Assembly: GCF_018459925.1 (NCBI RefSeq)
Contig: NZ_CP075371.1
Coordinates: 1,364,001 to 1,428,000 of the forward strand
Source: Nocardioides aquaticus
Lineage (GTDB): Bacteria; Actinomycetota; Actinomycetes; Propionibacteriales; Nocardioidaceae
Reading direction: 5' to 3'
Length of the DNA: 64,000 bases
The notes under the pieces are model-generated. The model had not been told where the DNA came from, searched no databases, and saw only the letters and a program-made list of their open reading frames with translations. Shown piece by piece: positions 1 to 64,000 of the stretch. Each line of letters begins with the position of its first letter. The stretch's first letter is position 1. A program made the position numbers and the translations under genes.

Positions 1-63
1 GGTTCGCTAAAGTTCTCTCGGTCGTCCAAGCCAGGCCGGCCAGGCACCACATCAGCATGTCAG

Positions 64-136
64 GCCCCCGTTGTGTAGCGGCCTAGCACGCCGCCCTCTC
101 ACGGCGGTAGCGCCGGTTCGAATCCGGTCGGGGGTA
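64..136 (+). tRNA. tRNA-Glu (anticodon CTC)
   Basis: A full cloverleaf can be drawn. The acceptor arm GCCCCCG (64-70) pairs with CGGGGGT (129-135), the last pair being G-U. The anticodon stem CCGCC/GGCGG encloses the loop CTCTCAC, which gives anticodon CTC. The T arm carries the usual GGTTCGAATCC. The CCA end is not encoded. It reads glutamate GAG codons, the dominant Glu codon in this GC-rich genome. Confidence 0.95.
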
Positions 137-145
137 CAGCAGAGG

Positions 146-178
146 AAGGGGCCCGGGTCACAGCGACCCGGGCCCCTT
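146..178. terminator. Bidirectional terminator between tRNA-Glu and the lipoprotein gene
   Basis: A perfect 14-bp stem (146-159 with 165-178) closes a 5-base loop. It lies just after the tRNA on the plus strand and just after the stop of the convergent lipoprotein gene. There is no long T run, which is usual for high-GC actinobacteria, so strong stem stability is the evidence. Confidence 0.8.
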
Positions 179-194
179 CGTCGTCCCTGGTGGG

Positions 195-551
195 TTACTC
201 GGTGTCGTAGGGGCAGTCGGCCTTGAACTGCTCCCACTCGGGCGACGTCGTGGCGTCCTCACCCTCGCCGAGGTAGCTGGCCGGCTTGCCCTCGAACCCG
301 TAGACGGGGCCCACGGCGAGCAGCTTGTGACCGTCGCAGCTGGTGGACTCGTTGACCGAGACGCCCTCGCCCTCGCACCCGTTCAGGGACAGCTCCTCGT
401 CGATCACCTCGCCGTTCGCGTAGTCCGAGCACGGCGGGGGGCCGGTGTACTCGCCCTCCTGGGCGGCGGGCGCGTCGTCGGAGCACCCTCCGAGAGCCAT
501 GGCCAGCACCGAGACACCGGCCGCAGCGGTCAACCTGATCCGAGTATTCAT
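195..551 (-). CDS. Small putative lipoprotein, function unknown
   Basis: The 118-residue product starts with a basic residue, a hydrophobic stretch and the lipobox LGGC (Cys about residue 23), the signature of signal peptidase II processing and lipid anchoring to the outer face of the membrane. The mature part is acidic and holds four further cysteines, so disulfides are possible outside the cell. I do not recognise a domain family. It is a single gene, convergent with tRNA-Glu, and the terminator at 146-178 lies directly downstream. Confidence 0.75.
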   Translation of the reverse strand: MNTRIRLTAAAGVSVLAMALGGCSDDAPAAQEGEYTGPPPCSDYANGEVIDEELSLNGCEGEGVSVNESTSCDGHKLLAVGPVYGFEGKPASYLGEGEDATTSPEWEQFKADCPYDTE

Positions 552-696
552 GCGGCGGAAGGTAGCAGCCGTGGCCGGCTCGTCGCGGTCGATTCCGCTC
601 TCGTGGGGCCTGCGCTCGACGGCTGACCGGCTGCGCGCGCCGGTGCTGCGTGGTTACATGTGCCCGCCGGACGGGGGACGAGGGCTTGGGGTGCAC

Positions 697-1017
697 ATGG
701 CGGAGCAGCAGCAGACGGCACTGCAGCGGTGGGGATCACAGAAGCGTCCGTGGTGGTTCTGGGTGCTGCTGGTCGTGGTGGTCGTGCCGCTGATCGGCCT
801 CGGGCTCCTCTCGCTGCTGCAGATGGGCCAGAGTCCCGAGGATCTCCGGATCGAGCTCGACGCCCGCTACGTCGAGGAGATCGACATCGAGACCACCCCG
901 GACGGATCCGGGGGTTACCGCGACGTCGTCGTGATCGATGGGGAGTCGCGCTACGACTGCTCGGAGAAGGACGGCTTCGTGACCTGCGACGACGAACCCC
1001 GGCCTACCGAGCAGTAG
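697..1017 (+). CDS. Small single-pass membrane protein, unknown function
   Basis: The 106-residue product has a short cytoplasmic N-terminus, a Trp-rich basic patch (residues about 14-21), one transmembrane helix (about 22-44) and a polar C-terminal half with two cysteines and a DGSGG turn. The ATG at 697 is preferred because a purine-rich GGGGGACGAGG lies upstream and the helix follows closely; a GTG at 691 is an alternative. A decayed copy lacking the N-terminus lies at 8366-8590, in the same position relative to a GPP34 gene, so the two genes have been duplicated together. It converges on the first GPP34 gene. Confidence 0.7.
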   Translation: MAEQQQTALQRWGSQKRPWWFWVLLVVVVVPLIGLGLLSLLQMGQSPEDLRIELDARYVEEIDIETTPDGSGGYRDVVVIDGESRYDCSEKDGFVTCDDEPRPTEQ

Positions 1018-1075
1018 GGTCGGTCGGCCGACGGCCCCTCAGCCGCGGCAGCCCGTGTGCGGCCCGCCGGACCCG

Positions 1076-1795
1076 TCAGACGCTCGAGCTGTCACCGCCC
1101 TCGCGACGGTCGCGCACCGCCCTGACGGCCATGACGACGGCCCGCACGTCGTCACCGATGCTCTCGAGCAGCTCGTCGCGCCGACGGTCGGCCTCCCTGA
1201 CCCGGCCCCTCGGCACGAACAGCGAGCACGGGATGCCGACGTGGAGGGCCACGACCAGCAGCGCGGTCCGCTCGTCCGGCACCGCCTCGCCCAGCAGCGC
1301 GCTGCGGATCCTGGCCACGACCTCCTCGCGGCCCGCGGTGGCGGTGGGGAGGAGGCGACGCCTGGGCAGGACGCCGAGCACCCGGTGCGTCTCGTCGACG
1401 AGCAGGCCCTGCCCGACCAGCTGCTCGATCAACCGCTCGTCGCTCGGCATGACCGACACGTAGCGGGCGAGCCTCTTCCCGAACCCGGCGGCTTCGAGGC
1501 TCTGCAGGGCCTCGTCGAGGACCGGGTCGCCGAGCGGGGTGGAGTCGCGGAGGGTGTAGCGGAGGGCCTTGCCGGTGCCGGAGACCGTGAACCTCCCCTC
1601 GTGGGCCAGCTCCAGCAGGACCGCGGCGGCGACCACGTACCTGGCGTTGCTGTTCCAGCGCCTGCCGGTGGCCGGGTTGATCGCCGCCAGCAGCGCCTGC
1701 CTGGCCAGAGGGGCCACGGTCCGGTCCAGGGGCGGGGAGTGGGCTGTGGTGGGCCTGTTCGTGGAGCCGAGAGCCCTGCGAAGTCGTGTCAGCAC
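1076..1795 (-). CDS. GPP34 family protein, copy 1
   Basis: The 239-residue product shows the pattern of the Golgi phosphoprotein 3-like (GPP34) family: a helical core with LLAAINPATG, then VVAAAVLLELAHEGR, a beta hairpin, LGDPxLDxAL and a C-terminal PDERTALL helix. Eukaryotic members bind phosphoinositides and glycosyltransferases; bacterial roles are not established. The GTG at 1795 is chosen over the longer frame (to 1831) because AGGGAG lies about 10 bases upstream and the N-terminus then matches its paralogs (VLxRLRRALG). It follows copy 2 by 81 bases, so it is probably the last gene of the RHS transcript. Confidence 0.75.
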   Translation of the reverse strand: MLTRLRRALGSTNRPTTAHSPPLDRTVAPLARQALLAAINPATGRRWNSNARYVVAAAVLLELAHEGRFTVSGTGKALRYTLRDSTPLGDPVLDEALQSLEAAGFGKRLARYVSVMPSDERLIEQLVGQGLLVDETHRVLGVLPRRRLLPTATAGREEVVARIRSALLGEAVPDERTALLVVALHVGIPCSLFVPRGRVREADRRRDELLESIGDDVRAVVMAVRAVRDRREGGDSSSV

Positions 1796-1876
1796 CGGTG
1801 AGCCACTCCCTGATCTCGTTGACGTCCGCAAGGGCGGAGGTACCTGCGCCGACCCGGTCTCGGGGCCGGCCGCCCG

Positions 1877-2611
1877 CTAGACCCCGGAGCTGTCGCCGCC
1901 ACCGCTGTCGGTCCTGTCGCGTGCCGCCCTGACCCCCAGGATGAGCGCGCGGTCGGCGTCCCCGAGGCCGGCGAGGATCTCGTCGGCGCGTCGGTAGGCC
2001 TCGTCGACCCTGTCCTTCTCCACGAAGAGCTTGAGGTGCACCCCGATGGTGACGACCGAGACCAGCAGGGCGGTACGACGGTCCGGCACCGACTCCCCGA
2101 GGAGGGCGCTGCGCAGGCGCGCCACGATCTCGTCCCGCCCCGCCGCGGGCGTGATCTCGAGGACCCGGCTGGTGAAGACACCGAGCCTCGTGCGAGACCC
2201 CTCCAGGAGCACGCCCTGCCCGACCAGGCGCTCGACGACCTGCTCGGCGCCGGGCAGGAGCCACACCGTCCTGCTCACCTTCTGCTCGCCGCTGTCGATC
2301 GCGAGGCGGGAGAGCGCCTTGTCGAGCTCGGGGTCGCCGAGCGGCGAGGTGTCCGTCACGGTGATCCGTGTCTTCCTCCCCTCGCCGGACACCACGACCC
2401 GGCCCTCGCTCACCAGGTCCGCGAGGAGCGCGGCGGCGACCGTGTAGTCGGCGTTGACCCCCGGCTTGCCACTGCCGGGGTCGATCGCGGCCACGAGTGC
2501 CTCCAGCGCCAGGGAGCGGGTTGCGCGCTCGGGCGTTGGCTCGGGCGTGACCCGCCTCGCAGGTCCTGGCTCATCCGGGACACCGATGGCCTTGAGCAGA
2601 CGCTCGAACAC
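1877..2611 (-). CDS. GPP34 family protein, copy 2
   Basis: The 244-residue product is diverged from copy 1 but keeps the same core: ALVAAIDPGSG, a helix ending LVSEGR, LGDPELDKAL, a VERLVGQGVL segment and PDRRTALL near residue 180. A good ribosome binding site (GGAGG) precedes the GTG start. It begins only 42 bases after the RHS gene and is almost certainly co-transcribed with it. In polymorphic-toxin loci this position is normally taken by the immunity gene, so an antidote role is possible, but this is inference; no immunity function is known to me for the family. Confidence 0.75.
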   Translation of the reverse strand: MFERLLKAIGVPDEPGPARRVTPEPTPERATRSLALEALVAAIDPGSGKPGVNADYTVAAALLADLVSEGRVVVSGEGRKTRITVTDTSPLGDPELDKALSRLAIDSGEQKVSRTVWLLPGAEQVVERLVGQGVLLEGSRTRLGVFTSRVLEITPAAGRDEIVARLRSALLGESVPDRRTALLVSVVTIGVHLKLFVEKDRVDEAYRRADEILAGLGDADRALILGVRAARDRTDSGGGDSSGV

Positions 2612-2653
2612 GGTGACCTCCTCTCTGCGGCTGGACGTGGTGACGGGATCCGA

Positions 2654-5600
2654 TCAGCTCACGGCGGCGTCGAAGCCCGCTCCGACCCCGCTGCCGGCGG
2701 GTCCGGAGAAGCCGGTGGGCAGTGGCTTCGCCAGCCCACCGCCGAGAGCCTTGCCGCCGATCTTCCCGTAGTCGACGCCGGGCTTGTCATCCGTCACCTG
2801 CCGGAGGAGCTCCCCCGAGGCCTGGCCGGGGACCGTGTGGCCGAGCTTGATCGCCCCGGCCTGGAGGGTGCTCGTCATCGCGGCGTCGGCCTTGATGAGA
2901 CCGGTCATCACCCGGCCCCTGCCCACGGCGGTGTCGAGGATCCTCTGCGACACCTCCTTCTTGGTCGCCTCGGCCACGGAGTCCCCGCGCTGGACGATGC
3001 CGCCGGTGAGGCCACCGGCGATCCCGCCCCCGATGGCCTGCCTCGACAGGGGATCGGCACCTCCGGCGACCTGGTAGGAGTAGCCCTCGGCCGTGCCGAT
3101 GCCGGTGCGGACCGCGATCTTCGTCGACATCTGGGCGTTCTTGACCTTGTCCGCGTTGACGAGGACCTTGCTCGACAGACCGAGGCGACCACCGACGGTG
3201 AGGCCCTTGCTGGCCACGAAACCGGCGCCACCTGCCAGGCCGGACACCGCAGCCTGGGCGTAGTTCACCTCACCCTTGGTGGCCTTCTGGATGAGGACGT
3301 CCGCACCGGCGGAGAGCGCCATCGCGCCCAGGGGCCCACCGACGCCGGTGGCCATCAGGAGGACGCCTCCCGCGACGAGGACGCCGCCGATGATCCAGTC
3401 CTTGTTCTCCTCGACGAAGTCCCACGCCTCCTCGTACCAGGGCTTGTTCGCCGCCTGGAGGTCGGCCTCGGAGACCGGCTTGAGGCCGGTCGGGTCGAGG
3501 GCGTGCAGCGGGTCGTTGCCGGCGTAGGAGTAGGGGTTGCCTGACCATCCCGCGCCCGCCACCGGGTCGAGCGGGTCGACGGAGAGGAAGCCGCGGCTGG
3601 CGGCGTCGTAGACCCGCGCCCCCAGCCACTCGAGGCCCCCGATGGTGAGCTCGCCGCCGGGGCTGATCCCGACACCGTCCGGCATGCCCGGGGGCACCGG
3701 GCCGGTGCCCTGGGTGGCCACCGCCCACACGTCGGCGCCGTGGGAGCGCGACGTCCGCCAGCCGGGAGCCGCCCACCGGTCACCGATCCCGGTGAGGCCG
3801 CCCGCGGCCACCACCGGCGTGGCGCCGACCTGGACCAGCGACGGCGCGTACGGGTCCGCGCCGTCCCAGTACACCCGGACGTCGTCGACGGAGGCCAGCA
3901 GGCCCGAGGCGTCCACGTGCAGGCTGGTGCGGACGGCCTCACCGCCGGCCTCGTCGACGATGGAGGCGAGCCAGCCCGTGGGCGACCACTCCAGGTCGCG
4001 GGTCCGCCCGTCGGGGAGCTCCGTGCGCACCCGCCGTCCGACCGCGTCGTAGGCGTGGCGCGTGGTGCCCTCGGGTCCCACGACGGTCAGCAGCTGACCG
4101 GCCTCGTCGTAGGCGAGCTCGCGGCTCCCCTCGTCGCGCGACTCCGCGACGATGCGGCCGGCCAGGTCGTAGCGCCAGCGGACGCGCTGCTCACCGACGT
4201 GCGAGGCGACCAGCTGGCAGGCGTCGTCGTAGTCGAACGTGGTCGTCGCCTCGTCGTTCCCGACGCTGCGGATGCGTCCGTCCTCGGCGCGGTCGACCAC
4301 GGTGCGGACCGCGCCCGCGGCGTCCGTCGCGGTGTGCGCGACCACGAAGCCGTCGGCGTACTCCCACGACTGGAGCAGGTCGCCGGCCGCGGCGGCGACC
4401 ACGCGCCCCGCCGCGTCGCGCTCGAACGTCGCCCGGCCCAGCAGGGGGTGGTCCACCGCGGCGACGCGGCCCGCGGCGTCGTGGTCGTACCCGACGGTGC
4501 TGCCGTCGGGCAGCGTCATCGCGGTACGGCGGCCGGCGGCGTCGTACTGCCACGACAGGGTGGCCCCGTCGCGGGTCTCCTGCACGACCTGCCCGCGCCG
4601 GTTCCACGTGGTCGCGCGGCGGACGACCCGGCCGTCCGGGCGGGTGTGGTCGGTCACCTCGACGGACCTGGCCCGCGCGTCCCAGCGCTGGGAGCTGACG
4701 GGACGCCCGTCCACCTCGACGGCGACGACGCGGTGGGCGGCGTCGTAGGTCCACTCGATGCGACGGCCCGACGGGTCCTCCTGCCACACCTGGCGCCCGA
4801 CGGCGTCGTACCCGGCCCGGGTCGTGCGGCCCAGGGGGTCCGTCTCGGCGACGCAGCGGCCCATGAGGTCGAACTCGCGGCGGGTGACGTGACCGAGCGC
4901 GTCGGTGAGGCGCACGGCGCGCCCACGGGCGTCGTAGTCGTAGCGCGTGACGCCACCGTTGCCGTTCGTGGCGGCGACCAGCTGTCCGGCGGCGTCGTAG
5001 GTGAAGCGGCGGAGCCCGGACACGCTGTCGCGGACCTCGACGACCCGTCCCGCGGCGTCGTAGCGCAGGCGGGAACCGCCGACGCCGGGGGTGGCGGTCG
5101 CGACCACCCGGTTGCACTCGTCGTAGTCGGTCCACCCGACCTCGCCGGTGGGGAAGGTGCACCGCACCGGCAGGCTGTCGGCGTTGTACTCGATGGTGGT
5201 GCGGGCACCCGCCGGGTCGACGACGGCGCTGCGCCGCCCGCAGGCGTCGTACTCGTAGCGGGTGACCCTGCCCGTCGGGTCGGTCACGGCGACCGGCCGG
5301 CCGGCCGGGTCACGCTCGACCCGGGTCAGCCCGCCCTCGGCGTCGAGGAACTCGACGGCGCGGCCACAGCGGTCGTAGGTGGCCAGCGCGACGGAGCCGT
5401 CGAGCTGCTCGGCGGACGTCGGCCGGCCGAGCGTGTCGAAGCGCTGGGTGACGCTGCCGAACGGGTCGGTGGTGACGACGGTGCCCTGGGCCTCGTCGGA
5501 CCGCACGGCAGTCCAGTTGCCCAGGGGGTCCACCGACCCGACCTGGCTGCCGAGGACGTCGTACGTCTGCGTCCACGTGCGCCCGTCCGGCGTCGTGGTG

Positions 5601-8023
5601 GAGGTGAGCCGCGAGAGGGTGTCGTGCGTGAAGCGCCAGGTGCTGCCGTCGGGCAGCTCGACCGAGGCGAGGTTGCCGAGGTCGTCGAGCCGCTGCTCGA
5701 CGGCGTGACCCAGCGGGTCGATCCGTCGCCGCTCCTCGCCGTCGGCGCCGTGCTCGATCGAGCTGCGGGCTCCGGTGGGGTCGACGACGGCACTCAGGCG
5801 TCCGCCGGCGGTGTGCTCGTAGTGCCAGGTCGCCCCGTCGGGGTCGCGCCGCCGGCACAACCCGGTCGGGCCGTAGGCGTAGGTGGTGCGGTGTCCACGA
5901 GGGGTGATGGCGGCGACGACGCGGCCGGAGCCGTCGCGCTCGAGGCGCGCGGTGTCGCCCGCCGAGTTCGCCGTCCAGACCAGGTCCCCGTGCTCGTCGT
6001 AGCCGAAGGAGAGCGCGACGCCGGTCGGGTCCGCCAGCCTGGTGAGCAGGCCCGCGTCCCACGCGAGCCGCGTCTCGCCGCCCTCGGGGTCGACCATCAC
6101 CGACGGGTGACGCGAGGTTCCCTCGTAGGAGTAGCACGTCTCCGCGTGGTCGTCGGCGACCACCCGGACCACCCGGTCGAGGTCGTCGTACGCGAACTGC
6201 AGGTCGGCGCCCGAGGGGCGTACCTCCCGCACCGCGCGGCCCCGCTCGTCGAACTCGCGGACGGTCACCGAGCCGTCCCGCGCGGTGAGCAGCACCGCGT
6301 TGCCGTGCTGGTCGTAGCTCGTCGACTGCCGGTGGCCCTCCGAGTCGACCAGGCCGACCAGGCGCCCACGGCTGTCGTGGACCCAGGTATCGGCCCGGGT
6401 CCCGTCGGGGTCGGCGACCTGCGTCACGTGGCCGGGCAGGTAGGAGTAGCGGCTGGTCCGCCCGTGCGGCGAGCGCTGGGCGGTGACGCGGGCCCGGTCG
6501 TCGTAGGCGTTCTCGACCTCGACCACGCCGTCGGCGTCGATGACCGCCTCGACGAGCCCGGCCTCGTTCCACCGGTAGGTACGCGTCCCCCGGGCCCCGG
6601 TCGCAGCGACCAGGCGGCCCTCCTCGTAGGCGTAGGTCGTCCGGCGACCGTCGGAGGCCTCGGCGGCGACGACGCGGTCACCGTCCCAGGTGAGGACGAC
6701 GTGGCGACCACGCTCGTGCTCGAGACGCGCCAGGCGGCCGTCCTCGTGGACGAAGGCCACCATCGTGCCCTCGCCGCGGTCGTGCGAGAGCGGGGCGCCG
6801 GTGCGGCTGAAGCGCCACGTGCCGCCGTCGTTGCCGGTGGCGCGCAGCTCGTCGGCGGCGGCGTCGCGCGCGAGCCACATCGATCCGCCGGTGGCCCGGT
6901 CCCAGCCCTCGCCGAGGCGCGGGAAGACGACGACCCGTCCGTCGGGGAGCGTGAGGTGGGCGGCCTCGTCGTCGAGGTGCAGCCGGGTCTCGGTCCAGCT
7001 CGACCAGCCGGGGCCGAAGGCGCCGGGGTGGTGGTGGAAGGAGTTGTACATGCGGGTCAGCGCCAGGGTGCCGCAGCCACCCGAGAAGGCCAGGTCGGTC
7101 TCGGGCTCCACGAAGTTGCCGGTCGCGGCGTTCACCGGGTCGTCCGAGTAGCCGGTGGTCGGGTTGATCCCGTAGAGGCGGGGCGAGGTCGGTGCGATGT
7201 CGAGGCGCGAGACGCTCACCCCCGCGGCCTGCAGGGAGGCGGCGATCGCGGCGTTGGACAGGGTCATCATCCCGCCGGACGTCTCGCTGCCGGCGCTCTC
7301 GAAGGCGTCGGCGACGGTGTTCACCCAGAGCTTGTCCTGGCGGTTGAGCTGGTTGAAGCTGCGCAGCGCCGCGTAGACCGCGGCCCCGTCGACCCCGGCG
7401 GGCTCCCCGGTGCCCCAGTCGAACCCGCTGGTGAAGTCGGCGTTCAGGCCCTCGAGCCGGCCCGGCCTGCCGTCCAACGCACTGAGGGCGCTCTCGACGC
7501 CGGTCACGAAGCCCCGCAGCGCGGCGGGACGGGCGGAGGAGGTGCCGGCGCTGTCGCCGCCGGCCCCCGGCGGGGGGTTCTCACGGGGCGTCGCCGAGGC
7601 CGACAGCGTCTTCGGGGCGGGCGGCGACTGCGGGCCCTCGGGTGGGGCCTCGTCGCCTCCGAGGTCGCCGAAGGTGATCTCGCTCTTGTCCTTGTCGCGC
7701 CGCTCCTTCCACTCGCGGGCCGCCTTGCGGCGCGCGTTCTCCTCCGGCACGACCGCGATGATGTGGCGGACCAGGAGGGCGACGTCGTCCAGCGCGACCG
7801 CGATCTCCTCGCCGTCGCCGTCGGCGGTGCCCTGGTTCTGCTCGAAGACCCGCGAGAACCGGCCCTCGAAGTCCTGCAGTGCGGTGGTCGTCAGCGTCCG
7901 GCGGGTGGTGGCCTGGTCGCGCAGGAGACGTGCGGCGTCCTCGCACGCGGCGGCCAGCCCGGTGGCGGCGCCGTCGTCCATCTCGACGTCGGGCAGCCCG
8001 CCCCAGCCGCTCGTGTCAACCAC
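2654..8023 (-). CDS. Giant RHS/YD-repeat protein, polymorphic-toxin type
   Basis: The 1789-residue product has four parts. Residues 1-110 are helical and charged, resembling WXG/LXG-like domains of type VII-exported proteins. A proline-rich linker follows to about 170. A DUF6531-like entry module (near DPVNAATGNFVEPETDL) leads into dozens of YD repeats (YDAxGR) that form the usual RHS shell. The RHS core closes with RVYDAASRGFLSVDPLDP and YAGNDPLHALDPTG. The last 240 residues are glycine-rich with one or two hydrophobic helices (near WIIGGVLVAGGVLLM), like a pre-toxin segment; I see no nuclease or deaminase motif. The GTG at 8023 is preferred over the 33-codon-longer frame because GGGGAG (8031-8036) lies 7 bases upstream. 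No Sec signal peptide is seen. Confidence 0.85.
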   Translation of the reverse strand: MVDTSGWGGLPDVEMDDGAATGLAAACEDAARLLRDQATTRRTLTTTALQDFEGRFSRVFEQNQGTADGDGEEIAVALDDVALLVRHIIAVVPEENARRKAAREWKERRDKDKSEITFGDLGGDEAPPEGPQSPPAPKTLSASATPRENPPPGAGGDSAGTSSARPAALRGFVTGVESALSALDGRPGRLEGLNADFTSGFDWGTGEPAGVDGAAVYAALRSFNQLNRQDKLWVNTVADAFESAGSETSGGMMTLSNAAIAASLQAAGVSVSRLDIAPTSPRLYGINPTTGYSDDPVNAATGNFVEPETDLAFSGGCGTLALTRMYNSFHHHPGAFGPGWSSWTETRLHLDDEAAHLTLPDGRVVVFPRLGEGWDRATGGSMWLARDAAADELRATGNDGGTWRFSRTGAPLSHDRGEGTMVAFVHEDGRLARLEHERGRHVVLTWDGDRVVAAEASDGRRTTYAYEEGRLVAATGARGTRTYRWNEAGLVEAVIDADGVVEVENAYDDRARVTAQRSPHGRTSRYSYLPGHVTQVADPDGTRADTWVHDSRGRLVGLVDSEGHRQSTSYDQHGNAVLLTARDGSVTVREFDERGRAVREVRPSGADLQFAYDDLDRVVRVVADDHAETCYSYEGTSRHPSVMVDPEGGETRLAWDAGLLTRLADPTGVALSFGYDEHGDLVWTANSAGDTARLERDGSGRVVAAITPRGHRTTYAYGPTGLCRRRDPDGATWHYEHTAGGRLSAVVDPTGARSSIEHGADGEERRRIDPLGHAVEQRLDDLGNLASVELPDGSTWRFTHDTLSRLTSTTTPDGRTWTQTYDVLGSQVGSVDPLGNWTAVRSDEAQGTVVTTDPFGSVTQRFDTLGRPTSAEQLDGSVALATYDRCGRAVEFLDAEGGLTRVERDPAGRPVAVTDPTGRVTRYEYDACGRRSAVVDPAGARTTIEYNADSLPVRCTFPTGEVGWTDYDECNRVVATATPGVGGSRLRYDAAGRVVEVRDSVSGLRRFTYDAAGQLVAATNGNGGVTRYDYDARGRAVRLTDALGHVTRREFDLMGRCVAETDPLGRTTRAGYDAVGRQVWQEDPSGRRIEWTYDAAHRVVAVEVDGRPVSSQRWDARARSVEVTDHTRPDGRVVRRATTWNRRGQVVQETRDGATLSWQYDAAGRRTAMTLPDGSTVGYDHDAAGRVAAVDHPLLGRATFERDAAGRVVAAAAGDLLQSWEYADGFVVAHTATDAAGAVRTVVDRAEDGRIRSVGNDEATTTFDYDDACQLVASHVGEQRVRWRYDLAGRIVAESRDEGSRELAYDEAGQLLTVVGPEGTTRHAYDAVGRRVRTELPDGRTRDLEWSPTGWLASIVDEAGGEAVRTSLHVDASGLLASVDDVRVYWDGADPYAPSLVQVGATPVVAAGGLTGIGDRWAAPGWRTSRSHGADVWAVATQGTGPVPPGMPDGVGISPGGELTIGGLEWLGARVYDAASRGFLSVDPLDPVAGAGWSGNPYSYAGNDPLHALDPTGLKPVSEADLQAANKPWYEEAWDFVEENKDWIIGGVLVAGGVLLMATGVGGPLGAMALSAGADVLIQKATKGEVNYAQAAVSGLAGGAGFVASKGLTVGGRLGLSSKVLVNADKVKNAQMSTKIAVRTGIGTAEGYSYQVAGGADPLSRQAIGGGIAGGLTGGIVQRGDSVAEATKKEVSQRILDTAVGRGRVMTGLIKADAAMTSTLQAGAIKLGHTVPGQASGELLRQVTDDKPGVDYGKIGGKALGGGLAKPLPTGFSGPAGSGVGAGFDAAVS

Positions 8024-8075
8024 GGGGGTGCTCCCCGCGCGTCGCCTCGTGCGAACCGGTCCCGTACGTCCCCAT
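8016..8075 (-). CDS. Possible 19-residue leader peptide overlapping the RHS start
   Basis: An ATG at 8075, preceded by the purine-rich GAGGGAGAG, opens a 19-codon frame (begins MGTYGTGSHE). Its TGA (8018-8016) lies just inside the RHS gene, whose GTG start is at 8023. The overlap would couple translation of the two. The frame could equally be chance, since nothing else supports it. Confidence 0.3.
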   Translation of the reverse strand: MGTYGTGSHEATRGEHPRG

Positions 8076-8093
8076 GCCGTGCTCTCCCTCTGG

Positions 8094-8366
8094 TCGTGTC
8101 CCGAGCGTCGCCGCCGGGGCACAGTGTCACCCCTCGCCCGTGTGGCCGCTTCCCCTCACGCCGAAGTCGGTAGACCGGTCTGGACGGGCTCAGGCACAGA
8201 GGCCGGCGGCCAGGCGGGTGCCGGGTGCGTCCGGGCCGCTGCCCCCGGCGCCTCCCGGGCTCCCGGACGGCGTGCCGGTGGGGGTCCCGACGTCGTCGGC
8301 CGCGGTGAGGCTGCCCTCGGTCAGGCCGCCGCCGAGGGGGCGGTCGGCGCGGATGAGCTTCCACAG
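8094..8366. repeat. Segmental duplicate of 10232-10538 (LCP 3' end plus promoter region)
   Basis: This block closely matches 10232-10538: both begin CGTGTCCCGAGCGTCGCCGCC, continue through the same leader DNA and share the last codons of the LCP gene, with small indels and substitutions. The match ends abruptly at about 8366, where the sequence switches to the remnant of the small membrane protein gene. The block now serves as the upstream region of the RHS gene. Confidence 0.85.
8190..8366 (-). pseudogene. Remnant of the LCP gene 3' end
   Basis: Read on the minus strand this gives WKLIRADRPLGGGLTEGSL, the proline/glycine-rich tail and the final LAAGLCA stop, almost the same as the C-terminus of the intact LCP protein at 10326-11587. 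The frame and stop are kept, but the catalytic part and start are absent. A 14-residue stretch of the tail is missing and there are a few substitutions. It is a relic of the duplication, not an expressed enzyme. Confidence 0.85.
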
Positions 8367-8590
8367 CCATCGTCGCCGCCGTCGTCTGGTTCGCGCAGCT
8401 CGGCGACAGCGTGCAGGACCGGCGGGTCGACCTCAACGCCCGCTACGAGGAGCAGATCGACATCACGGGCTACCCGGACGGGAGCGGTGGTCGTGACTAC
8501 CGGATCGTGATCGACGGCACGACGCGCGACGACTGCTCGGAGGACGACGGTGTCCTGAACTGCGTCGACGACCCCCGACCCACCGAGCAG
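8366..8590 (+). pseudogene. 5'-truncated copy of the small membrane protein gene
   Basis: From about 8366 the plus strand reads a short hydrophobic stretch (AIVAAVVWFAQ) and then a sequence matching residues 50-106 of the protein at 697-1017, including LNARY, the DGSGG turn and the ending DDPRPTEQ. The N-terminus is replaced by LCP tail DNA, with a stop codon at 8354 just upstream. The native TAG after PTEQ has become CTGAGG, so the frame runs on to 8755, antisense to the GPP34 gene. Loss of both ends marks it as a pseudogene. Confidence 0.8.
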
Positions 8591-8678
8591 CTGAGGTCGG
8601 CGGGGCGGGAGCGCCCGCGGTCCCGAGCAGCCGCGGCGGCACGTATGCGGCCCGCCGGACCCGTCAGACGCTCGAGCC

Positions 8679-9383
8679 TCAGTCGCTCTGGTTGCGGTCG
8701 CGCACGGCGGCGACGGCGGAGACGATGGCCAGCCCGTCGTCCCCGATCCCGTTGACGATCTCCAGCCACCGGCGGTCGGCGTCCTTGGCCCGGTCCCTCG
8801 GCACGAAGAGCTTGCTCGGGGTGCCGAGGAGGAGCGCGGCGAGGAGCAGGGCCGTCCGGTCGTCGGGCACCGACTCACCGAGCAGCGCGGCCCGGACCCG
8901 GGCGACGACCTCGTCCCGGCCCGCGGCGGGAGTCGGGTCCAGCCGGCGGGTCGGGATGACCCCGAGCGTCCTGCCGGTCCCCTCGAGCAGCAGCCCCTCG
9001 GCGACCAGGCGCGTGGCGACCTGGTCGTCGCGGGGGAGGAGGATGACGTTCCGCGCCACCGTGCGCCCGACACCTCCGGCGTCGAGGCCACGCAGCGCGG
9101 AGTCGAGGTCGGGGTCCCCGAGCGGGGCCGAGTCGAGGACCCGGTAGCGGGCCTTCCTGCCCGCGCCCGCGACCGAGATCCTGCCCTCGTGCGCCAGCTC
9201 CAGCAGGACCGCGGCGGCGACCACGTACCTGGCGTTGTTGTTCCAGCGTTTGCCGGTGGCCGGGTTGATCGCGGCCAGCAGCGCCTGCCTGGCCAGGGGG
9301 ACCACGGTGCGGTCCAGGGGCGGGGAGTGGGCCTCGGTGGGACGGTCCGTACCGCCCAAGGCCTTGCGCAACCGCTGCAGCAC
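8679..9383 (-). CDS. GPP34 family protein, copy 3
   Basis: The 234-residue product is a close paralog of copy 1: it shares RTVVPLARQALLAAINPATG, the helix NARYVVAAAVLLELAHEGR, PLGDPDLDSALRGL and PDDRTALLLAALL. The GTG at 9383 is preferred over the frame start at 9428 because GGAGG lies 7 bases upstream and the N-terminus VLQRLRKALG aligns with copy 1. It follows copy 4 by 97 bases, probably as one transcript. The pair copy 3/copy 4 mirrors the pair copy 1/copy 2. Confidence 0.75.
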   Translation of the reverse strand: MLQRLRKALGGTDRPTEAHSPPLDRTVVPLARQALLAAINPATGKRWNNNARYVVAAAVLLELAHEGRISVAGAGRKARYRVLDSAPLGDPDLDSALRGLDAGGVGRTVARNVILLPRDDQVATRLVAEGLLLEGTGRTLGVIPTRRLDPTPAAGRDEVVARVRAALLGESVPDDRTALLLAALLLGTPSKLFVPRDRAKDADRRWLEIVNGIGDDGLAIVSAVAAVRDRNQSD

Positions 9384-9480
9384 GTCGTTACCTCCGGGAT
9401 CGGTCGGGACGGTCGGGGCGGTCGGCATACAGCAGCACGAAGGGCCGGGGTCACCCTGGACGCGGCCGGGGCGCCACGGG

Positions 9481-10194
9481 TCAGAGCGTCGTGCTGTCGG
9501 CGTTGCCGCTCACGACCGCAGCCTTGATCGCGGCGACGAGTCTCTGCTCGTGCTCCGGCAGGCCCTCCAGGATCTCCCGGGCGCGGCAGTCGGCCGCCTT
9601 GACGTGCTGCCGGCCGACCCAGTGCTTGAGGTTCGTGCTCGACAGCAGCACCACGACCAGCATCGCGGTCCGCTCATCGGGCACCGACTCGCCGAGCAGG
9701 GCGCTCCGCAGACGCCCCACGACCTCGTCCCGTCGCGCCGAGGGCGCGGGGTACCGGCGGGTGACGCTGAACATCCCGAGCTTCTGCTGCGACTCCTCCG
9801 TGACCTCGTCGGCGGCGACGAGGCGGTCGAGGACCTGGTCGGACGTGGGGAGGAGCTCGACCAGGCGGGACACCTTGTTCCCGAACACCCCGGTCTCGAC
9901 GGCCAGCAGCGCGTCGTCCAGCTCGGCGTCGCCGAGGGGGGTGAGGTCCCGCACGGTGACGCGTGACTTCCTGCCGTCCCCCGAGACCTCGAGCCGTCCC
10001 TCCCGGACCAGCTCGAGCAGGAGCGCCCCGGGCACGGCGGCGCGACCGAACGGCATGAGCTTACCCTCCTCGGGGTCGAGCGCCGCGACCACCAGGTCAC
10101 GCGCGACCGACGGGACTCCGCGCGGGGGTGCCGCGGTGAAGCTCTCCTCGGCGTCCTCGAGGGCCTCCCGTGCCTTGCGCAGCCGACCCAGCAT
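9481..10194 (-). CDS. GPP34 family protein, copy 4
   Basis: The 237-residue product is the most diverged of the four, with an acidic N-terminal helix (residues 5-20), VVAALDPEEGK, LLLELVREGR, PLGDAELDDAL, QVLDRLV and PDERTAMLVVVLL. The ATG at 10194 has GGAGG upstream. It is the first gene of the second GPP34 pair and lies 131 bases beyond the LCP gene. Its upstream DNA (10232-10325) is the block duplicated in front of the RHS gene, so both operons may share the same promoter type. Confidence 0.72.
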   Translation of the reverse strand: MLGRLRKAREALEDAEESFTAAPPRGVPSVARDLVVAALDPEEGKLMPFGRAAVPGALLLELVREGRLEVSGDGRKSRVTVRDLTPLGDAELDDALLAVETGVFGNKVSRLVELLPTSDQVLDRLVAADEVTEESQQKLGMFSVTRRYPAPSARRDEVVGRLRSALLGESVPDERTAMLVVVLLSSTNLKHWVGRQHVKAADCRAREILEGLPEHEQRLVAAIKAAVVSGNADSTTL

Positions 10195-10231
10195 CCGTGT
10201 ACGTCCTCCTGCCGCGCTTCCCCGTCCGGCC

Positions 10232-10538
10232 GTGTCCCGAGCGTCGCCGCCGGCGGCCAGTGTCACCCCTCGTCCGGGTGGCTGCTTCCCCTCACGCCGA
10301 ACTCGGTCGACCGGTCTGGACGGGCTCAGGCGCAGAGGCCGGCGGCCAGGCGGGCCGTGCGCTGGGCCTCGGACTGGCCCGGGTCGGACTCGGGGACCCG
10401 GGTGCCGGGTGCGTCCGGGCTGCCGCTGGGCCCTCCCGGGCTGCCGGACGGCGTGCCGGTGGGGGTCCCGACGTCGTCCGCGGCGGTGAGGCTGCCCTCG
10501 GCCAGGCCGCCGCCGAGGGGGCGGTCGGCGCGGATGAG
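10232..10538. repeat. Parent copy of the segmental duplication at 8094-8366
   Basis: This holds the region upstream of GPP34 copy 4 and the last 70 or so codons of the intact LCP gene. It is taken as the parent copy because the LCP gene is complete here. The duplicate lacks an internal piece of the tail (about 10357-10398). Confidence 0.8.
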
Positions 10539-11587
10539 CTTCCACAGCTGGTCGGCCTGGTCGGTCCAGACCAGGCGGTTGGGATCGGGCTCGTAGGCCG
10601 CGATCGGCACCGTGATGAAGCTGATGTCGGTCAGCCCGGTGTCGCGGAACTGCATCGACAGGTCGACCAGGCGCCCGATGGAGTCGAGGTCCTCGTCGAC
10701 GACGATCGACGACGTCGCGGCGTCGAGGAAGTCGAAGACCCGGGTCGGGCGCGAGAGCGTGCCGGCGGAGACGACCTTGTTGACCATGGAGGCGATGAAC
10801 GCCTGCTGCCGCTTCATCCGGCCGATGTCACCGGTGGCCGACAGCACGGTCCGCTCGCGGACGTAGTTGAGGGCCTGCTGGCCGGTCAGGGTCTGCACGC
10901 CGGCGTCGAAGTAGATGTCGTGCTCCGGGTCGACCACGTCCTCGGGGATGCACACCTCGACGCCCTTGACGGCCTCGACCATGTCCTTGAAGCCGTTGAA
11001 GTCGAGCACCATGTAGTGGTCGATGTAGACCCCCGTCAGCGACTCGACCATCTGCACGGTGCACTGCGGGCCGCCGAGCGCGAAGGCGGTGTTGAACATC
11101 TGCAGCTCGCCCCCGGGCACCATCCCGTCCTCGGTGCGGCAGTCGGGCCGCGTCACCAGCGCGTCCCGGGGCAGGCTCACGCCGTACGCCTCCTGCCGGT
11201 CGGCGGAGACGTGCAGCAGGATCGTGGTGTCCGACCCACCGCCGCCGGACTCGCCGTCGATCGAGTTGCCCTCGCCCTCGCGGGAGTCCGACCCCATCAC
11301 CAGCACGTTCATCGGCTGCAGGTCGGCCTCCTCGTCCTCGGCCGGGGCCTGGACGAGGTGGTTGATCGCCTCGCCCTCGGCGATGTTGCCGTCGAGGCTG
11401 CGGTAGGCGAGCACGACGACGAGCGCGGTGACCATCGCGAGCACGACCTGGCTGGCCAGGATGACGGTCCACAGGCGCCGGCGGTGGTGCGGCGCGACGG
11501 GGGCGGCGGTGCCGGGGGACGCGGCGCTGGGGAGGGGGAAGCAGACGCGCCGGCACCGGCCGGCGTCCGCTCGTCGTCGACGGCCAC
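10326..11587 (-). CDS. LytR-CpsA-Psr (LCP) family wall polymer ligase, probable frameshift near N-terminus
   Basis: LCP enzymes move lipid-linked glycopolymers onto peptidoglycan at the outer face of the membrane. The sequence shows one membrane helix (LWTVILASQVVLAMVTALVV), then the LCP core: VLVMGSDSR, GGSDTTILLHV, SLPRDALV, a FNTAFALGG segment and ALNYVRERT. The tail is proline/glycine-rich. The frame has no usable start upstream of the helix. The only good start, GTG at 11587 (MAVDDERTPAGAGA), lies in another frame; one missing base in a C-rich stretch (about 11500-11540) would join them. This is either an assembly error or a real mutation. Confidence 0.8.
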
Positions 11588-11725
11588 GGCCCCAGTGTTG
11601 CCTATGGGCGGTGGGTCCCGGGGGCGCTTCGGCGCGTCGGGGTGCGACGGTGCAGGTCAGCGCCCCGTGCCGTCGTGTCCGAATCCCGCCAGCCAGGGTG
11701 GGGAGGGGGCGGGCAGGATGGGTGC

Positions 11726-13309
11726 GTGACCACCACGGACGAGCCTCCCGCAGCGCCCGACGGGCTGGACCCGCAGGCCTGCTACCGGGTGGTGGAGTCG
11801 CGCGACCCCCGGTTCGACGGGGTGTTCTGGACCGCCGTGCGCACGACCGGGATCTACTGCCGCCCGTCCTGCCCGGCGCGGACGCCGGCGGCACGCAACG
11901 TGACCTTCCACGCGAGCGCGGCGGCGGCGCAGGCGGCGGGCTACCGCGCCTGCCGGCGCTGCCGTCCCGACGCCTCTCCTGGGAGCCCGGACTGGGACGT
12001 CGCCGCGACCACGGCCGGTCGGGCCATGCGGCTGATCGCCGACGGGGTGGTCGACCGGGAGGGCGTGCCCGGGCTGGCCGGACGGCTCGGCTACACCCCC
12101 CGCCACCTGACCCGCCTGCTCGGCGACGAGCTCGGGGCCGGGCCCCTGGCGCTGGCCCGGGCGCGGCGCGCGCAGACCGCGCGGACCCTGGTCGAGCGCA
12201 CCGACCTCCCGCTGACCGACGTCGCGCACGCCGCCGGCTTCGCCAGCGTGCGGCAGTTCAACCAGACCGTGCTGGACGTCTACGCAGCGACCCCCGGCGA
12301 GCTGCGCTCACGCCGCGGACGCACGGTTCCGGGTGGCGGGCGCGGGGCGGTGCGTGAGGACCTGGACCCGCCCGGTGCGCTGACGCTGAGGCTGCCGGTG
12401 CGCACCCCCTTCGCCGGCCGCGAGCTGCTGGGCTTCCTGGCCTACCACGTGGTCCCGGGGGTCGAGACCGCCGGACCGGGCTGGTACGCCCGCACCCTCG
12501 ACCTGCCCCACGCCCCCGGGACGGTCCGTGTCCTGCTCGACGACCCGGACCCCGGCCCGGGCACGGCGACCGTCGAGGCCGTCTTCGGTCTCGGCGACCT
12601 GCGCGACCTGCCCGCCGCGGTGGAACGCGTCCGCCGGATGCTCGACGCCGACGCCGACCCCGCGGTGGTCGACCGCCACCTCGGCGAGGACGACGTGCTC
12701 GCGCCCCTGGTCGCGGCCCGCCCGGGGTTGCGCGTGCCCGGACAGGTCGACGGTGACGAGACCGCGGTCCGCACCGTGGTCGGCCAGCAGGTCAGCGTGG
12801 TCGGGGCGCGCACCGTGACCGCACGGATGGTGCAGGCGCACGGGCGCGCGGTGACCACGGGCGTTCCGGGCCTGACGCACCTGTTCCCGCGGGCCGACGT
12901 GCTGGCGGCGGTCGACCCGGAGACGCTGCCGATGCCGCGCGCCCGGGGCCGGGCGCTGGTCGGGCTGTGCGCCGCGCTCGCCGAGGGGCGGGTCCGGCTC
13001 GACCGGGGCGTCGCCCGCGCGGACACCCGGGCGGCGATGCTGGCGCTGAAGGGCATCGGGCCCTGGACGGCCGACTACGTCGCGATGCGCGCCCTCGGCG
13101 ACCCGGACGTCTTCCTGCCGACCGACATCGGCGTGCGCAACGCCCTGAGCGGGCTCGGGCAGGACCCCGCGACCCTCCTGCCGCAGGTCACCGGTGACGG
13201 CGGCCGCTGGGCGCCGTGGCGCTCGACCGCGCTGATGCACCTGTGGGCCACCGTCATCCCGGCCCTGCCCGACCCCGACCGCGACCCCGACCGACCCGAG
13301 GAGACCTGA
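11726..13309 (+). CDS. Ada-type regulator fused to AlkA 3-methyladenine DNA glycosylase
   Basis: The 527-residue product has three modules. Residues 1-85 form the Ada zinc-binding domain with four cysteines (YCRPSC and CRRC), which senses methyl phosphotriesters. Residues about 95-195 form an AraC-type HTH. Residues about 215-520 form an AlkA-like glycosylase with the helix-hairpin-helix [14 protein letters not shown] and the catalytic Asp near FLPTD. It would both activate the adaptive response and excise alkylated bases. GTG 11726 is chosen because the Ada domain begins soon after. The methyltransferase domain of classical Ada is absent; the next gene, one base downstream, supplies it. Confidence 0.92.
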
Positions 13310-13310
13310 C

Positions 13311-13793
13311 ATGTGGACCGTGACCGACAGCCCGGTCGGACCGCTGCGGCTCGTGGAGCACCACGGCGCGCTGACCCACGTCGAGTTCGCCCCCCACGGC
13401 CCGGCCGCCGACGGCCGCCCCCGCGGGACCGAGGACGACCAGGTGCCCGTGCTGGTGGAGGCCGCCGCACAGCTGGCGGCGTACTTCGCCGGCGACCTGA
13501 AGGACTTCGACCTCCCCCTGGACCCCGGCGGCACGCCGTTCCAGCAACGCGTCTGGGAGGCGCTGCGCGGGATCGGCTGGGGCGAGACCGCGACCTACGG
13601 CGCGGTGGCGGTGCGGCTCGGGATGACCCCGGCGGCGTCGCGGGCCGTCGGCCTCGCGAACGGGCGCAACCCGATCCCGATCGTGGTTCCGTGCCACCGC
13701 GTGATCGGCGCCAACGGCACCCTCACCGGGTACGCCGGGGGCCTGGAGCGCAAGCAGGTCCTCCTCGACCTGGAGACCCACGCCTTGTTCTGA
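13311..13793 (+). CDS. ogt: Methylated-DNA-[protein]-cysteine S-methyltransferase
   Basis: This 160-residue enzyme repairs O6-methylguanine by irreversible transfer of the methyl group to its own cysteine. The active site PCHRVIG puts the acceptor at Cys128. The HTH-like [24 protein letters not shown] and the [10 protein letters not shown] segment before it are typical of Ogt/MGMT. The ATG starts one base after the stop of the Ada/AlkA gene, so the two are surely one operon for alkylation damage. Confidence 0.95.
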
Positions 13794-13796
13794 CCC

Positions 13797-13859
13797 GCCG
13801 AGATGACGCTCGCGGACAGCCGAGATGACGCTCGCGGCGCGTCGAGGTGACGGTTGCGG
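13797..13859. repeat. Three 19-bp direct repeats, 22-bp period
   Basis: GCCGAGATGACGCTCGCGG occurs exactly at 13797-13815 and 13819-13837, and a diverged third copy (GTCGAGGTGACGGTTGCGG) at 13841-13859. The repeats fill the gap between the convergent ogt and IclR-type genes. They may be operator sites or a short slippage repeat; there is no strong stem, so a terminator is unlikely. Confidence 0.75.
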
Positions 13860-13862
13860 CGC

Positions 13863-14591
13863 TCAGGAGCCGGCCGCGGCGGCCCGCCGCAGCGACTCCG
13901 AGAGCCGCTCGGCGGCGGCGAGCACCGCGGGGGCGTGCATCCGGCCGGGCTGGCGCGAGAGCCGCTCGAGCGGGCCCGAGACCGACACCGCCGCGATCAC
14001 CTTGCCGCCGGGGGACCGGACGGGCGCCGAGACCGAGGCGACGCCCTGCTCGCGCTCGCCCACCGACTGCGCCCACCCGCGCCGGCGGATGCCCGAGAGG
14101 GCGGCGGCGGAGAACGCCGCCTCCTGCAGGCCCCGGTGCACACGGTCGGGGTCCTCCCAGGCCAGCAGGACCTGGGCCGCCGAGCCGGCCCGCATCGTCA
14201 GCTGCGAGCCGATCGGGATGGTGTCGCGCAGTCCGGAGGGCCGCTCGGCGGCGGCCACGCAGATCCGTGCCTCGCCCTGGCGCCGCCAGAGCTGGGCCGA
14301 CTCGCCGGTGATGTCGCGCAGCCGGGCCAGGACCGGACCTGCGGTCGCCAGGAGGCGGTCCTCGCCCGCGGCGGCCGACAGCTCGGCGAGGCGGGGGCCG
14401 AGCACGAAGCGACCCTGCAGGTCACGGGCGACCAGACGGTGGTGCTCGAGGGCCACGGCCAGGCGGTGCGCGGTCGGCCGGGCGAGGCCGGTGCCGGCCA
14501 CCAGGCCGGCCAGCGTCGCCGGGCCCGACTCCAGCGCGGTCAGCACGAGCGCGGCCTTGTCGAGCACGCCGACGCCACTGGATGTGTCCAT
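13863..14591 (-). CDS. ndgR: IclR family regulator of the NdgR type (leucine/amino acid control)
   Basis: The 242-residue product closely resembles Streptomyces NdgR. It has an N-terminal winged helix ([17 protein letters not shown], then [17 protein letters not shown]) and a C-terminal effector domain ([29 protein letters not shown]). NdgR-type proteins control leuCD and other amino acid genes. The ATG at 14591 is chosen because the family starts [11 protein letters not shown]. It is divergent from leuC, with 101 bases between the start codons, the standard arrangement for this regulator. Confidence 0.88.
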
Positions 14592-14692
14592 ATGGCAATA
14601 CTGCCGTCTCACTTCCTGGGACGCAAGTACTACGATGTCCCGGTACCGGGCCGCCCCACGGCCCATCCCGCGACACAGCACGAGGAGCACCC
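14592..14692. promoter_or_regulatory. Divergent ndgR-leuC control region
   Basis: These 101 bases separate the two start codons and must hold both promoters. A TACGAT -10-like hexamer (about 14630-14635) faces leuC, and GAGGAG lies before the leuC ATG. On the minus strand CAGTAT sits 6 bases before the ndgR ATG, so ndgR may be leaderless. NdgR itself is expected to bind here; the exact operator cannot be fixed from one sequence. Confidence 0.5.
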
Positions 14693-16093
14693 ATGGGCAG
14701 GACACTGGCCGAGAAGGTCTGGGACGAGCACGTCGTCCGCGCGACCCCCGGGGAGCCCGACCTCCTCTACATCGACCTCCACCTCATCCACGAGGTGACC
14801 TCGCCGCAGGCCTTCGACGGCCTGCGCCTGGCCGGTCGTACGGTCCGCCGCCCCGACCTCACCATCGCCACCGAGGACCACAACGTCCCGACGGTCGACT
14901 GGGACAAGCCGATCGCCGACCCCGTCTCCCGCACCCAGGTCGAGACGCTGCGCCGCAACTGCGCGGAGTTCGGCGTGCGCCTGCACCCGCTCGGCGACGT
15001 CGAGCAGGGCATCGTGCACGTGGTCGGCCCGCAGCTCGGCCTGACCCAGCCGGGGATGACGATCGTGTGCGGCGACTCCCACACCTCCACCCACGGCGCC
15101 TTCGGCGCGCTGGCCTTCGGCATCGGCACCAGCGAGGTCGAGCACGTCCTGGCCACCCAGACCCTCCCGCAGGCCCGTCCGAGGACGATGGCGGTCACCG
15201 TCAACGGCAGCCTGCCGGCCGGCGTCACCGCCAAGGACCTCGTGCTGACCCTGATCACCCACACCGGGACCGGTGGCGGCCAGGGCTACGTCGTGGAGTA
15301 CCGCGGGTCGGCCATCGAGGAGCTCTCGATGGAGGCGCGGATGACGATCTGCAACATGTCCATCGAGTGGGGCGCCAAGGCCGGGATGGTCGCACCCGAC
15401 CAGACCACCTTCGACTACATCGAGGGCCGCCCCGAGGCGCCGACGGGTGCCGACTGGGACGCGGCGGTCGAGCACTGGACCAGCCTGCGCACCGACGACG
15501 ACGCGGAGTTCGACGAGGAGATCGTCCTCGACGCCTCCGTCATGACCCCGTTCGTCACCTGGGGCACCAACCCCGGCCAGGGCGTGCCGCTCGGCGGGAG
15601 CGTGCCGTTCCCCGGTGACTTCGAGGAGGAGGGCGACCGCGTCGCCGCCGAGAACGCGCTGCGATACATGGCCCTGGAGGCCGGCACCCCGATGCGCGAG
15701 GTCGCGGTCGACACCGTCTTCATCGGCTCCTGCACCAACGGGCGCATCGAGGACCTCCGCCTCGCCGCGAGCATCATCGAGGGCCGCACCGTCGACGCCG
15801 ACACCCGCCTCCTGGTCGTCCCGGGTTCGGCCCGGGTCCGGCTGCAGGCCGAGGACGAGGGCCTCGACGTGGTCTTCAAGCAGGCCGGCGCCGAGTGGCG
15901 CGGCGCGGGCTGCTCGATGTGCCTGGGCATGAACCCCGACACCCTCGCCCCGGGCGAGCGCAGCGCCTCGACCTCCAACCGCAACTTCGAGGGCCGGCAG
16001 GGCAAGGGCGGTCGTACGCACCTGGTCTCGATCCCGGTCGCGGCGGCCACCGCCGTGCGCGGCACCCTCTCCTCACCCGCCGACCTGGACTGA
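14693..16093 (+). CDS. leuC: 3-isopropylmalate dehydratase large subunit
   Basis: With LeuD this 466-residue protein isomerises 2-isopropylmalate to 3-isopropylmalate in leucine synthesis. The three [4Fe-4S] ligands are Cys347 ([10 protein letters not shown]), Cys407 and Cys410 ([11 protein letters not shown]), and [14 protein letters not shown] is the substrate-binding motif. Length is normal for bacterial LeuC. The ATG at 14693 has GAGGAG upstream. leuD follows after 12 bases, so the subunits are co-expressed under the divergent IclR-type regulator. Confidence 0.97.
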
Positions 16094-16105
16094 TCGGAGC
16101 CCCTG

Positions 16106-16705
16106 ATGGACGCGTTCACCTCGCACACCGGCGTCGGCGTGCCGCTGCGCCGCAGCAACGTCGACACCGACCAGATCATCCCGGCCGTCTACCTCAAGCG
16201 GGTCACGCGCACCGGCTTCGAGGACGGCCTGTTCGCCGCCTGGCGCGGCGACGCCTCCTTCGTGCTCAACCAGCCGGCGTACGCCGCCGGGTCGGTCCTC
16301 GTCGCCGGTCCCGACTTCGGTACGGGGTCCTCGCGCGAGCACGCCGTGTGGGCGCTGCAGAACTACGGCTTCCGCGCCGTGATCTCCTCGCGCTTCGCCG
16401 ACATCTTCCGCGGCAACTCCGGCAAGGCCGGGCTGGTCGCCGCCCAGGTCGACGAGAAGGTCGTCCAGCGGTTGTGGGACCTGCTCGAGGCCGAGCCGGG
16501 CGCCACGATCACCGTCGACCTGGAGTCGCGCACGGTGCGTGCCGGGGAGGGCCCCGACGCCGTCGAGGACTCCTTCGACATCGACGACTACACGCGTTGG
16601 CGCCTGCTCGAGGGGCTCGACGACGTCAGCATCACGCTGACCCACGACGAGGACATCTCCGCCTTCGAGTCCGGCCGCCCGGTCTGGAAGCCCGCCCTGA
16701 CCTGA
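16106..16705 (+). CDS. leuD: 3-isopropylmalate dehydratase small subunit
   Basis: The 199-residue swivel subunit partners LeuC. The features are the start [32 protein letters not shown], the phosphate-binding loop [14 protein letters not shown] and the segment [14 protein letters not shown]. Length is standard. It ends 10 bases before the stop of a convergent GNAT gene, with no evident hairpin between them. Confidence 0.97.
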
Positions 16706-16715
16706 CCCGGCCCAC

Positions 16716-17450
16716 TCACCGCAGCGCGAGCTGGGTGCACCACGGCTCGAAGCCCAGCCCCTCGGCGACGGCGAGCGAGGCCCGGTTGTCGCTGCGGGCC
16801 CGCCACCGGGCCAGGCCGTGGTGACGCACGGCGTACGCCGCCGCGTGCCGGCCGACCCGGGCGCCCAGGCCCTGGCCGCGCCACGACGGCGCGACCAGCA
16901 CCCCCACGTCACGCGGGGCGCCGTCGAAGGGCGTGAGGTTCGCCGCCGCGACGACCGTGCCCGCGACCACCACCGCGAAGCAGTGGTCGGTGAGCGGGTC
17001 GACGTCCCGGAACCCGGACTCGCCCCACGCGCCCGGCCCCACGCGGTCACGCAGGTCGGTGAGGTCGCGGGGGTCCCAACGACGCACCTCCGGGCTCCCG
17101 GCCGCCAGTGGTGCCGGCGGTGCGCCGGTCGGGTCGTGGTCCAGGTAGGCGTGCACCGAGGGGCCGACCACCCGCAGCCGCCGCTCCCGCGCCAGGGTGC
17201 GCCAGGCCGAGGGCTCCGTACGCCGCCGGGCGTCGTCGAGGAGGTCGTCCTCGGGCTCCTGGGCCCCGGGTGGCAGGGACACGTGGAGGCCGCCTCCCGC
17301 GGACCAGACCACCCACCAGCCGCCGTAGACCGAGAGCGGGCTCGTGGGGGAGTGCGGACGGACCGTGGTGCCGCACCACAGCTCGTCGTCGGGCACACCG
17401 AGCACCCGGGACCACCACCGCTCGACCGAGCGCACCGACCTCTCGCGCAC
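16716..17450 (-). CDS. GNAT family N-acetyltransferase
   Basis: The 244-residue protein has a C-terminal GNAT fold, with DVGVLVAPSWRGQGLGARVG as the acetyl-CoA binding motif A and a following NRASLAVAEGLGFEP segment. The first 110 residues are a separate Trp-rich domain (ERWWSRVLGVPDDELWCG) seen in actinobacterial GNAT proteins. The substrate is unknown. GTG 17450 is chosen since the upstream frame is low-complexity Arg/Gly and the domain begins soon after. It is divergent from hup. Confidence 0.78.
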   Translation of the reverse strand: MRERSVRSVERWWSRVLGVPDDELWCGTTVRPHSPTSPLSVYGGWWVVWSAGGGLHVSLPPGAQEPEDDLLDDARRRTEPSAWRTLARERRLRVVGPSVHAYLDHDPTGAPPAPLAAGSPEVRRWDPRDLTDLRDRVGPGAWGESGFRDVDPLTDHCFAVVVAGTVVAAANLTPFDGAPRDVGVLVAPSWRGQGLGARVGRHAAAYAVRHHGLARWRARSDNRASLAVAEGLGFEPWCTQLALR

Positions 17451-17552
17451 CCCGGCACCGTAGCCCCGGCTCGTCGCACCGGCGGGTCCTCCCTCCCACC
17501 GCCGCCGGCGCCCGCCGAGGCGGTGAGCCGACAAGGACGGTCCCTCGGGTCG

Positions 17553-17582
17553 TTGTGGAGCGGCCCCGCACATCCCTAGGTT
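17553..17582 (+). promoter_or_regulatory. Probable hup promoter
   Basis: TTGTGG (17553-17558) and TAGGTT (17577-17582) are separated by 18 bases, a good match to the housekeeping sigma consensus of actinobacteria (TTGNNN, TANNNT). This leaves a leader of about 50 bases that carries AGGAAGG (17624-17630) before the hup GTG. Confidence 0.6.
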
Positions 17583-17638
17583 GCACGGGACGCCGGTCAA
17601 CAACGTCCGACGGGCACTGCTCCAGGAAGGACACCACC

Positions 17639-18592
17639 GTGAACAAGTCTCAGCTCATCGACACGCTCGCCGAGCGTTTCGAGGGGAACCGCAAGCAGGC
17701 GACGCACGCCCTCGACTCGGTCCTCGACACCATCACCCGCGAGGTGGCCAAGGGCGAGAAGGTGGCGATCCAGGGGTTCGGGTCCTTCGAGAAGAAGGTC
17801 CTCGGCACCCGCAAGGGCGCGAAGAAGCAGGCCGGCAAGAAGTCCTCGTCGGGCACGCAGGAGGCCGTGCCGAGGTTCAAGCCGGCCTCGGACCTCAAGG
17901 CCGTCGTGTCCGGGGTCAAGAAGCTGCCCGAGCTGACGGTGGCCGCCGGCTCCTCGGCGGTCTCGGTCGCGACCGCCCCGGCGCGTGCCGCGGCCAAGGC
18001 GGCTCGCAAGACCGTGAAGGGGTCGTCCAAGAAGAAGACCGCCGCGGGGAAGGCGTCCACCGCCGCGGAGGCGGCGACCGAGGCCGGTTCCGCCGCCGCG
18101 GGTAGTGCTGCGGTCGAGGCCCAGAAGACCGCCGCCGCGGCGAAGAAGGCCGCCGCCTCGGTGACCGAGACGTCGACCGCGAAGAAGGCGCCGGCGAAGA
18201 AGGCGACGGCGAAGAAGGCGACGGCGAAGAAGGCGACGCCCGCCACGAAGGCGCCGGCGAAGAAGACCACGGCGAAGAAGACCGCGGCGACGACGTCGAC
18301 CGCAGCCGGGTCCACGGCGAAGAAGTCGGCACCGGCGAAGAAGTCCACGCCGGCGAAGAAGGCCACGTCCACGACGTCCTCCAGCCCGGCGCCGGCGAAA
18401 AAGGCCACTCCGGCGAAGAAGGCCACGCCGGCCAAGAAGGCCACGTCGGCGACGCCGGCCCCGTCGACTACGCCAGCCCCGACGACCTCCGGTGGGTCGA
18501 CGTCCGGCGGCTCCACGACCGACGGTTCAGGCAGCGGGACCGGTTCCGCTGCGTCCCCGACGCCGAGCGGCGGTGGCGGCTCGTCCAGCTGA
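17639..18592 (+). CDS. hup: HU-type nucleoid protein with a long Lys/Ala-rich histone-like tail
   Basis: The 317-residue protein begins with a normal HU fold of about 95 residues (MNKSQLIDTLAERFEGNRKQ; IQGFGSFEKKVLGTRKG). About 200 residues follow, dominated by AKKA/PAKK repeats, then a Ser/Gly/Thr end. Mycobacterial HupB has a comparable, shorter tail; here the tail is unusually long. HU bends and compacts DNA and the tail probably adds non-specific binding. The GTG at 17639 has AGGAAGG nine bases upstream. The tail is built of near-repeats, so its length may vary between strains. Confidence 0.93.
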   Translation: MNKSQLIDTLAERFEGNRKQATHALDSVLDTITREVAKGEKVAIQGFGSFEKKVLGTRKGAKKQAGKKSSSGTQEAVPRFKPASDLKAVVSGVKKLPELTVAAGSSAVSVATAPARAAAKAARKTVKGSSKKKTAAGKASTAAEAATEAGSAAAGSAAVEAQKTAAAAKKAAASVTETSTAKKAPAKKATAKKATAKKATPATKAPAKKTTAKKTAATTSTAAGSTAKKSAPAKKSTPAKKATSTTSSSPAPAKKATPAKKATPAKKATSATPAPSTTPAPTTSGGSTSGGSTTDGSGSGTGSAASPTPSGGGGSSS

Positions 18593-18598
18593 CGGCGC

Positions 18599-18629
18599 GC
18601 CGCCCCGCCGCTCAGGCGAGCGGGGCGGC
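18599..18629. terminator. Bidirectional terminator between hup and fbiD
   Basis: An exact 10-bp stem GCCGCCCCGC/GCGGGGCGGC (18599-18608 with 18620-18629) is extended by 3 bp inside the loop. It lies just after the hup stop. The last codons and stop of fbiD lie within it, so it can end transcripts from both sides. Confidence 0.75.
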
Positions 18630-19262
18630 CACCGCGGCGGTGTGGGTCCCGACGCCGAGCGACAGCGCACGGCGCAGGTCGGCCCGGTCGTCGACGTCGC
18701 AGCGCAGGGTGGCGAGGCCGCCGGTCACGGCCCGGGCGCCGGAGGCCTGGTGCGCCAGTCGCGAGCCCACCCCGAAGCGGGGGGCGAACTCGGCGTACGG
18801 CGCGGTGTAGAGGGTGGTGCCGACCTCGACGGCGTCGGCCACGAACCACGCGCCCCCCGTCGAGGCCACCCGGAGGGCGGCGCCGAGGTCGTCGGGCCGC
18901 AGTGCGGGCAGGTCGGCGCAGATCGCCACCGGCTGCAGGTGCGGCCACCGGCGCCGCGCCTCGAGCGCGGCCTGCTGCAGGGTCGCGTTCAGGTCGTGGG
19001 TGTCGCCGTCCGGCATGCTCGCGCACCCCAGGGCCACGAGGTCGCGCGAGAACGCCGCGTCGTCGGTGACGACGAGGACCTCCGCCACCTCGGGGCACGC
19101 CACCACGGCCGTCACGGTGTCCAGGGCGAACGCCCCGGCGAGGTCTCGGCGCCGGACGTCCTCGACGTCTCCCAGCCGGGACTTCCCCACACGCGGAGGC
19201 TTGACGGGCAGGATCGCCACGAACGAGGTGGAGGGCGGGTCGGGCGGGTCGTGGGAGGCCAT
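18612..19262 (-). CDS. fbiD: Phosphoenolpyruvate/2-phospho-L-lactate guanylyltransferase (F420 synthesis)
   Basis: This 216-residue CofC/FbiD enzyme activates the 3-carbon acid used to build coenzyme F420; in actinobacteria phosphoenolpyruvate is the likely substrate. The nucleotidyltransferase start is FVAILPVKPPRVGKSRLGD, with LVVTDDAAF, the long helix and the AICADLPALRPDDL acidic metal site. ATG 19262 is preferred to the GTG two codons earlier because AGAGGA lies 8 bases upstream. It is a single gene, divergent from plsC; other F420 genes are not in the window. Confidence 0.9.
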   Translation of the reverse strand: MASHDPPDPPSTSFVAILPVKPPRVGKSRLGDVEDVRRRDLAGAFALDTVTAVVACPEVAEVLVVTDDAAFSRDLVALGCASMPDGDTHDLNATLQQAALEARRRWPHLQPVAICADLPALRPDDLGAALRVASTGGAWFVADAVEVGTTLYTAPYAEFAPRFGVGSRLAHQASGARAVTGGLATLRCDVDDRADLRRALSLGVGTHTAAVAAPLA

Positions 19263-19408
19263 CGCCACGATCCTCTCAGGTCACCGTCGCCGACGGGAGC
19301 GCACCGTCGTCGCGTCGGAGCGTCCGGGCCGGCCTGGCGGCGGTAGCCTGCGTCCCGACCGGCGCGCCGGTCCGCGCCCCCGGCCGGAGGCGTGGAGGGA
19401 GGGAGAAC

Positions 19409-20158
19409 GTGAGCGTCCGCAAGCTGCAGCAACGACGGGGCTGGGCCTTCACCGTCATCGTCGCGCTCGTCAAGCCGGTCCTGCTGGTCCTGACCCGACG
19501 CCGGTGGATCGACGGCGAGCACATCCCGGCCACGGGCGGGTGCGTGGTGGTCGTCAACCACCTCTCGCACGTCGACCCCCTGACGGCCGCGCACCTCGTC
19601 TACGACCACGGCCGCCTCCCGCGCTACCTGGCCAAGTCCGGGCTCTTCCGCACCCGCGTGCTCGGTACCTTCCTCCGCGCGGCCGGCCAGATCCCCGTGG
19701 AGCGAGCGACGAGCAGCGCGGTCGGTGCGTACGCCGCCGCGGTCGAGGCGGTCCGCGCCGGCGAGTGCGTGGTCGTCTACCCCGAGGGCACGATCACGCG
19801 CGACCCCGACCTGTGGCCGATGACCGGCAAGTCGGGTGCGGCGCGGATCGCGCTGGAGACCGGCTGCCCGGTCGTCCCGGTGGGCCAGTGGGGTCCGCAG
19901 GACCTGCTCGCGCCCTACTCCCACAAGCCCTCGCTGCTGCCGCGCACGCTGGTGACGATGAAGGTGGGGCGGCCCCTGGACCTGGCGCACCTGGCCGACC
20001 GGCCCGTGACCGCGCGGCACGTCGCGCAGGCCACCCAGCAGATCATGGACGCCATCACCGGCCTCGTGGCCGACATCCGGGGCGAGCAGCCGCCCGCGGA
20101 CCGCTTCGACCTGCGACGGCACCGTGCCGAGCAGGCCCGGGAGGACGGAGCCTCGTGA
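19409..20158 (+). CDS. plsC: 1-acylglycerol-3-phosphate acyltransferase family protein
   Basis: The 249-residue membrane-associated enzyme adds the second acyl chain in phospholipid synthesis. Motif I is NHLSHVDP (HX4D), motif III is VVYPEGTITRD and motif IV is CPVVPVGQWG. An N-terminal hydrophobic stretch (FTVIVALVKPVLLVL) anchors it. The GTG start has GGAGGGAGGGAG upstream. Its TGA overlaps the gpsA start by three bases, so glycerol phosphate supply and acylation are translationally coupled. The exact acyl acceptor cannot be proven from sequence. Confidence 0.88.
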   Translation: MSVRKLQQRRGWAFTVIVALVKPVLLVLTRRRWIDGEHIPATGGCVVVVNHLSHVDPLTAAHLVYDHGRLPRYLAKSGLFRTRVLGTFLRAAGQIPVERATSSAVGAYAAAVEAVRAGECVVVYPEGTITRDPDLWPMTGKSGAARIALETGCPVVPVGQWGPQDLLAPYSHKPSLLPRTLVTMKVGRPLDLAHLADRPVTARHVAQATQQIMDAITGLVADIRGEQPPADRFDLRRHRAEQAREDGAS

Positions 20159-21186
20159 CGACCGACGCAGCAACCCCGCAGAGCCACGGCAAGGTCGCCG
20201 TCTTCAGTGCCGGTTCGTGGGGCACCGCCTTCTCGATCGTGCTCGCCGACGCCGGCAACGAGGTGGCGCTCTGGTCGCGCCGCCCCGAGCAGGCCGAGGC
20301 GATCAACCGGGACCGTGAGAACGCGGACTACCTGCCCGGCATCGAGCTCCCCCGCGGGGTCAGCGCCACCTCCGACGTGGCCCGCGCGCTCGAGGGAGCC
20401 GAGGTGGTCGTCCTGGCCACGCCCTCCCAGAGCCTGCGCGAGAACCTCGCCGGCTGGGCGCCGCACGTGCCGGACGACGCGGTCTTCCTGTCGTTGATGA
20501 AGGGCGTCGAGCTGGGCAACGTGAAGCGGATGAGCGAGGTGATCGCCGAGGTGACCGGTGCCGGGCCGGAGAGGATCGGCGTCCTCAGCGGGCCCAACCT
20601 CGCCAAGGAGATCGCCCGGCGCGAACCGGCGGCCTCGGTGGTCGCCTGCGCCGACGAGGAGGTCGCGCGCCGGCTCCAGGCCCGCTGCCACACCGCGGCC
20701 TTCCGGCCCTACACCAGCGTCGACGTGGTCGGGTGCGAGATCGGCGGCGCCTACAAGAACGTCGTCGCGCTCTGCGTCGGGATGGCCGTCGGGCTGGGCT
20801 TCGGCGACAACACGACCGCCTCGCTGATCACGCGAGGACTGGCGGAGACGGCGCGACTGGCCACGCGGATGGGAGCGAACCCGCTGACCCTGATGGGCCT
20901 GGCCGGTCTCGGTGACCTGGTGGCCACCTGCTCCTCACCGCTCTCGCGGAACCGGACCTTCGGCGAGAAGCTCGGCCAGGGCATGTCGACCGAGGAGATC
21001 CTCGCCTCGACCCGGCAGGTGGCCGAGGGCGCGAAGTCGTGCTCGTCGCTGCTGGCGCTCGCCAACAGCTGGGGCGTCGACGCCCCGATCGCCGACCAGG
21101 TCGACGCCGTGGTCGCCGGCCGTACGACGCCCTTCGACATGATGGACGCCTTCATCAACCGCGACCCCAAGGCCGAGACCGACTGA
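20155..21186 (+). CDS. gpsA: Glycerol-3-phosphate dehydrogenase [NAD(P)+]
   Basis: The 343-residue enzyme reduces dihydroxyacetone phosphate to sn-glycerol-3-phosphate for lipid synthesis. The Rossmann motif reads VFSAGSWGTAFS, with Ser in place of the first Gly of the usual GxGxWG. Substrate-site motifs SGPNLAKEI and the catalytic Lys in GGAYKNVVAL are intact, as are ITRGLAE and GLGDLVATC. The GTG overlaps the plsC stop. A strong inverted repeat lies 28 bases past its stop. Confidence 0.95.
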   Translation: MTTDAATPQSHGKVAVFSAGSWGTAFSIVLADAGNEVALWSRRPEQAEAINRDRENADYLPGIELPRGVSATSDVARALEGAEVVVLATPSQSLRENLAGWAPHVPDDAVFLSLMKGVELGNVKRMSEVIAEVTGAGPERIGVLSGPNLAKEIARREPAASVVACADEEVARRLQARCHTAAFRPYTSVDVVGCEIGGAYKNVVALCVGMAVGLGFGDNTTASLITRGLAETARLATRMGANPLTLMGLAGLGDLVATCSSPLSRNRTFGEKLGQGMSTEEILASTRQVAEGAKSCSSLLALANSWGVDAPIADQVDAVVAGRTTPFDMMDAFINRDPKAETD

Positions 21187-21213
21187 CCCGGCCCGGGTCG
21201 CGGGGTGCCGGGA

Positions 21214-21266
21214 CAGGACAGCAGCGGATCGCTGTCACCTGGTGGCAGCGATCCGCTGCTGTCCTG
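21214..21266. terminator. Large 53-bp inverted repeat between convergent gpsA and HTH genes
   Basis: Bases 21214-21239 pair with 21241-21266: 26 pairs with one G-T wobble around a single-base centre. It starts CAGGACAGCAGCGGATCGCTG. It could end both convergent transcripts, but it is longer than needed and has no T tract, so a small mobile repeat or protein-binding palindrome is also possible. A partial repeat of the arm end (GTCCTGCGAC) follows at 21261-21282. Confidence 0.7.
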
Positions 21267-21332
21267 CGACTGTCCTGCGACGGCTGACGGCTGACGGCCG
21301 ACGTCCCAGGGACCCGGACCGTCGGCGGCCCG

Positions 21333-22874
21333 TCAGCGTGGCCCGGGCAGGTCGTCGACCAGCCCGTCCCGCTCCTGCCACCAGCGTGCCGCGCCGCGGA
21401 CCTCGTCGGGGTACTCGTCGGCGTGGGCCACCTTGTCCAGCCACGGGTCCTGGGTCATCCCGGCCGCGTAGAGCGCCCGCCGACGGTGGCCGCGGGCCAT
21501 CAGGACGTCCAGCACCTCGCGCTCGACGCGCTGGCCGCCGTGCGCCAGCAGCACCGCGCGGGCGGAGAGGTCCGCGACGTCGCCGGCGGCCAGCGCCGGC
21601 ATCGTGCCGAGGCCCGGGCTGGGGGCCATCTGGGCGAGACGGAACAGGATGGTGTGCCGGTCGCGGTCGGAGGCCTCACGCACGGCGTGGTCGTGCAGCA
21701 CCTCGACGACGCGGTGGGCGAAGGGGACGGCCACCAGCAGCATGGTCGCGGTGAAGTGGTGGCGGGGCCGCTGGTCGTGGATGACCTCGAACAGCAGCCG
21801 GGCCAGCAACGGACGGTCGGGCAGGTTGTCAGGCTCGGCGACTCGCTCCGCCAGCTCGGTGGCGGTGCGCCACCTCCGGTCGGCCTGGGTGCGCTCGCCC
21901 AGGGCGACGCGTGACGCCGCGGGGGCCGGCGGCCGGGACAACCGGGCGGTCACGGCCTGCGCCTGGCGCTCCGGCAGCGAGGTCACCACGCCGGACAGCG
22001 TGTGGTGCCACCCGGCGTCGGCGCGCGCGACGGCCCGCTCGTAGGCCGCGACGAGCGGGTCCACCAGCAGGTCCCAGTGCTCGGGCTCGCCGCCGCCGGT
22101 GGCGGCCACGTCCAGCAGCGCGTGGGAGGCCGCACGCACCGCCATCGGACGGTGGTCGGCGAGCAGCTCGGCCGCCCAGCGCAGCACCTCCGGGGTGGGG
22201 CGGTCGGCCGTGGCCGAGACGGTGTCGACGAGCACCTGCGCGTGCGGGTCCGCCACGGCGCGGCGGGCCGCCTCGAGCACGAGGTGCCCGTACGGGCTGG
22301 TCCGGAGCAGGCTGAGCGCCTCGTAGCGGGTGACGTAGGCGGTGCCGACGCTGCGGCCCAGCTCGTCGACCAGCTCGTCCAACCAGGGGGCCGCCACCCA
22401 GGTCGGGAAGCCGCGAGCCTCCGGCGCCGTGATCGCGCGGGCCCACGAGAGCCACGCGCCACCGCTGCGCCGGGGGTGGCGGACCCGCTCCCCGCGCTCG
22501 GAGATCTCCTCCACCCCGAGGTGGCCGCCGCCGATCGCCCGGCTCGCGTCGTCGCGGTCCGGCGGACCTCCCGGGAGCGTGCGGCACAGCACGTCGACCG
22601 GAGCCCGCAGCTGGCCCTCGCGGAGCCCGAGGGCGCGCTCGTAGCCGTCGATGATGCGTCCGTGACGGACCTTGCCGTTCTCGACCTCGGACATCAGCCG
22701 GGCGTGGGTACGCACACCCGTGGCGCGCAGGGCAGTGCCCACGGCGGCCTGGCTGTGGCCGCCGCCGGCGGTCAGGCGCGCCATCCGGAGCAGCCAGGCC
22801 ACCCGGGACGCGACGTTGACGCGATCGGACCCGAGAGACGAGTCGTCGCGCAGTGGAGTGAGCGGTGCCGGCAC
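21333..22874 (-). CDS. XRE-like HTH protein with large helical C-terminal domain
   Basis: The 513-residue product has an N-terminal helix-turn-helix (residues about 20-85: GGGHSQAAVGTALRATGV, then HARLMSEVENGKVRHGRII), which reads as an XRE-type DNA-binding domain. About 400 residues of Ala/Leu/Arg-rich helices follow, looking like a repeat solenoid. I do not recognise the C-terminal family. GTG 22874 has GGGGG eight bases upstream, and the preceding AT-rich stretch suggests a promoter. It is a single gene; the target is unknown. Confidence 0.72.
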   Translation of the reverse strand: MPAPLTPLRDDSSLGSDRVNVASRVAWLLRMARLTAGGGHSQAAVGTALRATGVRTHARLMSEVENGKVRHGRIIDGYERALGLREGQLRAPVDVLCRTLPGGPPDRDDASRAIGGGHLGVEEISERGERVRHPRRSGGAWLSWARAITAPEARGFPTWVAAPWLDELVDELGRSVGTAYVTRYEALSLLRTSPYGHLVLEAARRAVADPHAQVLVDTVSATADRPTPEVLRWAAELLADHRPMAVRAASHALLDVAATGGGEPEHWDLLVDPLVAAYERAVARADAGWHHTLSGVVTSLPERQAQAVTARLSRPPAPAASRVALGERTQADRRWRTATELAERVAEPDNLPDRPLLARLLFEVIHDQRPRHHFTATMLLVAVPFAHRVVEVLHDHAVREASDRDRHTILFRLAQMAPSPGLGTMPALAAGDVADLSARAVLLAHGGQRVEREVLDVLMARGHRRRALYAAGMTQDPWLDKVAHADEYPDEVRGAARWWQERDGLVDDLPGPR

Positions 22875-22984
22875 GTGAAACCCCCATTTTTCCCGGGTCG
22901 GACGACAAGAAAGATGCCAAAAGTCCTGTCCGGGTCAGGCGATGTTCCGCTTCTGGTCCGCCGTAGAAATATTCGGCGCCGTCC

Positions 22985-24079
<1,095 letters not shown>

Positions 24080-24085
24080 CCCCCG

Positions 24086-24104
24086 ATCCTAGGAACGCTA
24101 GGGT
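24086..24104. promoter_or_regulatory. Back-to-back -10 elements for divergent leaderless transcripts (PLP enzyme and ddl)
   Basis: On the minus strand TAGGAT (24086-24091) lies 6 bases before the ATG at 24079. On the plus strand TAGGGT (24099-24104) lies 7 bases before the GTG at 24112. Start codons are only 32 bases apart and each -35 region would fall at the other gene's start. Transcription of both genes would therefore begin at or near the first codon. Confidence 0.65.
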
Positions 24105-24111
24105 CCGTGCG

Positions 24112-25326
24112 GTGACCCCGGAGCCCCCCGCGCCTGGACAGAGCCCCAAGCCACGCGTCGCCGTCGTGTTCGGCGGACGATCCAGCGAGCACGCGATCTC
24201 CTGCGTCACCGCGGGCAGCGTGCTGGCTGCGATCGACCCCGAGGCGTACGAGGTGGTCCCGGTCGGCATCGCGCCCGACGGGCGGTGGGTGCTGGAGTCC
24301 GGCGACCCCGAGCGGCTGCGGATCACCACGCCCGACGCGCTCCCCGCCGTCGACGCCGGGGGCGCGTCCCTCAGCCTGGCGCCCGGCGGCGACCCGGACG
24401 GCCGCGCGGGACTGGTCGTCACCGATCCCGGGTCCCCGCCCCGCGCCCTCGGTGAGGTGGACGTGGTGTTCCCGCTGCTGCACGGGCCCTGGGGCGAGGA
24501 CGGCACGCTGCAGGGCATGCTCGAGATGTCGGGCGTCCGCTACGTCGGTGCCGGCGTCCTGGCCTCCGCGGTCGGCATGGACAAGGCCTACCTCAAGGTG
24601 GTGCTCCGGGACGCCGGGCTGCCGGTGATGCCGAGCGTCACGGTCACCCGCGCCGCCTGGCAGGCCGACGCCGCCGACGTGCTCGGCCGCCTGCGCGGGC
24701 TCGCCGACGACGGGGCCGGCGCGCGCCGGCCGGTCTTCGTCAAGCCGGCCCGTGGCGGGTCCAGCATGGGGATCGCCAAGGTCGGTGACGTCACCGACAC
24801 CGACGCCGTGCGCCGCGCGCTCGAGGGCGCCTTCGAGCACGACCCGAAGGTGCTGGTCGAGCTGGCCGCCGAGGGTGCCCGCGAGGTCGAGTGCGGCGTC
24901 CTGGACCGCCTCCCCGACGGTACGGGCGGATCCGGGGCGGGCGGATCCGGTGCGGGACCGGAGACGAGCGTCCCGGCGGAGGTGCTGGTCGGTGACGACC
25001 ACGACTTCTACGACTTCGAGGCCAAGTACCTGCCCGAGCAGTCCACCCGCACCGTGATCCCGGCCGACCTGGACCCGGCGCTCACGGCCCGGGTCCGGAC
25101 GCTCTCGGCGCGGGCCTTCGCCGCGGTCGGCTGCGAGGGCCTGGCCCGGGTCGACTTCTTCGTGATGCCGGACGGGTCCCTGGTGGTGAACGAGATCAAC
25201 ACGATGCCGGGGTTCACCCCGACCTCGATGTTCCCGCAGATGTGGGCGGCGACGGGCCTGTCCTACCCGGACCTCGTCGACCGGTTGATCCGGCTCGCGC
25301 TGGCCCGGGGCACCGGTCTGCGCTGA
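24112..25326 (+). CDS. ddl: D-alanine--D-alanine ligase
   Basis: The 404-residue ATP-grasp ligase makes D-Ala-D-Ala for peptidoglycan. The N-terminal VAVVFGGRSSEHAIS and LLHGPWGEDGTLQGMLE, the central VFVKPARGGSSMGIAKV and VECGVLD, and the C-terminal RVDFFVMPDGSLVVNEINTMPGFTPTSM metal site are all present. A Gly/Ser-rich insert (GSGAGGSGAG) sits about residues 276-288. GTG 24112 fits the leaderless promoter; the longer upstream frame is antisense to the neighbour. Confidence 0.96.
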   Translation: MTPEPPAPGQSPKPRVAVVFGGRSSEHAISCVTAGSVLAAIDPEAYEVVPVGIAPDGRWVLESGDPERLRITTPDALPAVDAGGASLSLAPGGDPDGRAGLVVTDPGSPPRALGEVDVVFPLLHGPWGEDGTLQGMLEMSGVRYVGAGVLASAVGMDKAYLKVVLRDAGLPVMPSVTVTRAAWQADAADVLGRLRGLADDGAGARRPVFVKPARGGSSMGIAKVGDVTDTDAVRRALEGAFEHDPKVLVELAAEGAREVECGVLDRLPDGTGGSGAGGSGAGPETSVPAEVLVGDDHDFYDFEAKYLPEQSTRTVIPADLDPALTARVRTLSARAFAAVGCEGLARVDFFVMPDGSLVVNEINTMPGFTPTSMFPQMWAATGLSYPDLVDRLIRLALARGTGLR

Positions 25327-25396
25327 GGCCCGGCCGGACGCCGGACGCCGGACGCCGTGCGCCGCACGCCGTGCGCCGGAGGCCGGGAGGTCCGGC

Positions 25397-25912
25397 TCAG
25401 CGACAGGCGTCGACGAGCTCGGTCGCGTCCAGGACCGGGCCGGCGACCTCGGCGGCGACCGAGGAGCCACCCATCGGCCAGTACTCCGCCGGCACGATTA
25501 GCGAGACCCGCGGGCGGTAGCCGACGGCAGTCAGGGTGACCTCGGTCGGCTCGTCCTGCAGGTCGGCGTCGTCGACGAACCAGCCCACGCCGTCGATCTC
25601 CTGGCAGAGCTGGAACCGGTCGTAGCCCTCGGGGGCGTCCACGCCGCAGGTGACGACCACCGCCGGGTCGCCCCAGGCCGCCGCCGTCGCGTCGGCCGGA
25701 TCGACCTCGACCCGGTCCAGGCCGTCCTCGCCGAGGTCCTCGAGCCGGTCGGGCAGCGCCTCGACCAGCCGCTCGCAGGCAGCCTGCTGCGCGGGGTCCA
25801 GGTCAGGCACGTCGACGTCGACCGGCCCGGAGCAGCCGCCCACGGCGAGCACGACGCCGAGGGCGGCCGCCACGGCGGCCGCGGCACGGCCGCTCGGGCG
25901 CGACCGGGTCAC
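25397..25912 (-). CDS. DUF3515 family lipoprotein
   Basis: The 171-residue protein has an Arg-rich start, a hydrophobic signal stretch and the lipobox VGGCS (Cys about residue 28). The mature part matches the pattern of actinobacterial DUF3515 (LDPAQQAACERLVEALPDRL; TCGVDAPEGYD; WFVDDAD). The role is unknown; this family often lies beside ddl and thiL in actinobacteria, so a wall-linked role is possible. It is convergent with ddl; the 70 bases between hold GC-rich short repeats (GGACGCC) but no clear terminator. Confidence 0.82.
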   Translation of the reverse strand: MTRSRPSGRAAAAVAAALGVVLAVGGCSGPVDVDVPDLDPAQQAACERLVEALPDRLEDLGEDGLDRVEVDPADATAAAWGDPAVVVTCGVDAPEGYDRFQLCQEIDGVGWFVDDADLQDEPTEVTLTAVGYRPRVSLIVPAEYWPMGGSSVAAEVAGPVLDATELVDACR

Positions 25913-25925
25913 CTCGGGAGGCGGG

Positions 25926-26162
25926 TCAGATGTGGACGACGGGGCAGGTCAGCGTGCGCGTGATCCCGTCGAGGTTCTGCACCCGCGAGACCACGAGCTG
26001 GCCGAGCTCGTCGACGTTGCGGGCCTCGGCGCGCACGATCACGTCGTACGGGCCCGTGACGTCCTCGGCCAGCGTGACGCCCTTGACCTGCGCGATGGCG
26101 GCAGCGACCTCGGCGGCCTTGCCGACGTCGGTCTGGATCAGGATGTAGGCCTGGACGACCAT
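25926..26162 (-). CDS. Lrp/AsnC ligand-binding domain protein (stand-alone RAM domain)
   Basis: The 78-residue product is a single alpha-beta ligand-binding domain (QAYILIQTDVGKAAEVAAAI; GPYDVIVRAEARNVDELGQLV; CPVVHI) without a DNA-binding domain. Such proteins form oligomeric rings that bind amino acids. GAGGAGA precedes the ATG at 26162. It is followed by the DUF3515 gene after 13 bases and probably shares its mRNA. It is divergent from thiL. Confidence 0.85.
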   Translation of the reverse strand: MVVQAYILIQTDVGKAAEVAAAIAQVKGVTLAEDVTGPYDVIVRAEARNVDELGQLVVSRVQNLDGITRTLTCPVVHI

Positions 26163-26281
26163 GGGGATCTCCTCGTTGAGACGGGTGGGTCGTCGCGGCC
26201 CCGGGAGCCACGACGGGTCGACCACGCGGGTGGCGACCCGGGTCAACCTACCGCGCAGCGGCCTCTGGTGGGATGGGGGTC

Positions 26282-27238
26282 ATGGCCCTCCCCGCTGACG
26301 CCACGCTCGCCGACGTCGGGGAGTTCGGACTCATCTCCGAGCTCACCGCGCTCTTCCCCCAGGGCGAGCACGTCCTGGTGGGTCCGGGGGACGACGCGGC
26401 GGTCCTGCGGGTGCGCACCGGGCACGTCGTGGTGTCCACCGACCTGATGGTCGAGGGACGCCACTTCCGTCGCGACTGGGCCTCCGGCGCCGACGTCGGC
26501 CACCGCGCGGCGGCACAGAACATCTCCGACATCAACGCGATGGGTGGTCGGGCTACGTCGCTGACCATCGGCCTGGCCGCGCCGGCCGACCTGCCGGCCG
26601 CCTGGGCGCTCGACCTCGCCGCCGGTTTCGCCGAGGAGTGCGGCCTGGTCGGGGCCAGCATCGTCGGCGGCGACCTCACGCGCGCCGACCAGGTCGTGGT
26701 CGCGGTGACGGTGCTCGGCACCTGCACGCAGTCGCCGGTGCTCCGCTCGGGCGCGGAGCCGGGCGACCTGCTGGCCCTGGTCGGCCGGCAGGGCTGGGCC
26801 GCCGGCGGCCTCACCGTGCTCTCCCGCGGGTTCCGCTCGCCCCGGGTGCTCGTCGACGCCTACCGGCGCCCGACCCCGCCGTACGACGCCGGGCCCGCCG
26901 CGGCCGAGGCCGGCGCGACGTCGATGATCGACGTCTCCGACGGGCTGCTGTCGGAGGTCGGACACCTCGCCGCTGGCTCGGGCGTCGCGATCGACGTGCG
27001 GACCGCGACGCTGGAGGTGGCCGAGCCGCTGGTCACCGTCGGGGCGGCGCTCGGTGCCGAGCCGCTGTCGTTCGTCCTCGGCGGCGGCGACGACCACGGC
27101 CTGCTGGCGACGTTCCCGCCCGGCCAGGTCCCCGACGGCTGGACGGTCGTGGGGGAGGTGCTCGACGGCGGTACGCCCGGCGAGGTCACCGTCGACGGCG
27201 CCGCCTACGAGGGCGCCACGGGGTGGACCCACTTCTGA
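26282..27238 (+). CDS. thiL: Thiamine-monophosphate kinase
   Basis: The enzyme phosphorylates thiamine monophosphate to the active diphosphate. AIR-synthase-type motifs are seen: VGPGDDAAVL, STDLMVEGRHF, QNISDINAMGG, VGGDLTRADQVV and MIDVSDGLLSEVGHLA. The 318-residue length is normal. ATG 26282 is chosen; an in-frame ATG three codons earlier (26273) is nearly as good. It is divergent from the Lrp-like gene and ends before the terminator shared with rpmB. Confidence 0.93.
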   Translation: MALPADATLADVGEFGLISELTALFPQGEHVLVGPGDDAAVLRVRTGHVVVSTDLMVEGRHFRRDWASGADVGHRAAAQNISDINAMGGRATSLTIGLAAPADLPAAWALDLAAGFAEECGLVGASIVGGDLTRADQVVVAVTVLGTCTQSPVLRSGAEPGDLLALVGRQGWAAGGLTVLSRGFRSPRVLVDAYRRPTPPYDAGPAAAEAGATSMIDVSDGLLSEVGHLAAGSGVAIDVRTATLEVAEPLVTVGAALGAEPLSFVLGGGDDHGLLATFPPGQVPDGWTVVGEVLDGGTPGEVTVDGAAYEGATGWTHF

Positions 27239-27272
27239 GGAGCCCGTGGCAGCAGCCCCCCACGACGCACGA

Positions 27273-27303
27273 AGGCCGCCTCCCGACGAGTCGGGGGCGG
27301 CCT
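27273..27303. terminator. Bidirectional terminator between thiL and rpmB
   Basis: A stem of 13 pairs with one bulged base (27273-27286 with 27291-27303), starting AGGCCGCC and ending GGCGGCCT, closes a CGAG tetraloop. It lies between the convergent stops of thiL and rpmB. Confidence 0.75.
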
Positions 27304-27319
27304 CAGCGGACGGGCAGGG

Positions 27320-27505
27320 TCAGCGGGTGACCTTGCCGGCCTTGATGCAGCGGGTGCAGACGTTGAGACGCTTCGGGGTCCCGTTCACGGTGGCGCGGAC
27401 CCGCTGGATGTTCGGGTCGAAACGGCGCTTGGTGATCTTGCGCGACCAGGGGCGGTTGTTGCCGAAGGTCGGCTTCTTGTCGCAGAGGTCGCAGACGGCA
27501 GCCAC
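27320..27505 (-). CDS. rpmB: 50S ribosomal protein L28, zinc-binding form
   Basis: The 61-residue protein reads MAAVCDLCDKKPTFGNNRPW and ends with the CTRCIKAGKVTR segment. The CDLC and CTRC pairs mark the zinc-binding (C+) form. The GTG at 27505 is preceded by AGGAG. Actinobacteria often also have a zinc-free L28 made under zinc limitation; this gene is the zinc form. It lies alone, divergent from the FakA-like gene. Confidence 0.95.
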   Translation of the reverse strand: MAAVCDLCDKKPTFGNNRPWSRKITKRRFDPNIQRVRATVNGTPKRLNVCTRCIKAGKVTR

Positions 27506-27664
27506 GGGTTTGTCTCCTGAACGGTTCGGTGAAAAGAGTGTGAGCCCGACGACGGGCAACCGCCCTAGCGTATCTGACGAGCGAGCAGGCGTCGAAATCG
27601 TGCGGCGGCGGCCGGTGGCCGAGCACCACGGACGTCGGTGCCCCACCCTACGCTGGCCCTCGCC

Positions 27665-29413
27665 ATGGAAGAGATCCCGCTGGAGGGCACGATCGCGCTG
27701 CGCACGCTCGCACGCTTCGTCGACCTCGCCACCGACGCCCTGGGAGCGGCGCGGGAGGAGATCGACGCCCTCAACGTCTACCCGGTGCCCGACGGCGACA
27801 CCGGCACCAACCTGCACCTCACCGTCTCGGCCGCCCGGGACGCTCTCACGGCGGCCCGCGAGGCCGACGCGGGCCGCGAGGCGGCGCTGACCGCCCTGGC
27901 CCGAGGGGCGCTGCTCGGCGCCCGCGGCAACTCCGGGGTCGTCCTGAGCGAGATGCTGGGGGAGGTCGTGCGCCGCATCGGACGGGCCCGCGCCGACGAG
28001 CGTGGCGCGGTGGTGATGGCCGAGGCGCTGGAGCGTGCCGCCGACGCGGCCTACGCCGCCGTGGGCACCCCGGTCGAGGGCACCATGCTGAGCGTGGCGC
28101 GGGCGGCCGCCGACGCCGCGGTCGAGCGCGCCTCGGACCCCGACGCCCGGACCGGCGCGGTCGTCACCGCTGCCGCCGCCGCGGCCCGCGCCGCGCTCGC
28201 CCGCACGCCCGAGCAGCTCGACGTGCTGGCCCGCGCCGGCGTGGTCGACGCCGGCGGGCGCGGGCTGTGCGTCCTGCTGGACGCCGCCGAGACGGCCTCG
28301 ACGGGCCGCCGCCCGCCGCGTCCGCCGCGGGGCCCCCGGATCCCCGTCCCGGTGCCGACGCCCGTCCCCGCGACCGGCCCCGCGACCGGCCCCGCGACCG
28401 TCCCCGCGACCGTCCCCGCGACCGGGCCCGACGACGGCGACGGGGACGTCCCGGCCGCCGGTGCGGACCTGCACGAGGACGGGCCGTCGTACGAGGTGAT
28501 GTACCTCCTCGACGCCCCGGCCGAGGCGGTGCCCGTGCTGCGCGAGCGGTTGGCCGCGCTCGGGGACTCGCTCGTGGTCGTGGGCGGCGAGGGCCTGTGG
28601 AACGTGCACGTCCACGTCGACGACGTCGGTGCCGCCGTCGAGGCCGGGATCGAGGCCGGGCGTCCCCACCGGGTCCGGGTCACCCACTTCGCCGAGCAGG
28701 TCGTGACGCCCCGCACCCCTCCCGGTCTCGACGGGGGCCGTGCCGGCCGTGCGGTCGTCGCGGTCGCCGCCGGTCCCGGCCTGGACCGGCTGTTCGCCGA
28801 CGCCGGCGCCACGGTGGTGCGCGGCGGTCCCGGCCACCAGCCGTCCAGCGCCGAGGTGCTCGCCGCGATCACCGGGTGCGGGGCGTCCGAGGTGGTGGTG
28901 CTCGCCAACGACGTCGACGCGGTCCGGGTCGCCCGCGCCGCCGCGGAGGCCGCGGAGGCCGACTCCGGCCTGCGGGTCGCGGTCATCCCGACCGAGGCGC
29001 AGGTGCAGGGCCTGGCCGCGATGGCGGTGCACGAGCCCGGCCGCTCCTTCGACCGCGACGTCGTGGAGATGACCGCCACGGCACGCCACGTGCGGCACGG
29101 CGCGATCACGGTGGCCACCGAGCGGGCGATGACGATGGCCGGGCCCTGCGCGCCGGGGGACGTGCTCGGCATGGTCGCGGGCGACTACGTCGTGGTCGGC
29201 GACGACGCCCACGCGGTGGCCACCGACGTGCTCGGGCGCCTGCTGGCCGGTGGCGGTGAGCTGGTCACGGTCGTGGTCGGCGATCCCGCGGCCGCGCCGC
29301 CCGACCTCGGGGAGCGCACCGCTGCGTGGCTGGCCGCCGAGCACCCCGTGGTCGACGTCACCGTCTTCGACGGTGGCCAGGACCGGTACGCGCTGATGCT
29401 GGCGGTGGAGTGA
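27665..29413 (+). CDS. DAK2/DegV-type kinase, FakA (YloV)-like
   Basis: The 582-residue product has an N-terminal DAK2 nucleotide-binding domain with NVYPVPDGDTGTN (residues about 37-49) and GARGNSGVVLSEM, as in FakA, which phosphorylates fatty acids bound to FakB. A linker made of five 12-bp repeats (Pro-Ala-Thr-Gly/Val, about residues 235-254) leads to a C-terminal domain (SYEVMYLLDAP; HVHVDDVGAAVEAGIE). No FakB gene is next to it. TACGCT ten bases before the ATG may be its -10. It precedes recG, as in many Gram-positives. Confidence 0.88.
   Translation: MEEIPLEGTIALRTLARFVDLATDALGAAREEIDALNVYPVPDGDTGTNLHLTVSAARDALTAAREADAGREAALTALARGALLGARGNSGVVLSEMLGEVVRRIGRARADERGAVVMAEALERAADAAYAAVGTPVEGTMLSVARAAADAAVERASDPDARTGAVVTAAAAAARAALARTPEQLDVLARAGVVDAGGRGLCVLLDAAETASTGRRPPRPPRGPRIPVPVPTPVPATGPATGPATVPATVPATGPDDGDGDVPAAGADLHEDGPSYEVMYLLDAPAEAVPVLRERLAALGDSLVVVGGEGLWNVHVHVDDVGAAVEAGIEAGRPHRVRVTHFAEQVVTPRTPPGLDGGRAGRAVVAVAAGPGLDRLFADAGATVVRGGPGHQPSSAEVLAAITGCGASEVVVLANDVDAVRVARAAAEAAEADSGLRVAVIPTEAQVQGLAAMAVHEPGRSFDRDVVEMTATARHVRHGAITVATERAMTMAGPCAPGDVLGMVAGDYVVVGDDAHAVATDVLGRLLAGGGELVTVVVGDPAAAPPDLGERTAAWLAAEHPVVDVTVFDGGQDRYALMLAVE
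28366..28425 (+). repeat. Five 12-bp in-frame tandem repeats in the FakA-like linker
   Basis: CCCCGCGACCGG (or ...CGT) repeats five times without gaps. It encodes Pro-Ala-Thr-Gly/Val units between the two domains. Such repeats can change copy number by slippage without changing the frame. Confidence 0.8.
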
Positions 29414-29453
29414 GCGTGCGGGCCGTCCGGGCCGGGCGCGGGAGGAGGACGAC

Positions 29454-31733
29454 GTGATCGCGCTGAGCACCCCGGTCGCCGCGGTGATGGGGGACAAGAA
29501 GGCCAAGCGGGAGAAGGTCGAGAAGGGCCTCGGCCTGCGCACGGTCGGCGACCTGCTCGCCCACCACCCGCGCCGCTACCTGCGCACCGGGGAGCTGACC
29601 CGGGTGGCCGACCTGCAGGAGGGGCAGCTGCTGACGGTGATCGGGGAGATCGTCCACAGCAAGGTGCACTCCTACACCGACCGCCGCACCGGCAAGCCGG
29701 CCTTCCGGCTGGAGACGCGGCTCAGGACCTCCGGGCCGTCGCTCTCGATGACGTTCTTCGCCAAGAGCGCGCACGTCTCGAAGTGGCAGGCCGGGCGCCT
29801 GGAGGTCGGCCGGACCGGCCTCTTCCTGGGCAAGGCCGGTCGCTTCCGCGACGAGTGGCAGCTGACCAACCCCACGATGCTGGTCTTCGGCTGGGTCGAC
29901 GAGGAGGAGACCCGGGCCACGGCCGACCAGATCCGCGGGCTCTACCCGCTCTACCCGCTGACCAGGGGTGTCGACCACTGGGACCTCCAGCGGGCCGTCA
30001 CCTTCGCGCGCTCCGTGGTCGACGAGCTGCCCGAGGTCGTCCCGCCGGCGGTGCGCGAGCGCTACGACGTGCTCGACGCCCACCAGGCACTGGAGTGGAT
30101 CCACGCCCCCGACGAGCAGGACCAGGTGGCGCGGGCGCGGCGCCGCTACCGGTTCGAGGAGGCCCTGGTCACCCAGGTCGTCCTCGGTCGGCGGCGGCGG
30201 GCCGTGATGGCCCTGGGCGCGCGGCCCCGCGACGGCGGCGACGGCGAGCTGCTGGCCGCCTTCGACGCCCGGCTGCCCTTCGAGCTCACCGGGGGGCAGC
30301 AGCGGATCGGCGACGAGGTCGCCGCCGACCTGGCCCGCCCGCACCCGATGAGCCGGCTGCTGCAGGGCGAGGTCGGCTCCGGCAAGACCCTCGTCGCGCT
30401 GCGGGCGATGCTGCGCGTGGTCGACTCCGGCGGGCAGGCGGCCCTGCTGGCCCCGACCGAGGTGCTCGCCCAGCAGCACCACCGCTCGATCAGCGCCATG
30501 CTCGGGGACCTCGCCGACGGCGGGGCCCTGGGCAGCCCCGCGGGGGCCACCCGGGTCGAGCTGCTGACCGGGTCGATGAGCACCGCGCGGCGCCGCGAGA
30601 CCCTGCTGCGCCTGGCCAGCGGCGAGGCCGGGCTCGTCGTCGGCACCCACGCCCTGCTCGAGGACCGGGTCTCCTTCGCCGACCTCGGCCTCGTGGTGGT
30701 CGACGAGCAGCACCGCTTCGGCGTCGAGCAGCGTGCTGCGCTCACCGACAAGGCCGGCACCCCGCCGCACGTGCTGGTGATGACGGCGACCCCGATCCCC
30801 AGGACGGTCGCGATGACCGTCTTCGGCGACCTCGAGGTCTCCACGCTGCGCGAGCTGCCCGCCGGTCGGGCGCCGGTGCAGACGACCGCGGTGTACCTGA
30901 CCGACAACCCCGACTGGCTGGACCGGGTCTGGAAGCGGGTCGCCGAGGAGGTCGCGGCCGGGCACCGCGTCTACGTGGTGTGCCCCCGGATCAGCCCGGA
31001 CGTCCAGGAGCCGGGCCAGCACGACGCCCCCGAGGAGCTGCCGGAGGTCGACCCGTTCGAGGACGACCTCTTCGACGACCCCGAGGGCGGCCCCCCGCCC
31101 CCGCCGCGGGTGCCGCCCCCGCCTCCGGCCGCTGTCGACGAGGTCGCCGCGATGCTGCGCGAGGGCCCGCTGCGCGGCCTGCGCGTCGGGGTGCTGCACG
31201 GGCGGATGCCGGCCGACGAGAAGGACCGGCAGATGACCGCCTTCGCCGCCGGCACCACCGACGTCCTCGTGGCCACCACCGTCGTCGAGGTCGGCGTCGA
31301 CGTCCCCGAGGCCACCGCGATGGTGCTGCTCGACGCGGACCGGTTCGGCGTCTCGCAGCTGCACCAGCTGCGCGGACGCGTCGGGCGCGGCGGGCTGCCC
31401 GGCCTGTGCCTGCTCATCTCCCACGCGCTCCCCGGCACCCCGGCGCGCGAGCGCCTGGACGCCGTCGCCGGCACCCGGGACGGCTTCGAGCTGAGCCGGG
31501 TGGACCTCGAGCAGCGCCGCGAGGGCGACGTCCTCGGCCGTTCCCAGGCGGGGGGCCGCTCGGGGCTGCAGGTGCTGCGCGTGCTGCGCGACGAGCAGAC
31601 GATCACCGAGGCCCGCGAGGCCGCCGAGGACCTGCTCGACACCGACCCCGGGCTGAGCGGCGCGCCCGACCTGGCCCGTGCCGTCGAGGAACTCGAGCGC
31701 TCGACGGCCTCGGACTACATGGACAAGTCGTGA
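29454..31733 (+). CDS. recG: ATP-dependent DNA helicase RecG
   Basis: The 759-residue helicase reverses stalled forks and moves branched DNA. An N-terminal wedge domain (LLTVIGEIVHSKVHSY) is followed by Walker A GEVGSGKTLVALRAM (about residue 302), the DEQH box VVDEQHRFGVEQR, MTATPIPRT and the C-terminal HQLRGRVGRGG. A proline-rich insert (PPPPPRVPPPPPA, about 545-560) lies in the second RecA-like lobe. The last codon overlaps the rsmD start. Confidence 0.96.
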   Translation: MIALSTPVAAVMGDKKAKREKVEKGLGLRTVGDLLAHHPRRYLRTGELTRVADLQEGQLLTVIGEIVHSKVHSYTDRRTGKPAFRLETRLRTSGPSLSMTFFAKSAHVSKWQAGRLEVGRTGLFLGKAGRFRDEWQLTNPTMLVFGWVDEEETRATADQIRGLYPLYPLTRGVDHWDLQRAVTFARSVVDELPEVVPPAVRERYDVLDAHQALEWIHAPDEQDQVARARRRYRFEEALVTQVVLGRRRRAVMALGARPRDGGDGELLAAFDARLPFELTGGQQRIGDEVAADLARPHPMSRLLQGEVGSGKTLVALRAMLRVVDSGGQAALLAPTEVLAQQHHRSISAMLGDLADGGALGSPAGATRVELLTGSMSTARRRETLLRLASGEAGLVVGTHALLEDRVSFADLGLVVVDEQHRFGVEQRAALTDKAGTPPHVLVMTATPIPRTVAMTVFGDLEVSTLRELPAGRAPVQTTAVYLTDNPDWLDRVWKRVAEEVAAGHRVYVVCPRISPDVQEPGQHDAPEELPEVDPFEDDLFDDPEGGPPPPPRVPPPPPAAVDEVAAMLREGPLRGLRVGVLHGRMPADEKDRQMTAFAAGTTDVLVATTVVEVGVDVPEATAMVLLDADRFGVSQLHQLRGRVGRGGLPGLCLLISHALPGTPARERLDAVAGTRDGFELSRVDLEQRREGDVLGRSQAGGRSGLQVLRVLRDEQTITEAREAAEDLLDTDPGLSGAPDLARAVEELERSTASDYMDKS

Positions 31734-32317
31734 CCCGGGTCATCGCGGGCAGCGCCGGCGGGCGTCGCCTCCGCACCCCGCCCGGCGACCGCACCCGCCC
31801 CACCAGCGACCGGGTGCGGGAGGCGCTCTTCTCGGCGCTCGAGGTGGTCTGGGGCGGCTGGGGCGGCCTGCGGGTCCTCGACCTGTACGCCGGGTCCGGC
31901 GCGCTCGGCCTGGAGACGCTGTCGCGCGGAGCGGCGGCGCTGACCGCCGTCGAGCACGACCGCGCGACCGCCCGGCTCGTGGCCGGCAACGCCCGCGACC
32001 TCGGTCTCGGCGGGCTCACCGAGGTCGTCACGGGCTCCGTCGGCACGGTCCTGGACCGGGGGCCGGGGGAGCGGGCCGCCTTCGACCTGGTGCTGGCCGA
32101 CCCGCCGTACCCCCGCTCGGAGGAGGACCTCGCCCGCGACCTCCGGGCCCTGCCCGCCTGGCTGGCCGACGACGCGCTCGTCGTCCTCGAGCGCTCCTCG
32201 CGCAGCCCCGAACCGCCCTGGCCGACCGGGTGGGAGGCCGAGCGCTCCCGGCGCTACGGCGAGACCGTGCTCTGGTACGGTCGCGCCGCCCTGCCGTCGA
32301 GACCCGAGGACGCGTGA
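31730..32317 (+). CDS. rsmD: 16S rRNA (guanine(966)-N(2))-methyltransferase
   Basis: The 195-residue enzyme methylates G966 of 16S rRNA with S-adenosylmethionine. Motif I is VLDLYAGSGALGLE, motif IV is LVLADPPYP, and the start RVIAGSAGGRRL and RPTSDRVREALF are typical. The GTG overlaps the recG stop by three bases and its TGA overlaps the coaD ATG by one, so recG-rsmD-coaD are translationally coupled. Confidence 0.95.
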   Translation: MTRVIAGSAGGRRLRTPPGDRTRPTSDRVREALFSALEVVWGGWGGLRVLDLYAGSGALGLETLSRGAAALTAVEHDRATARLVAGNARDLGLGGLTEVVTGSVGTVLDRGPGERAAFDLVLADPPYPRSEEDLARDLRALPAWLADDALVVLERSSRSPEPPWPTGWEAERSRRYGETVLWYGRAALPSRPEDA

Positions 32318-32814
32318 TGAGCCGCGCCGTGTGCCCCGGCACCTTCGACCCCGTCCACCACGGTCACCTCGACGTGGTCACCCGCGCCGCCCGCCTCTTC
32401 GACGAGGTCGTCGTCGCCGTCGGGGTGAACCCCTCGAAGAACCGCCTCTTCGACGACGGCGAGCGGATCGCGATGCTGGAGCGGGCCTGCGCCGACCTGC
32501 CCGGCGTCCGCGTGATCGGCTTCACCGGGCTGCTCACCGACCTGTGCGCCGAGCAGGACGCCCAGGCGCTGGTCAAGGGGCTGCGCGGCGCGGGGGACTT
32601 CGAGTACGAGGCCCAGATGGCCGGCATGAACGCCCGCCAGACCGGCGTCGACACGGTCTTCCTGCCCACCGACCCGCGGTGGTCGTTCGTGGCCTCCAGC
32701 CTCCTCAAGGAGGTCGCCGGCCTCGGCGGCGACGTCCGGGGCCTGCTGCCCGACTTCGTCCACGAGGCACTCCTCGACCGGCTCGCCGAGCGGGCGGCGC
32801 GGAGCGAGCGATGA
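32317..32814 (+). CDS. coaD: Pantetheine-phosphate adenylyltransferase
   Basis: The 165-residue enzyme makes dephospho-CoA from phosphopantetheine and ATP. The nucleotidyltransferase signature GTFDPVHHGHLD is at residues 8-19, with GVNPSKNRLF, VKGLRGAGDFEYEAQMAGMN and WSFVASSLLKEVA. Length is typical. A small hairpin (CCGGGC/GCCCGG, 32818-32839) follows its stop at once. Confidence 0.97.
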   Translation: MSRAVCPGTFDPVHHGHLDVVTRAARLFDEVVVAVGVNPSKNRLFDDGERIAMLERACADLPGVRVIGFTGLLTDLCAEQDAQALVKGLRGAGDFEYEAQMAGMNARQTGVDTVFLPTDPRWSFVASSLLKEVAGLGGDVRGLLPDFVHEALLDRLAERAARSER

Positions 32815-32831
32815 GTCCCGGGCAGGGCGTT

Positions 32832-32861
32832 TTGCCCGGTCACCGGCCGGGCGCGTAGGCT
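32832..32861 (+). promoter_or_regulatory. Promoter for the DUF177-rpmF-rnc-mutM group
   Basis: TTGCCC (32832-32837) and TAGGCT (32856-32861) have an 18-base spacer. The -35 overlaps the coaD-end hairpin. The start codon of the DUF177 gene is 33 bases downstream. Confidence 0.55.
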
Positions 32862-32893
32862 CGTCTCTTGATCTGCCCCGTCTGGACCGGAAA

Positions 32894-33460
32894 GTGAAGA
32901 CCCTGAGCACCCTGGACCCGCGAGCGCCGCTCGTGCTCGACACCCGCGAGCTCGGCCGTCGACCCGGGTCCCAGCGCGAGGTGTCCCGCACCGCCCCGGC
33001 GCCGGCAGATCTGGGCATCGAGGTCCTCTCGGTCGTCGAAGGGTCACCGGTCGAGCTCGACCTGCGGCTCGAGGCGGTCATGGAGGGCGTCCTGGTCACC
33101 GGGACCGCGCACGCCGACCTCGTCGGCGAGTGCGTGCGGTGCCTGGAGCCGCTGCACGACGAGATCGACGTGGACCTGCAGGACCTGTTCGTCTACGCCG
33201 ACAAGCACGACCAGCGTGCCCCGGACGACGACGACCAGGACGTCCGGGTGCTGGAGGACGACCTGCTCGACCTGGAGCCGCTGCTGCGGGACGCGGTGGT
33301 GCTCGCACTACCCTTCCAACCGTTGTGCCGCGACGACTGCCCCGGCCTGTGCCCCGACTGCGGGACGCGCCTGGCGGACGACCCGGACCACCACCACGAG
33401 GACCCGATCGACCCGCGGTGGGCCGGCCTCACCGCCCTGGCGGAGCCCGAGAAGCCCTGA
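32894..33460 (+). CDS. DUF177 (YceD) family protein
   Basis: The 188-residue protein belongs to the YceD/DUF177 family, found next to rpmF in most bacteria and linked to 23S rRNA or ribosome assembly. It has LVLDTRELGRRPGSQ, the CVRCLEPL motif and a zinc-like CRDDCPGLCPDCG cluster before an acidic/His-rich stretch (DDPDHHHEDP). The GTG at 32894 is chosen. rpmF follows after 101 bases. Confidence 0.9.
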   Translation: MKTLSTLDPRAPLVLDTRELGRRPGSQREVSRTAPAPADLGIEVLSVVEGSPVELDLRLEAVMEGVLVTGTAHADLVGECVRCLEPLHDEIDVDLQDLFVYADKHDQRAPDDDDQDVRVLEDDLLDLEPLLRDAVVLALPFQPLCRDDCPGLCPDCGTRLADDPDHHHEDPIDPRWAGLTALAEPEKP

Positions 33461-33561
33461 GGCGCGCCGCACCACCCTGATCACACCCCGCACCACCGCC
33501 CCACCGACCGAGAACCGCACCAGGAGCCCGTCCGGGTCCCTGGCTAGCTGAGGAGAAGAAG

Positions 33562-33747
33562 ATGGCTGTCCCGAAGCGCAAGATGTCGCGCAGCAACACG
33601 CGGCACCGCCGCTCGCAGTGGAAGGCCGTGGCGCCGACCCTGGTCACGTGCGCCAACCCGGCCTGCGGCGAGCAGCACCTGCCCCACCGTGCCTGCTCGG
33701 CCTGCGGCCAGTACGGCGCCCGCGGCGCCCGCCGCCAGGTGCTCTGA
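33562..33747 (+). CDS. rpmF: 50S ribosomal protein L32, zinc-binding form
   Basis: The 61-residue protein starts [20 protein letters not shown] and holds two zinc pairs: CANPAC and CSAC. GAGGAGAAGAAG precedes the ATG. It sits between DUF177 and rnc as in most bacteria. With the zinc form of L28 in the same window, both ribosomal proteins are zinc-dependent versions. Confidence 0.96.
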
Positions 33748-34510
33748 GCCGGACCCCGCGCTGACCACCTACCCGGCTCTGCGCTCGGCGCTCGGCGATC
33801 CCGTCCTGGACGCCGGGCTGCTCGAGCGCGCCCTCACGCACCGCTCGTACGCCTACGAGCACGGGGGCCTGCCGACCAACGAGCGGCTGGAGTTCCTCGG
33901 TGACTCCGTGCTCGGCGTGGTGGTCACCGAGACGCTCTACCTGACCCACCCCGACCTGTCCGAGGGGCGGCTGGCCAAGCTCCGCGCGGCCGTCGTCAAC
34001 GCCCGGGCCCTGGCCGGGGTGGGTCGGCAGATCGGTGTCGGCGAGCACGTGAAGCTGGGCCGCGGCGAGGAGGCCACCGGTGGCCGGGAGAAGGCCTCGA
34101 TCCTCTCCGACACCGTCGAGGCACTGATCGGCGCGATCCACCTCAGCGGCGGCGGCCTGGAGGCCTCCGCTCAGGTCGTCCACATGCTCTTCGACCCGCT
34201 GATGGAGCAGGCCTCCGCGCTGGGCGCCGGCCTCGACTGGAAGACGTCGCTGCAGGAGCTCTCCGCCGAGCTCGGCCTCGGCGTGCCGGAGTACGTCATC
34301 GAGGACGACGGGCCGGACCACATGAAGACCTTCACCGCCCAGGTCCGTGTCGGCGACGCGCTCTACGGCAACGGTGCGGGCCGGTCGAAGAAGGAGGCCG
34401 AGCAGTCGGCCGCCGAGACCGCCTACGGCGAGCTCGCACCGGCCGCCGGCGAGCCGCTGGCGGTCACCCCGGTCGTCACCCCCGCGTCGCCCGTCCCCTC
34501 CGGCGACTGA
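33689..34510 (+). CDS. rnc: Ribonuclease III
   Basis: RNase III cuts double-stranded RNA in rRNA processing. The catalytic signature [13 protein letters not shown], the [14 protein letters not shown] metal-binding helix and the C-terminal dsRNA-binding domain ([28 protein letters not shown]) are intact. The start is uncertain: the only in-frame ATG/GTG/TTG before the first helix is the GTG at 33689, which overlaps rpmF by 59 bases. Homology begins near [12 protein letters not shown] at 33761, a CTG codon, so a non-standard start there is possible. Confidence 0.9.
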
Positions 34511-34516
34511 CGGCGC

Positions 34517-35395
34517 GTGCCGGAGCTCCCCGAGGTCGAGGTCGTCCGCGCCGGGCTCGAGCGCCACGTCGTGGGCCGCACCGTCGAGCGGGTCGAGGTG
34601 CTGCACCCCCGCCCGGTGCGGCGCGACCCCGGTGGGCCCGAGGGCTTCGCCGCCGCGCTGAGCGGGCGTGTCATCGAGGGCGCCCGGCGCCGCGGCAAGT
34701 ACCTGTGGCTGCCGCTCGACGGCGGTGACGCCCTGCTCGGACACCTCGGGATGAGCGGTCAGATGCTCGTCCAGCCCCGCGACGCCGCTCCGGAGCGGCA
34801 CCTGCGGGTGCGGATGGTGCTCGACGGGCCCCGCGAGCTCCGGTTCGTCGACCAGCGGATGTTCGGCGGCCTGTCGATGTCGCCCGGGGGCGCCGAGCTG
34901 CCGCCGGAGATCGCCCACATCGCGCGCGACCCGATCGACCCGGCGTTCGACGACGCCGAGTTCGTGGCCCGGCTGCGCCGACGCACCTCGGGGGTCAAGC
35001 GGCTGCTGCTCGACCAGGGGCTGGTCTCCGGCGTCGGCAACATCTACGCCGACGAGTCCCTGTGGCGCAGCCGCCTGCACGGCGAGCGCCCCGGCGACGG
35101 GCTCACGCGCGCCCAGGCCTGGGAGCTGCTCGGTCACGTCCGGGCGGTGATGGGGGAGGCGCTGGCCCAGGGCGGCACCTCCTTCGACGCGCTCTACGTC
35201 AACGTCAACGGCCAGTCCGGCTACTTCGACCGCTCCCTCGACGCCTACGGCCAGGAGGGTCGGCCCTGCCGACGGTGCGGGACCCCGATCCGCCGGGTCG
35301 CCTTCATGAACCGCTCGTCGTTCTTCTGCGGGGTCTGCCAGCCCGTCCCGCGTCGGCGCCGGGTCCGCCCGGCGACTGCCGCGGTCCCGGATTGA
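34517..35395 (+). CDS. mutM: Formamidopyrimidine-DNA glycosylase
   Basis: The 292-residue bifunctional glycosylase/lyase removes 8-oxoguanine. The catalytic Pro2-Glu3 ([15 protein letters not shown]) sets the GTG start at 34517. The helix-two-turn-helix is [18 protein letters not shown] and the C-terminal zinc finger is [10 protein letters not shown]...FFCGVC. It begins 6 bases after rnc. Confidence 0.97.
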
Positions 35396-35473
35396 CCCTG
35401 GACAGGACCGGTGTCACCCTGGTAGACGGCCCCTCCACGGGTCCGATGGACGTGAACCGAAGGGACCGAGCCG

Positions 35474-35680
35474 ATGGCCAAGGCACTGACCGGCTACCTC
35501 ACCACGCAGGCGCCCGACCCCCACCTGCGCGGCGACAACGCCCGGCTGCGGGCCCGCGTGGCCGAGCTGGAGCAGCTGGTGCTGCGCCTCAGCGAGGAGA
35601 ACGACCGGCTCGTGGCGGCGCGCGCCGCCGAGCTGCTGGACGGCCCGTCCGGGTCGTTCGAGCAGCTCCAGCCCGTCTGA
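35474..35680 (+). CDS. Short coiled-coil protein, unknown function
   Basis: The 68-residue product has a Leu-heptad helix (LRARVAELEQLVLRLSEEND, about residues 26-45) flanked by polar ends. An AAGGGACCGA site precedes the ATG. The codon pattern (third-position GC) and its place in a gene block support it being real. No function can be given; its position just before smc invites, but does not prove, a chromosome-related role. Confidence 0.6.
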   Translation: MAKALTGYLTTQAPDPHLRGDNARLRARVAELEQLVLRLSEENDRLVAARAAELLDGPSGSFEQLQPV

Positions 35681-35759
35681 CCCGCCCGCCTGCGACGCGC
35701 GTGGGCGTACCGGCGGTAGCGTGAGCCGCGGCTGAGCCCACGACCGAGGAGCCCGCGCG

Positions 35760-38700
35760 GTGTACCTGAAGAGCCTGACCCTCAAGGGCTTCAAGTCCTT
35801 CGCCTCGTCGACCACGCTGGCCCTCGAGCCAGGGATCACCTGCATCGTGGGGCCCAACGGCTCCGGCAAGTCCAACGTCGTCGACGCCCTGGCCTGGGTG
35901 ATGGGCGAGCAGGGCGCCAAGAGCCTGCGCGGCGGCAAGATGGAGGACGTCATCTTCGCCGGCACCTCCGGGCGCCCGCCCCTGGGCCGCGCCGAGGTCG
36001 TGCTGACCATCGACAACAGCGACGGTGCGCTGCCGATCGAGTACGCCGAGGTCACGATCAGCCGCACGATGTTCCGCAGCGGGGGCTCGGAGTACGCCAT
36101 CAACGGCACGTCCTGCCGCCTGCTCGACGTCCAGGAGCTGCTGAGCGACTCCGGCATCGGCCGGGAGATGCACGTGATCGTCGGCCAGGGCCAGCTCGAC
36201 ACGATCCTCCACGCCACCCCCGAGGACCGTCGCGGGTTCATCGAGGAGGCCGCGGGCGTGCTGAAGCACCGCAAGCGCAAGGAGAAGGCGCTGCGCAAGC
36301 TGGACGCGACCGAGGGCAACCTGAACCGGCTCTCCGACCTGATCAGCGAGATCCGGCGCCAGCTCAAGCCGCTGGGTCGCCAGGCCGAGGTGGCCCGGAG
36401 GGCAGCGACCGTGCAGGCCGAGGTGCGCGACGCCCGGTCCCGGCTGCTGGCCGACGACCTCGTGACGGCCCGGGAGGCCCTGGCGCAGGACCGCGCCGAC
36501 GAGTCCGCGCTGGTCGAGCGCCGCACCGAGGTGGAGGGCGCCCTGGCCCGCGGGCGCGAGCAGGAGGCCGCCCTCGAGGCGGCCCTGCGGGAGGACCTCC
36601 CGGCGCTGGCCGCCGCGCAGGACACGCAGGCGTCGCTCACCGGGCTGCGCGAGCGGCTGCGCGGCACGGCCTCCGTCGCCGCCGAGCGCCGGCGCAACGC
36701 CGCCGGGGCGGTCGACAACGCCCCCGCCGCCGGGCGCGACCCCGACGAGCTCGAGGCAGAGTCGGTGCGGATGCGCGAGCAGGAGCAGCGCATCGCCGCC
36801 GAGGTCGAGCAGCGCCGGACCGCCCTGGAGCAGGCCGTCGCCGCCCGTCGCGAGGCCGAGGACGCCGCCGCCGAGGAGGAGCGCCGGGTCTCGGCCCTCG
36901 TCCGCGCCGCCGCGGACCGGCGCGAGGGCCTGGCCCGGCTCCACGGCCAGGTCAACGCCCTGCGCTCGCGTGCCCGCGCCGCGGAGGAGGAGACCGGCCG
37001 GCTCGCCCAGGCACGGGAGGACGCCCTGGCCCGGGCGGCGCAGGCCCAGCGCGACTACACGGCGCTGGAGACCCGGGTCGCCGGCCTCGACGCCGGTGAG
37101 GAGGGCCTCGACGCCGAGCACGAGGGTGCGGTGGCCCTGCTCGACGGACTCGAGGAGCAGCTGGCCAAGGCCGGGGCCGAGGCCGCCCAGGCCGACCGGG
37201 ACCGCTCGTCGCTGGCGGCCCGCAAGGACGCCCTCGAGATGGGCCTGGCGCGCAAGGACGGGGCCGGCGCGCTGCTGGCGGCCACCGACGAGGTGTCCGG
37301 CCTGCTCGGGTCCGTGGCGGCGCTGGTGTCGGTGCGCAGCGGCTACGAGACCGCCGTGGCCGGTGCGCTCGGCGCGGCCGCCGACGCCGTCGTGGTCGAG
37401 GGCCCCGACGCCGCGCTCGCCGCGCTGCGCCACCTCAAGGACGAGGACCTCGGCCGGGCCGGGCTGCTGGTCGCGGCCCCCGCCGGGACGACGGACGACG
37501 CGGGGGACGACGCGGGGGACGACGCGGGGGACGACGCGGGGGACGACGCGGGGGACGCAGGGGACGCGGAGCCGCTGCCGGCCGGGGCCGTCCGCGTCCT
37601 GGACGTCCTGGAGGCGCCGACGGCGATGAGCGACGCGCTGGCCGGGCTGCTGTCCTCCACCGCTGTGGTCGAGGACCTCGCCGCGGCGCGGGCTCTGGTC
37701 GCGCAGCGTCCCCGGTGGACGGCGGTGACCCGGGAGGGTGACGTGCTCGGCCTGCTGCAGGCCCGGGGCGGGTCGTCGTCGCAGCCGAGCCTGCTCGAGA
37801 TCCAGGCCGCGGTCGACGACGCCACCGCCCAGCTCGGCGAGGCCACCGCCGCCGCCGAGCGGCTCGGGTTCGAGACCTCCCGGCTCGAGCGCGAGCGGCA
37901 CGAGGCCCAGCGCGCCGTCGACGTCGCCCTCGCCAAGCTGCACGAGTCGGACGCGACCCTGGCCGCGGTGGCCGAGGAGCTCGGCCAGCACGGGTCGCGG
38001 GCCCGCTCCGCGCGCGGTGAGGCCGAGCGCCTGGACCAGGCCATCGCCGACGCCGAGTCCGCCCGGGACCGTGACCTGGCCGGGCTGGTCGAGCTCGAGG
38101 AGCGGCTGGCCCGGGCCGAGCACGCCCCCGAGGAGGAGCCGGACACCACCGAGCGCGAGGACCGGGCCGAGGCCGCCCGGACGGCGCGCCAGGGTGAGAC
38201 CGACGCCCGGCTGGGCCTGCGTACCTCGGAGGAGCGCGCGCGGGCGCTGAACGGCCGCGCCGACTCGCTGGAGCGGGCCGCGCGCCAGGAGCGCGAGAAC
38301 CGCCGTCGCGCCGCCGAGCGCCGGGCGCGGCTCGAGCGCGAGGGCCGTGCCGCCGCCGCGGTGACGACCGCCGTCGGATGGGCCCTGGAGCGCCTGGAGC
38401 TCTCCCTGGAGCAGGCCGCGGCCGCACGCCGCGAGGTCGAGGAGTCGCGCCGCGGACGCGAGCAGGAGCTGGTCGCGGTCCGGGCCCGTCTGCGCGAGCT
38501 CGGGCGCGAGCACGACGAGCTGGTCGGCACCGCCCACCGCGACGAGGTCGCGCGCGCCCAGCAGCGGATGCGCCTCGAGCAGCTGGAGGAGAAGGTGCTC
38601 GCCGAGGTCGGCGTGGACCCCGACTCGCTGGTCGCCGAGTACGGCCCGCACCTGCCCGTCCCGCTCGACGCGGGCGCCGGGCCGGACCAGGGCGCCGGGG

Positions 38701-39404
38701 AGGACGGTGAGGCCGACGCCGCGGCGCCCACCACGCCGTACGTCCGCGACGAGCAGGCCAAGCGGCTGCGCTCCGCCGAGCGGGCCCTGGCCCAGCTGGG
38801 CCGGATCAACCCGCTCGCCCTCGAGGAGTTCTCGGCGATGGAGGAGCGTCACCAGTTCCTCACCGAGCAGCTGGAGGACCTGCGCAGCACCCGCCGCGAC
38901 CTGCTCGACATCGTCAAGGAGGTCGACGTGCGCGTCGAGCAGGTCTTCACCGAGGCCTACGCCGACGTCAGCCGCGCCTTCGACGCGACCTTCGCGCGGT
39001 TGTTCCCCGGCGGCGAGGGCCGGCTGCTGCTGACCGCGCCCGACGACATGCTCACCACCGGCGTCGAGGTGGAGGCCCGGCCCCCGGGCAAGAAGGTCAA
39101 GCGGCTCTCCCTGCTCTCCGGCGGCGAGCGGTCGCTGGTCGCGGTGTGCTTCCTGGTCGCGCTGTTCAAGGCCCGGCCGTCGCCGTTCTACATCCTCGAC
39201 GAGGTCGAGGCCGCCCTCGACGACACCAACCTCGGCCGGCTGCTGCAGATCTACGAGGAGCTGCGGGAGAGCTCGCAGCTGCTCGTCATCACGCACCAGA
39301 AGCGCACGATGGAGGTCGGCGACGCCCTCTACGGCGTCACGATGCGCGGCGACGGCGTCTCCGCGGTGATCAGCCAGCGGCTCCGGGAGATCGAGTCGGC
39401 GTGA
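35760..39404 (+). CDS. smc: Chromosome segregation protein SMC
   Basis: The 1214-residue SMC ATPase organises and separates chromosomes with ScpA/ScpB. Walker A GPNGSGKS is at residues 31-38, followed by two long Arg/Glu/Ala coiled coils, a hinge around residues 500-660, the signature LLSGGERSLVAVCFLVAL and Walker B FYILDEVEAALDDTN. The hinge contains five 12-bp repeats giving (DDAG)n at residues 579-598. A TAGCGT about 39 bases upstream may be the -10. The GTG start is followed directly by the conserved YLKSLTLKGFKSF. It overlaps the next gene by four bases. Confidence 0.97.
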   Translation: MYLKSLTLKGFKSFASSTTLALEPGITCIVGPNGSGKSNVVDALAWVMGEQGAKSLRGGKMEDVIFAGTSGRPPLGRAEVVLTIDNSDGALPIEYAEVTISRTMFRSGGSEYAINGTSCRLLDVQELLSDSGIGREMHVIVGQGQLDTILHATPEDRRGFIEEAAGVLKHRKRKEKALRKLDATEGNLNRLSDLISEIRRQLKPLGRQAEVARRAATVQAEVRDARSRLLADDLVTAREALAQDRADESALVERRTEVEGALARGREQEAALEAALREDLPALAAAQDTQASLTGLRERLRGTASVAAERRRNAAGAVDNAPAAGRDPDELEAESVRMREQEQRIAAEVEQRRTALEQAVAARREAEDAAAEEERRVSALVRAAADRREGLARLHGQVNALRSRARAAEEETGRLAQAREDALARAAQAQRDYTALETRVAGLDAGEEGLDAEHEGAVALLDGLEEQLAKAGAEAAQADRDRSSLAARKDALEMGLARKDGAGALLAATDEVSGLLGSVAALVSVRSGYETAVAGALGAAADAVVVEGPDAALAALRHLKDEDLGRAGLLVAAPAGTTDDAGDDAGDDAGDDAGDDAGDAGDAEPLPAGAVRVLDVLEAPTAMSDALAGLLSSTAVVEDLAAARALVAQRPRWTAVTREGDVLGLLQARGGSSSQPSLLEIQAAVDDATAQLGEATAAAERLGFETSRLERERHEAQRAVDVALAKLHESDATLAAVAEELGQHGSRARSARGEAERLDQAIADAESARDRDLAGLVELEERLARAEHAPEEEPDTTEREDRAEAARTARQGETDARLGLRTSEERARALNGRADSLERAARQERENRRRAAERRARLEREGRAAAAVTTAVGWALERLELSLEQAAAARREVEESRRGREQELVAVRARLRELGREHDELVGTAHRDEVARAQQRMRLEQLEEKVLAEVGVDPDSLVAEYGPHLPVPLDAGAGPDQGAGEDGEADAAAPTTPYVRDEQAKRLRSAERALAQLGRINPLALEEFSAMEERHQFLTEQLEDLRSTRRDLLDIVKEVDVRVEQVFTEAYADVSRAFDATFARLFPGGEGRLLLTAPDDMLTTGVEVEARPPGKKVKRLSLLSGGERSLVAVCFLVALFKARPSPFYILDEVEAALDDTNLGRLLQIYEELRESSQLLVITHQKRTMEVGDALYGVTMRGDGVSAVISQRLREIESA
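37494..37553 (+). repeat. Five 12-bp tandem repeats in the smc hinge
   Basis: GACGACGCGGGG repeats exactly five times, followed by two partial units. It encodes Asp-Asp-Ala-Gly units in a loop of the hinge domain. The period keeps the frame whatever the copy number. Confidence 0.9.
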
Positions 39405-39853
39405 GCGAGCGACCCCCCGCGCCGCACCGCGACGAGTATGTCGCCTGGCGCACCGTGACTACGCGCTGGCGCGACGACGACGCGTACGGGCACCTGAACA
39501 ACGCGACCTACTACGAGCTGTTCGACACCGCCGTCAACGCCCACCTCTACGAGGCCACCGGCCTGGACGTGCGGCGGCTGCCCGCGATCGGCGTGGTGGC
39601 CGAGACGTCGTGCCGCTACTTCCGCGAGCTCGGCTTCCCGCGCCCCATCGAGACCGGGCTGGTCGTCGACAAGGTCGGCCGGTCCTCGGTCGTCTACCGG
39701 ATCGGGCTGTTCCAGGGGGAGGGTGGCCACGCGGCCGCCGAGGGGCGCTTCGTGCACGTCTACGTCGACGACACCCACCCCGACCGGCCGGTCACCGCGA
39801 TGCCCGAGGAGATCCGCGCGGCGGTCGTGCCGCTGCTGCGCCCACCCGGCTGA
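39401..39853 (+). CDS. Acyl-CoA thioesterase family (hotdog fold) protein
   Basis: The 150-residue protein has the 4-hydroxybenzoyl-CoA thioesterase pattern: TTRWRDDDAYGHLNNATYYELFDTAVN, with the catalytic Asp before the YGHLNN motif, then CRYFRELGFPRPIETGL and GRFVHVYVD. The substrate is unknown. Its GTG overlaps the smc stop, an unusual partner for a thioesterase; ftsY follows after 75 bases. Confidence 0.87.
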   Translation: MSERPPAPHRDEYVAWRTVTTRWRDDDAYGHLNNATYYELFDTAVNAHLYEATGLDVRRLPAIGVVAETSCRYFRELGFPRPIETGLVVDKVGRSSVVYRIGLFQGEGGHAAAEGRFVHVYVDDTHPDRPVTAMPEEIRAAVVPLLRPPG

Positions 39854-39928
39854 CGCCCCGGCAGCACGGGTGACCACGACGGGTCGCCGGGGGAGGGCGG
39901 CCGACGGCACCGTGCTTGGATTGCCGGC

Positions 39929-41092
39929 ATGGAAGCCCTCTCCCTGATCATCCTCGCGATCGCCGGCGTCGGCGTGCTCCTCGTGGGGGCCGTCGCCGGT
40001 CTGGTGGTCACCCGCCGCCGCAAGCCGGGGCCGCTGCCGGACACCCACACCGACGTCATCGTCCCCACGGACCCGGACGCGCCGCCGGTCGAGGTCAGCT
40101 CGCCGCCGGCCACGGTCGAGACCGTCCCCGAGCTGGAGCCGGAGCCCGCGCCGGTCCTGGACAAGCCCGAGAGCACCGCCTCCCGCCTGGTGCGGCTGCG
40201 TCAGCGGCTGGCCGGCTCGCAGGGCGGCCTCGGGCGTGGCCTGCTGGCCCTGCTCAGCCGGGAGCGCCTCGACGAGGAGACCTGGGAGTCCATCGAGGAC
40301 GTCCTGATCGGCGCGGACGTCGGGGTGGCGCCGACGCAGGAGCTCGTCGACCGCCTCCGCACCCGGATGCGCGTGGAGGGCGGCACCGCCGCCGAGGCCC
40401 GCACGGTGCTGCGCGAGGAGCTGGTCAACCTCGTCGACCCCGGCGAGGGACTGGACCGCCGGCTGAAGGTGAGCGGTGACGACGGGCGCCCCGGCGTCGT
40501 GCTGGTCGTCGGCGTCAACGGCGCCGGCAAGACCACGACCGTCGGCAAGATCGCCCGGATCCTCGTCGCCGAGGACCGCTCGGTCGTGCTGGGGGCGGCA
40601 GACACGTTCCGCGCCGCCGCCGTCGAGCAGCTGGCGACCTGGGGCGAGCGGGTCGGCGTCGACGTCGTCCGCGGCCCCGAGGGGACCGACCCCGCCAGCG
40701 TCGCCTTCGACTCGGTCCGCCAGGGCGTCGAGACCGGCGCCGACACCGTCATCGTCGACACGGCCGGCCGGCTGCAGAACAAGCAGGGCCTGATGGACGA
40801 GCTGGGCAAGGTCAAGCGGGTGATCGAGAAGCAGGCGCCGGTGACCGAGGTGCTGCTGGTCCTCGACGCGACCACCGGCCAGAACGGGATGATCCAGGCC
40901 CGCGTCTTCTCCGACGTCGTCGACGTCACGGGCATCGTGCTGACCAAGCTGGACGGGTCCGCCAAGGGCGGCATCGTGGTGGCGGTGCAGCGCGAGCTCG
41001 GCGTCCCGGTCAAGCTGGTCGGGCTCGGCGAGGGCGCCGACGACCTCGCCCCCTTCGACGCCGGCGCCTTCGTCGACGCGCTGCTCGGCTGA
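39929..41092 (+). CDS. ftsY: Signal recognition particle receptor FtsY
   Basis: The 387-residue SRP receptor has an N-terminal membrane helix (LIILAIAGVGVLLVGAVAG), an acidic/proline linker (about 40-85) and the NG domain: GVNGAGKTTTVGKIA (about 195), ADTFRAAAVEQL, DTAGRLQNKQGLMDEL, LTKLDGSAKGG and GLGEGADDLAPF. It docks the Ffh-ribosome complex at the membrane; ffh lies 4.7 kb downstream. A TTGGAT eight bases before the ATG could make it nearly leaderless. Confidence 0.96.
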   Translation: MEALSLIILAIAGVGVLLVGAVAGLVVTRRRKPGPLPDTHTDVIVPTDPDAPPVEVSSPPATVETVPELEPEPAPVLDKPESTASRLVRLRQRLAGSQGGLGRGLLALLSRERLDEETWESIEDVLIGADVGVAPTQELVDRLRTRMRVEGGTAAEARTVLREELVNLVDPGEGLDRRLKVSGDDGRPGVVLVVGVNGAGKTTTVGKIARILVAEDRSVVLGAADTFRAAAVEQLATWGERVGVDVVRGPEGTDPASVAFDSVRQGVETGADTVIVDTAGRLQNKQGLMDELGKVKRVIEKQAPVTEVLLVLDATTGQNGMIQARVFSDVVDVTGIVLTKLDGSAKGGIVVAVQRELGVPVKLVGLGEGADDLAPFDAGAFVDALLG

Positions 41093-41127
41093 CGCGCGCG
41101 ACGCGCTCATCCTCCCGGGGGTGCGAC

Positions 41128-41163
41128 GAAACGCGTTCGTAACACCGCGGCATAGGTCGTTAC
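41128..41163 (+). promoter_or_regulatory. Candidate GlnR binding site upstream of amt
   Basis: GAAAC (41128-41132), GTAAC (41139-41143) and the weaker GCATA (41150-41154) are spaced by 11 bases, like the GTNAC-n6-GAAAC boxes of actinobacterial GlnR. A further GTTAC at 41159-41163 forms an inverted pair with GTAAC. Its place 130 bases before amt fits nitrogen control. The match is by eye only. Confidence 0.5.
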
Positions 41164-41295
41164 CGGGGCGCAACGAGTCGCGGGCGACCCCGAAATCTGG
41201 GCTGGACACAGTGTGCCGACAACGGGGTGGGCCCGGGGGACAGTGAAGTCCCGGGACGGACGCCTGCCCGAGACACCCCATTCCATGGAGGTCCT

Positions 41296-42953
<1,658 letters not shown>

Positions 42954-42970
42954 CAGCGACACCCGCCGGT

Positions 42971-43002
42971 ACGGCCCGGCCGCCCCACGGCGGCCGGGCC
43001 GT
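42971..43002 (+). terminator. Strong terminator between the two P-II genes
   Basis: A perfect 14-bp stem (42971-42984 with 42989-43002) closes a CCAC tetraloop. It ends the amt-glnK message 18 bases after the first P-II stop, so the second P-II gene needs its own promoter. Confidence 0.85.
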
Positions 43003-43020
43003 CCGGCGTCGGACGTGCCC

Positions 43021-43026
43021 TACCGT
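43021..43026 (+). promoter_or_regulatory. Possible -10 element for the second P-II gene
   Basis: TACCGT fits TANNNT and lies 43 bases before the ATG, after the terminator at 42971-43002. No clear -35 is visible, so this is tentative. Confidence 0.35.
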
Positions 43027-43057
43027 GATCCCCCACCGCACACCCCGCCCCACCTGA

Positions 43058-43408
<351 letters not shown>

Positions 43409-43466
43409 GCCCAGCCGGGCTGACGGGCACCGTGCCCGCCGCGCCGGACGCGGCGCGCCGACACCG

Positions 43467-45686
43467 GTGACCGCGGCCGACCGCGCCGCGCGTACCGACG
43501 CCGCCGACCGGCGCTGCCGCGAGGCCTACGAGGGCGCCGGGGGACCCGAGGAGGGCATGGCGCTGGTCGCGGTCGGCGGCTACGGACGCGGCGAGCTGGC
43601 CCCGTACTCCGACCTCGACGTGGTGCTCGTCCACGAGGACGTCGTCGACCCGGGCCGGGTCGCCTCCGACGTCTGGTACCCGCTGTGGGACTCCGGCACC
43701 GCGCTGGACCACTCCGTGCGGAGCGTCAGCGAGATGCTGGAGGCCGCGGGAGCGGACCTCAAGGTGGCGCTCGGCCTGCTGGACCTGCGGCACGTCGCGG
43801 GTGACCCGCACCTGACGGTGCGGCTGCGCACCGAGCTGCTCGCCGCCTGGCGGCGCGGCGCCCGCGAGCGGCTGCCGGCGCTGCGCCGGCTGGTGGTCTC
43901 GCGCCACGAGCTGATGGGGGAGCTGGCCCACCTCTCGGTGCCCGACCTCAAGGAGTCCGAGGGCGGCCTGCGCGACGCCGGCGTGCTGCGGGCGCTGGGC
44001 GCGACCTGGCTCGTCGACGTGCCGCACGCCGACCTCGAGCGCTGCCGGCGCACCATGCTCGACGTGCGCGACCTGGCCCAGGAGGCCGCCGGGCGGGCCA
44101 GCGACCGGGTGGTCCCGGAGACCTGGGCGGCCGTCGCCACCGGGCTCGGGCTCGCCGACGACCGGGCCGCGCAGCACCACGTCCGGGAGCTCGGACGACG
44201 CGTCACCCACCTCTCACGCCTCACCTGGCGCCGGGTCGAGGACGTGCTCACCCGGCCGACGTCCACGCGACGGGCCCGCCGGCCCGACCTCCACCCGATC
44301 GCGCCGGGACTGGCGCTGGCCCGGGGCGAGGTGGTGCTGGCCGCCGGCGCCCGTCCCGAGGACGACCCCGTGCTGCTGCTGCGCGCCGCCGCCGAGGCCG
44401 CCGAGCGCGACGTCGTGCTGGCTCCGCCGACCGCGGCCCGCTTGGCCCGTGAGGGCGCGGCGCTGCCCGACCCCTGGCCCGCGGAGGCCCGCCAGGCGCT
44501 GGTCCGCCTGCTGGCCGCCGGCCGCGGCATGCTCGGGGTCTGGGAGACGCTGGAGGAGACCGGGGCCCTGGCGCAGGTGCTGCCCGAGTGGGAGCGGATA
44601 CGCCTGCTCCCGCACGCCTCGACCGTGCACCGCTTCACCGTCGACCGCCACGTCGTCGAGACCTGCGTCGAGGCCGCCGGGCTGATCCGGTTCGTCTCGC
44701 GCCCCGACGTGCTGGTGGTGGCGGCCCTGCTGCACGACATCGGCAAGGGGGGCCTGACCGAGCACAGCGTCGCCGGCGAGCCGATCGCCCGCGCGGTGGC
44801 GGCCCGGATGGGCTTCTCCCCCGACGCCGTGGACCTCGTCGCGCGGCTGGTGCGCTGGCACCTCCTGCTCGCCGAGACCGCGACCACCCGTGACCCCGAC
44901 GACCCCGCGACCGTGGCGCTGGTGACCGACCGGATGGGCGACGCCGAGTCGCTGCAGCTCCTCCGGGCGCTCACCGAGGCCGACGCCAAGGCCACCTCGA
45001 CCAAGGCGTGGAGCTCGTGGCGGGCCGGGCTGATCCAGGACCTCGCCCGCCGTGGCCTGGCCGCGCTCGACGCCGGGACGGCCCTGCCCGCGATCACCAC
45101 CGACGAGGTGGCCGTGCCGGAGGAGGCGACGCGCGGCGAGCTGGTCGTGCAGAAGACCGTCGTCACCGACGGCTGCCGCCTGACCACCGTCGCGCGGGAC
45201 CGGGTCGGCCTGCTGGCCGACCTGGCGGCGGCGCTGGCGCTGCAGCGGGTCCCGGTGCGCGCGGCACGGATCTGGTCGCAGGGGGAGTACGGCGTCTGCG
45301 TCTGGGAGGTCGGCGACGAGCACCTCGACCCCGCGGTGCTCCGTGAGCGGTACGAGGCCGTGGTGGACGGGCGGATCGACCCGGTCGCCCGGCTCCGCCC
45401 CGACCAGGGCAGCGCCCTGGAGCCGGCGGTGGTCGTGCGGCCCGAGGCCAGCGAGCACGCCACCGTGCTCGAGGTGCGCGCCGCCGACCGCCCCGGCGTG
45501 GTCTGGCTGGTCTGCCGGGCGCTCGCCGCGCTCGACGTCACGGTCCGCTCGGCCCACCTCGACACGCTCGGGCCGCAGGCCGTCGACGTGTTCTACCTCC
45601 AGGAGGAGTCCGCGGGAGTGCTCTCGGAGACCAGGGCGGCCGAGGCGGCGCACGCCGTGCGGGCCGCACTGACCCGTCCCGGTTAG
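43467..45686 (+). CDS. glnD: [Protein-PII] nucleotidyltransferase/deadenylylase
   Basis: The 739-residue enzyme modifies P-II at Tyr51 when nitrogen is short and reverses this when it is plentiful; in actinobacteria the group is AMP. The nucleotidyltransferase motif GGYGRGELAPYSDLDV (about residues 36-51), the HD motif LLHDIGKGG and two C-terminal ACT domains (TTVARDRVGLLADLAAALAL; EVRAADRPGVVWLVCRAL) are present. GTG 43467 gives a short N-terminus before the catalytic motif; earlier starts overlap the P-II gene. Confidence 0.93.
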   Translation: MTAADRAARTDAADRRCREAYEGAGGPEEGMALVAVGGYGRGELAPYSDLDVVLVHEDVVDPGRVASDVWYPLWDSGTALDHSVRSVSEMLEAAGADLKVALGLLDLRHVAGDPHLTVRLRTELLAAWRRGARERLPALRRLVVSRHELMGELAHLSVPDLKESEGGLRDAGVLRALGATWLVDVPHADLERCRRTMLDVRDLAQEAAGRASDRVVPETWAAVATGLGLADDRAAQHHVRELGRRVTHLSRLTWRRVEDVLTRPTSTRRARRPDLHPIAPGLALARGEVVLAAGARPEDDPVLLLRAAAEAAERDVVLAPPTAARLAREGAALPDPWPAEARQALVRLLAAGRGMLGVWETLEETGALAQVLPEWERIRLLPHASTVHRFTVDRHVVETCVEAAGLIRFVSRPDVLVVAALLHDIGKGGLTEHSVAGEPIARAVAARMGFSPDAVDLVARLVRWHLLLAETATTRDPDDPATVALVTDRMGDAESLQLLRALTEADAKATSTKAWSSWRAGLIQDLARRGLAALDAGTALPAITTDEVAVPEEATRGELVVQKTVVTDGCRLTTVARDRVGLLADLAAALALQRVPVRAARIWSQGEYGVCVWEVGDEHLDPAVLRERYEAVVDGRIDPVARLRPDQGSALEPAVVVRPEASEHATVLEVRAADRPGVVWLVCRALAALDVTVRSAHLDTLGPQAVDVFYLQEESAGVLSETRAAEAAHAVRAALTRPG

Positions 45687-45689
45687 GCT
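45684..45689 (+). promoter_or_regulatory. Possible ffh -10 element overlapping the glnD stop
   Basis: TAGGCT (45684-45689) contains the TAG stop of glnD and matches TANNNT. It leaves a leader of about 60 bases with GAGGAAG before the ffh GTG. Confidence 0.4.
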
Positions 45690-45756
45690 GGGGCCTCCGC
45701 CCCGGCGGGCCGGTCCCGGCCCCGGGACCTCCCCACCGATCGTTTGAGGAAGCTCC

Positions 45757-47340
45757 GTGTTCGCCACACTCTCCGACCGCCTCGCCGACACCTTCAAGAA
45801 CCTGCGGGGCAAGGGACGCCTCTCCGAGGCCGACATCGACGCCACGGCCCGCGAGATCCGGATCGCGCTGCTCGAGGCCGACGTGGCGCTGCCCGTCGTG
45901 CGCGAGTTCGTGGCCGCGGTCAAGGACCGCGCGCGCGGCGAGGAGGTCAGCGGGGCGCTGAACCCGGCGCAGCAGATCGTCAAGATCGTCAACGAGGAGC
46001 TCGTCGGGATCCTCGGCGGGGAGACCCGGCGGCTGCGCTTCGCCAAGACCGGACCGACCGTCATCATGCTCGCCGGGCTCCAGGGCGCCGGCAAGACGAC
46101 GCTCGCCGCCAAGCTGGCGCTGTGGCTGAAGGAGCAGGGCCGCTCGCCGATGCTGGTCGCCGCGGACCTCCAGCGGCCGAACGCCGTCAACCAGCTGCAG
46201 GTCAACGGCCAGCGCGCCGGCGTCACGGTGTTCGCCCCGGAGCCCGGCAACGGCGTCGGCGACCCCGTCGGCGTGGCGCGCGACGCGATGGCCGAGGCCC
46301 GCCGCACGCTGCACGACGTCGTCATCGTCGACACCGCCGGCCGGCTCGGCGTCGACGCCGAGCTGATGCAGCAGGCCGCCGACATCCGCGACGTGGTGCA
46401 GCCCGACGAGGTGCTCTTCGTCGTCGACGCGATGATCGGCCAGGACGCCGTCACCACCGCCCAGGCCTTCCTCGAGGGCGTCGGCTTCGACGGCGTCGTG
46501 CTGACCAAGCTCGACGGCGACGCGCGCGGTGGCGCCGCGCTCTCGATCCGCTCGGTGACCGGCCGCCCGGTCATGTTCGCCTCCTCGGGCGAGAAGCTCA
46601 CCGACTTCGACGTCTTCCACCCGGACCGGATGGCCTCGCGCATCCTGGACATGGGCGACATGCTGACCCTGATCGAGCAGGCCGAGAAGACCTTCGACTC
46701 CGACCAGGCCCTCAAGGCCGCGCAGAAGCTGTCCGGCCAGGGCGGGGCGGAGTTCACCCTCGACGACTTCCTCGAGCAGATGCAGCAGGTCCGCAAGCTC
46801 GGGTCGATGTCGAAGATCATGGGGATGCTGCCCGGGATGGGCCAGTTCCGCGAGCAGCTCGAGAACTTCGACGAGCGCGAGATCGACCGGATCCAGGCGA
46901 TCATCCAGTCGATGACGCCGGCCGAACGGGCCAACCCGAAGATGATCGACGGCTCGCGACGGGCCCGGATCGCCAAGGGCTCGGGCCGCGCGGTGATGGA
47001 CGTCAACCAGCTCGTCGACCGCTTCTTCGAGGCGCGCAAGATGATGCAGCAGATGGCCCGCGGAGGCGGGATGCCCGGGATGCCGGGCATGCCCGGGATG
47101 CCCGGCGCCGGCGCCGGCGCCGGCGGGAAGCGTCAGAAGAAGCAGCCGCAGAAGAAGGGCAAGCGGGTCTCCGGCAACCCGGCCAAGGCCGCGCAGGAGA
47201 AGGTGGCCGCCGACCGGGCCGCCAAGGAGAAGGCCGCGAGCGCCAACCCCTTCGGCACCCCCGGCGGCCAGGAGACCGACTACGAGCAGGCCGCGGCCGC
47301 GCTGGACCGGCCGCAGGACTTCGCGAAGTTCCTGAAGTGA
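45757..47340 (+). CDS. ffh: Signal recognition particle protein Ffh
   Basis: The 527-residue SRP GTPase binds 4.5S RNA and signal sequences. The N domain (FATLSDRLADTFKNLRGKG) is followed by G-domain motifs GLQGAGKTTLAAKLA (about 107), DTAGRLGVDAELM and LTKLDGDARGG, and the Met-rich M domain with MGMLPGMGQF and the RNA-binding SRRARIAKGSG. The tail has a GMPGMPGMPGMP repeat and a Lys/Gln-rich end. GTG start with GAGGAAG upstream. Confidence 0.97.
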   Translation: MFATLSDRLADTFKNLRGKGRLSEADIDATAREIRIALLEADVALPVVREFVAAVKDRARGEEVSGALNPAQQIVKIVNEELVGILGGETRRLRFAKTGPTVIMLAGLQGAGKTTLAAKLALWLKEQGRSPMLVAADLQRPNAVNQLQVNGQRAGVTVFAPEPGNGVGDPVGVARDAMAEARRTLHDVVIVDTAGRLGVDAELMQQAADIRDVVQPDEVLFVVDAMIGQDAVTTAQAFLEGVGFDGVVLTKLDGDARGGAALSIRSVTGRPVMFASSGEKLTDFDVFHPDRMASRILDMGDMLTLIEQAEKTFDSDQALKAAQKLSGQGGAEFTLDDFLEQMQQVRKLGSMSKIMGMLPGMGQFREQLENFDEREIDRIQAIIQSMTPAERANPKMIDGSRRARIAKGSGRAVMDVNQLVDRFFEARKMMQQMARGGGMPGMPGMPGMPGAGAGAGGKRQKKQPQKKGKRVSGNPAKAAQEKVAADRAAKEKAASANPFGTPGGQETDYEQAAAALDRPQDFAKFLK

Positions 47341-47350
47341 CCGTGCGCTG

Positions 47351-47728
47351 ATGGTGCGCCCGACGACCGTCCTGGTCGTGGACGGTGCCAACGTCGTCGG
47401 GGCCCGGCCCGACGGCTGGTGGAAGGACCGCGCCGGCGCGGCGACCCGGCTGCACGAGCAGCTGCTCGTCGCCGACGTGCCGCAGGAGAAGGTCGTGCTG
47501 GTCCTGGAGGGCGGCGCCAAGGCCGGGGTGCGGCCCGGGCGGGACGCCCACGTCACCACCGTCCACGCCGCCAAGGTCGGCGACGACAAGATCGTCGAGG
47601 AGGCCCGCCGGGCCGTGGAGGCAGGCCACCGCGTGACCGTCTGCACCGCCGACCGGATCCTGCAGGGCCGGGCCCTGCACGCCGGGGCCGAGACGGTCAG
47701 CCCGTCCTGGCTGCTCGACCTGCTCTGA
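47351..47728 (+). CDS. NYN domain protein (PIN-like RNase fold)
   Basis: The 125-residue protein shows a small PIN/NYN-type domain: VLVVDGANVVG with the first acidic metal ligand, a middle VVLVLEGGAK strand, GDDKIVEEARRAVEAGHRVTVCTAD and the end SPSWLLDLL. It resembles YacP-like nucleases, but a function on RNA is inferred from fold only. It starts 10 bases after ffh and is convergent with the next gene. Confidence 0.75.
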   Translation: MVRPTTVLVVDGANVVGARPDGWWKDRAGAATRLHEQLLVADVPQEKVVLVLEGGAKAGVRPGRDAHVTTVHAAKVGDDKIVEEARRAVEAGHRVTVCTADRILQGRALHAGAETVSPSWLLDLL

Positions 47729-47746
47729 CGGCTGCGTCGGCCGGGG

Positions 47747-48379
47747 TCACGAGGGGCCGGTCAGCCGAGCCCGTAGGACGTCGGTCCCCGGGCCGGTGAG
47801 GTCCTCGAGTGCCGCCAGCCGTCCGGTCATCGCCATGGCCAGCGCCTCGCTGGTCCCGCTCACGGCCGGCCCCGCGCCCCAGGACCAGTCCTGGTCCTCC
47901 GCGACCAGCCGGAGGCCGCGCGCCCGACGCCGGGGGACCAGGCCGGGCACGCCCGACGGCAGCCAGTCGAGCAGGAGGCGCCAGTCGTCGAGATCCGCGT
48001 CGTCGGGCAGGCCCAGGGGCCGGGCGCAGTCCCGCAGGTGCACGCAGCCGTCCGCGAGCTGACCCCTCGGGCCCACGCCCGGGGCCCGGACCCGCGTCTC
48101 CGCCCGGTCGCGGAGCAGTCCCGTCAGCTCCTGTACGGGGCGCCGCGCCAGCTCGGCGGCGACCGCGGCGCTGGCGCGGTCGAGCGACCCCCGGGCGCGC
48201 ACCAGCTGCACCGCGAACCCGCCGGCGCCACCGGTGAGCGGCATGACGAGATGACCGAGGACCTCGCGCACGGTCCACGGGTCGCAGAGGCTGGAGGTCT
48301 CGAGCTGGGCGGCGTCGAGGCCGTCGAAGAAGTCGGCCAGCCTCCGACGCCCGGCAGCCGTCCGCGCGTGGACGTCCAT
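47747..48379 (-). CDS. Maleylpyruvate isomerase family mycothiol-dependent protein (DinB-like)
   Basis: The 210-residue protein starts MDVHARTAAGRRRLADFFDG and has the MDMPI_N/DinB-like four-helix pattern (CDPWTVREVLGHLVMPL; LADGCVHLRDCARPLGL), where conserved His residues bind a divalent metal. Such enzymes use mycothiol, the actinobacterial thiol. The substrate is unknown. TATCCT (48386-48391) sits 6 bases before the ATG on the minus strand, so the transcript is probably leaderless. Confidence 0.78.
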   Translation of the reverse strand: MDVHARTAAGRRRLADFFDGLDAAQLETSSLCDPWTVREVLGHLVMPLTGGAGGFAVQLVRARGSLDRASAAVAAELARRPVQELTGLLRDRAETRVRAPGVGPRGQLADGCVHLRDCARPLGLPDDADLDDWRLLLDWLPSGVPGLVPRRRARGLRLVAEDQDWSWGAGPAVSGTSEALAMAMTGRLAALEDLTGPGTDVLRARLTGPS

Positions 48380-48411
48380 CCGGGGAGGATAGGGCGGCCA
48401 CCGCGGCGCTG

Positions 48412-49572
48412 TCAGGCCTGCGCGACCCGGGCCAGGGCCAGCGACACCGCGCCGAGCACCTCCGCACGCTCCCCGAGGGCGCCGGAGCGCACCTCGAGAC
48501 CGCCGACCACGTCGGGGTCGGCGTGGTCCCGCAGCCCGACCCGGACCCCGTCGAGCACGTCCGCGGCCCGGCCGAGCGGACCGCCGACGACCACCACGGA
48601 GGGATCGAGGGCGGTCACCACGTCGGCCAGCACCCGGCCGACCTGCTGCCCGGCGCGGTGCAGCACCCGGCGTACGTCCTGGTGACCCTGCTCGGCGAGC
48701 CCCACGAGGTCCTCCACGGCCGCGCCGTGGACGGGCCGCAGCAGGTCCTGCAGGCGGTCGGTGGAGACCTCGGTCTCCAGGCAGCCACGACGCCCGCAGC
48801 GGCAGGCCAGGCCGTCGGGCACCGACGTCACGTGGCCGAGCTCGCCGGCGCGACCACCGGCGCCGCGGTGCAGGCGGCCCCCCAGGACGAGCCCGGCCCC
48901 GACGCCGCTGGCCAGCTTGACGTAGACGACGTCGGCGACCAGCCGCGCACTGCCACGGCCCAGCTCGGCCAGGGCGCCGAGGTTCGCGTCGTTGTCGACG
49001 TGCACCGCGACGCCGACCAGGCGGGCGAGGTCCTGCTCGGGGTCGACCCCGGCCCACGCGGGCATCAGGGCGGCGTCGAGCTCCCGGGTGCCGCGGGCCA
49101 GGGGGGCGGGCAGGCAGGCCCCGACCGCCTGCAGCCGGGCGACGTCCTCGCCGGCCCGGTCGACCGCCTCGTGCACCATCGCGGCGGCCTGCTCGAGCGC
49201 GGCGACGCCGAGCCCGTCGACGTCGAGGACCCGGCGCTCCTCCGCGAGCACCTCGCCCGCCCGGTCGGCCACGACGACCCGGACGTGGCGGTGGCCGAGG
49301 TCGACCCCGGCCACGATCCCGGTGGGGGCGCTGAGGCGTACCAGGACCGGCGGGCGACCGCTGCCGCCGCGGTGCGGGCGGACCCGCTCGCTGGTCTCCA
49401 CGACGCGCCCGGCCTCGATCAGCTCGGCGACCAGGCTGGAGACGGTGGCCCGCGACAACCCGGTGCCGCGCACCAGGTCGGCGCGGCTCAGCGCGCCCTC
49501 GCGGGCCAGGACCACGGTGATCGCCTGGGCGTTGCCGGCGCGCAGGCGGGCCAGCGCGCCGGTCGTGGTCAT
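48412..49572 (-). CDS. ROK family transcriptional regulator
   Basis: The 386-residue protein has an N-terminal winged helix (AITVVLAREGALSRADLVRG, then GLSRATVSSLVAELIEAG) and a C-terminal ROK sugar-kinase fold: GVDLGHRHVRVVVAD and the zinc site GLACRCGRRGCLETE. It is therefore an NagC/Mlc-type repressor that senses a sugar or sugar phosphate. ATG 49572 is preceded at 7 bases by TAGGCT, giving a leaderless message. It is divergent from the amidohydrolase gene, a likely target. Confidence 0.9.
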   Translation of the reverse strand: MTTTGALARLRAGNAQAITVVLAREGALSRADLVRGTGLSRATVSSLVAELIEAGRVVETSERVRPHRGGSGRPPVLVRLSAPTGIVAGVDLGHRHVRVVVADRAGEVLAEERRVLDVDGLGVAALEQAAAMVHEAVDRAGEDVARLQAVGACLPAPLARGTRELDAALMPAWAGVDPEQDLARLVGVAVHVDNDANLGALAELGRGSARLVADVVYVKLASGVGAGLVLGGRLHRGAGGRAGELGHVTSVPDGLACRCGRRGCLETEVSTDRLQDLLRPVHGAAVEDLVGLAEQGHQDVRRVLHRAGQQVGRVLADVVTALDPSVVVVGGPLGRAADVLDGVRVGLRDHADPDVVGGLEVRSGALGERAEVLGAVSLALARVAQA

Positions 49573-49579
49573 GCGCCCC

Positions 49580-49604
49580 AGCCTAGGAGCCCGGCCGGTA
49601 GGTT
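49580..49604. promoter_or_regulatory. Divergent leaderless -10 elements for the ROK regulator and amidohydrolase
   Basis: Minus strand TAGGCT (49580-49585) lies 7 bases before the ROK ATG at 49572. Plus strand TAGGTT (49599-49604) lies 8 bases before the amidohydrolase ATG at 49613. Only 40 bases part the start codons. A ROK operator must overlap both promoters or the gene starts. Confidence 0.65.
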
Positions 49605-49612
49605 CGGCGCCC

Positions 49613-50698
49613 ATGAGCCGCCCGCCCGCCCTGCGCTTCCACGGTCCCGTCCTGCCCGACGGGGAGACCCGCACCCTCTACGTCGTCGACGGCCACGTCA
49701 CCTACGAGCCGCAGGCCGGCGCGGAGACCGCGGGGGAGGGCTGGGTCCTGCCCGGGCTGGTCGACGCGCACTGCCACGTCGGGCTGGAGAGCCACGGAGC
49801 CGTCGACGAGGCCACGACCGAGCGGCAGGCCCTGGCCGACCGTGAGGTCGGAGCGCTGCTGCTGCGCGACTGCGGGTCGGCCGCCGACACGGCCTGGGTC
49901 CAGGAGCGTGACGACCTGCCCCGGCTGATCCGCTGCGGGCGGCACCTGGCCCGCACCCGCCGCTACATCCGCAACTACGCCCACGAGGTCGAGCCCGACG
50001 ACCTCCCGGCGTACGTCGCGACCGAGGCCGGTCGCGGGGACGGCTGGGTCAAGCTGGTCGGCGACTGGATCTCGCGCGACGAGGGCGACCTGGCCCCGTC
50101 GTTCCCGGCCGACACCTTCGCGGAGGCGATCGCGGTCGCCCACGAGCACGGCGCCCGGGTCACCGCGCACTGCTTCGGCCACACCGTCCTGCCGCAGCTG
50201 ATCGAGGCCGGCATCGACTGCATCGAGCACGGCACCGGTCTGACCCCCGACCTGGTCGAGGCGATGGCCGCGCAGGGGACCGCCCTGGTGCCGACGGTGA
50301 TGCAGCTGGAGAACTTCCCCGGCTACGCCGACGCGGGGGAGGAGAGGTTCCCCCGGTACGCCACCACCATGCGCGACCTGTACGCGCGCCGCCGCGAGAC
50401 GATCATGTCCGCGCACGAGGCCGGCGTGGCGATCTACGCCGGCACCGACGCCGGGGGCGTGCTGCCCCACGGCGGGATCGCCGGGGAGGTGCGCGCGCTG
50501 GCCGGGCTCGGGTTCACCGCCGAGGCCGCGCTCGGCGCCGCGTCGTGGAGCGCCCGCACCTGGCTCGGCCACCCCGGGCTCGAGGAGGGCGCCCCGGCCG
50601 ACCTCGTCGTCTACGACCGCGACCCGCGTACGGACCTCTCGGTGCTCGACACCCCCTCCCGCGTCGTGCTGCGGGGCGTGGTGGTCGGCTCGCGGTAG
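49613..50698 (+). CDS. Metal-dependent amidohydrolase family protein
   Basis: The 361-residue protein is of the imidazolonepropionase/prolidase-like amidohydrolase type: LPGLVDAHCHVGLESHG gives the HxH metal site, WVKLVGDW the carbamylated-lysine segment, VTAHCFGHTVLPQLIEAGIDCIEHGTG two more His ligands and IYAGTDAGGVLPHGG the catalytic Asp. The end LEEGAPADLVVYDRDP is typical. The substrate is unknown; regulation by the divergent ROK protein would suggest a carbohydrate-linked role. Confidence 0.87.
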   Translation: MSRPPALRFHGPVLPDGETRTLYVVDGHVTYEPQAGAETAGEGWVLPGLVDAHCHVGLESHGAVDEATTERQALADREVGALLLRDCGSAADTAWVQERDDLPRLIRCGRHLARTRRYIRNYAHEVEPDDLPAYVATEAGRGDGWVKLVGDWISRDEGDLAPSFPADTFAEAIAVAHEHGARVTAHCFGHTVLPQLIEAGIDCIEHGTGLTPDLVEAMAAQGTALVPTVMQLENFPGYADAGEERFPRYATTMRDLYARRRETIMSAHEAGVAIYAGTDAGGVLPHGGIAGEVRALAGLGFTAEAALGAASWSARTWLGHPGLEEGAPADLVVYDRDPRTDLSVLDTPSRVVLRGVVVGSR

Positions 50699-50719
50699 GC
50701 CTCGGCGCGAAGGGTGACC

Positions 50720-50814
50720 GGTGGTCGAGGAGCGAGCGCAGCGAGCGTCTCGGGGCCAGGCCGTTGTCGATGGGTGACGTGCATGCACCTGGTGCGTGCA
50801 GATGACCCATCGAC
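50720..50814. repeat. REP-like sequence and imperfect 49-bp palindrome
   Basis: Bases 50720-50752 (GGTGGTCGAGGAGCGAGCGC and on) look like a repetitive extragenic palindrome common in Nocardioides and relatives, here with an internal dyad (GAGCGAGCGCAGCGAGCG). Then 50766-50814 form an inverted repeat with 24-base arms starting GTCGATGGGT and four mismatches. Together they may end the amidohydrolase transcript. Confidence 0.6.
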
Positions 50815-50905
50815 GGTGCGGGGGAAGCGTCTGGGCGTAGCTGACGCTCGATCTCGAGCGGCGAGGGCCGTCCCGTGGAGCCGGATTCGGCTGCAGGCCC
50901 ACCCC

Positions 50906-50915
50906 GTGGCAGACT
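50906..50915 (+). promoter_or_regulatory. rpsP promoter core, GTGGCAGACT
   Basis: GTGGCAGACT includes a CAGACT -10-like hexamer. Almost the same ten bases (GTGGCAGAAT) occur upstream of rplS at 53674-53683. Sharing by two ribosomal protein operons supports a real promoter. The leader to the start codon is about 130 bases. Confidence 0.5.
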
Positions 50916-51044
50916 GACCCGCTGAGTCCACGCGTGCGGACCCTCTCGCCGGACGCGCTGGCCCTCCGGGGTGTCCCGCCTGGTGTTTCCCCGCCCGCTG
51001 CGGCCCGCCCCACCCACCACGAGTTCCAAGGAGACACCACAGAC

Positions 51045-51581
51045 GTGGCCGTCAAGATTCGTTTGAAGCGCCTGGGCAAGGTCCGGGTCCCGCAGTACCG
51101 CATCGTCGTCGTCGACAGCCGTAAGAAGCGCGACGGCCGGGTGATCGAGGAGATCGGTCGGTACCAGCCCAAGGAGGAGCCCTCCGTCATGGTGGTGCAG
51201 TCCGAGCGGGCGCAGTACTGGCTCGGCGTCGGCGCCCAGCCGACCGAGGCCGTCGAGGCGATCCTCAAGGTCACCGGCGACTGGCAGACCTTCAAGGGCC
51301 TGCCGGGCACCGAGGGCACGTTGCGCGTCAAGGACGAGAAGCGCGCCAAGCAGGACATCTTCAACGAGGCCCTGAAGGAGGCGCACGGCTCCGGCGGTGC
51401 CGCCGCCACCACCAAGGCGGAGAAGTCCGACAAGGCCGAGAAGCCCGCCAAGAAGGCCGAGGCCAAGGCGGACGCCGCGGCCAAGACCCCGGAGTCGGAG
51501 ACGCCCGAGGGCGCCACCGTCGAGGCCGAGGCCAACGAGCCGGCCGAGAAGACCCCGAGCGACGCCCCGGCGGAGAACTGA
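51045..51581 (+). CDS. rpsP: 30S ribosomal protein S16 with long acidic/Ala-Lys tail
   Basis: Residues 1-85 are normal S16 ([32 protein letters not shown]). The 178-residue product is about twice the usual length of S16: after about residue 110 it continues with a low-complexity tail rich in Lys, Glu and Ala ([20 protein letters not shown]). Tails of this kind are frequent in actinobacterial S16. AAGGAG precedes the GTG. It is the first gene of the rpsP-khpA-rimM-trmD operon. Confidence 0.96.
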
Positions 51582-51585
51582 CGCC

Positions 51586-51828
51586 ATGCTCGCCGATGCT
51601 CTCGAGCACCTCGTGCGTGGTGTGGTCGACAACCCCGACGACGTCGTCGTGTCGGACAAGCAGCTGCGCCGAGGTCCGCTGCTCGAGGTCCGGGTCCACC
51701 CCGACGACCTCGGCAAGGTGATCGGCCGTGGCGGGCGCACGGCGACCGCGTTCCGCACCGTCGTGAGCGCCCTCGCGGGCCGCGAGGGTGCACGGATCGA
51801 CTTCGTCGACGTCGACCGACGCCGCTGA
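51586..51828 (+). CDS. khpA: RNA-binding KH domain protein KhpA
   Basis: The 80-residue single KH-domain protein has [20 protein letters not shown] with the GxxG loop (IGRGG) that contacts RNA. KhpA works with KhpB/Jag in several Gram-positives. It begins 4 bases after rpsP and holds its usual place before rimM. Confidence 0.93.
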
Positions 51829-51851
51829 GCGCAGCACCACAGAGCAGCAGA

Positions 51852-51888
51852 CGACAGGGTGTCGCCCCACCGGGGCGGCACCCTGTCG
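51852..51888 (+). terminator. Hairpin inside the operon between khpA and rimM
   Basis: A 17-pair stem with one G-T wobble (51852-51868 with 51872-51888) and a 3-base loop lies between khpA and rimM. As rimM and trmD need this message, it is more likely a partial terminator or processing site than a full stop. Confidence 0.7.
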
Positions 51889-51921
51889 CGTCCCAGCAGC
51901 AGCCCCAACAGGAGGACACCC

Positions 51922-52488
51922 GTGGACCAGATCGAGGTCGTCGTCGGCCGGCTCGGCAAGCCGCACGGCCTGCGTGGCGAGCTGACCGTGGAGCTGCGCA
52001 CCGACGAGCCCGAGCGCCGGTTCGCGGTGGGGGCGGTCCTGCGCACGGAGCCCCCGCGCGGCGGGGCGTTCCCGCACCGGTCGCTCGAGGTGACCGCGAC
52101 GCGGTGGCACCAGGGCGTGCTGCTGGCCACGTTCGCCGGGCTCGAGGACCGTACGGCCGCGGAGTCGGCCCGCGGCGTCCTGCTGCGCGCCGACGTCGAC
52201 CCGTCCGAGCGACCGGAGGACCCCGAGGAGTTCTACGACCACCAGCTCGTCGGGCTTGCGGTGCACGACCTGGACGGCACGCGGATCGGCGAGGTCACGG
52301 CCCTCCAGCACGGTGCGCAGGACCTGCTCGTGGTCCGCACCCCGGACGGCCGCGACGCGCTGGTCCCCTTCGTGTCCGCCCTCGTGCCCGAGGTCGACCT
52401 GGACGCCCGGCGGGTCGTGGTCGCCGACCGGCCCGGCCTGGTCACGCCGTTCCCCGAGGAGCCCGGGAAGGCCCGGGACGAGGCGTGA
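51922..52488 (+). CDS. rimM: Ribosome maturation factor RimM
   Basis: The 188-residue protein helps 30S head assembly around S19. The N-terminal barrel has [20 protein letters not shown] and the C-terminal PRC barrel has [13 protein letters not shown] and [28 protein letters not shown] precedes the GTG. Its stop overlaps the trmD start. Confidence 0.95.
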
Positions 52489-53666
52489 GGCTGGACTACC
52501 TCACCATCTTCCCGGCCTACCTGGACGCGCTGCGTCTCTCCCTGCCCGGCCGGGCAGCCGCCTCGGGCCTGGTCGAGGTGCACGTCCACGACCTGCGCGA
52601 CTGGACCCACGACCGGCACCGCACGGTCGACGACAGCCCGTACGGCGGCGGCGCGGGCATGGTGATGACGCCCGGACCGTGGGGCGAGGCGTTCGACGGG
52701 CTCGGCGTCGGGGCCGAGGGGTCCGGGACGACCACGCTGGTGGTGCCCACCCCCTCGGGCGCCCCGTTCACGCAGGCAGCGGCCCGCGAGCTGGCCACGC
52801 GCGAACGCCTGGTCTTCGCCTGCGGCCGCTACGAGGGCATCGACCAGCGGGTGCTCGACCACGCCGCCGAGCGGGTCGAGGTGCGCGAGGTCTCGCTGGG
52901 CGACTACGTGCTGAACGGCGGCGAGGTCGCCGCGCTCGCGGTGACCGAGGCCGTCGTACGCCTCCTGCCGGGCTTCATGGGCAACGCCGCCTCGTTGACC
53001 GAGGAGAGCCACGAGGACGGGCTGCTGGAGTACCCCGTCTACACCAAGCCGGCCTCCTGGCGCGGCCACGACGTCCCGCCCGTGCTGCTGTCCGGCGACC
53101 ACGGGGCCGTCGCCGCCTGGCGCGCCGAGCAGTCCCGACGGCGTACGGCGCAGCGCCGTCCGGACCTGCTGCACCCGGGCGAGGTGCTGGCCGGCGCGGG
53201 GGAGTGGTCGGCCGTGCCGGCGACCCGGTCCGACGCCGGCGAGCTGCTGACGCTGCAGCGCGCCTGCTGGGTGCAGGAGGCGCTGGCGATCGGCTCCTTG
53301 GACGTCGTCCCCGCCCTGCACGAGACCCTGGACGACGTCGTGGCCGGGCTGGAGGAGTGGCAGACCCGGGTGGTGCGCGTCGCCGGTCGCCTGGTGGGCT
53401 CGGTCCGTGGGCGCCTGGTGGGCACCACCTGGCACGTCGGGCGGCTGATGGTCGCGCCGGACCTGCAGGGCCGCGGCCTGGGGCGGGCGCTGCTGGCCCA
53501 CGCCGAGTCGCTCGCCCCGGTGGAGGCCACGTCGTGCTCGTTGGTCACCGGGGCCGCCAGCGCGGACAACATCAGGATGTACCGCAAGGCGGGCTACCGC
53601 GAGCGTCCCGACCTCGAGGCGCCGCCCGGCGGGGTCGTGCTGACCCGACGGATTTCCCGGCGCTGA
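52485..53666 (+). CDS. trmD: tRNA (guanine-N1-)-methyltransferase TrmD fused to a GNAT domain
   Basis: The 393-residue protein is longer than normal TrmD (about 230-270). Residues 1-235 form the SPOUT methyltransferase that makes m1G37 in t[47 protein letters not shown] and the knot [17 protein letters not shown]. Residues about 250-393 form a GNAT acetyltransferase with [20 protein letters not shown] and [12 protein letters not shown]. The join is in frame with no stop. The GTG overlaps the rimM stop. The role of the acetyltransferase part is unknown. Confidence 0.93.
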
Positions 53667-53673
53667 CGGCGCT

Positions 53674-53683
53674 GTGGCAGAAT
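53674..53683 (+). promoter_or_regulatory. rplS promoter core, GTGGCAGAAT
   Basis: GTGGCAGAAT lies just after the trmD stop and nearly equals the element before rpsP. It gives rplS its own transcript with a leader of about 165 bases. Confidence 0.5.
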
Positions 53684-53710
53684 CGCCGTTCGGCCAGTCG
53701 GCCAAATGAG

Positions 53711-53744
53711 GACCCTCCCGAGGACCTGCTCCGGCAGGAGGGTC
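53711..53744 (+). promoter_or_regulatory. Candidate structured leader of rplS
   Basis: GACCCTCC (53711-53718) pairs exactly with GGAGGGTC (53737-53744). It lies in the long leader between the putative promoter and the rplS start. Ribosomal protein leaders often bind their own product; this remains a guess here. Confidence 0.35.
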
Positions 53745-53854
53745 TGCGTCGCGCTCCTGCCACAGGGGGACGCGGGCGCCACCGGCACCCAGCACTGGCC
53801 TCCTGCGAGAACCATCGACCGCGGCTGACCTGTGGCACCCGCGAGGAGACACCC

Positions 53855-54202
53855 ATGACCAACCACCTCGTCACCGAGCTCGGCAGCGCCAACAAGCGCG
53901 ACGACCTCCCCAGCTTCCGTGGCGGCGACACCGTCAAGGTCCACGTGAAGGTGGTCGAGGGCAACCGCGCCCGCGTCCAGATCTTCCAGGGCGTCGTGAT
54001 CCGCGTCCACGGCTCGGGCATCGGCCGCACCTTCACCGTCCGCAAGGTCTCCTTCGGCGTCGGCGTCGAGCGCACCTTCCCGCTGCACTCCCCGATCTTC
54101 GAGCAGATCGAGGTCGTCACCCGCGGTGACGTGCGTCGCGCGAAGCTCTACTACCTGCGCAACCTGCGCGGCAAGGCCGCCAAGATCCGCGAGCGTCGCT
54201 GA
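53855..54202 (+). CDS. rplS: 50S ribosomal protein L19
   Basis: The 115-residue protein at the 30S-50S interface has [28 protein letters not shown]-type strand ([20 protein letters not shown]), [16 protein letters not shown] and the end [21 protein letters not shown] precedes the ATG. It has its own promoter after trmD. Confidence 0.97.
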
Positions 54203-54222
54203 TCGAGCCAGGCCCACCGGCC

Positions 54223-54228
54223 TAGTAT
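54223..54228 (+). promoter_or_regulatory. Leaderless -10 element of lepB
   Basis: TAGTAT lies 6 bases before the GTG of lepB, and no ribosome binding site is present, so the transcript should start at the first codon. Confidence 0.6.
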
Positions 54229-54234
54229 CCGAGC

Positions 54235-54996
54235 GTGAGCACCAAGGACACCGCCGTCGACCGGTCCGACCAGGACGACGACCAGTCCTCGGGCTCACGC
54301 CAGGGACTGGGCCGGTGGCTGCTCGGCCTGCTCGTCACCACCGTCCTGCTGGCACTGCTGGTCAAGACCTTCCTGCTGCAGGCGTTCTACATCCCGTCCA
54401 CGTCGATGGAGCCCGGCCTCGAGGTCGGCGACCGCATCCTGGTCCAGAAGGTCTCGACGTGGGTCGGCAGCCCCGACCGCGGTGACGTCGTCGTCTTCGA
54501 GGACCCCGGCGGCTGGCTCGGCGCCCAGGGCGCGCCCGAGGGCAACGTCCTGACCTCGGCGTTCGGCGCGGTCGGGCTCTACCCCGAGGGTGGCCACCTG
54601 GTGAAGCGGGTCGTCGGCGTCGAGGGCGACGTCATCGAGTGCTGCGACGCCGAGGGCCGGATCATGGTCAACGGCGACCCGCTCGAGGAGGACGAGTACG
54701 TCCGTGGCGAGGACCTGCTGTGCAACGGCCCGATGACGGGCAACTGCGACTGGGTCGCCGGTCCCGTGCCCGCGGGCGAGATCTTCGTGATGGGCGACCA
54801 CCGCGACGCCTCGGGCGACTCCACGACGCACCTGTGCACCGACATGGAGACCGACTGCACCGACGACCCGTTCGTCGAGGAGGACCTCGTCGTGGGGACC
54901 GTGCTCGCCACCGTCTGGCCCCTCGACCGCCTCGGCCTCCAGGGCGGCAGCCCGGCGTCGTTCGACGACGTGCCCGACCCGGTCACGGCTCCCTGA
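54235..54996 (+). CDS. lepB: Signal peptidase I
   Basis: The 253-residue membrane protease removes signal peptides from exported proteins. An Asp-rich cytoplasmic start is followed by one helix (WLLGLLVTTVLLALLVKTF) and the catalytic Ser57 in FYIPSTSMEPGL. The catalytic Lys is near residue 124 in HLVKRVVGVEGD; GEIFVMGDHRDASGDS is box E. Extra cysteines (CCDAEG, CNGP, GNCD, HLCT) in the outer domain suggest disulfides. It appears leaderless. Confidence 0.95.
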   Translation: MSTKDTAVDRSDQDDDQSSGSRQGLGRWLLGLLVTTVLLALLVKTFLLQAFYIPSTSMEPGLEVGDRILVQKVSTWVGSPDRGDVVVFEDPGGWLGAQGAPEGNVLTSAFGAVGLYPEGGHLVKRVVGVEGDVIECCDAEGRIMVNGDPLEEDEYVRGEDLLCNGPMTGNCDWVAGPVPAGEIFVMGDHRDASGDSTTHLCTDMETDCTDDPFVEEDLVVGTVLATVWPLDRLGLQGGSPASFDDVPDPVTAP

Positions 54997-54997
54997 G

Positions 54998-55740
54998 GTG
55001 TCCCTGCTCCCGCGCGGGTCGACGGTCCGCCGTGACGCGGGCCTCTACGGCTACGAGCGCGCCCTGCGCCGCCAGGGGTTCGGGCCGGTGGCCGGGGTCG
55101 ACGAGGCCGGACGCGGCGCCTGCGCAGGCCCCCTCGTCGCCGGCGCCGCGATCCTCCCCGAGGGCCGCGCCGGCGTGGTCCCCGGGCTGGCCGACTCCAA
55201 GCTGCTGACCCCGCGCGCCCGGGAGCGCTGCTACGAGCAGGTCGTACGCCGCGCCGTCGCCTGGTCCGTCGTCGTGGTCGGCCACGAGGAGTGCGACCGC
55301 CTCGGGATGCACGTGGCCAACCTCGAGGCGCTGAGACGCGCGGTGGCCCTGCTCGAGCTGCCCCCGTCGTACGTCCTGACCGACGGGTTCCCCGTCGACG
55401 GGCTCGGGACGCCGGGCCTGGCGGTGTGGAAGGGCGACCGGGTCGCGGCCTGCATCGCGGCGGCCTCGGTGCTGGCCAAGGTCACCCGTGACCGGATCAT
55501 GACCGACCTGGACGCGGACTGGCCCGAGTACGACTTCCGCACCCACAAGGGCTACATCACCGACGTGCACGCCGCCGCCCTGGAGCGGCACGGTCCCTCG
55601 CCGGTGCACCGGATGCGCTTCGTCAACGTGCGCCGGGCCGCAGGGCTCGAGCCGCCCGCGGAGCCGTCCGCGGGGCGGGCGTGCACAATGAAGCCGTCGT
55701 CGACCACCCGTCCGCCGCGCCGTACCAGGAGGTCCGATGA
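54998..55740 (+). CDS. rnhB: Ribonuclease HII, 3' end unclear
   Basis: RNase HII nicks at ribonucleotides in DNA. The active site GVDEAGRGACAGPL (Asp35, Glu36), the second acidic site VLTDGFPVDG and the AASVLAKVTRD and YDFRTHKGY segments are intact up to about 55660. The frame has no stop where the domain ends; it stays open to 56119, across all of the DUF2469 gene. One missing base near 55640-55680 would instead end it at TGA 55738-55740, overlapping the next ATG in ATGA fashion. That end is given here. Confidence 0.85.
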
Positions 55741-56045
55741 GCGCCGAGGAGCTCGAGCAGTACGAGACCGAGATGGAGCTGACGCTCTACCGGGAGTACC
55801 GCGACGTCGTCGGCATCTTCAAGTACGTCGTGGAGACCGACCGGCGCTTCTACCTGTGCAACCAGGTCGACGTGAAGGCGCGCACCGAGGCCGGCGAGGT
55901 CTTCTTCGAGGTCTCGATGACCGACGCCTGGGTCTGGGACATGTACCGCCCGGCGCGCTTCGCGAAGAACGTGAAGGTGCTGACCTTCAAGGACGTCAAC
56001 GTCGAGGAGCTCAGCGGCGCGGAGACCGAGCAGCCGCTGCCCTGA
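55737..56045 (+). CDS. DUF2469 family protein
   Basis: The 102-residue protein matches the conserved actinobacterial DUF2469 family, whose function is unknown: MSAEELEQYETEMELTLYRE, FKYVVETDRRFYLCNQVDV and VSMTDAWVWDMYRPARF. The AGGAGG before the ATG is clear. In most actinobacteria it sits between rnhB and yraN; here two Tad-like gene pairs separate it from yraN. Confidence 0.93.
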   Translation: MSAEELEQYETEMELTLYREYRDVVGIFKYVVETDRRFYLCNQVDVKARTEAGEVFFEVSMTDAWVWDMYRPARFAKNVKVLTFKDVNVEELSGAETEQPLP

Positions 56046-56066
56046 GGTGCCGGCCGGGTCGGTGCG

Positions 56067-57875
56067 TCACTCGATCAGGCGTACGGGGTCGCCCGCGATG
56101 TTGGCGTCCCACGTCGTGAAGTCCGTGACGTTGGAGCCGGAGAAGTTGGTCTCCACCTGGAACCAGCAGCCGCCCAGGGTGGCGGGGTTGCAGCTGTAGT
56201 CCTCCGGCAGCGGGATCACCATCTGCTGGATCTTGCCGTTGTGGGTGGAGGCCTTGACCGGGACCGTGCACTCACCGAGGTTGGTGTAGGCCGCGTCGCC
56301 GAGAGCCCCCCGGCACCCCGGCACCGAACCGCCCGGCCCGGACCTGATCGAGCCGGTGGCGTCCGGCGGCGCGATCACCCGGACGCTTCCGCCGGTGCCC
56401 GTGGACCCGTCGGCGGCGTCGAAGAAGTCGAAGGCGATGTACTGCCCACGGGCGGAGGGCAGCGCCCGGATCAGGTTGAACCGCGCCCGGCTCGAGGGCG
56501 CGTTCTGCAGCACCGGCATCCTGCTGTATCCCGCGACGGCGACGTCGTCGCGCAGGTCGGCGCGCGACGGCACGACGCGCAGCGCGAAGGAGTTCAGGCC
56601 GGTCGTCGTGCTGACGTTGCCGTCGCGGCTGCCCGCCGAGGCGTTGTCGCGCCACACGACCGGGTCGAAGCTGCGCCCCGACTCGTTGCTGTTCGTCACC
56701 GCCGTGCCGCCCGGGCTGCGGTTGGTCCGGACCTGGAGGTAGTAGTTCCCGGCCATGGTCGGGGTGAAGCTGCACAGCTCGACCCACTGGTGGAAGACGC
56801 GCGCGAGCTCGGGGTTGAACCCGGCGTAACGGGTCTTGCTGCCGGTGGGCTGTGTCCACTGCCGCAGCTCCTCGCTCGCGACCTGGGTGCGACGGCCCTC
56901 GAACTGCTGGGTGCAGCCGGAGACGACCTCGGACTTGAGCGGATCGCCGGTGGCGTTGGGCTGGCGGACCAGGAAGGTGGTGTCGAGGGGCTGTCCCACG
57001 GGGTCGGAGCTGGCGCGCGGGTTGTAGTCGCCGGAGCAGTAGATGCTGGTGGCGTCGGCGTAGCGGGCCGCGCCGGCGGTCGGGGTGTAGTCGCTCATCC
57101 GGTCCGCGACGTAGCGCTGGTCGATGTCGCCGCACGCGACGCCGGTCTCGACGTAGGCCGGGTCGTAGACCTGCACCGCCAGGCTCCTGCCCACGGCAGC
57201 GGGCTCGACCCGCAGGGCGAAGAAGTAGCCCTCGGGGCGGTACTCGGAGTTCCGGCCGGGCACGCAGTTCTCAGCGGTGGAGCACGGCATGGTGCCGTAG
57301 CGGTCGCCCTGCACCTTGTCCGTGCCGGGGCCCTCCACCGCGGCCCAGAACTGCGGGTTCGAGCTGCAGTTGGGGAAGGGCGCCGCAGGAAGCGCGGTCC
57401 CGCTGGGCTGGGCCGCGCCGGCCGTGCTCGGTGGCTCGTTGCCGAAGGTGTTACAGGGGCTTCCCATCGGGGCGGGCGCGGTGTAGTCGGCGAGTGCGGT
57501 GCGCGTGACCTGGGCCGTCGGGCTCCCGATCGCGGCGCCGAAGGTGTTGTCCACGGTGGTGGTGATGGTCACCCTCAGCTGGCTGGACACGTCACCCTCG
57601 TCCACCTCCACGGTCGTGCCGCCACCAGCGGCATAACCGTTGACCGCCGCGATCCGGCGGGCGGTGGTCGTCGCCTGGCCGAGGTTGCCAGGCATCCAGG
57701 TGACCGCCGAGAGCGCCGCGGCGTCGGCGGCCCGCTGCACCCGACCGGCCTCCCGGTAGAGCATCCCGATGTCGACGGCGATCGCGGCCATCCCGATCAG
57801 GACCGTCGGCAGCAGGACCGCGAACAGGATGGCGGCCACCCCTGCCTCGTCACGCCTCCGTGGCGGGCGCGTCAC
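56067..57875 (-). CDS. TadG-like pilus/secretion-associated protein, first copy
   Basis: The 602-residue protein begins with the Tad/TadG N-terminus: GVAAILFAVLLPTVLIGMAA followed by AVDIGMLYREAGRVQRAADA. About 550 residues of extracellular Ser/Thr/Gly-rich sequence with many cysteines follow; I do not recognise that part. Its GTG overlaps the stop of the TadE-like gene by four bases. Tad systems build Flp pili; no motor ATPase or platform gene is in the window. Confidence 0.8.
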   Translation of the reverse strand: MTRPPRRRDEAGVAAILFAVLLPTVLIGMAAIAVDIGMLYREAGRVQRAADAAALSAVTWMPGNLGQATTTARRIAAVNGYAAGGGTTVEVDEGDVSSQLRVTITTTVDNTFGAAIGSPTAQVTRTALADYTAPAPMGSPCNTFGNEPPSTAGAAQPSGTALPAAPFPNCSSNPQFWAAVEGPGTDKVQGDRYGTMPCSTAENCVPGRNSEYRPEGYFFALRVEPAAVGRSLAVQVYDPAYVETGVACGDIDQRYVADRMSDYTPTAGAARYADATSIYCSGDYNPRASSDPVGQPLDTTFLVRQPNATGDPLKSEVVSGCTQQFEGRRTQVASEELRQWTQPTGSKTRYAGFNPELARVFHQWVELCSFTPTMAGNYYLQVRTNRSPGGTAVTNSNESGRSFDPVVWRDNASAGSRDGNVSTTTGLNSFALRVVPSRADLRDDVAVAGYSRMPVLQNAPSSRARFNLIRALPSARGQYIAFDFFDAADGSTGTGGSVRVIAPPDATGSIRSGPGGSVPGCRGALGDAAYTNLGECTVPVKASTHNGKIQQMVIPLPEDYSCNPATLGGCWFQVETNFSGSNVTDFTTWDANIAGDPVRLIE

Positions 57876-58504
57876 GGGTGGGTCCCGGCAGCACAGGTGA
57901 GCGCGGGCAAGGGCTCGAAGGTGAACACCGCGGAGTCGCTGACATCGAGGCCGGCGCCGAACAGACCCGTGATGAAGTCGTGCCGGGCGCGTAGGTAGAT
58001 GCCGACCGTGTCGGGAGAGGAGTTCACACAGGCGTTGATGGTCGCCGAGGCCCAGGCGCCGTCGAGGTAGCGGAACTGGTCCCGGGCCGGGACCCACCGG
58101 AACCGCACGCAGTTCACCGTGCAGGTCCACTCGTCGTTGCCGGCCGCGCCGGGGAACCCCTGCGGGTTGGCCCGGAAGACCCAGAGCTCCTGGACCGAGT
58201 CCTCGGGCAGGGCGCTGCCCGAGGTCTGGACGGCGTTGGCCGCCATCTGAGCCAGCATCGGGGCGTTGGCGGGTGTGCACGGCGCGGTGCAGTCCCCACC
58301 CTCGTTGACGCCGGCAGGCCCGGCCCCGGCCAGGGCCGAGGCCACCCGGCCGCCTGCCCGGACGCTCGAGGTGACCGCGAGGGAGTCGCGCAGCAGCAGG
58401 GACATCTCGATGATGCCGAAGACCAGGAGCATCAGGATCGGGATGACCAGGGCGGCTTCGACGGCGACGGCCCCGCGCTCGCTCGCTGGTCGTCTGGTGC
58501 GCAT
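57872..58504 (-). CDS. TadE-like membrane protein, first copy
   Basis: The 210-residue protein has the TadE-like motif RGAVAVEAALVIPILMLLVF, a prepilin-like helix, followed by an extracellular domain with six or so cysteines (CTAPCTP, CTVNCVRF). ATG 58504 is chosen since the motif follows within 12 residues; the longer frame upstream is low-complexity. It is the first gene of the minus-strand pair and overlaps the TadG-like gene. Confidence 0.85.
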   Translation of the reverse strand: MRTRRPASERGAVAVEAALVIPILMLLVFGIIEMSLLLRDSLAVTSSVRAGGRVASALAGAGPAGVNEGGDCTAPCTPANAPMLAQMAANAVQTSGSALPEDSVQELWVFRANPQGFPGAAGNDEWTCTVNCVRFRWVPARDQFRYLDGAWASATINACVNSSPDTVGIYLRARHDFITGLFGAGLDVSDSAVFTFEPLPALTCAAGTHP

Positions 58505-58846
58505 CGCGTCCTTCGTCGTCGCCGGTCGGGGGGTCCCGGGTCCGCGCAAGTCTGGCGGAGGGGACAGTCGGGGTGGGCGAGAACTGCGGAACCAGGATGC
58601 CGAGAAGGCGCGACAGCAAGGGCGGTCCAGACCAGGCGCCGTCGGCAGGCGGGCGCGGCTCGGTCTGGTGACCGAGACCGAGATGCCGGCCGGGTGCATC
58701 ATCTGCGCAGGTCAGAGCGGGTCCGGCAAGGGCTGGGCGAGGTCGCGGTGGCAGGACGACGGTTCCGGGGACGGAGGGCGGGACGACTCCTAGCCTCACG
58801 GGTGAGGTGACCCCCGCGCCTCGCCGTCCTCCCTCGAGGTGCCTCG
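58505..58846. promoter_or_regulatory. 342-base divergent region between the two TadE-like genes
   Basis: No gene is evident here. It must hold promoters for both Tad-like pairs. TAGCCT (58791-58796) is a possible -10 for the plus-strand pair. A short dyad CTCGGTC/GACCGAG lies near 58662-58679 and CCTCAC/GTGAGG near 58794-58807. Confidence 0.45.
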
Positions 58847-59350
58847 ATGTCCACTCCGCCTCCGCCGGCGCCCACGCGCACGCGCCGCCCCCGCGTACGC
58901 CGCGGTGACGACCGCGGTGCCGTCGCCGTCGAGTTCGCGCTGGTGATGCCCCTGCTGCTGGTGCTGCTCTTCGGCGTCATCGGCTACGGCTACATGCTCT
59001 CGTTCCGCCAGGGCATCAGCCAGGCCGCGGCGGAGGGGGCGCGTACCGCCGCGGTGCTGTCACCCTCCGACCCGGCCGTCGCCGGCAAGACCCGGGACGC
59101 CGTCAACGGGGCGCTGGGCAGCTACGGGGTCACCTGCGCCAGCAACGGGGCGCTGATGAAGGGCGCGAGTCCGGCGGGGACCTGCACGATCAGTGCCCGC
59201 AGGCCGTGCAGCAACGCCGCCACCTCCCAGTGCGTCGAGGTCTCGCTGGCCTACACCTACCGCGACGACCCGCTCCTGCCCTCGTTCCCCGGTCTCGGCG
59301 TCGTGCTGCCCGAGCAGTTGGCGTACTCGACCGAGGCGCAGGTGAACTGA
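58847..59350 (+). CDS. TadE-like membrane protein, second copy
   Basis: The 167-residue protein has an Arg/Pro-rich start and the TadE motif RGAVAVEFALVMPLLLVLLF, then FRQGISQAAAEGARTAAV and a cysteine-containing outer domain (CASNG, GTCTIS, PCSNA, QCVEV). It resembles the first TadE-like gene in motif but not in the outer part. It is followed by its TadG-like partner after one base. Confidence 0.87.
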   Translation: MSTPPPPAPTRTRRPRVRRGDDRGAVAVEFALVMPLLLVLLFGVIGYGYMLSFRQGISQAAAEGARTAAVLSPSDPAVAGKTRDAVNGALGSYGVTCASNGALMKGASPAGTCTISARRPCSNAATSQCVEVSLAYTYRDDPLLPSFPGLGVVLPEQLAYSTEAQVN

Positions 59351-59351
59351 G

Positions 59352-61084
59352 GTGTCCGGAGGTCCGCGGTCCCGGCGCGAGCGGGACGAGCGCGGGGCCG
59401 TGCTCGCGATCGTCGGCGCCGCCCTCACCGTAATCGTCCTGGTCGCCGCCTTCGCCGTCGACCTCGGGGTGCAACGGGTGGTGCGGCGTGACATGCAGGC
59501 GCTGGCCGACGTGGTCGCGCTCGACCTCGCCCGCGAGATCGACGGACGGACACGGGCGCAGCTGGCCGGGGAGGGGCAGCAGACGAGCCCGAGCAGCGCG
59601 CTGGCGCTGAGCCTGGCCCGCAACGACGACACGATCGGCGACGACCTGGCGGTGGCCGTGAGCTGGGGTGCCTGGGACGGGGAGACGTTCGACGTCACGG
59701 TCGACCCGCCGTCCGCGGTCCGGGTGGTCGCCTCGGCCACGACCGACTTCGCCTTCGCGCCGGGCGAGGGGGGTGCGACCCGCACCGCGTACGCCGAGGC
59801 CGACTCGACCGCGTGCTACCAGCTGGGCTCGTGGGCCGCGGCGGTCCGCTCGGGGACTCGAGCCTGCTCGGCCCGCTGAACGGTCTCCTCGGGCTGAACC
59901 TGGGCCTGCTCGGCTACCAAGGCATGGCCCAGGCCGACCTCCGCCTCGCCCAGCTCGCCGCCGAGCCCCGGATCGGCAGCGAGACCCGGCTGCTGAGCTC
60001 GCCGATCGCGTACGGCGACCTCGTGCAGGCCAGCATCGACGCGCTGCGCAAGGAGGACGACCCGACCAACGAGGCGGCGATCCAGGCGCTCGGGGTGCTG
60101 CTCGGGGCGTCGGCCGGCCTCCCCGCGGTCACCGTGGGCCAGGCGTTGAGCATCGCGGCGGGGGACTCGGCGGCCCTGGACACCGACCTCAACCTGCTCG
60201 ACGTCCTGGCCGGGTCGCTGGCAGCGGCCAACGGCCGGCGCGCCCTGGAGATCCCGAACCTGCAGATGGGCGTGCCCGGGATCGGCAACGTCACGAGCAC
60301 CTCCTTGGGGGTGCAGCAGGGTCTCAGCCTGGCCTGCGGCACGCCGGGCTCGATCGAGTCGCGGGCGACGTCGAGCCAGGTCGACGGGACGATGGACATC
60401 GACTTCGCCAACCTTCCCAGTGTCGGTCTGGACTTCGGCCTGGTGAAGGGGACCCTGCAGACCACCAAGGCGACCGGCTCGCTCACGCTGAACCTCGGCG
60501 GCGCCACCGGTCAGCTCGTCTCGCCGCCCCCGGTGACCTGCGGGGGTGGGACCAGCGCCGCGCCCGACACCTTCACCGTCCGGGTCGGCACGTCCCTGGC
60601 CTCGTACCGGCTGGTGTCGGACGTGAGGGTCCGGGGCAAGGTGTCGGTGGGCACGGGCTCGCTCAAGGTGGACGCCCTGGTCGACCTGACGGTGCGCCTG
60701 TCGATGGGAACGGGGAGCGGCCCGGCCGGTGCCGACGTCCCGCTGTCGATCCCACCGAACGACACCGTGCCGCGCCAGACCGGCGGCGCCGCGGCCCTGC
60801 TCGGCCCGGTCGTCCCGCAGGTCCTGACGAGCTCGGTCGACGTGAGCCTGCCGCTGGGCCTCGGGATCGGCCTGGGCGCGCTGAAGGCGGGCATCGTGGA
60901 CGCGGTGGTCGCGGACCTCACCGCGGCGACGGGCGGGTTCACCGTCAAGACGCTGAACCCGCTCGCCGCCAACATCGACCAGTACCTCGTCGGGCCGGTG
61001 GCCCGGCTGCTGGGACTGCGGCTCGCCGGTGCCGACGTGTACGCCGTGAACGCCGTCTGCGCGAACCCGCGACTGACCGGCTGA
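59352..61084 (+). pseudogene. TadG-like protein, second copy, frameshifted
   Basis: The N-terminus has the Tad motif RGAVLAIVGAALTVIVLVAA and DMQALADVVALDLAREIDG. The first frame ends at 59879 soon after STACYQLGSWAAAVRSG. The natural continuation DSSLLGPLNGLLGLNLGLLG lies in the next frame and runs to 61084. One extra G in the GGGG run at 59852-59855 would restore a single protein of about 577 residues. Either the assembly lacks a base or the gene is broken. The C-terminal part is Leu/Gly/Val-rich with no known domain. Confidence 0.8.
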
Positions 61085-61159
61085 GGCCTGTCCGACCGGC
61101 CACGAACCGTCCACAGAGCCGCCGTCCGGGGGCTCCTCCACAACCACGGCTCGTGACCC

Positions 61160-61176
61160 GGCGGGGCCGCCCCGCC
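61160..61176 (+). terminator. GC hairpin after the TadG-like gene
   Basis: GGCGGGG (61160-61166) pairs with CCCCGCC (61170-61176) around a 3-base loop, 75 bases beyond the Tad-like gene and just before yraN. Confidence 0.5.
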
Positions 61177-61205
61177 ACGGGCGAGCCTGTGCCGGAGGAG
61201 GCGTG

Positions 61206-61574
61206 ATGACGACGACGGCAGCGAGCAAGCAGGCCCTGGGTGCCTACGGCGAGCAGGTGGCCCTGCGACACCTGGTGGAGCAGGGGATGGTCCTGCTGGA
61301 CCGCAACTGGCGGTGCAGCGAGGGGGAGATCGACCTCGTCTTGAAGGACGGTCCGGCCCTGGTGGTGTGCGAGGTCAAGACCCGGTCGAGCCTGGTGTGC
61401 GGGTCGCCGCAGGAGGCGGTCGGGGTGGTCAAGCTGGAGCGCCTGGCCCGGCTGGCCGAGCGGTGGCGCGAGGAGCGCGGCGTGCACCCGCCCGAGGTCA
61501 GGGTCGACGTCGTGGCGGTGCTGCGCGGCCCGCGTGGCGCCGCGCAGGTCGAGCACGTCCGCGGCGTGGTCTGA
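61206..61574 (+). CDS. yraN: YraN family (UPF0102) nuclease-fold protein
   Basis: The 122-residue protein has the restriction-endonuclease-like fold of UPF0102: ALGAYGEQVALRHLVEQGM, RNWRCSEGEIDLV and ALVVCEVKTRSS, with the D...ExK acidic site. The exact role is unknown. GGAGGAGG precedes; ATG 61206 is preferred to the adjacent GTG at 61203. Its last base overlaps the comM start. Confidence 0.93.
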   Translation: MTTTAASKQALGAYGEQVALRHLVEQGMVLLDRNWRCSEGEIDLVLKDGPALVVCEVKTRSSLVCGSPQEAVGVVKLERLARLAERWREERGVHPPEVRVDVVAVLRGPRGAAQVEHVRGVV

Positions 61575-62530
61575 TGCCGTTCGCCACGGCCCGCACCGTC
61601 TCGCTGCACGGCGCGGTCGGCCACCTCATCGACGTCCAGGCCGACGTCTCGCCCGGCCTCGTGGGGACCACCCTGGTCGGCCGTCCGGACGCCTCGCTGA
61701 ACGAGGCGCGGGACCGCTGCCGGATGGCGGTGATCAACTCCGAGCTCCCGTGGCCCTCGACCAAGCGGATCACCGTGCTGCTCTCGCCGGCCGACCTGCA
61801 CAAGCGCGGCACCCACTTCGACCTCGCGATCGCCGTCTCGGTGCTGGCCGCCGACGACAAGCTCCCGCGTGCGGGGCTCGCGGCGACCGCGTTCATCGGG
61901 GAGCTGACGCTCGCCGGCCAGCTGCGCCCGGTCACCGGGGTCCTGCCGATGGTCCTGGCGGCCGCCGAGCGCGGGGTGCGTCGGGTCGTGGTCCCGGAGC
62001 CTCAGGCGCAGGAGGCGGCGATGGTGCCCGGGATGAGCGTGCTCGGCCTGCGCTCCCTGTCCCAGGTGGTCGCCGAGCTGCGGGGAGACCCCGTCCCCGA
62101 GGCGGCCCCGGTCGCCGCGATGTCGGGCTCACGGCTCCTGTCGTGGCGCGGCGAGGAGCGGATGGAGGCCCTCGACCTCGCCGACCTCCGCGGCATCGAG
62201 GACGCCAAGTACGCCGTGGAGGTCGCCGCCGCCGGTGGCCACCACCTGATGCTGTCCGGCCCCAAGGGGGCCGGCAAGACCAGCATCGCCGAACGGATCC
62301 CGTCGCTGCTGCCTCCGCTCAGCGCGGCGGAGTCGCTCGAGCTCACCGCGATCCACAGCCTGGCCGGCACCCTGGACCCGGCCACGGGCCTGATGGTCGA
62401 CCCGCCGTACGCCGCCCCGCACCACGACGCCAGCAAGAGCGCCCTGATCGGGGGCGGGTCGGGGCAGGTCCGTCCCGGGGAGATCAGTCGCTGCCACGGC
62501 GGTGTCCTGTTCCTGTACGACATATCTTAA
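61574..62530 (+). pseudogene. comM: ComM/YifB AAA ATPase, interrupted in Walker B
   Basis: ComM is a hexameric helicase that extends branches during natural transformation. Residues 1-314 match the family: the Lon-like start (FATARTVSLHGAVGHLIDVQ), RDRCRMAVINSELPWP and Walker A SGPKGAGKTSIAE (about 227). The frame then reads HGGVLFL where Walker B should continue with Asp-Glu, but goes on YDIS and stops at 62530. Usual length is about 500, so 40 percent is missing. The break at 62515 coincides with a drop in GC content, which points to an insertion, not point decay. Confidence 0.9.
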
Positions 62531-64000
62531 CCCGTTTGTCTCCCGCCCTAGCGCCTTCAGTCGAAACGCCTACCCGTCTAGCGACAGCACCGCCCACCTC
62601 TTGGCAACGCGGCCCGAGCCCCGCCGGCGAAGGCGCGAGGGTTGGAGGCTCGTCACAACTTCACCTGCCCGGGGGCGCCGGCCGGGTCCAGGTGCCCTAG
62701 CGGACGACCGCGCGCACCTTCTTTGAAGCCGCTGTGGCGGTGTCGCTGCCGGAGTACTTGACGACGAAGGTCTGTGGGCCACGCCGACCCCGGTACGCGT
62801 AGGACATCGTCGCGGGCGTCGAGGTAATGCGGTACTTCGCCAGTTGCTTCGTGCCGCGGAGGATTCGCAGCGTGCCGCCTGGGTTCCGTACCCCTGGCGT
62901 CGTGACGCGGCTCTTGAGAATCACCTTGCCGACGCGCTCGCGAGCGGAAACTTGCAGTTCCGACTTTGCCGTTACCGCAACGGGTGCGGAGAAGGCGACA
63001 CCGCTCTGGTGCCCGGGGAGGCGGGCAACCTCCCGGACGCTGATCTCCCGGCATCCCCGGTCGCCGACGCTCCACGTCGTACCGCCGTTGTAGGTGTAGA
63101 CGCCGTCGCAGTACCAAGAGAACTCGCGCGACGTCGGTTTCTTGTTCCACTCGCCAGGCACCGCCTCGACCCAGCCCGACGGCGTGACACTCCCGGCGAT
63201 CGTGGGAGGGGCGACGTTGACGAGTCGGTACTCAGGGAGGTATTCGAGTGCGACGTTCTTATTTGAACCGAAGGATCCGAAAGTGGTCACGGTGGTCGCT
63301 TCACTCTGCGTCGCCGCACCTGCATACCATTGTTCGACGATAGTCTCGCCGGTGAAGCGGACCTGAACATCTCCAAGGCTTATGTACCCGATGCCTGGAA
63401 GTATGTAGTACCCCGACGCGGAGGTCGTCCCGCGGGAAACGACGCGGGAGCCTTGAAAGGCAGTCACAGTTACGCCCTCAATGGCCACATCGCTCTGGTC
63501 CGTCACATAACCGCTAATCGCTTTTCCCCCTTGCAGGGCAACATCGACGCCGTAGCGCGCCTCATCCTTCGCTACCGTCAGGAACGTGGCGTCTTCCGGG
63601 AGGGCACCGCCCCCAAGGAATGCCCCTTCGTATGCCTCGCCGAAGTTGTTCCGCATGGGCTCGCTCTTGACTGTCACTGGCACGTTGGCGGGCACGGTGA
63701 GGGAATAGTCCTGTGTCTTGCCTGCCCTGCTCTCGCTGTTCGAGAGCGGCACCACCTGCCCGCGGTCAAGCGCGTAGGCTTGCGCCGAGCCATCTAGTGG
63801 AGCGTCGAAGGAATTGGTCACCTTTCCGAGCAATCGGCCGACTTCCGGATAACGGAGGTCAATTCCGGAAAGAGTCTGCTCGGCATCAACCTGAACTGCG
63901 GGACTAGTCTCCTCTGAGAACGCCTCGCCTGCCCAGATGTCGAACTTGCGTGTGTCGTTTAGGTCCGCCCGAACCTTCACGGGCTCTTCGGTATTGAGGC
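62514..64000. mobile_element. Left edge of a probable element/island inserted in comM
   Basis: From the comM break on, base composition and codon use change: more A/T, codons such as TTA, ATA and TAT, and no actinobacterial gene-overlap style. If the element starts with TGT (62514-62516), the five bases before it (GTTCC, 62509-62513) would be the target copy. CTAGCG occurs three times in the first 190 bases (near 62548, 62577 and 62698), a possible end repeat. comM is a known target of Tn7-like Tn6022/AbaR islands in Acinetobacter. No transposase is visible in the part seen. Confidence 0.6.
62697..64000 (-). CDS. Large surface-type protein with Ig-like/carboxypeptidase-regulatory repeats (5' end beyond window)
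   Basis: At least 434 residues are visible and the frame stays open to the window edge. It looks like stacked beta-sandwich domains: GRLLGKVTNSFDAPLDGSAQ, AISGYVTDQSDVAIEGVTVT with ASGYYILPGI (carboxypeptidase regulatory-like), then VAPPTIAGSVTPSGWVEAVP and a C-terminal Ig-like repeat ending ASKKVRAVVR. Such proteins are exported and often bind the cell surface or matrix. No sorting signal is seen at the C-terminus. Base composition is well below its neighbours, which suggests transfer with the comM insertion. Confidence 0.75.
   Translation of the reverse strand, partial: LNTEEPVKVRADLNDTRKFDIWAGEAFSEETSPAVQVDAEQTLSGIDLRYPEVGRLLGKVTNSFDAPLDGSAQAYALDRGQVVPLSNSESRAGKTQDYSLTVPANVPVTVKSEPMRNNFGEAYEGAFLGGGALPEDATFLTVAKDEARYGVDVALQGGKAISGYVTDQSDVAIEGVTVTAFQGSRVVSRGTTSASGYYILPGIGYISLGDVQVRFTGETIVEQWYAGAATQSEATTVTTFGSFGSNKNVALEYLPEYRLVNVAPPTIAGSVTPSGWVEAVPGEWNKKPTSREFSWYCDGVYTYNGGTTWSVGDRGCREISVREVARLPGHQSGVAFSAPVAVTAKSELQVSARERVGKVILKSRVTTPGVRNPGGTLRILRGTKQLAKYRITSTPATMSYAYRGRRGPQTFVVKYSGSDTATAASKKVRAVVR

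What the first reader, a model, noticed from the sequence alone, without database searches (positions are those of the whole stretch)
62495..62700. comM interrupted in Walker B by foreign DNA
comM is intact up to HGGVLFL and then stops as GC content drops. comM is the chromosomal target of AbaR/Tn6022 Tn7-like islands in Acinetobacter, also near its ATPase core. A targeted island in an actinobacterial comM would be a notable parallel and would switch off a transformation gene.
Basis: partly seen in the sequence, partly recalled or inferred. Interest (0 to 1): 0.7.

Follow-up and report, generated by a model that had tools for sequence, protein, structure and literature searches.

The report
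Phage satellite inserted in comM
A 14.8-kb phage-parasite-like DNA element has inserted itself, probably with its own serine integrase, into the catalytic core of a soil bacterium's DNA-uptake gene comM; the target gene is a known favourite, but the element carries its own DNA-packaging motor and no recognisable shell genes, a combination I did not find described.

Summary
In detail: comM stops after HGGVLFL at window 62515, and the rest (DEFPLFRSDVID...) resumes 14,848 bp further on in the same single 4.58-Mb contig. A sister species has the gene intact. The insert is not Tn7/AbaR-like: a large serine integrase lies near the right junction, the junctions share only a CCT core, and no tnsABC/tniQ gene or flanking 5-bp copy was found. 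Its 16 ORFs include a large terminase (TerL) with intact motifs, a primase/polymerase-helicase and a RelA/SpoT-type candidate defence gene, but no recognisable portal, capsid, tail or lysis gene. TerL relatives lie in similar compact loci at 14 other places in Nocardioides, Brevibacterium, Leucobacter and Pseudoclavibacter, with differing integrases; the five others with a serine integrase all split tadA, the Tad-pilus ATPase gene. I read it as a phage satellite. comM as a serine-integrase target is known (PMC10083194), and so is the idea that comM insertions block transformation (PMC4774983). What may be new is the TerL-without-capsid plan. No helper phage was identified. Two apparent frame breaks leave current activity open.

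The parts
61574..62515 (+). comM 5' part (residues 1-314, ends HGGVLFL, first half of Walker B)
   Evidence: Pfam Mg_chelatase PF01078 1.5e-39 and ChlI PF13541 5.1e-34; DNA read
62513..62514 (.). inferred crossover CT of attL; the three bases CCT (62512-62514) are shared with attR at 77360-77362 in window+ numbering (outside the window)
   Evidence: alignment with intact comM of G236
62516..62530 (+). element-derived end of the truncated comM frame (YDIS stop)
62515..64000 (.). left end of the 14,848-bp element; it runs on beyond the window to 77361 in window+ numbering (genome 1441361)
62697..64000 (-). gene for a 617-aa secreted-looking protein with carboxypeptidase-regulatory-like domains (start lies beyond the window, at about 64550)
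   Evidence: PF13620 2.3e-13; no PHROG match

Best explanation
The insert is an integrated phage satellite (a PICI-like chromosomal island) of 14.8 kb. Its large serine integrase recombined a circular form (attP) with an attB formed by the Walker B codons of comM, crossing over in CCT, probably at CT, and splitting the gene (the junction sequences show it; the reaction was not tested). The element replicates with its own primase/polymerase-helicase when a helper phage is present, and uses its own large terminase to load its DNA into the helper's heads (inferred). Its RelA/SpoT-type gene serves as anti-phage cargo (inferred). Splitting comM should lower chromosomal integration of transformed DNA, which removes one way in which the host could cure itself of the element (inferred from published models).
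For: att anatomy with an intact sister gene. The integrase has resolvase and recombinase domains and a sub-threshold zinc-ribbon match, and starts 0.4 kb from attR. An integrase 55% identical sits in G051 at the same comM site, with junctions that fit the same CT core. TerL has ATPase and nuclease motifs and its family profile matches solved TerL structures (5tge 8.3e-13, 6z6d 4.6e-9). Primase: phrog_11515 9.1e-34. No recognisable capsid, portal, tail or lysis gene among 16 proteins. RelA/SpoT gene: PADLOC PDC-S33 5.1e-104, phrog_4773 1.9e-80. Primase, Zn-Cys protein and TerL recur together at most of 15 places with swapped integrases. Five contig lengths (97067, 130554, 9732, 6159, 11467) recur in both the TerL and the primase hit lists, as if both genes shared contigs.
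Against: No helper phage was found: TerL is 24.7-31.1% identical to the 12 phage records it matches among 50,697, and the Zn-Cys protein has no match there. No small terminase, capsid-interference gene or master repressor was recognised in this copy, and about half of its proteins match no described family, so an unrecognised structural gene cannot be excluded. The primase has no Pfam match and looks frame-broken near its start, on weak alignments; the comM 3' part is in a different frame from the sister's after LETG. Either the assembly has indel errors or the copy is decaying. Excision, induction and packaging are untested.
Confidence: 0.7

Rival explanations
1. A decaying prophage that lost its head, tail and lysis genes and happens to keep terminase, primase and integrase.
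For: Two apparent frame breaks, one in the element and one in the comM 3' part. In the same genus a 53-kb insert, prophage-like by eye, sits in comM of G227, and other small comM elements hold single phage morphogenesis genes among the ORFs scanned (capsid in G051, tape measure in G198).
Against: The same gene set recurs at 15 distinct places in four genera with different integrases and target sites, which random decay would not readily give. TerL keeps its catalytic motifs.
Confidence: 0.2
2. A Tn7-like or AbaR-like transposon island targeted to comM.
For: Same target gene; a low-GC left edge.
Against: No tnsABC/tniQ match in 16 proteins. No flanking 5-bp copy; the junctions share CCT only. 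CTAGCG is not present at the right end. A serine integrase lies near the right junction.
Confidence: 0.01
3. An integrative mobilizable or conjugative element (IME or AICE) of actinobacteria.
For: AICEs and IMEs can use serine integrases and primase-type replication genes (recalled).
Against: No TraB/FtsK translocase or relaxase match among 16 proteins; a phage terminase is present instead.
Confidence: 0.04
4. The insertion is a reversible switch: regulated excision by the integrase restores comM, as recalled for prophages in Listeria comK.
For: Serine integrase junctions are in principle exactly reversible; the comM frame resumes at DE right after the junction.
Against: The comM 3' part differs in frame from the sister species further downstream, so excision alone might not give a working gene unless that is an assembly error.
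Confidence: 0.08

Closest known systems
Large serine recombinase elements in magnesium chelatase/comM genes (Durrant et al. 2022, PMC10083194, passages read)
   Same: Same enzyme class and same target gene; the paper says homologs of this gene are targeted by 12.4% of predicted site-specific integrases.
   Different: The passages seen do not describe element content; here it is a terminase-bearing satellite-like element.
sr1WO prophages of Wolbachia in the magnesium chelatase gene (PMC9203015, passages read)
   Same: Recombinase-driven integration that splits this gene, with gene parts on both flanks.
   Different: Those are prophages; this is a 14.8-kb element without recognisable structural genes.
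PICIs and PICMIs
   Same: Small size, integrase, replication gene, a packaging gene, candidate defence cargo, no recognisable structural genes.
   Different: [quoted passage not shown] this family encodes the large one. PICMI: only the start of the abstract was seen (PMC10803314).
Capsid-forming PICIs and the Streptomyces satellites MulchRoom/MiniFlayer (PMC10690885, passages)
   Same: Encode their own TerL; actinobacterial cases exist.
   Different: Those also encode portal and major capsid protein; none was recognised here.
AbaR/Tn6022 Tn7-like islands in Acinetobacter comM
   Same: Same target gene (recalled; insertions in A. baumannii comM also in PMC4774983 passages).
   Different: Different recombination machinery (AbaR's recalled; Tn7-type genes tested as absent here).

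Membership tests
LSR-integrated element in comM | Integrase with resolvase catalytic, recombinase and Zn-ribbon domains near a junction | tested here: met
   PF00239 2.3e-24, PF07508 1.9e-17, PF13408 5.3e-5 (24 bits, just under its 25.3 cut-off); integrase starts 0.4 kb from attR
LSR-integrated element in comM | attL and attR share a short core only; attB recovered in an empty relative | tested here: met
   CCT shared; intact comM in G236
Tn7-like / AbaR comM island | tnsABC/tniQ genes | tested here: not met
   no such match in 16 proteins
Tn7-like / AbaR comM island | 5-bp target duplication | tested here: not met
   junctions share CCT; the longest shared word within 25 bp (CCTGTT) is not in register
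PICI-type phage satellite | compact element with integrase, replication gene and packaging gene, no capsid, tail or lysis genes | tested here: met
   absence means no match, and about half of the 16 proteins match no described family
PICI-type phage satellite | dependence on a helper phage for induction and particles | not testable with these tools
   needs infection or induction experiments
PICI-type phage satellite | divergent stl/str-like regulator pair (recalled) | tested here: inconclusive
   one weak HTH protein only (GntR PF00392 1.3e-4, below cut-off; phrog_836 E 0.02)
Capsid-forming PICI | own capsid, portal and protease genes | tested here: not met
   none recognised among 16 proteins
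AICE / IME | TraB/FtsK translocase or relaxase | tested here: not met
Complete prophage | structural and lysis modules | tested here: not met

The most novel reading that the evidence does not exclude
[quoted passage not shown] Their serine-integrase versions repeatedly home into the catalytic motifs of two genes of DNA uptake and pili, comM and tadA, so that one insertion both hides the satellite and shuts the pathway by which the host could cure itself, or the pilus through which phages might enter.
Probability: 0.3. Interest if true: 0.65.

Novelty: new variant of a known kind. Interest (0 to 1): 0.5.

Why it matters
comM as a landing site is known, so the insertion alone is a further example. 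What adds something is the resident: a recurring plan in which the packaging motor, not the capsid, is what the element brings, in a phylum where few satellites are described. If it works as inferred, it asks how a foreign TerL docks on a helper's portal. The mapped junctions give natural attB sites in comM Walker B and in conserved tadA motifs, and the comM/tadA pairing makes the idea that mobile elements shut down DNA uptake testable in actinobacteria.

Tried and rejected
Tn7/AbaR reading: rejected on content and junctions (see membership test). CTAGCG end repeats: three copies within about 155 bp at the left end and one internal site (read on both strands), none at the right end.

Crossover placed in ACGA (shared by attL, attR and attB): rejected, since it would put a Tyr codon in place of the Walker B Asp of the original gene. 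CCT fits attL, attR and attB together if the host's Leu codon was CTC, as in seven of the nine intact genes printed (the sister has CTG). The CT dyad in attP (6 of 8 positions) is reached by 1.5% of element positions, but over 12 positions by 14%: mild support only. For G051 the shared bases also allow a GA core.

TerS-like protein (about 200 aa, between the Zn-Cys protein and TerL): in 7 of 15 distinct loci by my ORF caller, not in this element. No Pfam, PHROG or credible PDB sequence match; profile comparison with a known TerS of G200 gave nothing. The model, made from the N. caeni copy (pLDDT 69.5), has no PDB match with E below 2; the best five BFVD matches are all named terminase small subunit, E 0.016-0.42, none below 0.001. 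Suggestive only. Zn-Cys protein: model from the N. caeni copy, pLDDT 81.5, pTM 0.49, no significant PDB fold match.

Helper search: TerL in viral contigs gave no hit with the single protein and 16 distant loci at 30% identity or less with the profile. Integrase tree (14 rows): G000 and G051 group (99/99); the deep forks are weak and comM and tadA integrases are mixed, so target choice was not mapped on it.

Literature: the listings showed no title or abstract start describing this family. Only the held open-access library was searched and most listed papers were not opened. The general satellite survey (10.1093/nar/gkad123) is not held and could contain members.

Full report
What was checked. 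comM is intact from window 61574 to 62515 and breaks after HGGVLFL; the frame then reads YDIS and stops. The genome holding the window is one contig of 4,580,814 bases, and the window is its 1364001-1428000. The Mg_chelatase C-terminal domain of comM lies at 1441677-1441979, 13.7 kb beyond the window's end. I fetched 1424001-1444000 as L002 (window coordinate = L002 + 60000). The remainder of comM resumes at L002 17364 with GACGAGTTCCCC, Asp-Glu-Phe-Pro.

Junctions. In the sister species G236 (comM protein 96% identical to the joined query) the gene is continuous, and DNA on the two sides of our insert aligns to it at 88% over 2450 bp and 91% over 2189 bp. attL reads GTTCCTGTACGACATATC, attR reads TTTCGTCCCTCGACGAGTTCCC, and the intact sister gene reads CTGTTCCTGGACGAGTTCCC. 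CCT is shared in register by attL, attR and attB and leaves the Walker B Asp codon intact; the crossover dinucleotide is probably CT. Core to core the element is 14,848 bp, 73.5% GC against 76.2% for the flanks in L002, with the low-GC part at its left end. There is no flanking 5-bp copy.

Content. I took 16 ORFs as likely genes (by composition, start and overlap, one from the sequence); all 16 were compared with Pfam and PHROGs. In window+ numbering, from left, with starts uncertain: 62697-64550(-) secreted-looking protein with carboxypeptidase-regulatory domains; 64825-64995 small; 64992-65774 and 65771-65956 Cys-rich proteins; 65956-67416 TerL (PF03354 5.3e-8; phrog_9 2.9e-28); 67891-68854 three small genes; 68992-71103 primase/polymerase-helicase (phrog_11515 9.1e-34; no Pfam match); 71306-71641 weak HTH protein; 71680-72618 unknown; 72667-74202 RelA/SpoT protein (PF04607 2.1e-12; PADLOC PDC-S33 5.1e-104; phrog_4773 1.9e-80); 74263-74613 and 74661-75536(-) unknown; 75594-76964(-) large serine integrase (PF00239, PF07508; phrog_95 7.5e-85); 76961-77395(-) small protein whose longest reading crosses the right junction, so its real start is probably inside. 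No protein matches a capsid, portal, tail, lysis, conjugation or Tn7 family. The integrase itself also hits an invertase family and, weakly, a family called transposase (phrog_6620, E 0.0042).

Relatives of the element. TerL was found in 5 of 215 genomes of the genus, this one included, and at 13 loci of named genomes. The genus of the window is Nocardioides: G208 and G106, same genus, have the contig lengths of Nocardioides sp. TF02-7 and N. caeni. By my ORF calls and clustering, the Zn-Cys protein is found at 13 of 15 places, a tyrosine integrase cluster at 8, the serine integrase cluster at 6, and at one (L107) the integrase was not classed; of the tyrosine cluster only one member was checked against Pfam. 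A primase/polymerase is seen at 14 of 15 (the cluster); the exception is L103. Domain searches were run on representatives only, so absence of structural genes is shown for the window's element and only in part for the others. Two tyrosine-integrase copies have a tRNA-Leu at the far end. One of them carries an EcoRI-type methylase and a GmrSD-type restriction protein directly after TerL. The TerL family alignment keeps Walker A-like and B motifs and the nuclease Asp residues (motifs recalled), and its profile matches solved TerL nuclease and ATPase domains. In the large protein searches, five contig lengths recur in both the TerL and the primase hit lists, which suggests, without proving, that the two genes lie together there too.

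Targets. In 215 genomes of the genus, comM was found in 210. I re-examined 12 that had split, weak or extra matches, and with G000 and G051 I read the junction DNA of six with an insert: G000 (14.8 kb), G051 (8.2 kb) and G198 (about 19.7 kb) at Walker B; G097 (about 11.2 kb) and G200 (about 10.5 kb) at the HFDLAIA motif; G227 (about 53 kb) at NPCPCGE. All six have a relative of our serine integrase beside a junction. G240 has its comM parts on two contigs and G191 only a 5' part in a fragmented assembly; both are unresolved. G208 and G211 are frame breaks, not inserts; G017, G214 and G235 have a full-length match plus an extra one; G205 has one nearly full-length match. Matches below those listed in the capped table were not inspected beyond these 12 genomes, so six is a lower bound. 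A genome of another family in the order (G091) also has a serine integrase after the Walker B break; its comM 3' part was not found in the 40 kb fetched. All these sites code for conserved motifs, which fits integrases that need a dependable DNA target. The small comM elements differ among the ORFs that I scanned: a capsid gene in G051 (PF05065 2.4e-36), a tape-measure gene and an OLD-like ATPase in G198, TerL and a weak head protease in G097, a small terminase and primase in G200. The five other serine-integrase TerL elements all split tadA (PF00437): one at Walker A (G036), one after VGEVRGAE (G220), and three near the LPDG/PF motif (B. casei, B. iodinum, Pseudoclavibacter).

Interpretation. 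Shown: an insertion into comM with serine-integrase-type junctions, and the gene content. Inferred: that the integrase did it, that the element is a satellite using a helper's heads, that the RelA/SpoT protein is defence cargo, and that comM loss lowers transformation. The last rests on published work: mobile elements in comM and competence genes as protection against curing (PMC4774983, passages read), and homologs of this gene as the target of 12.4% of predicted site-specific integrases, with competence genes enriched among targets (PMC10083194, passages read). sr1WO prophages in the same gene are described in PMC9203015 (passages). Satellite types were compared through PMC10690885 and PMC11389934 (passages); PMC10803314 only in the search listing. 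Searches for this family in print listed nothing that describes it by title or abstract start, but the library is partial.

Against. No helper is known; TerL is 24.7-31.1% identical to the 12 phage records it matches among 50,697, the integrase is 37-42% identical to the best-listed of 975 phage records, and the Zn-Cys protein has no match. The primase start lies in another frame than its apparent N-terminal continuation, on weak alignments, and the comM 3' part is in another frame than the sister's after LETG. In a GC-rich single-contig assembly these could be indel errors; if real, the copy may be inactive and excision alone would not restore comM. The rival reading as a decayed prophage keeps about 0.2.

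Verdict. The insertion belongs to a known kind (LSR element in comM). The element looks like a new variant of phage satellite: own terminase motor, no recognisable shell, modular integrases.

Noticed in passing
window 56067-59879: TadE and TadG-like pilus genes lie upstream of a UPF0102 (yraN-type) gene and comM (PF07811 1.6e-14 and 1.5e-10; PF13400; UPF0102 at 61203-61574), so comM here neighbours Tad pilus genes.
   Followed up: partly
L096 (genome 3658001-3678000), around 9400-11000: The same genome has another serine integrase, read in two frames, next to a tadA fragment and between two copies of a gene pair that looks like an insertion sequence by eye: perhaps a second, decaying LSR insertion in tadA.
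   Followed up: partly
L097 9359-10768 and L098 8709-10172: Two more serine integrases in the same genome. The one in L098 is followed by small genes and a 1040-aa protein that looked tape-measure-like by eye but matched no Pfam family.
   Followed up: partly
L076 (G051) 1500-9680: An 8.2-kb element at the same comM site, with the closest integrase (55%), carries a 546-aa capsid-family protein, the only structural match among the three non-integrase ORFs that I scanned.
   Followed up: partly
L093-L095 (G227): A 53-kb insert, prophage-like by eye, sits in the NPCPCGE codons of comM, with a RelA/SpoT-family protein close inside its left end (PF04607 3.4e-19).
   Followed up: partly
L002 16961-17395 and L042 4850-5041: A small protein next to the integrase is shared (55% over 65 aa) between the comM element and a tadA element whose integrases are only 27% identical; a candidate directionality factor.
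   Followed up: no
L089 (G198) 16606-18183: OLD-like ATPase in a comM element (PF13304 5.5e-14; TOPRIM match below cut-off): another defence-like cargo gene at this site.
   Followed up: no
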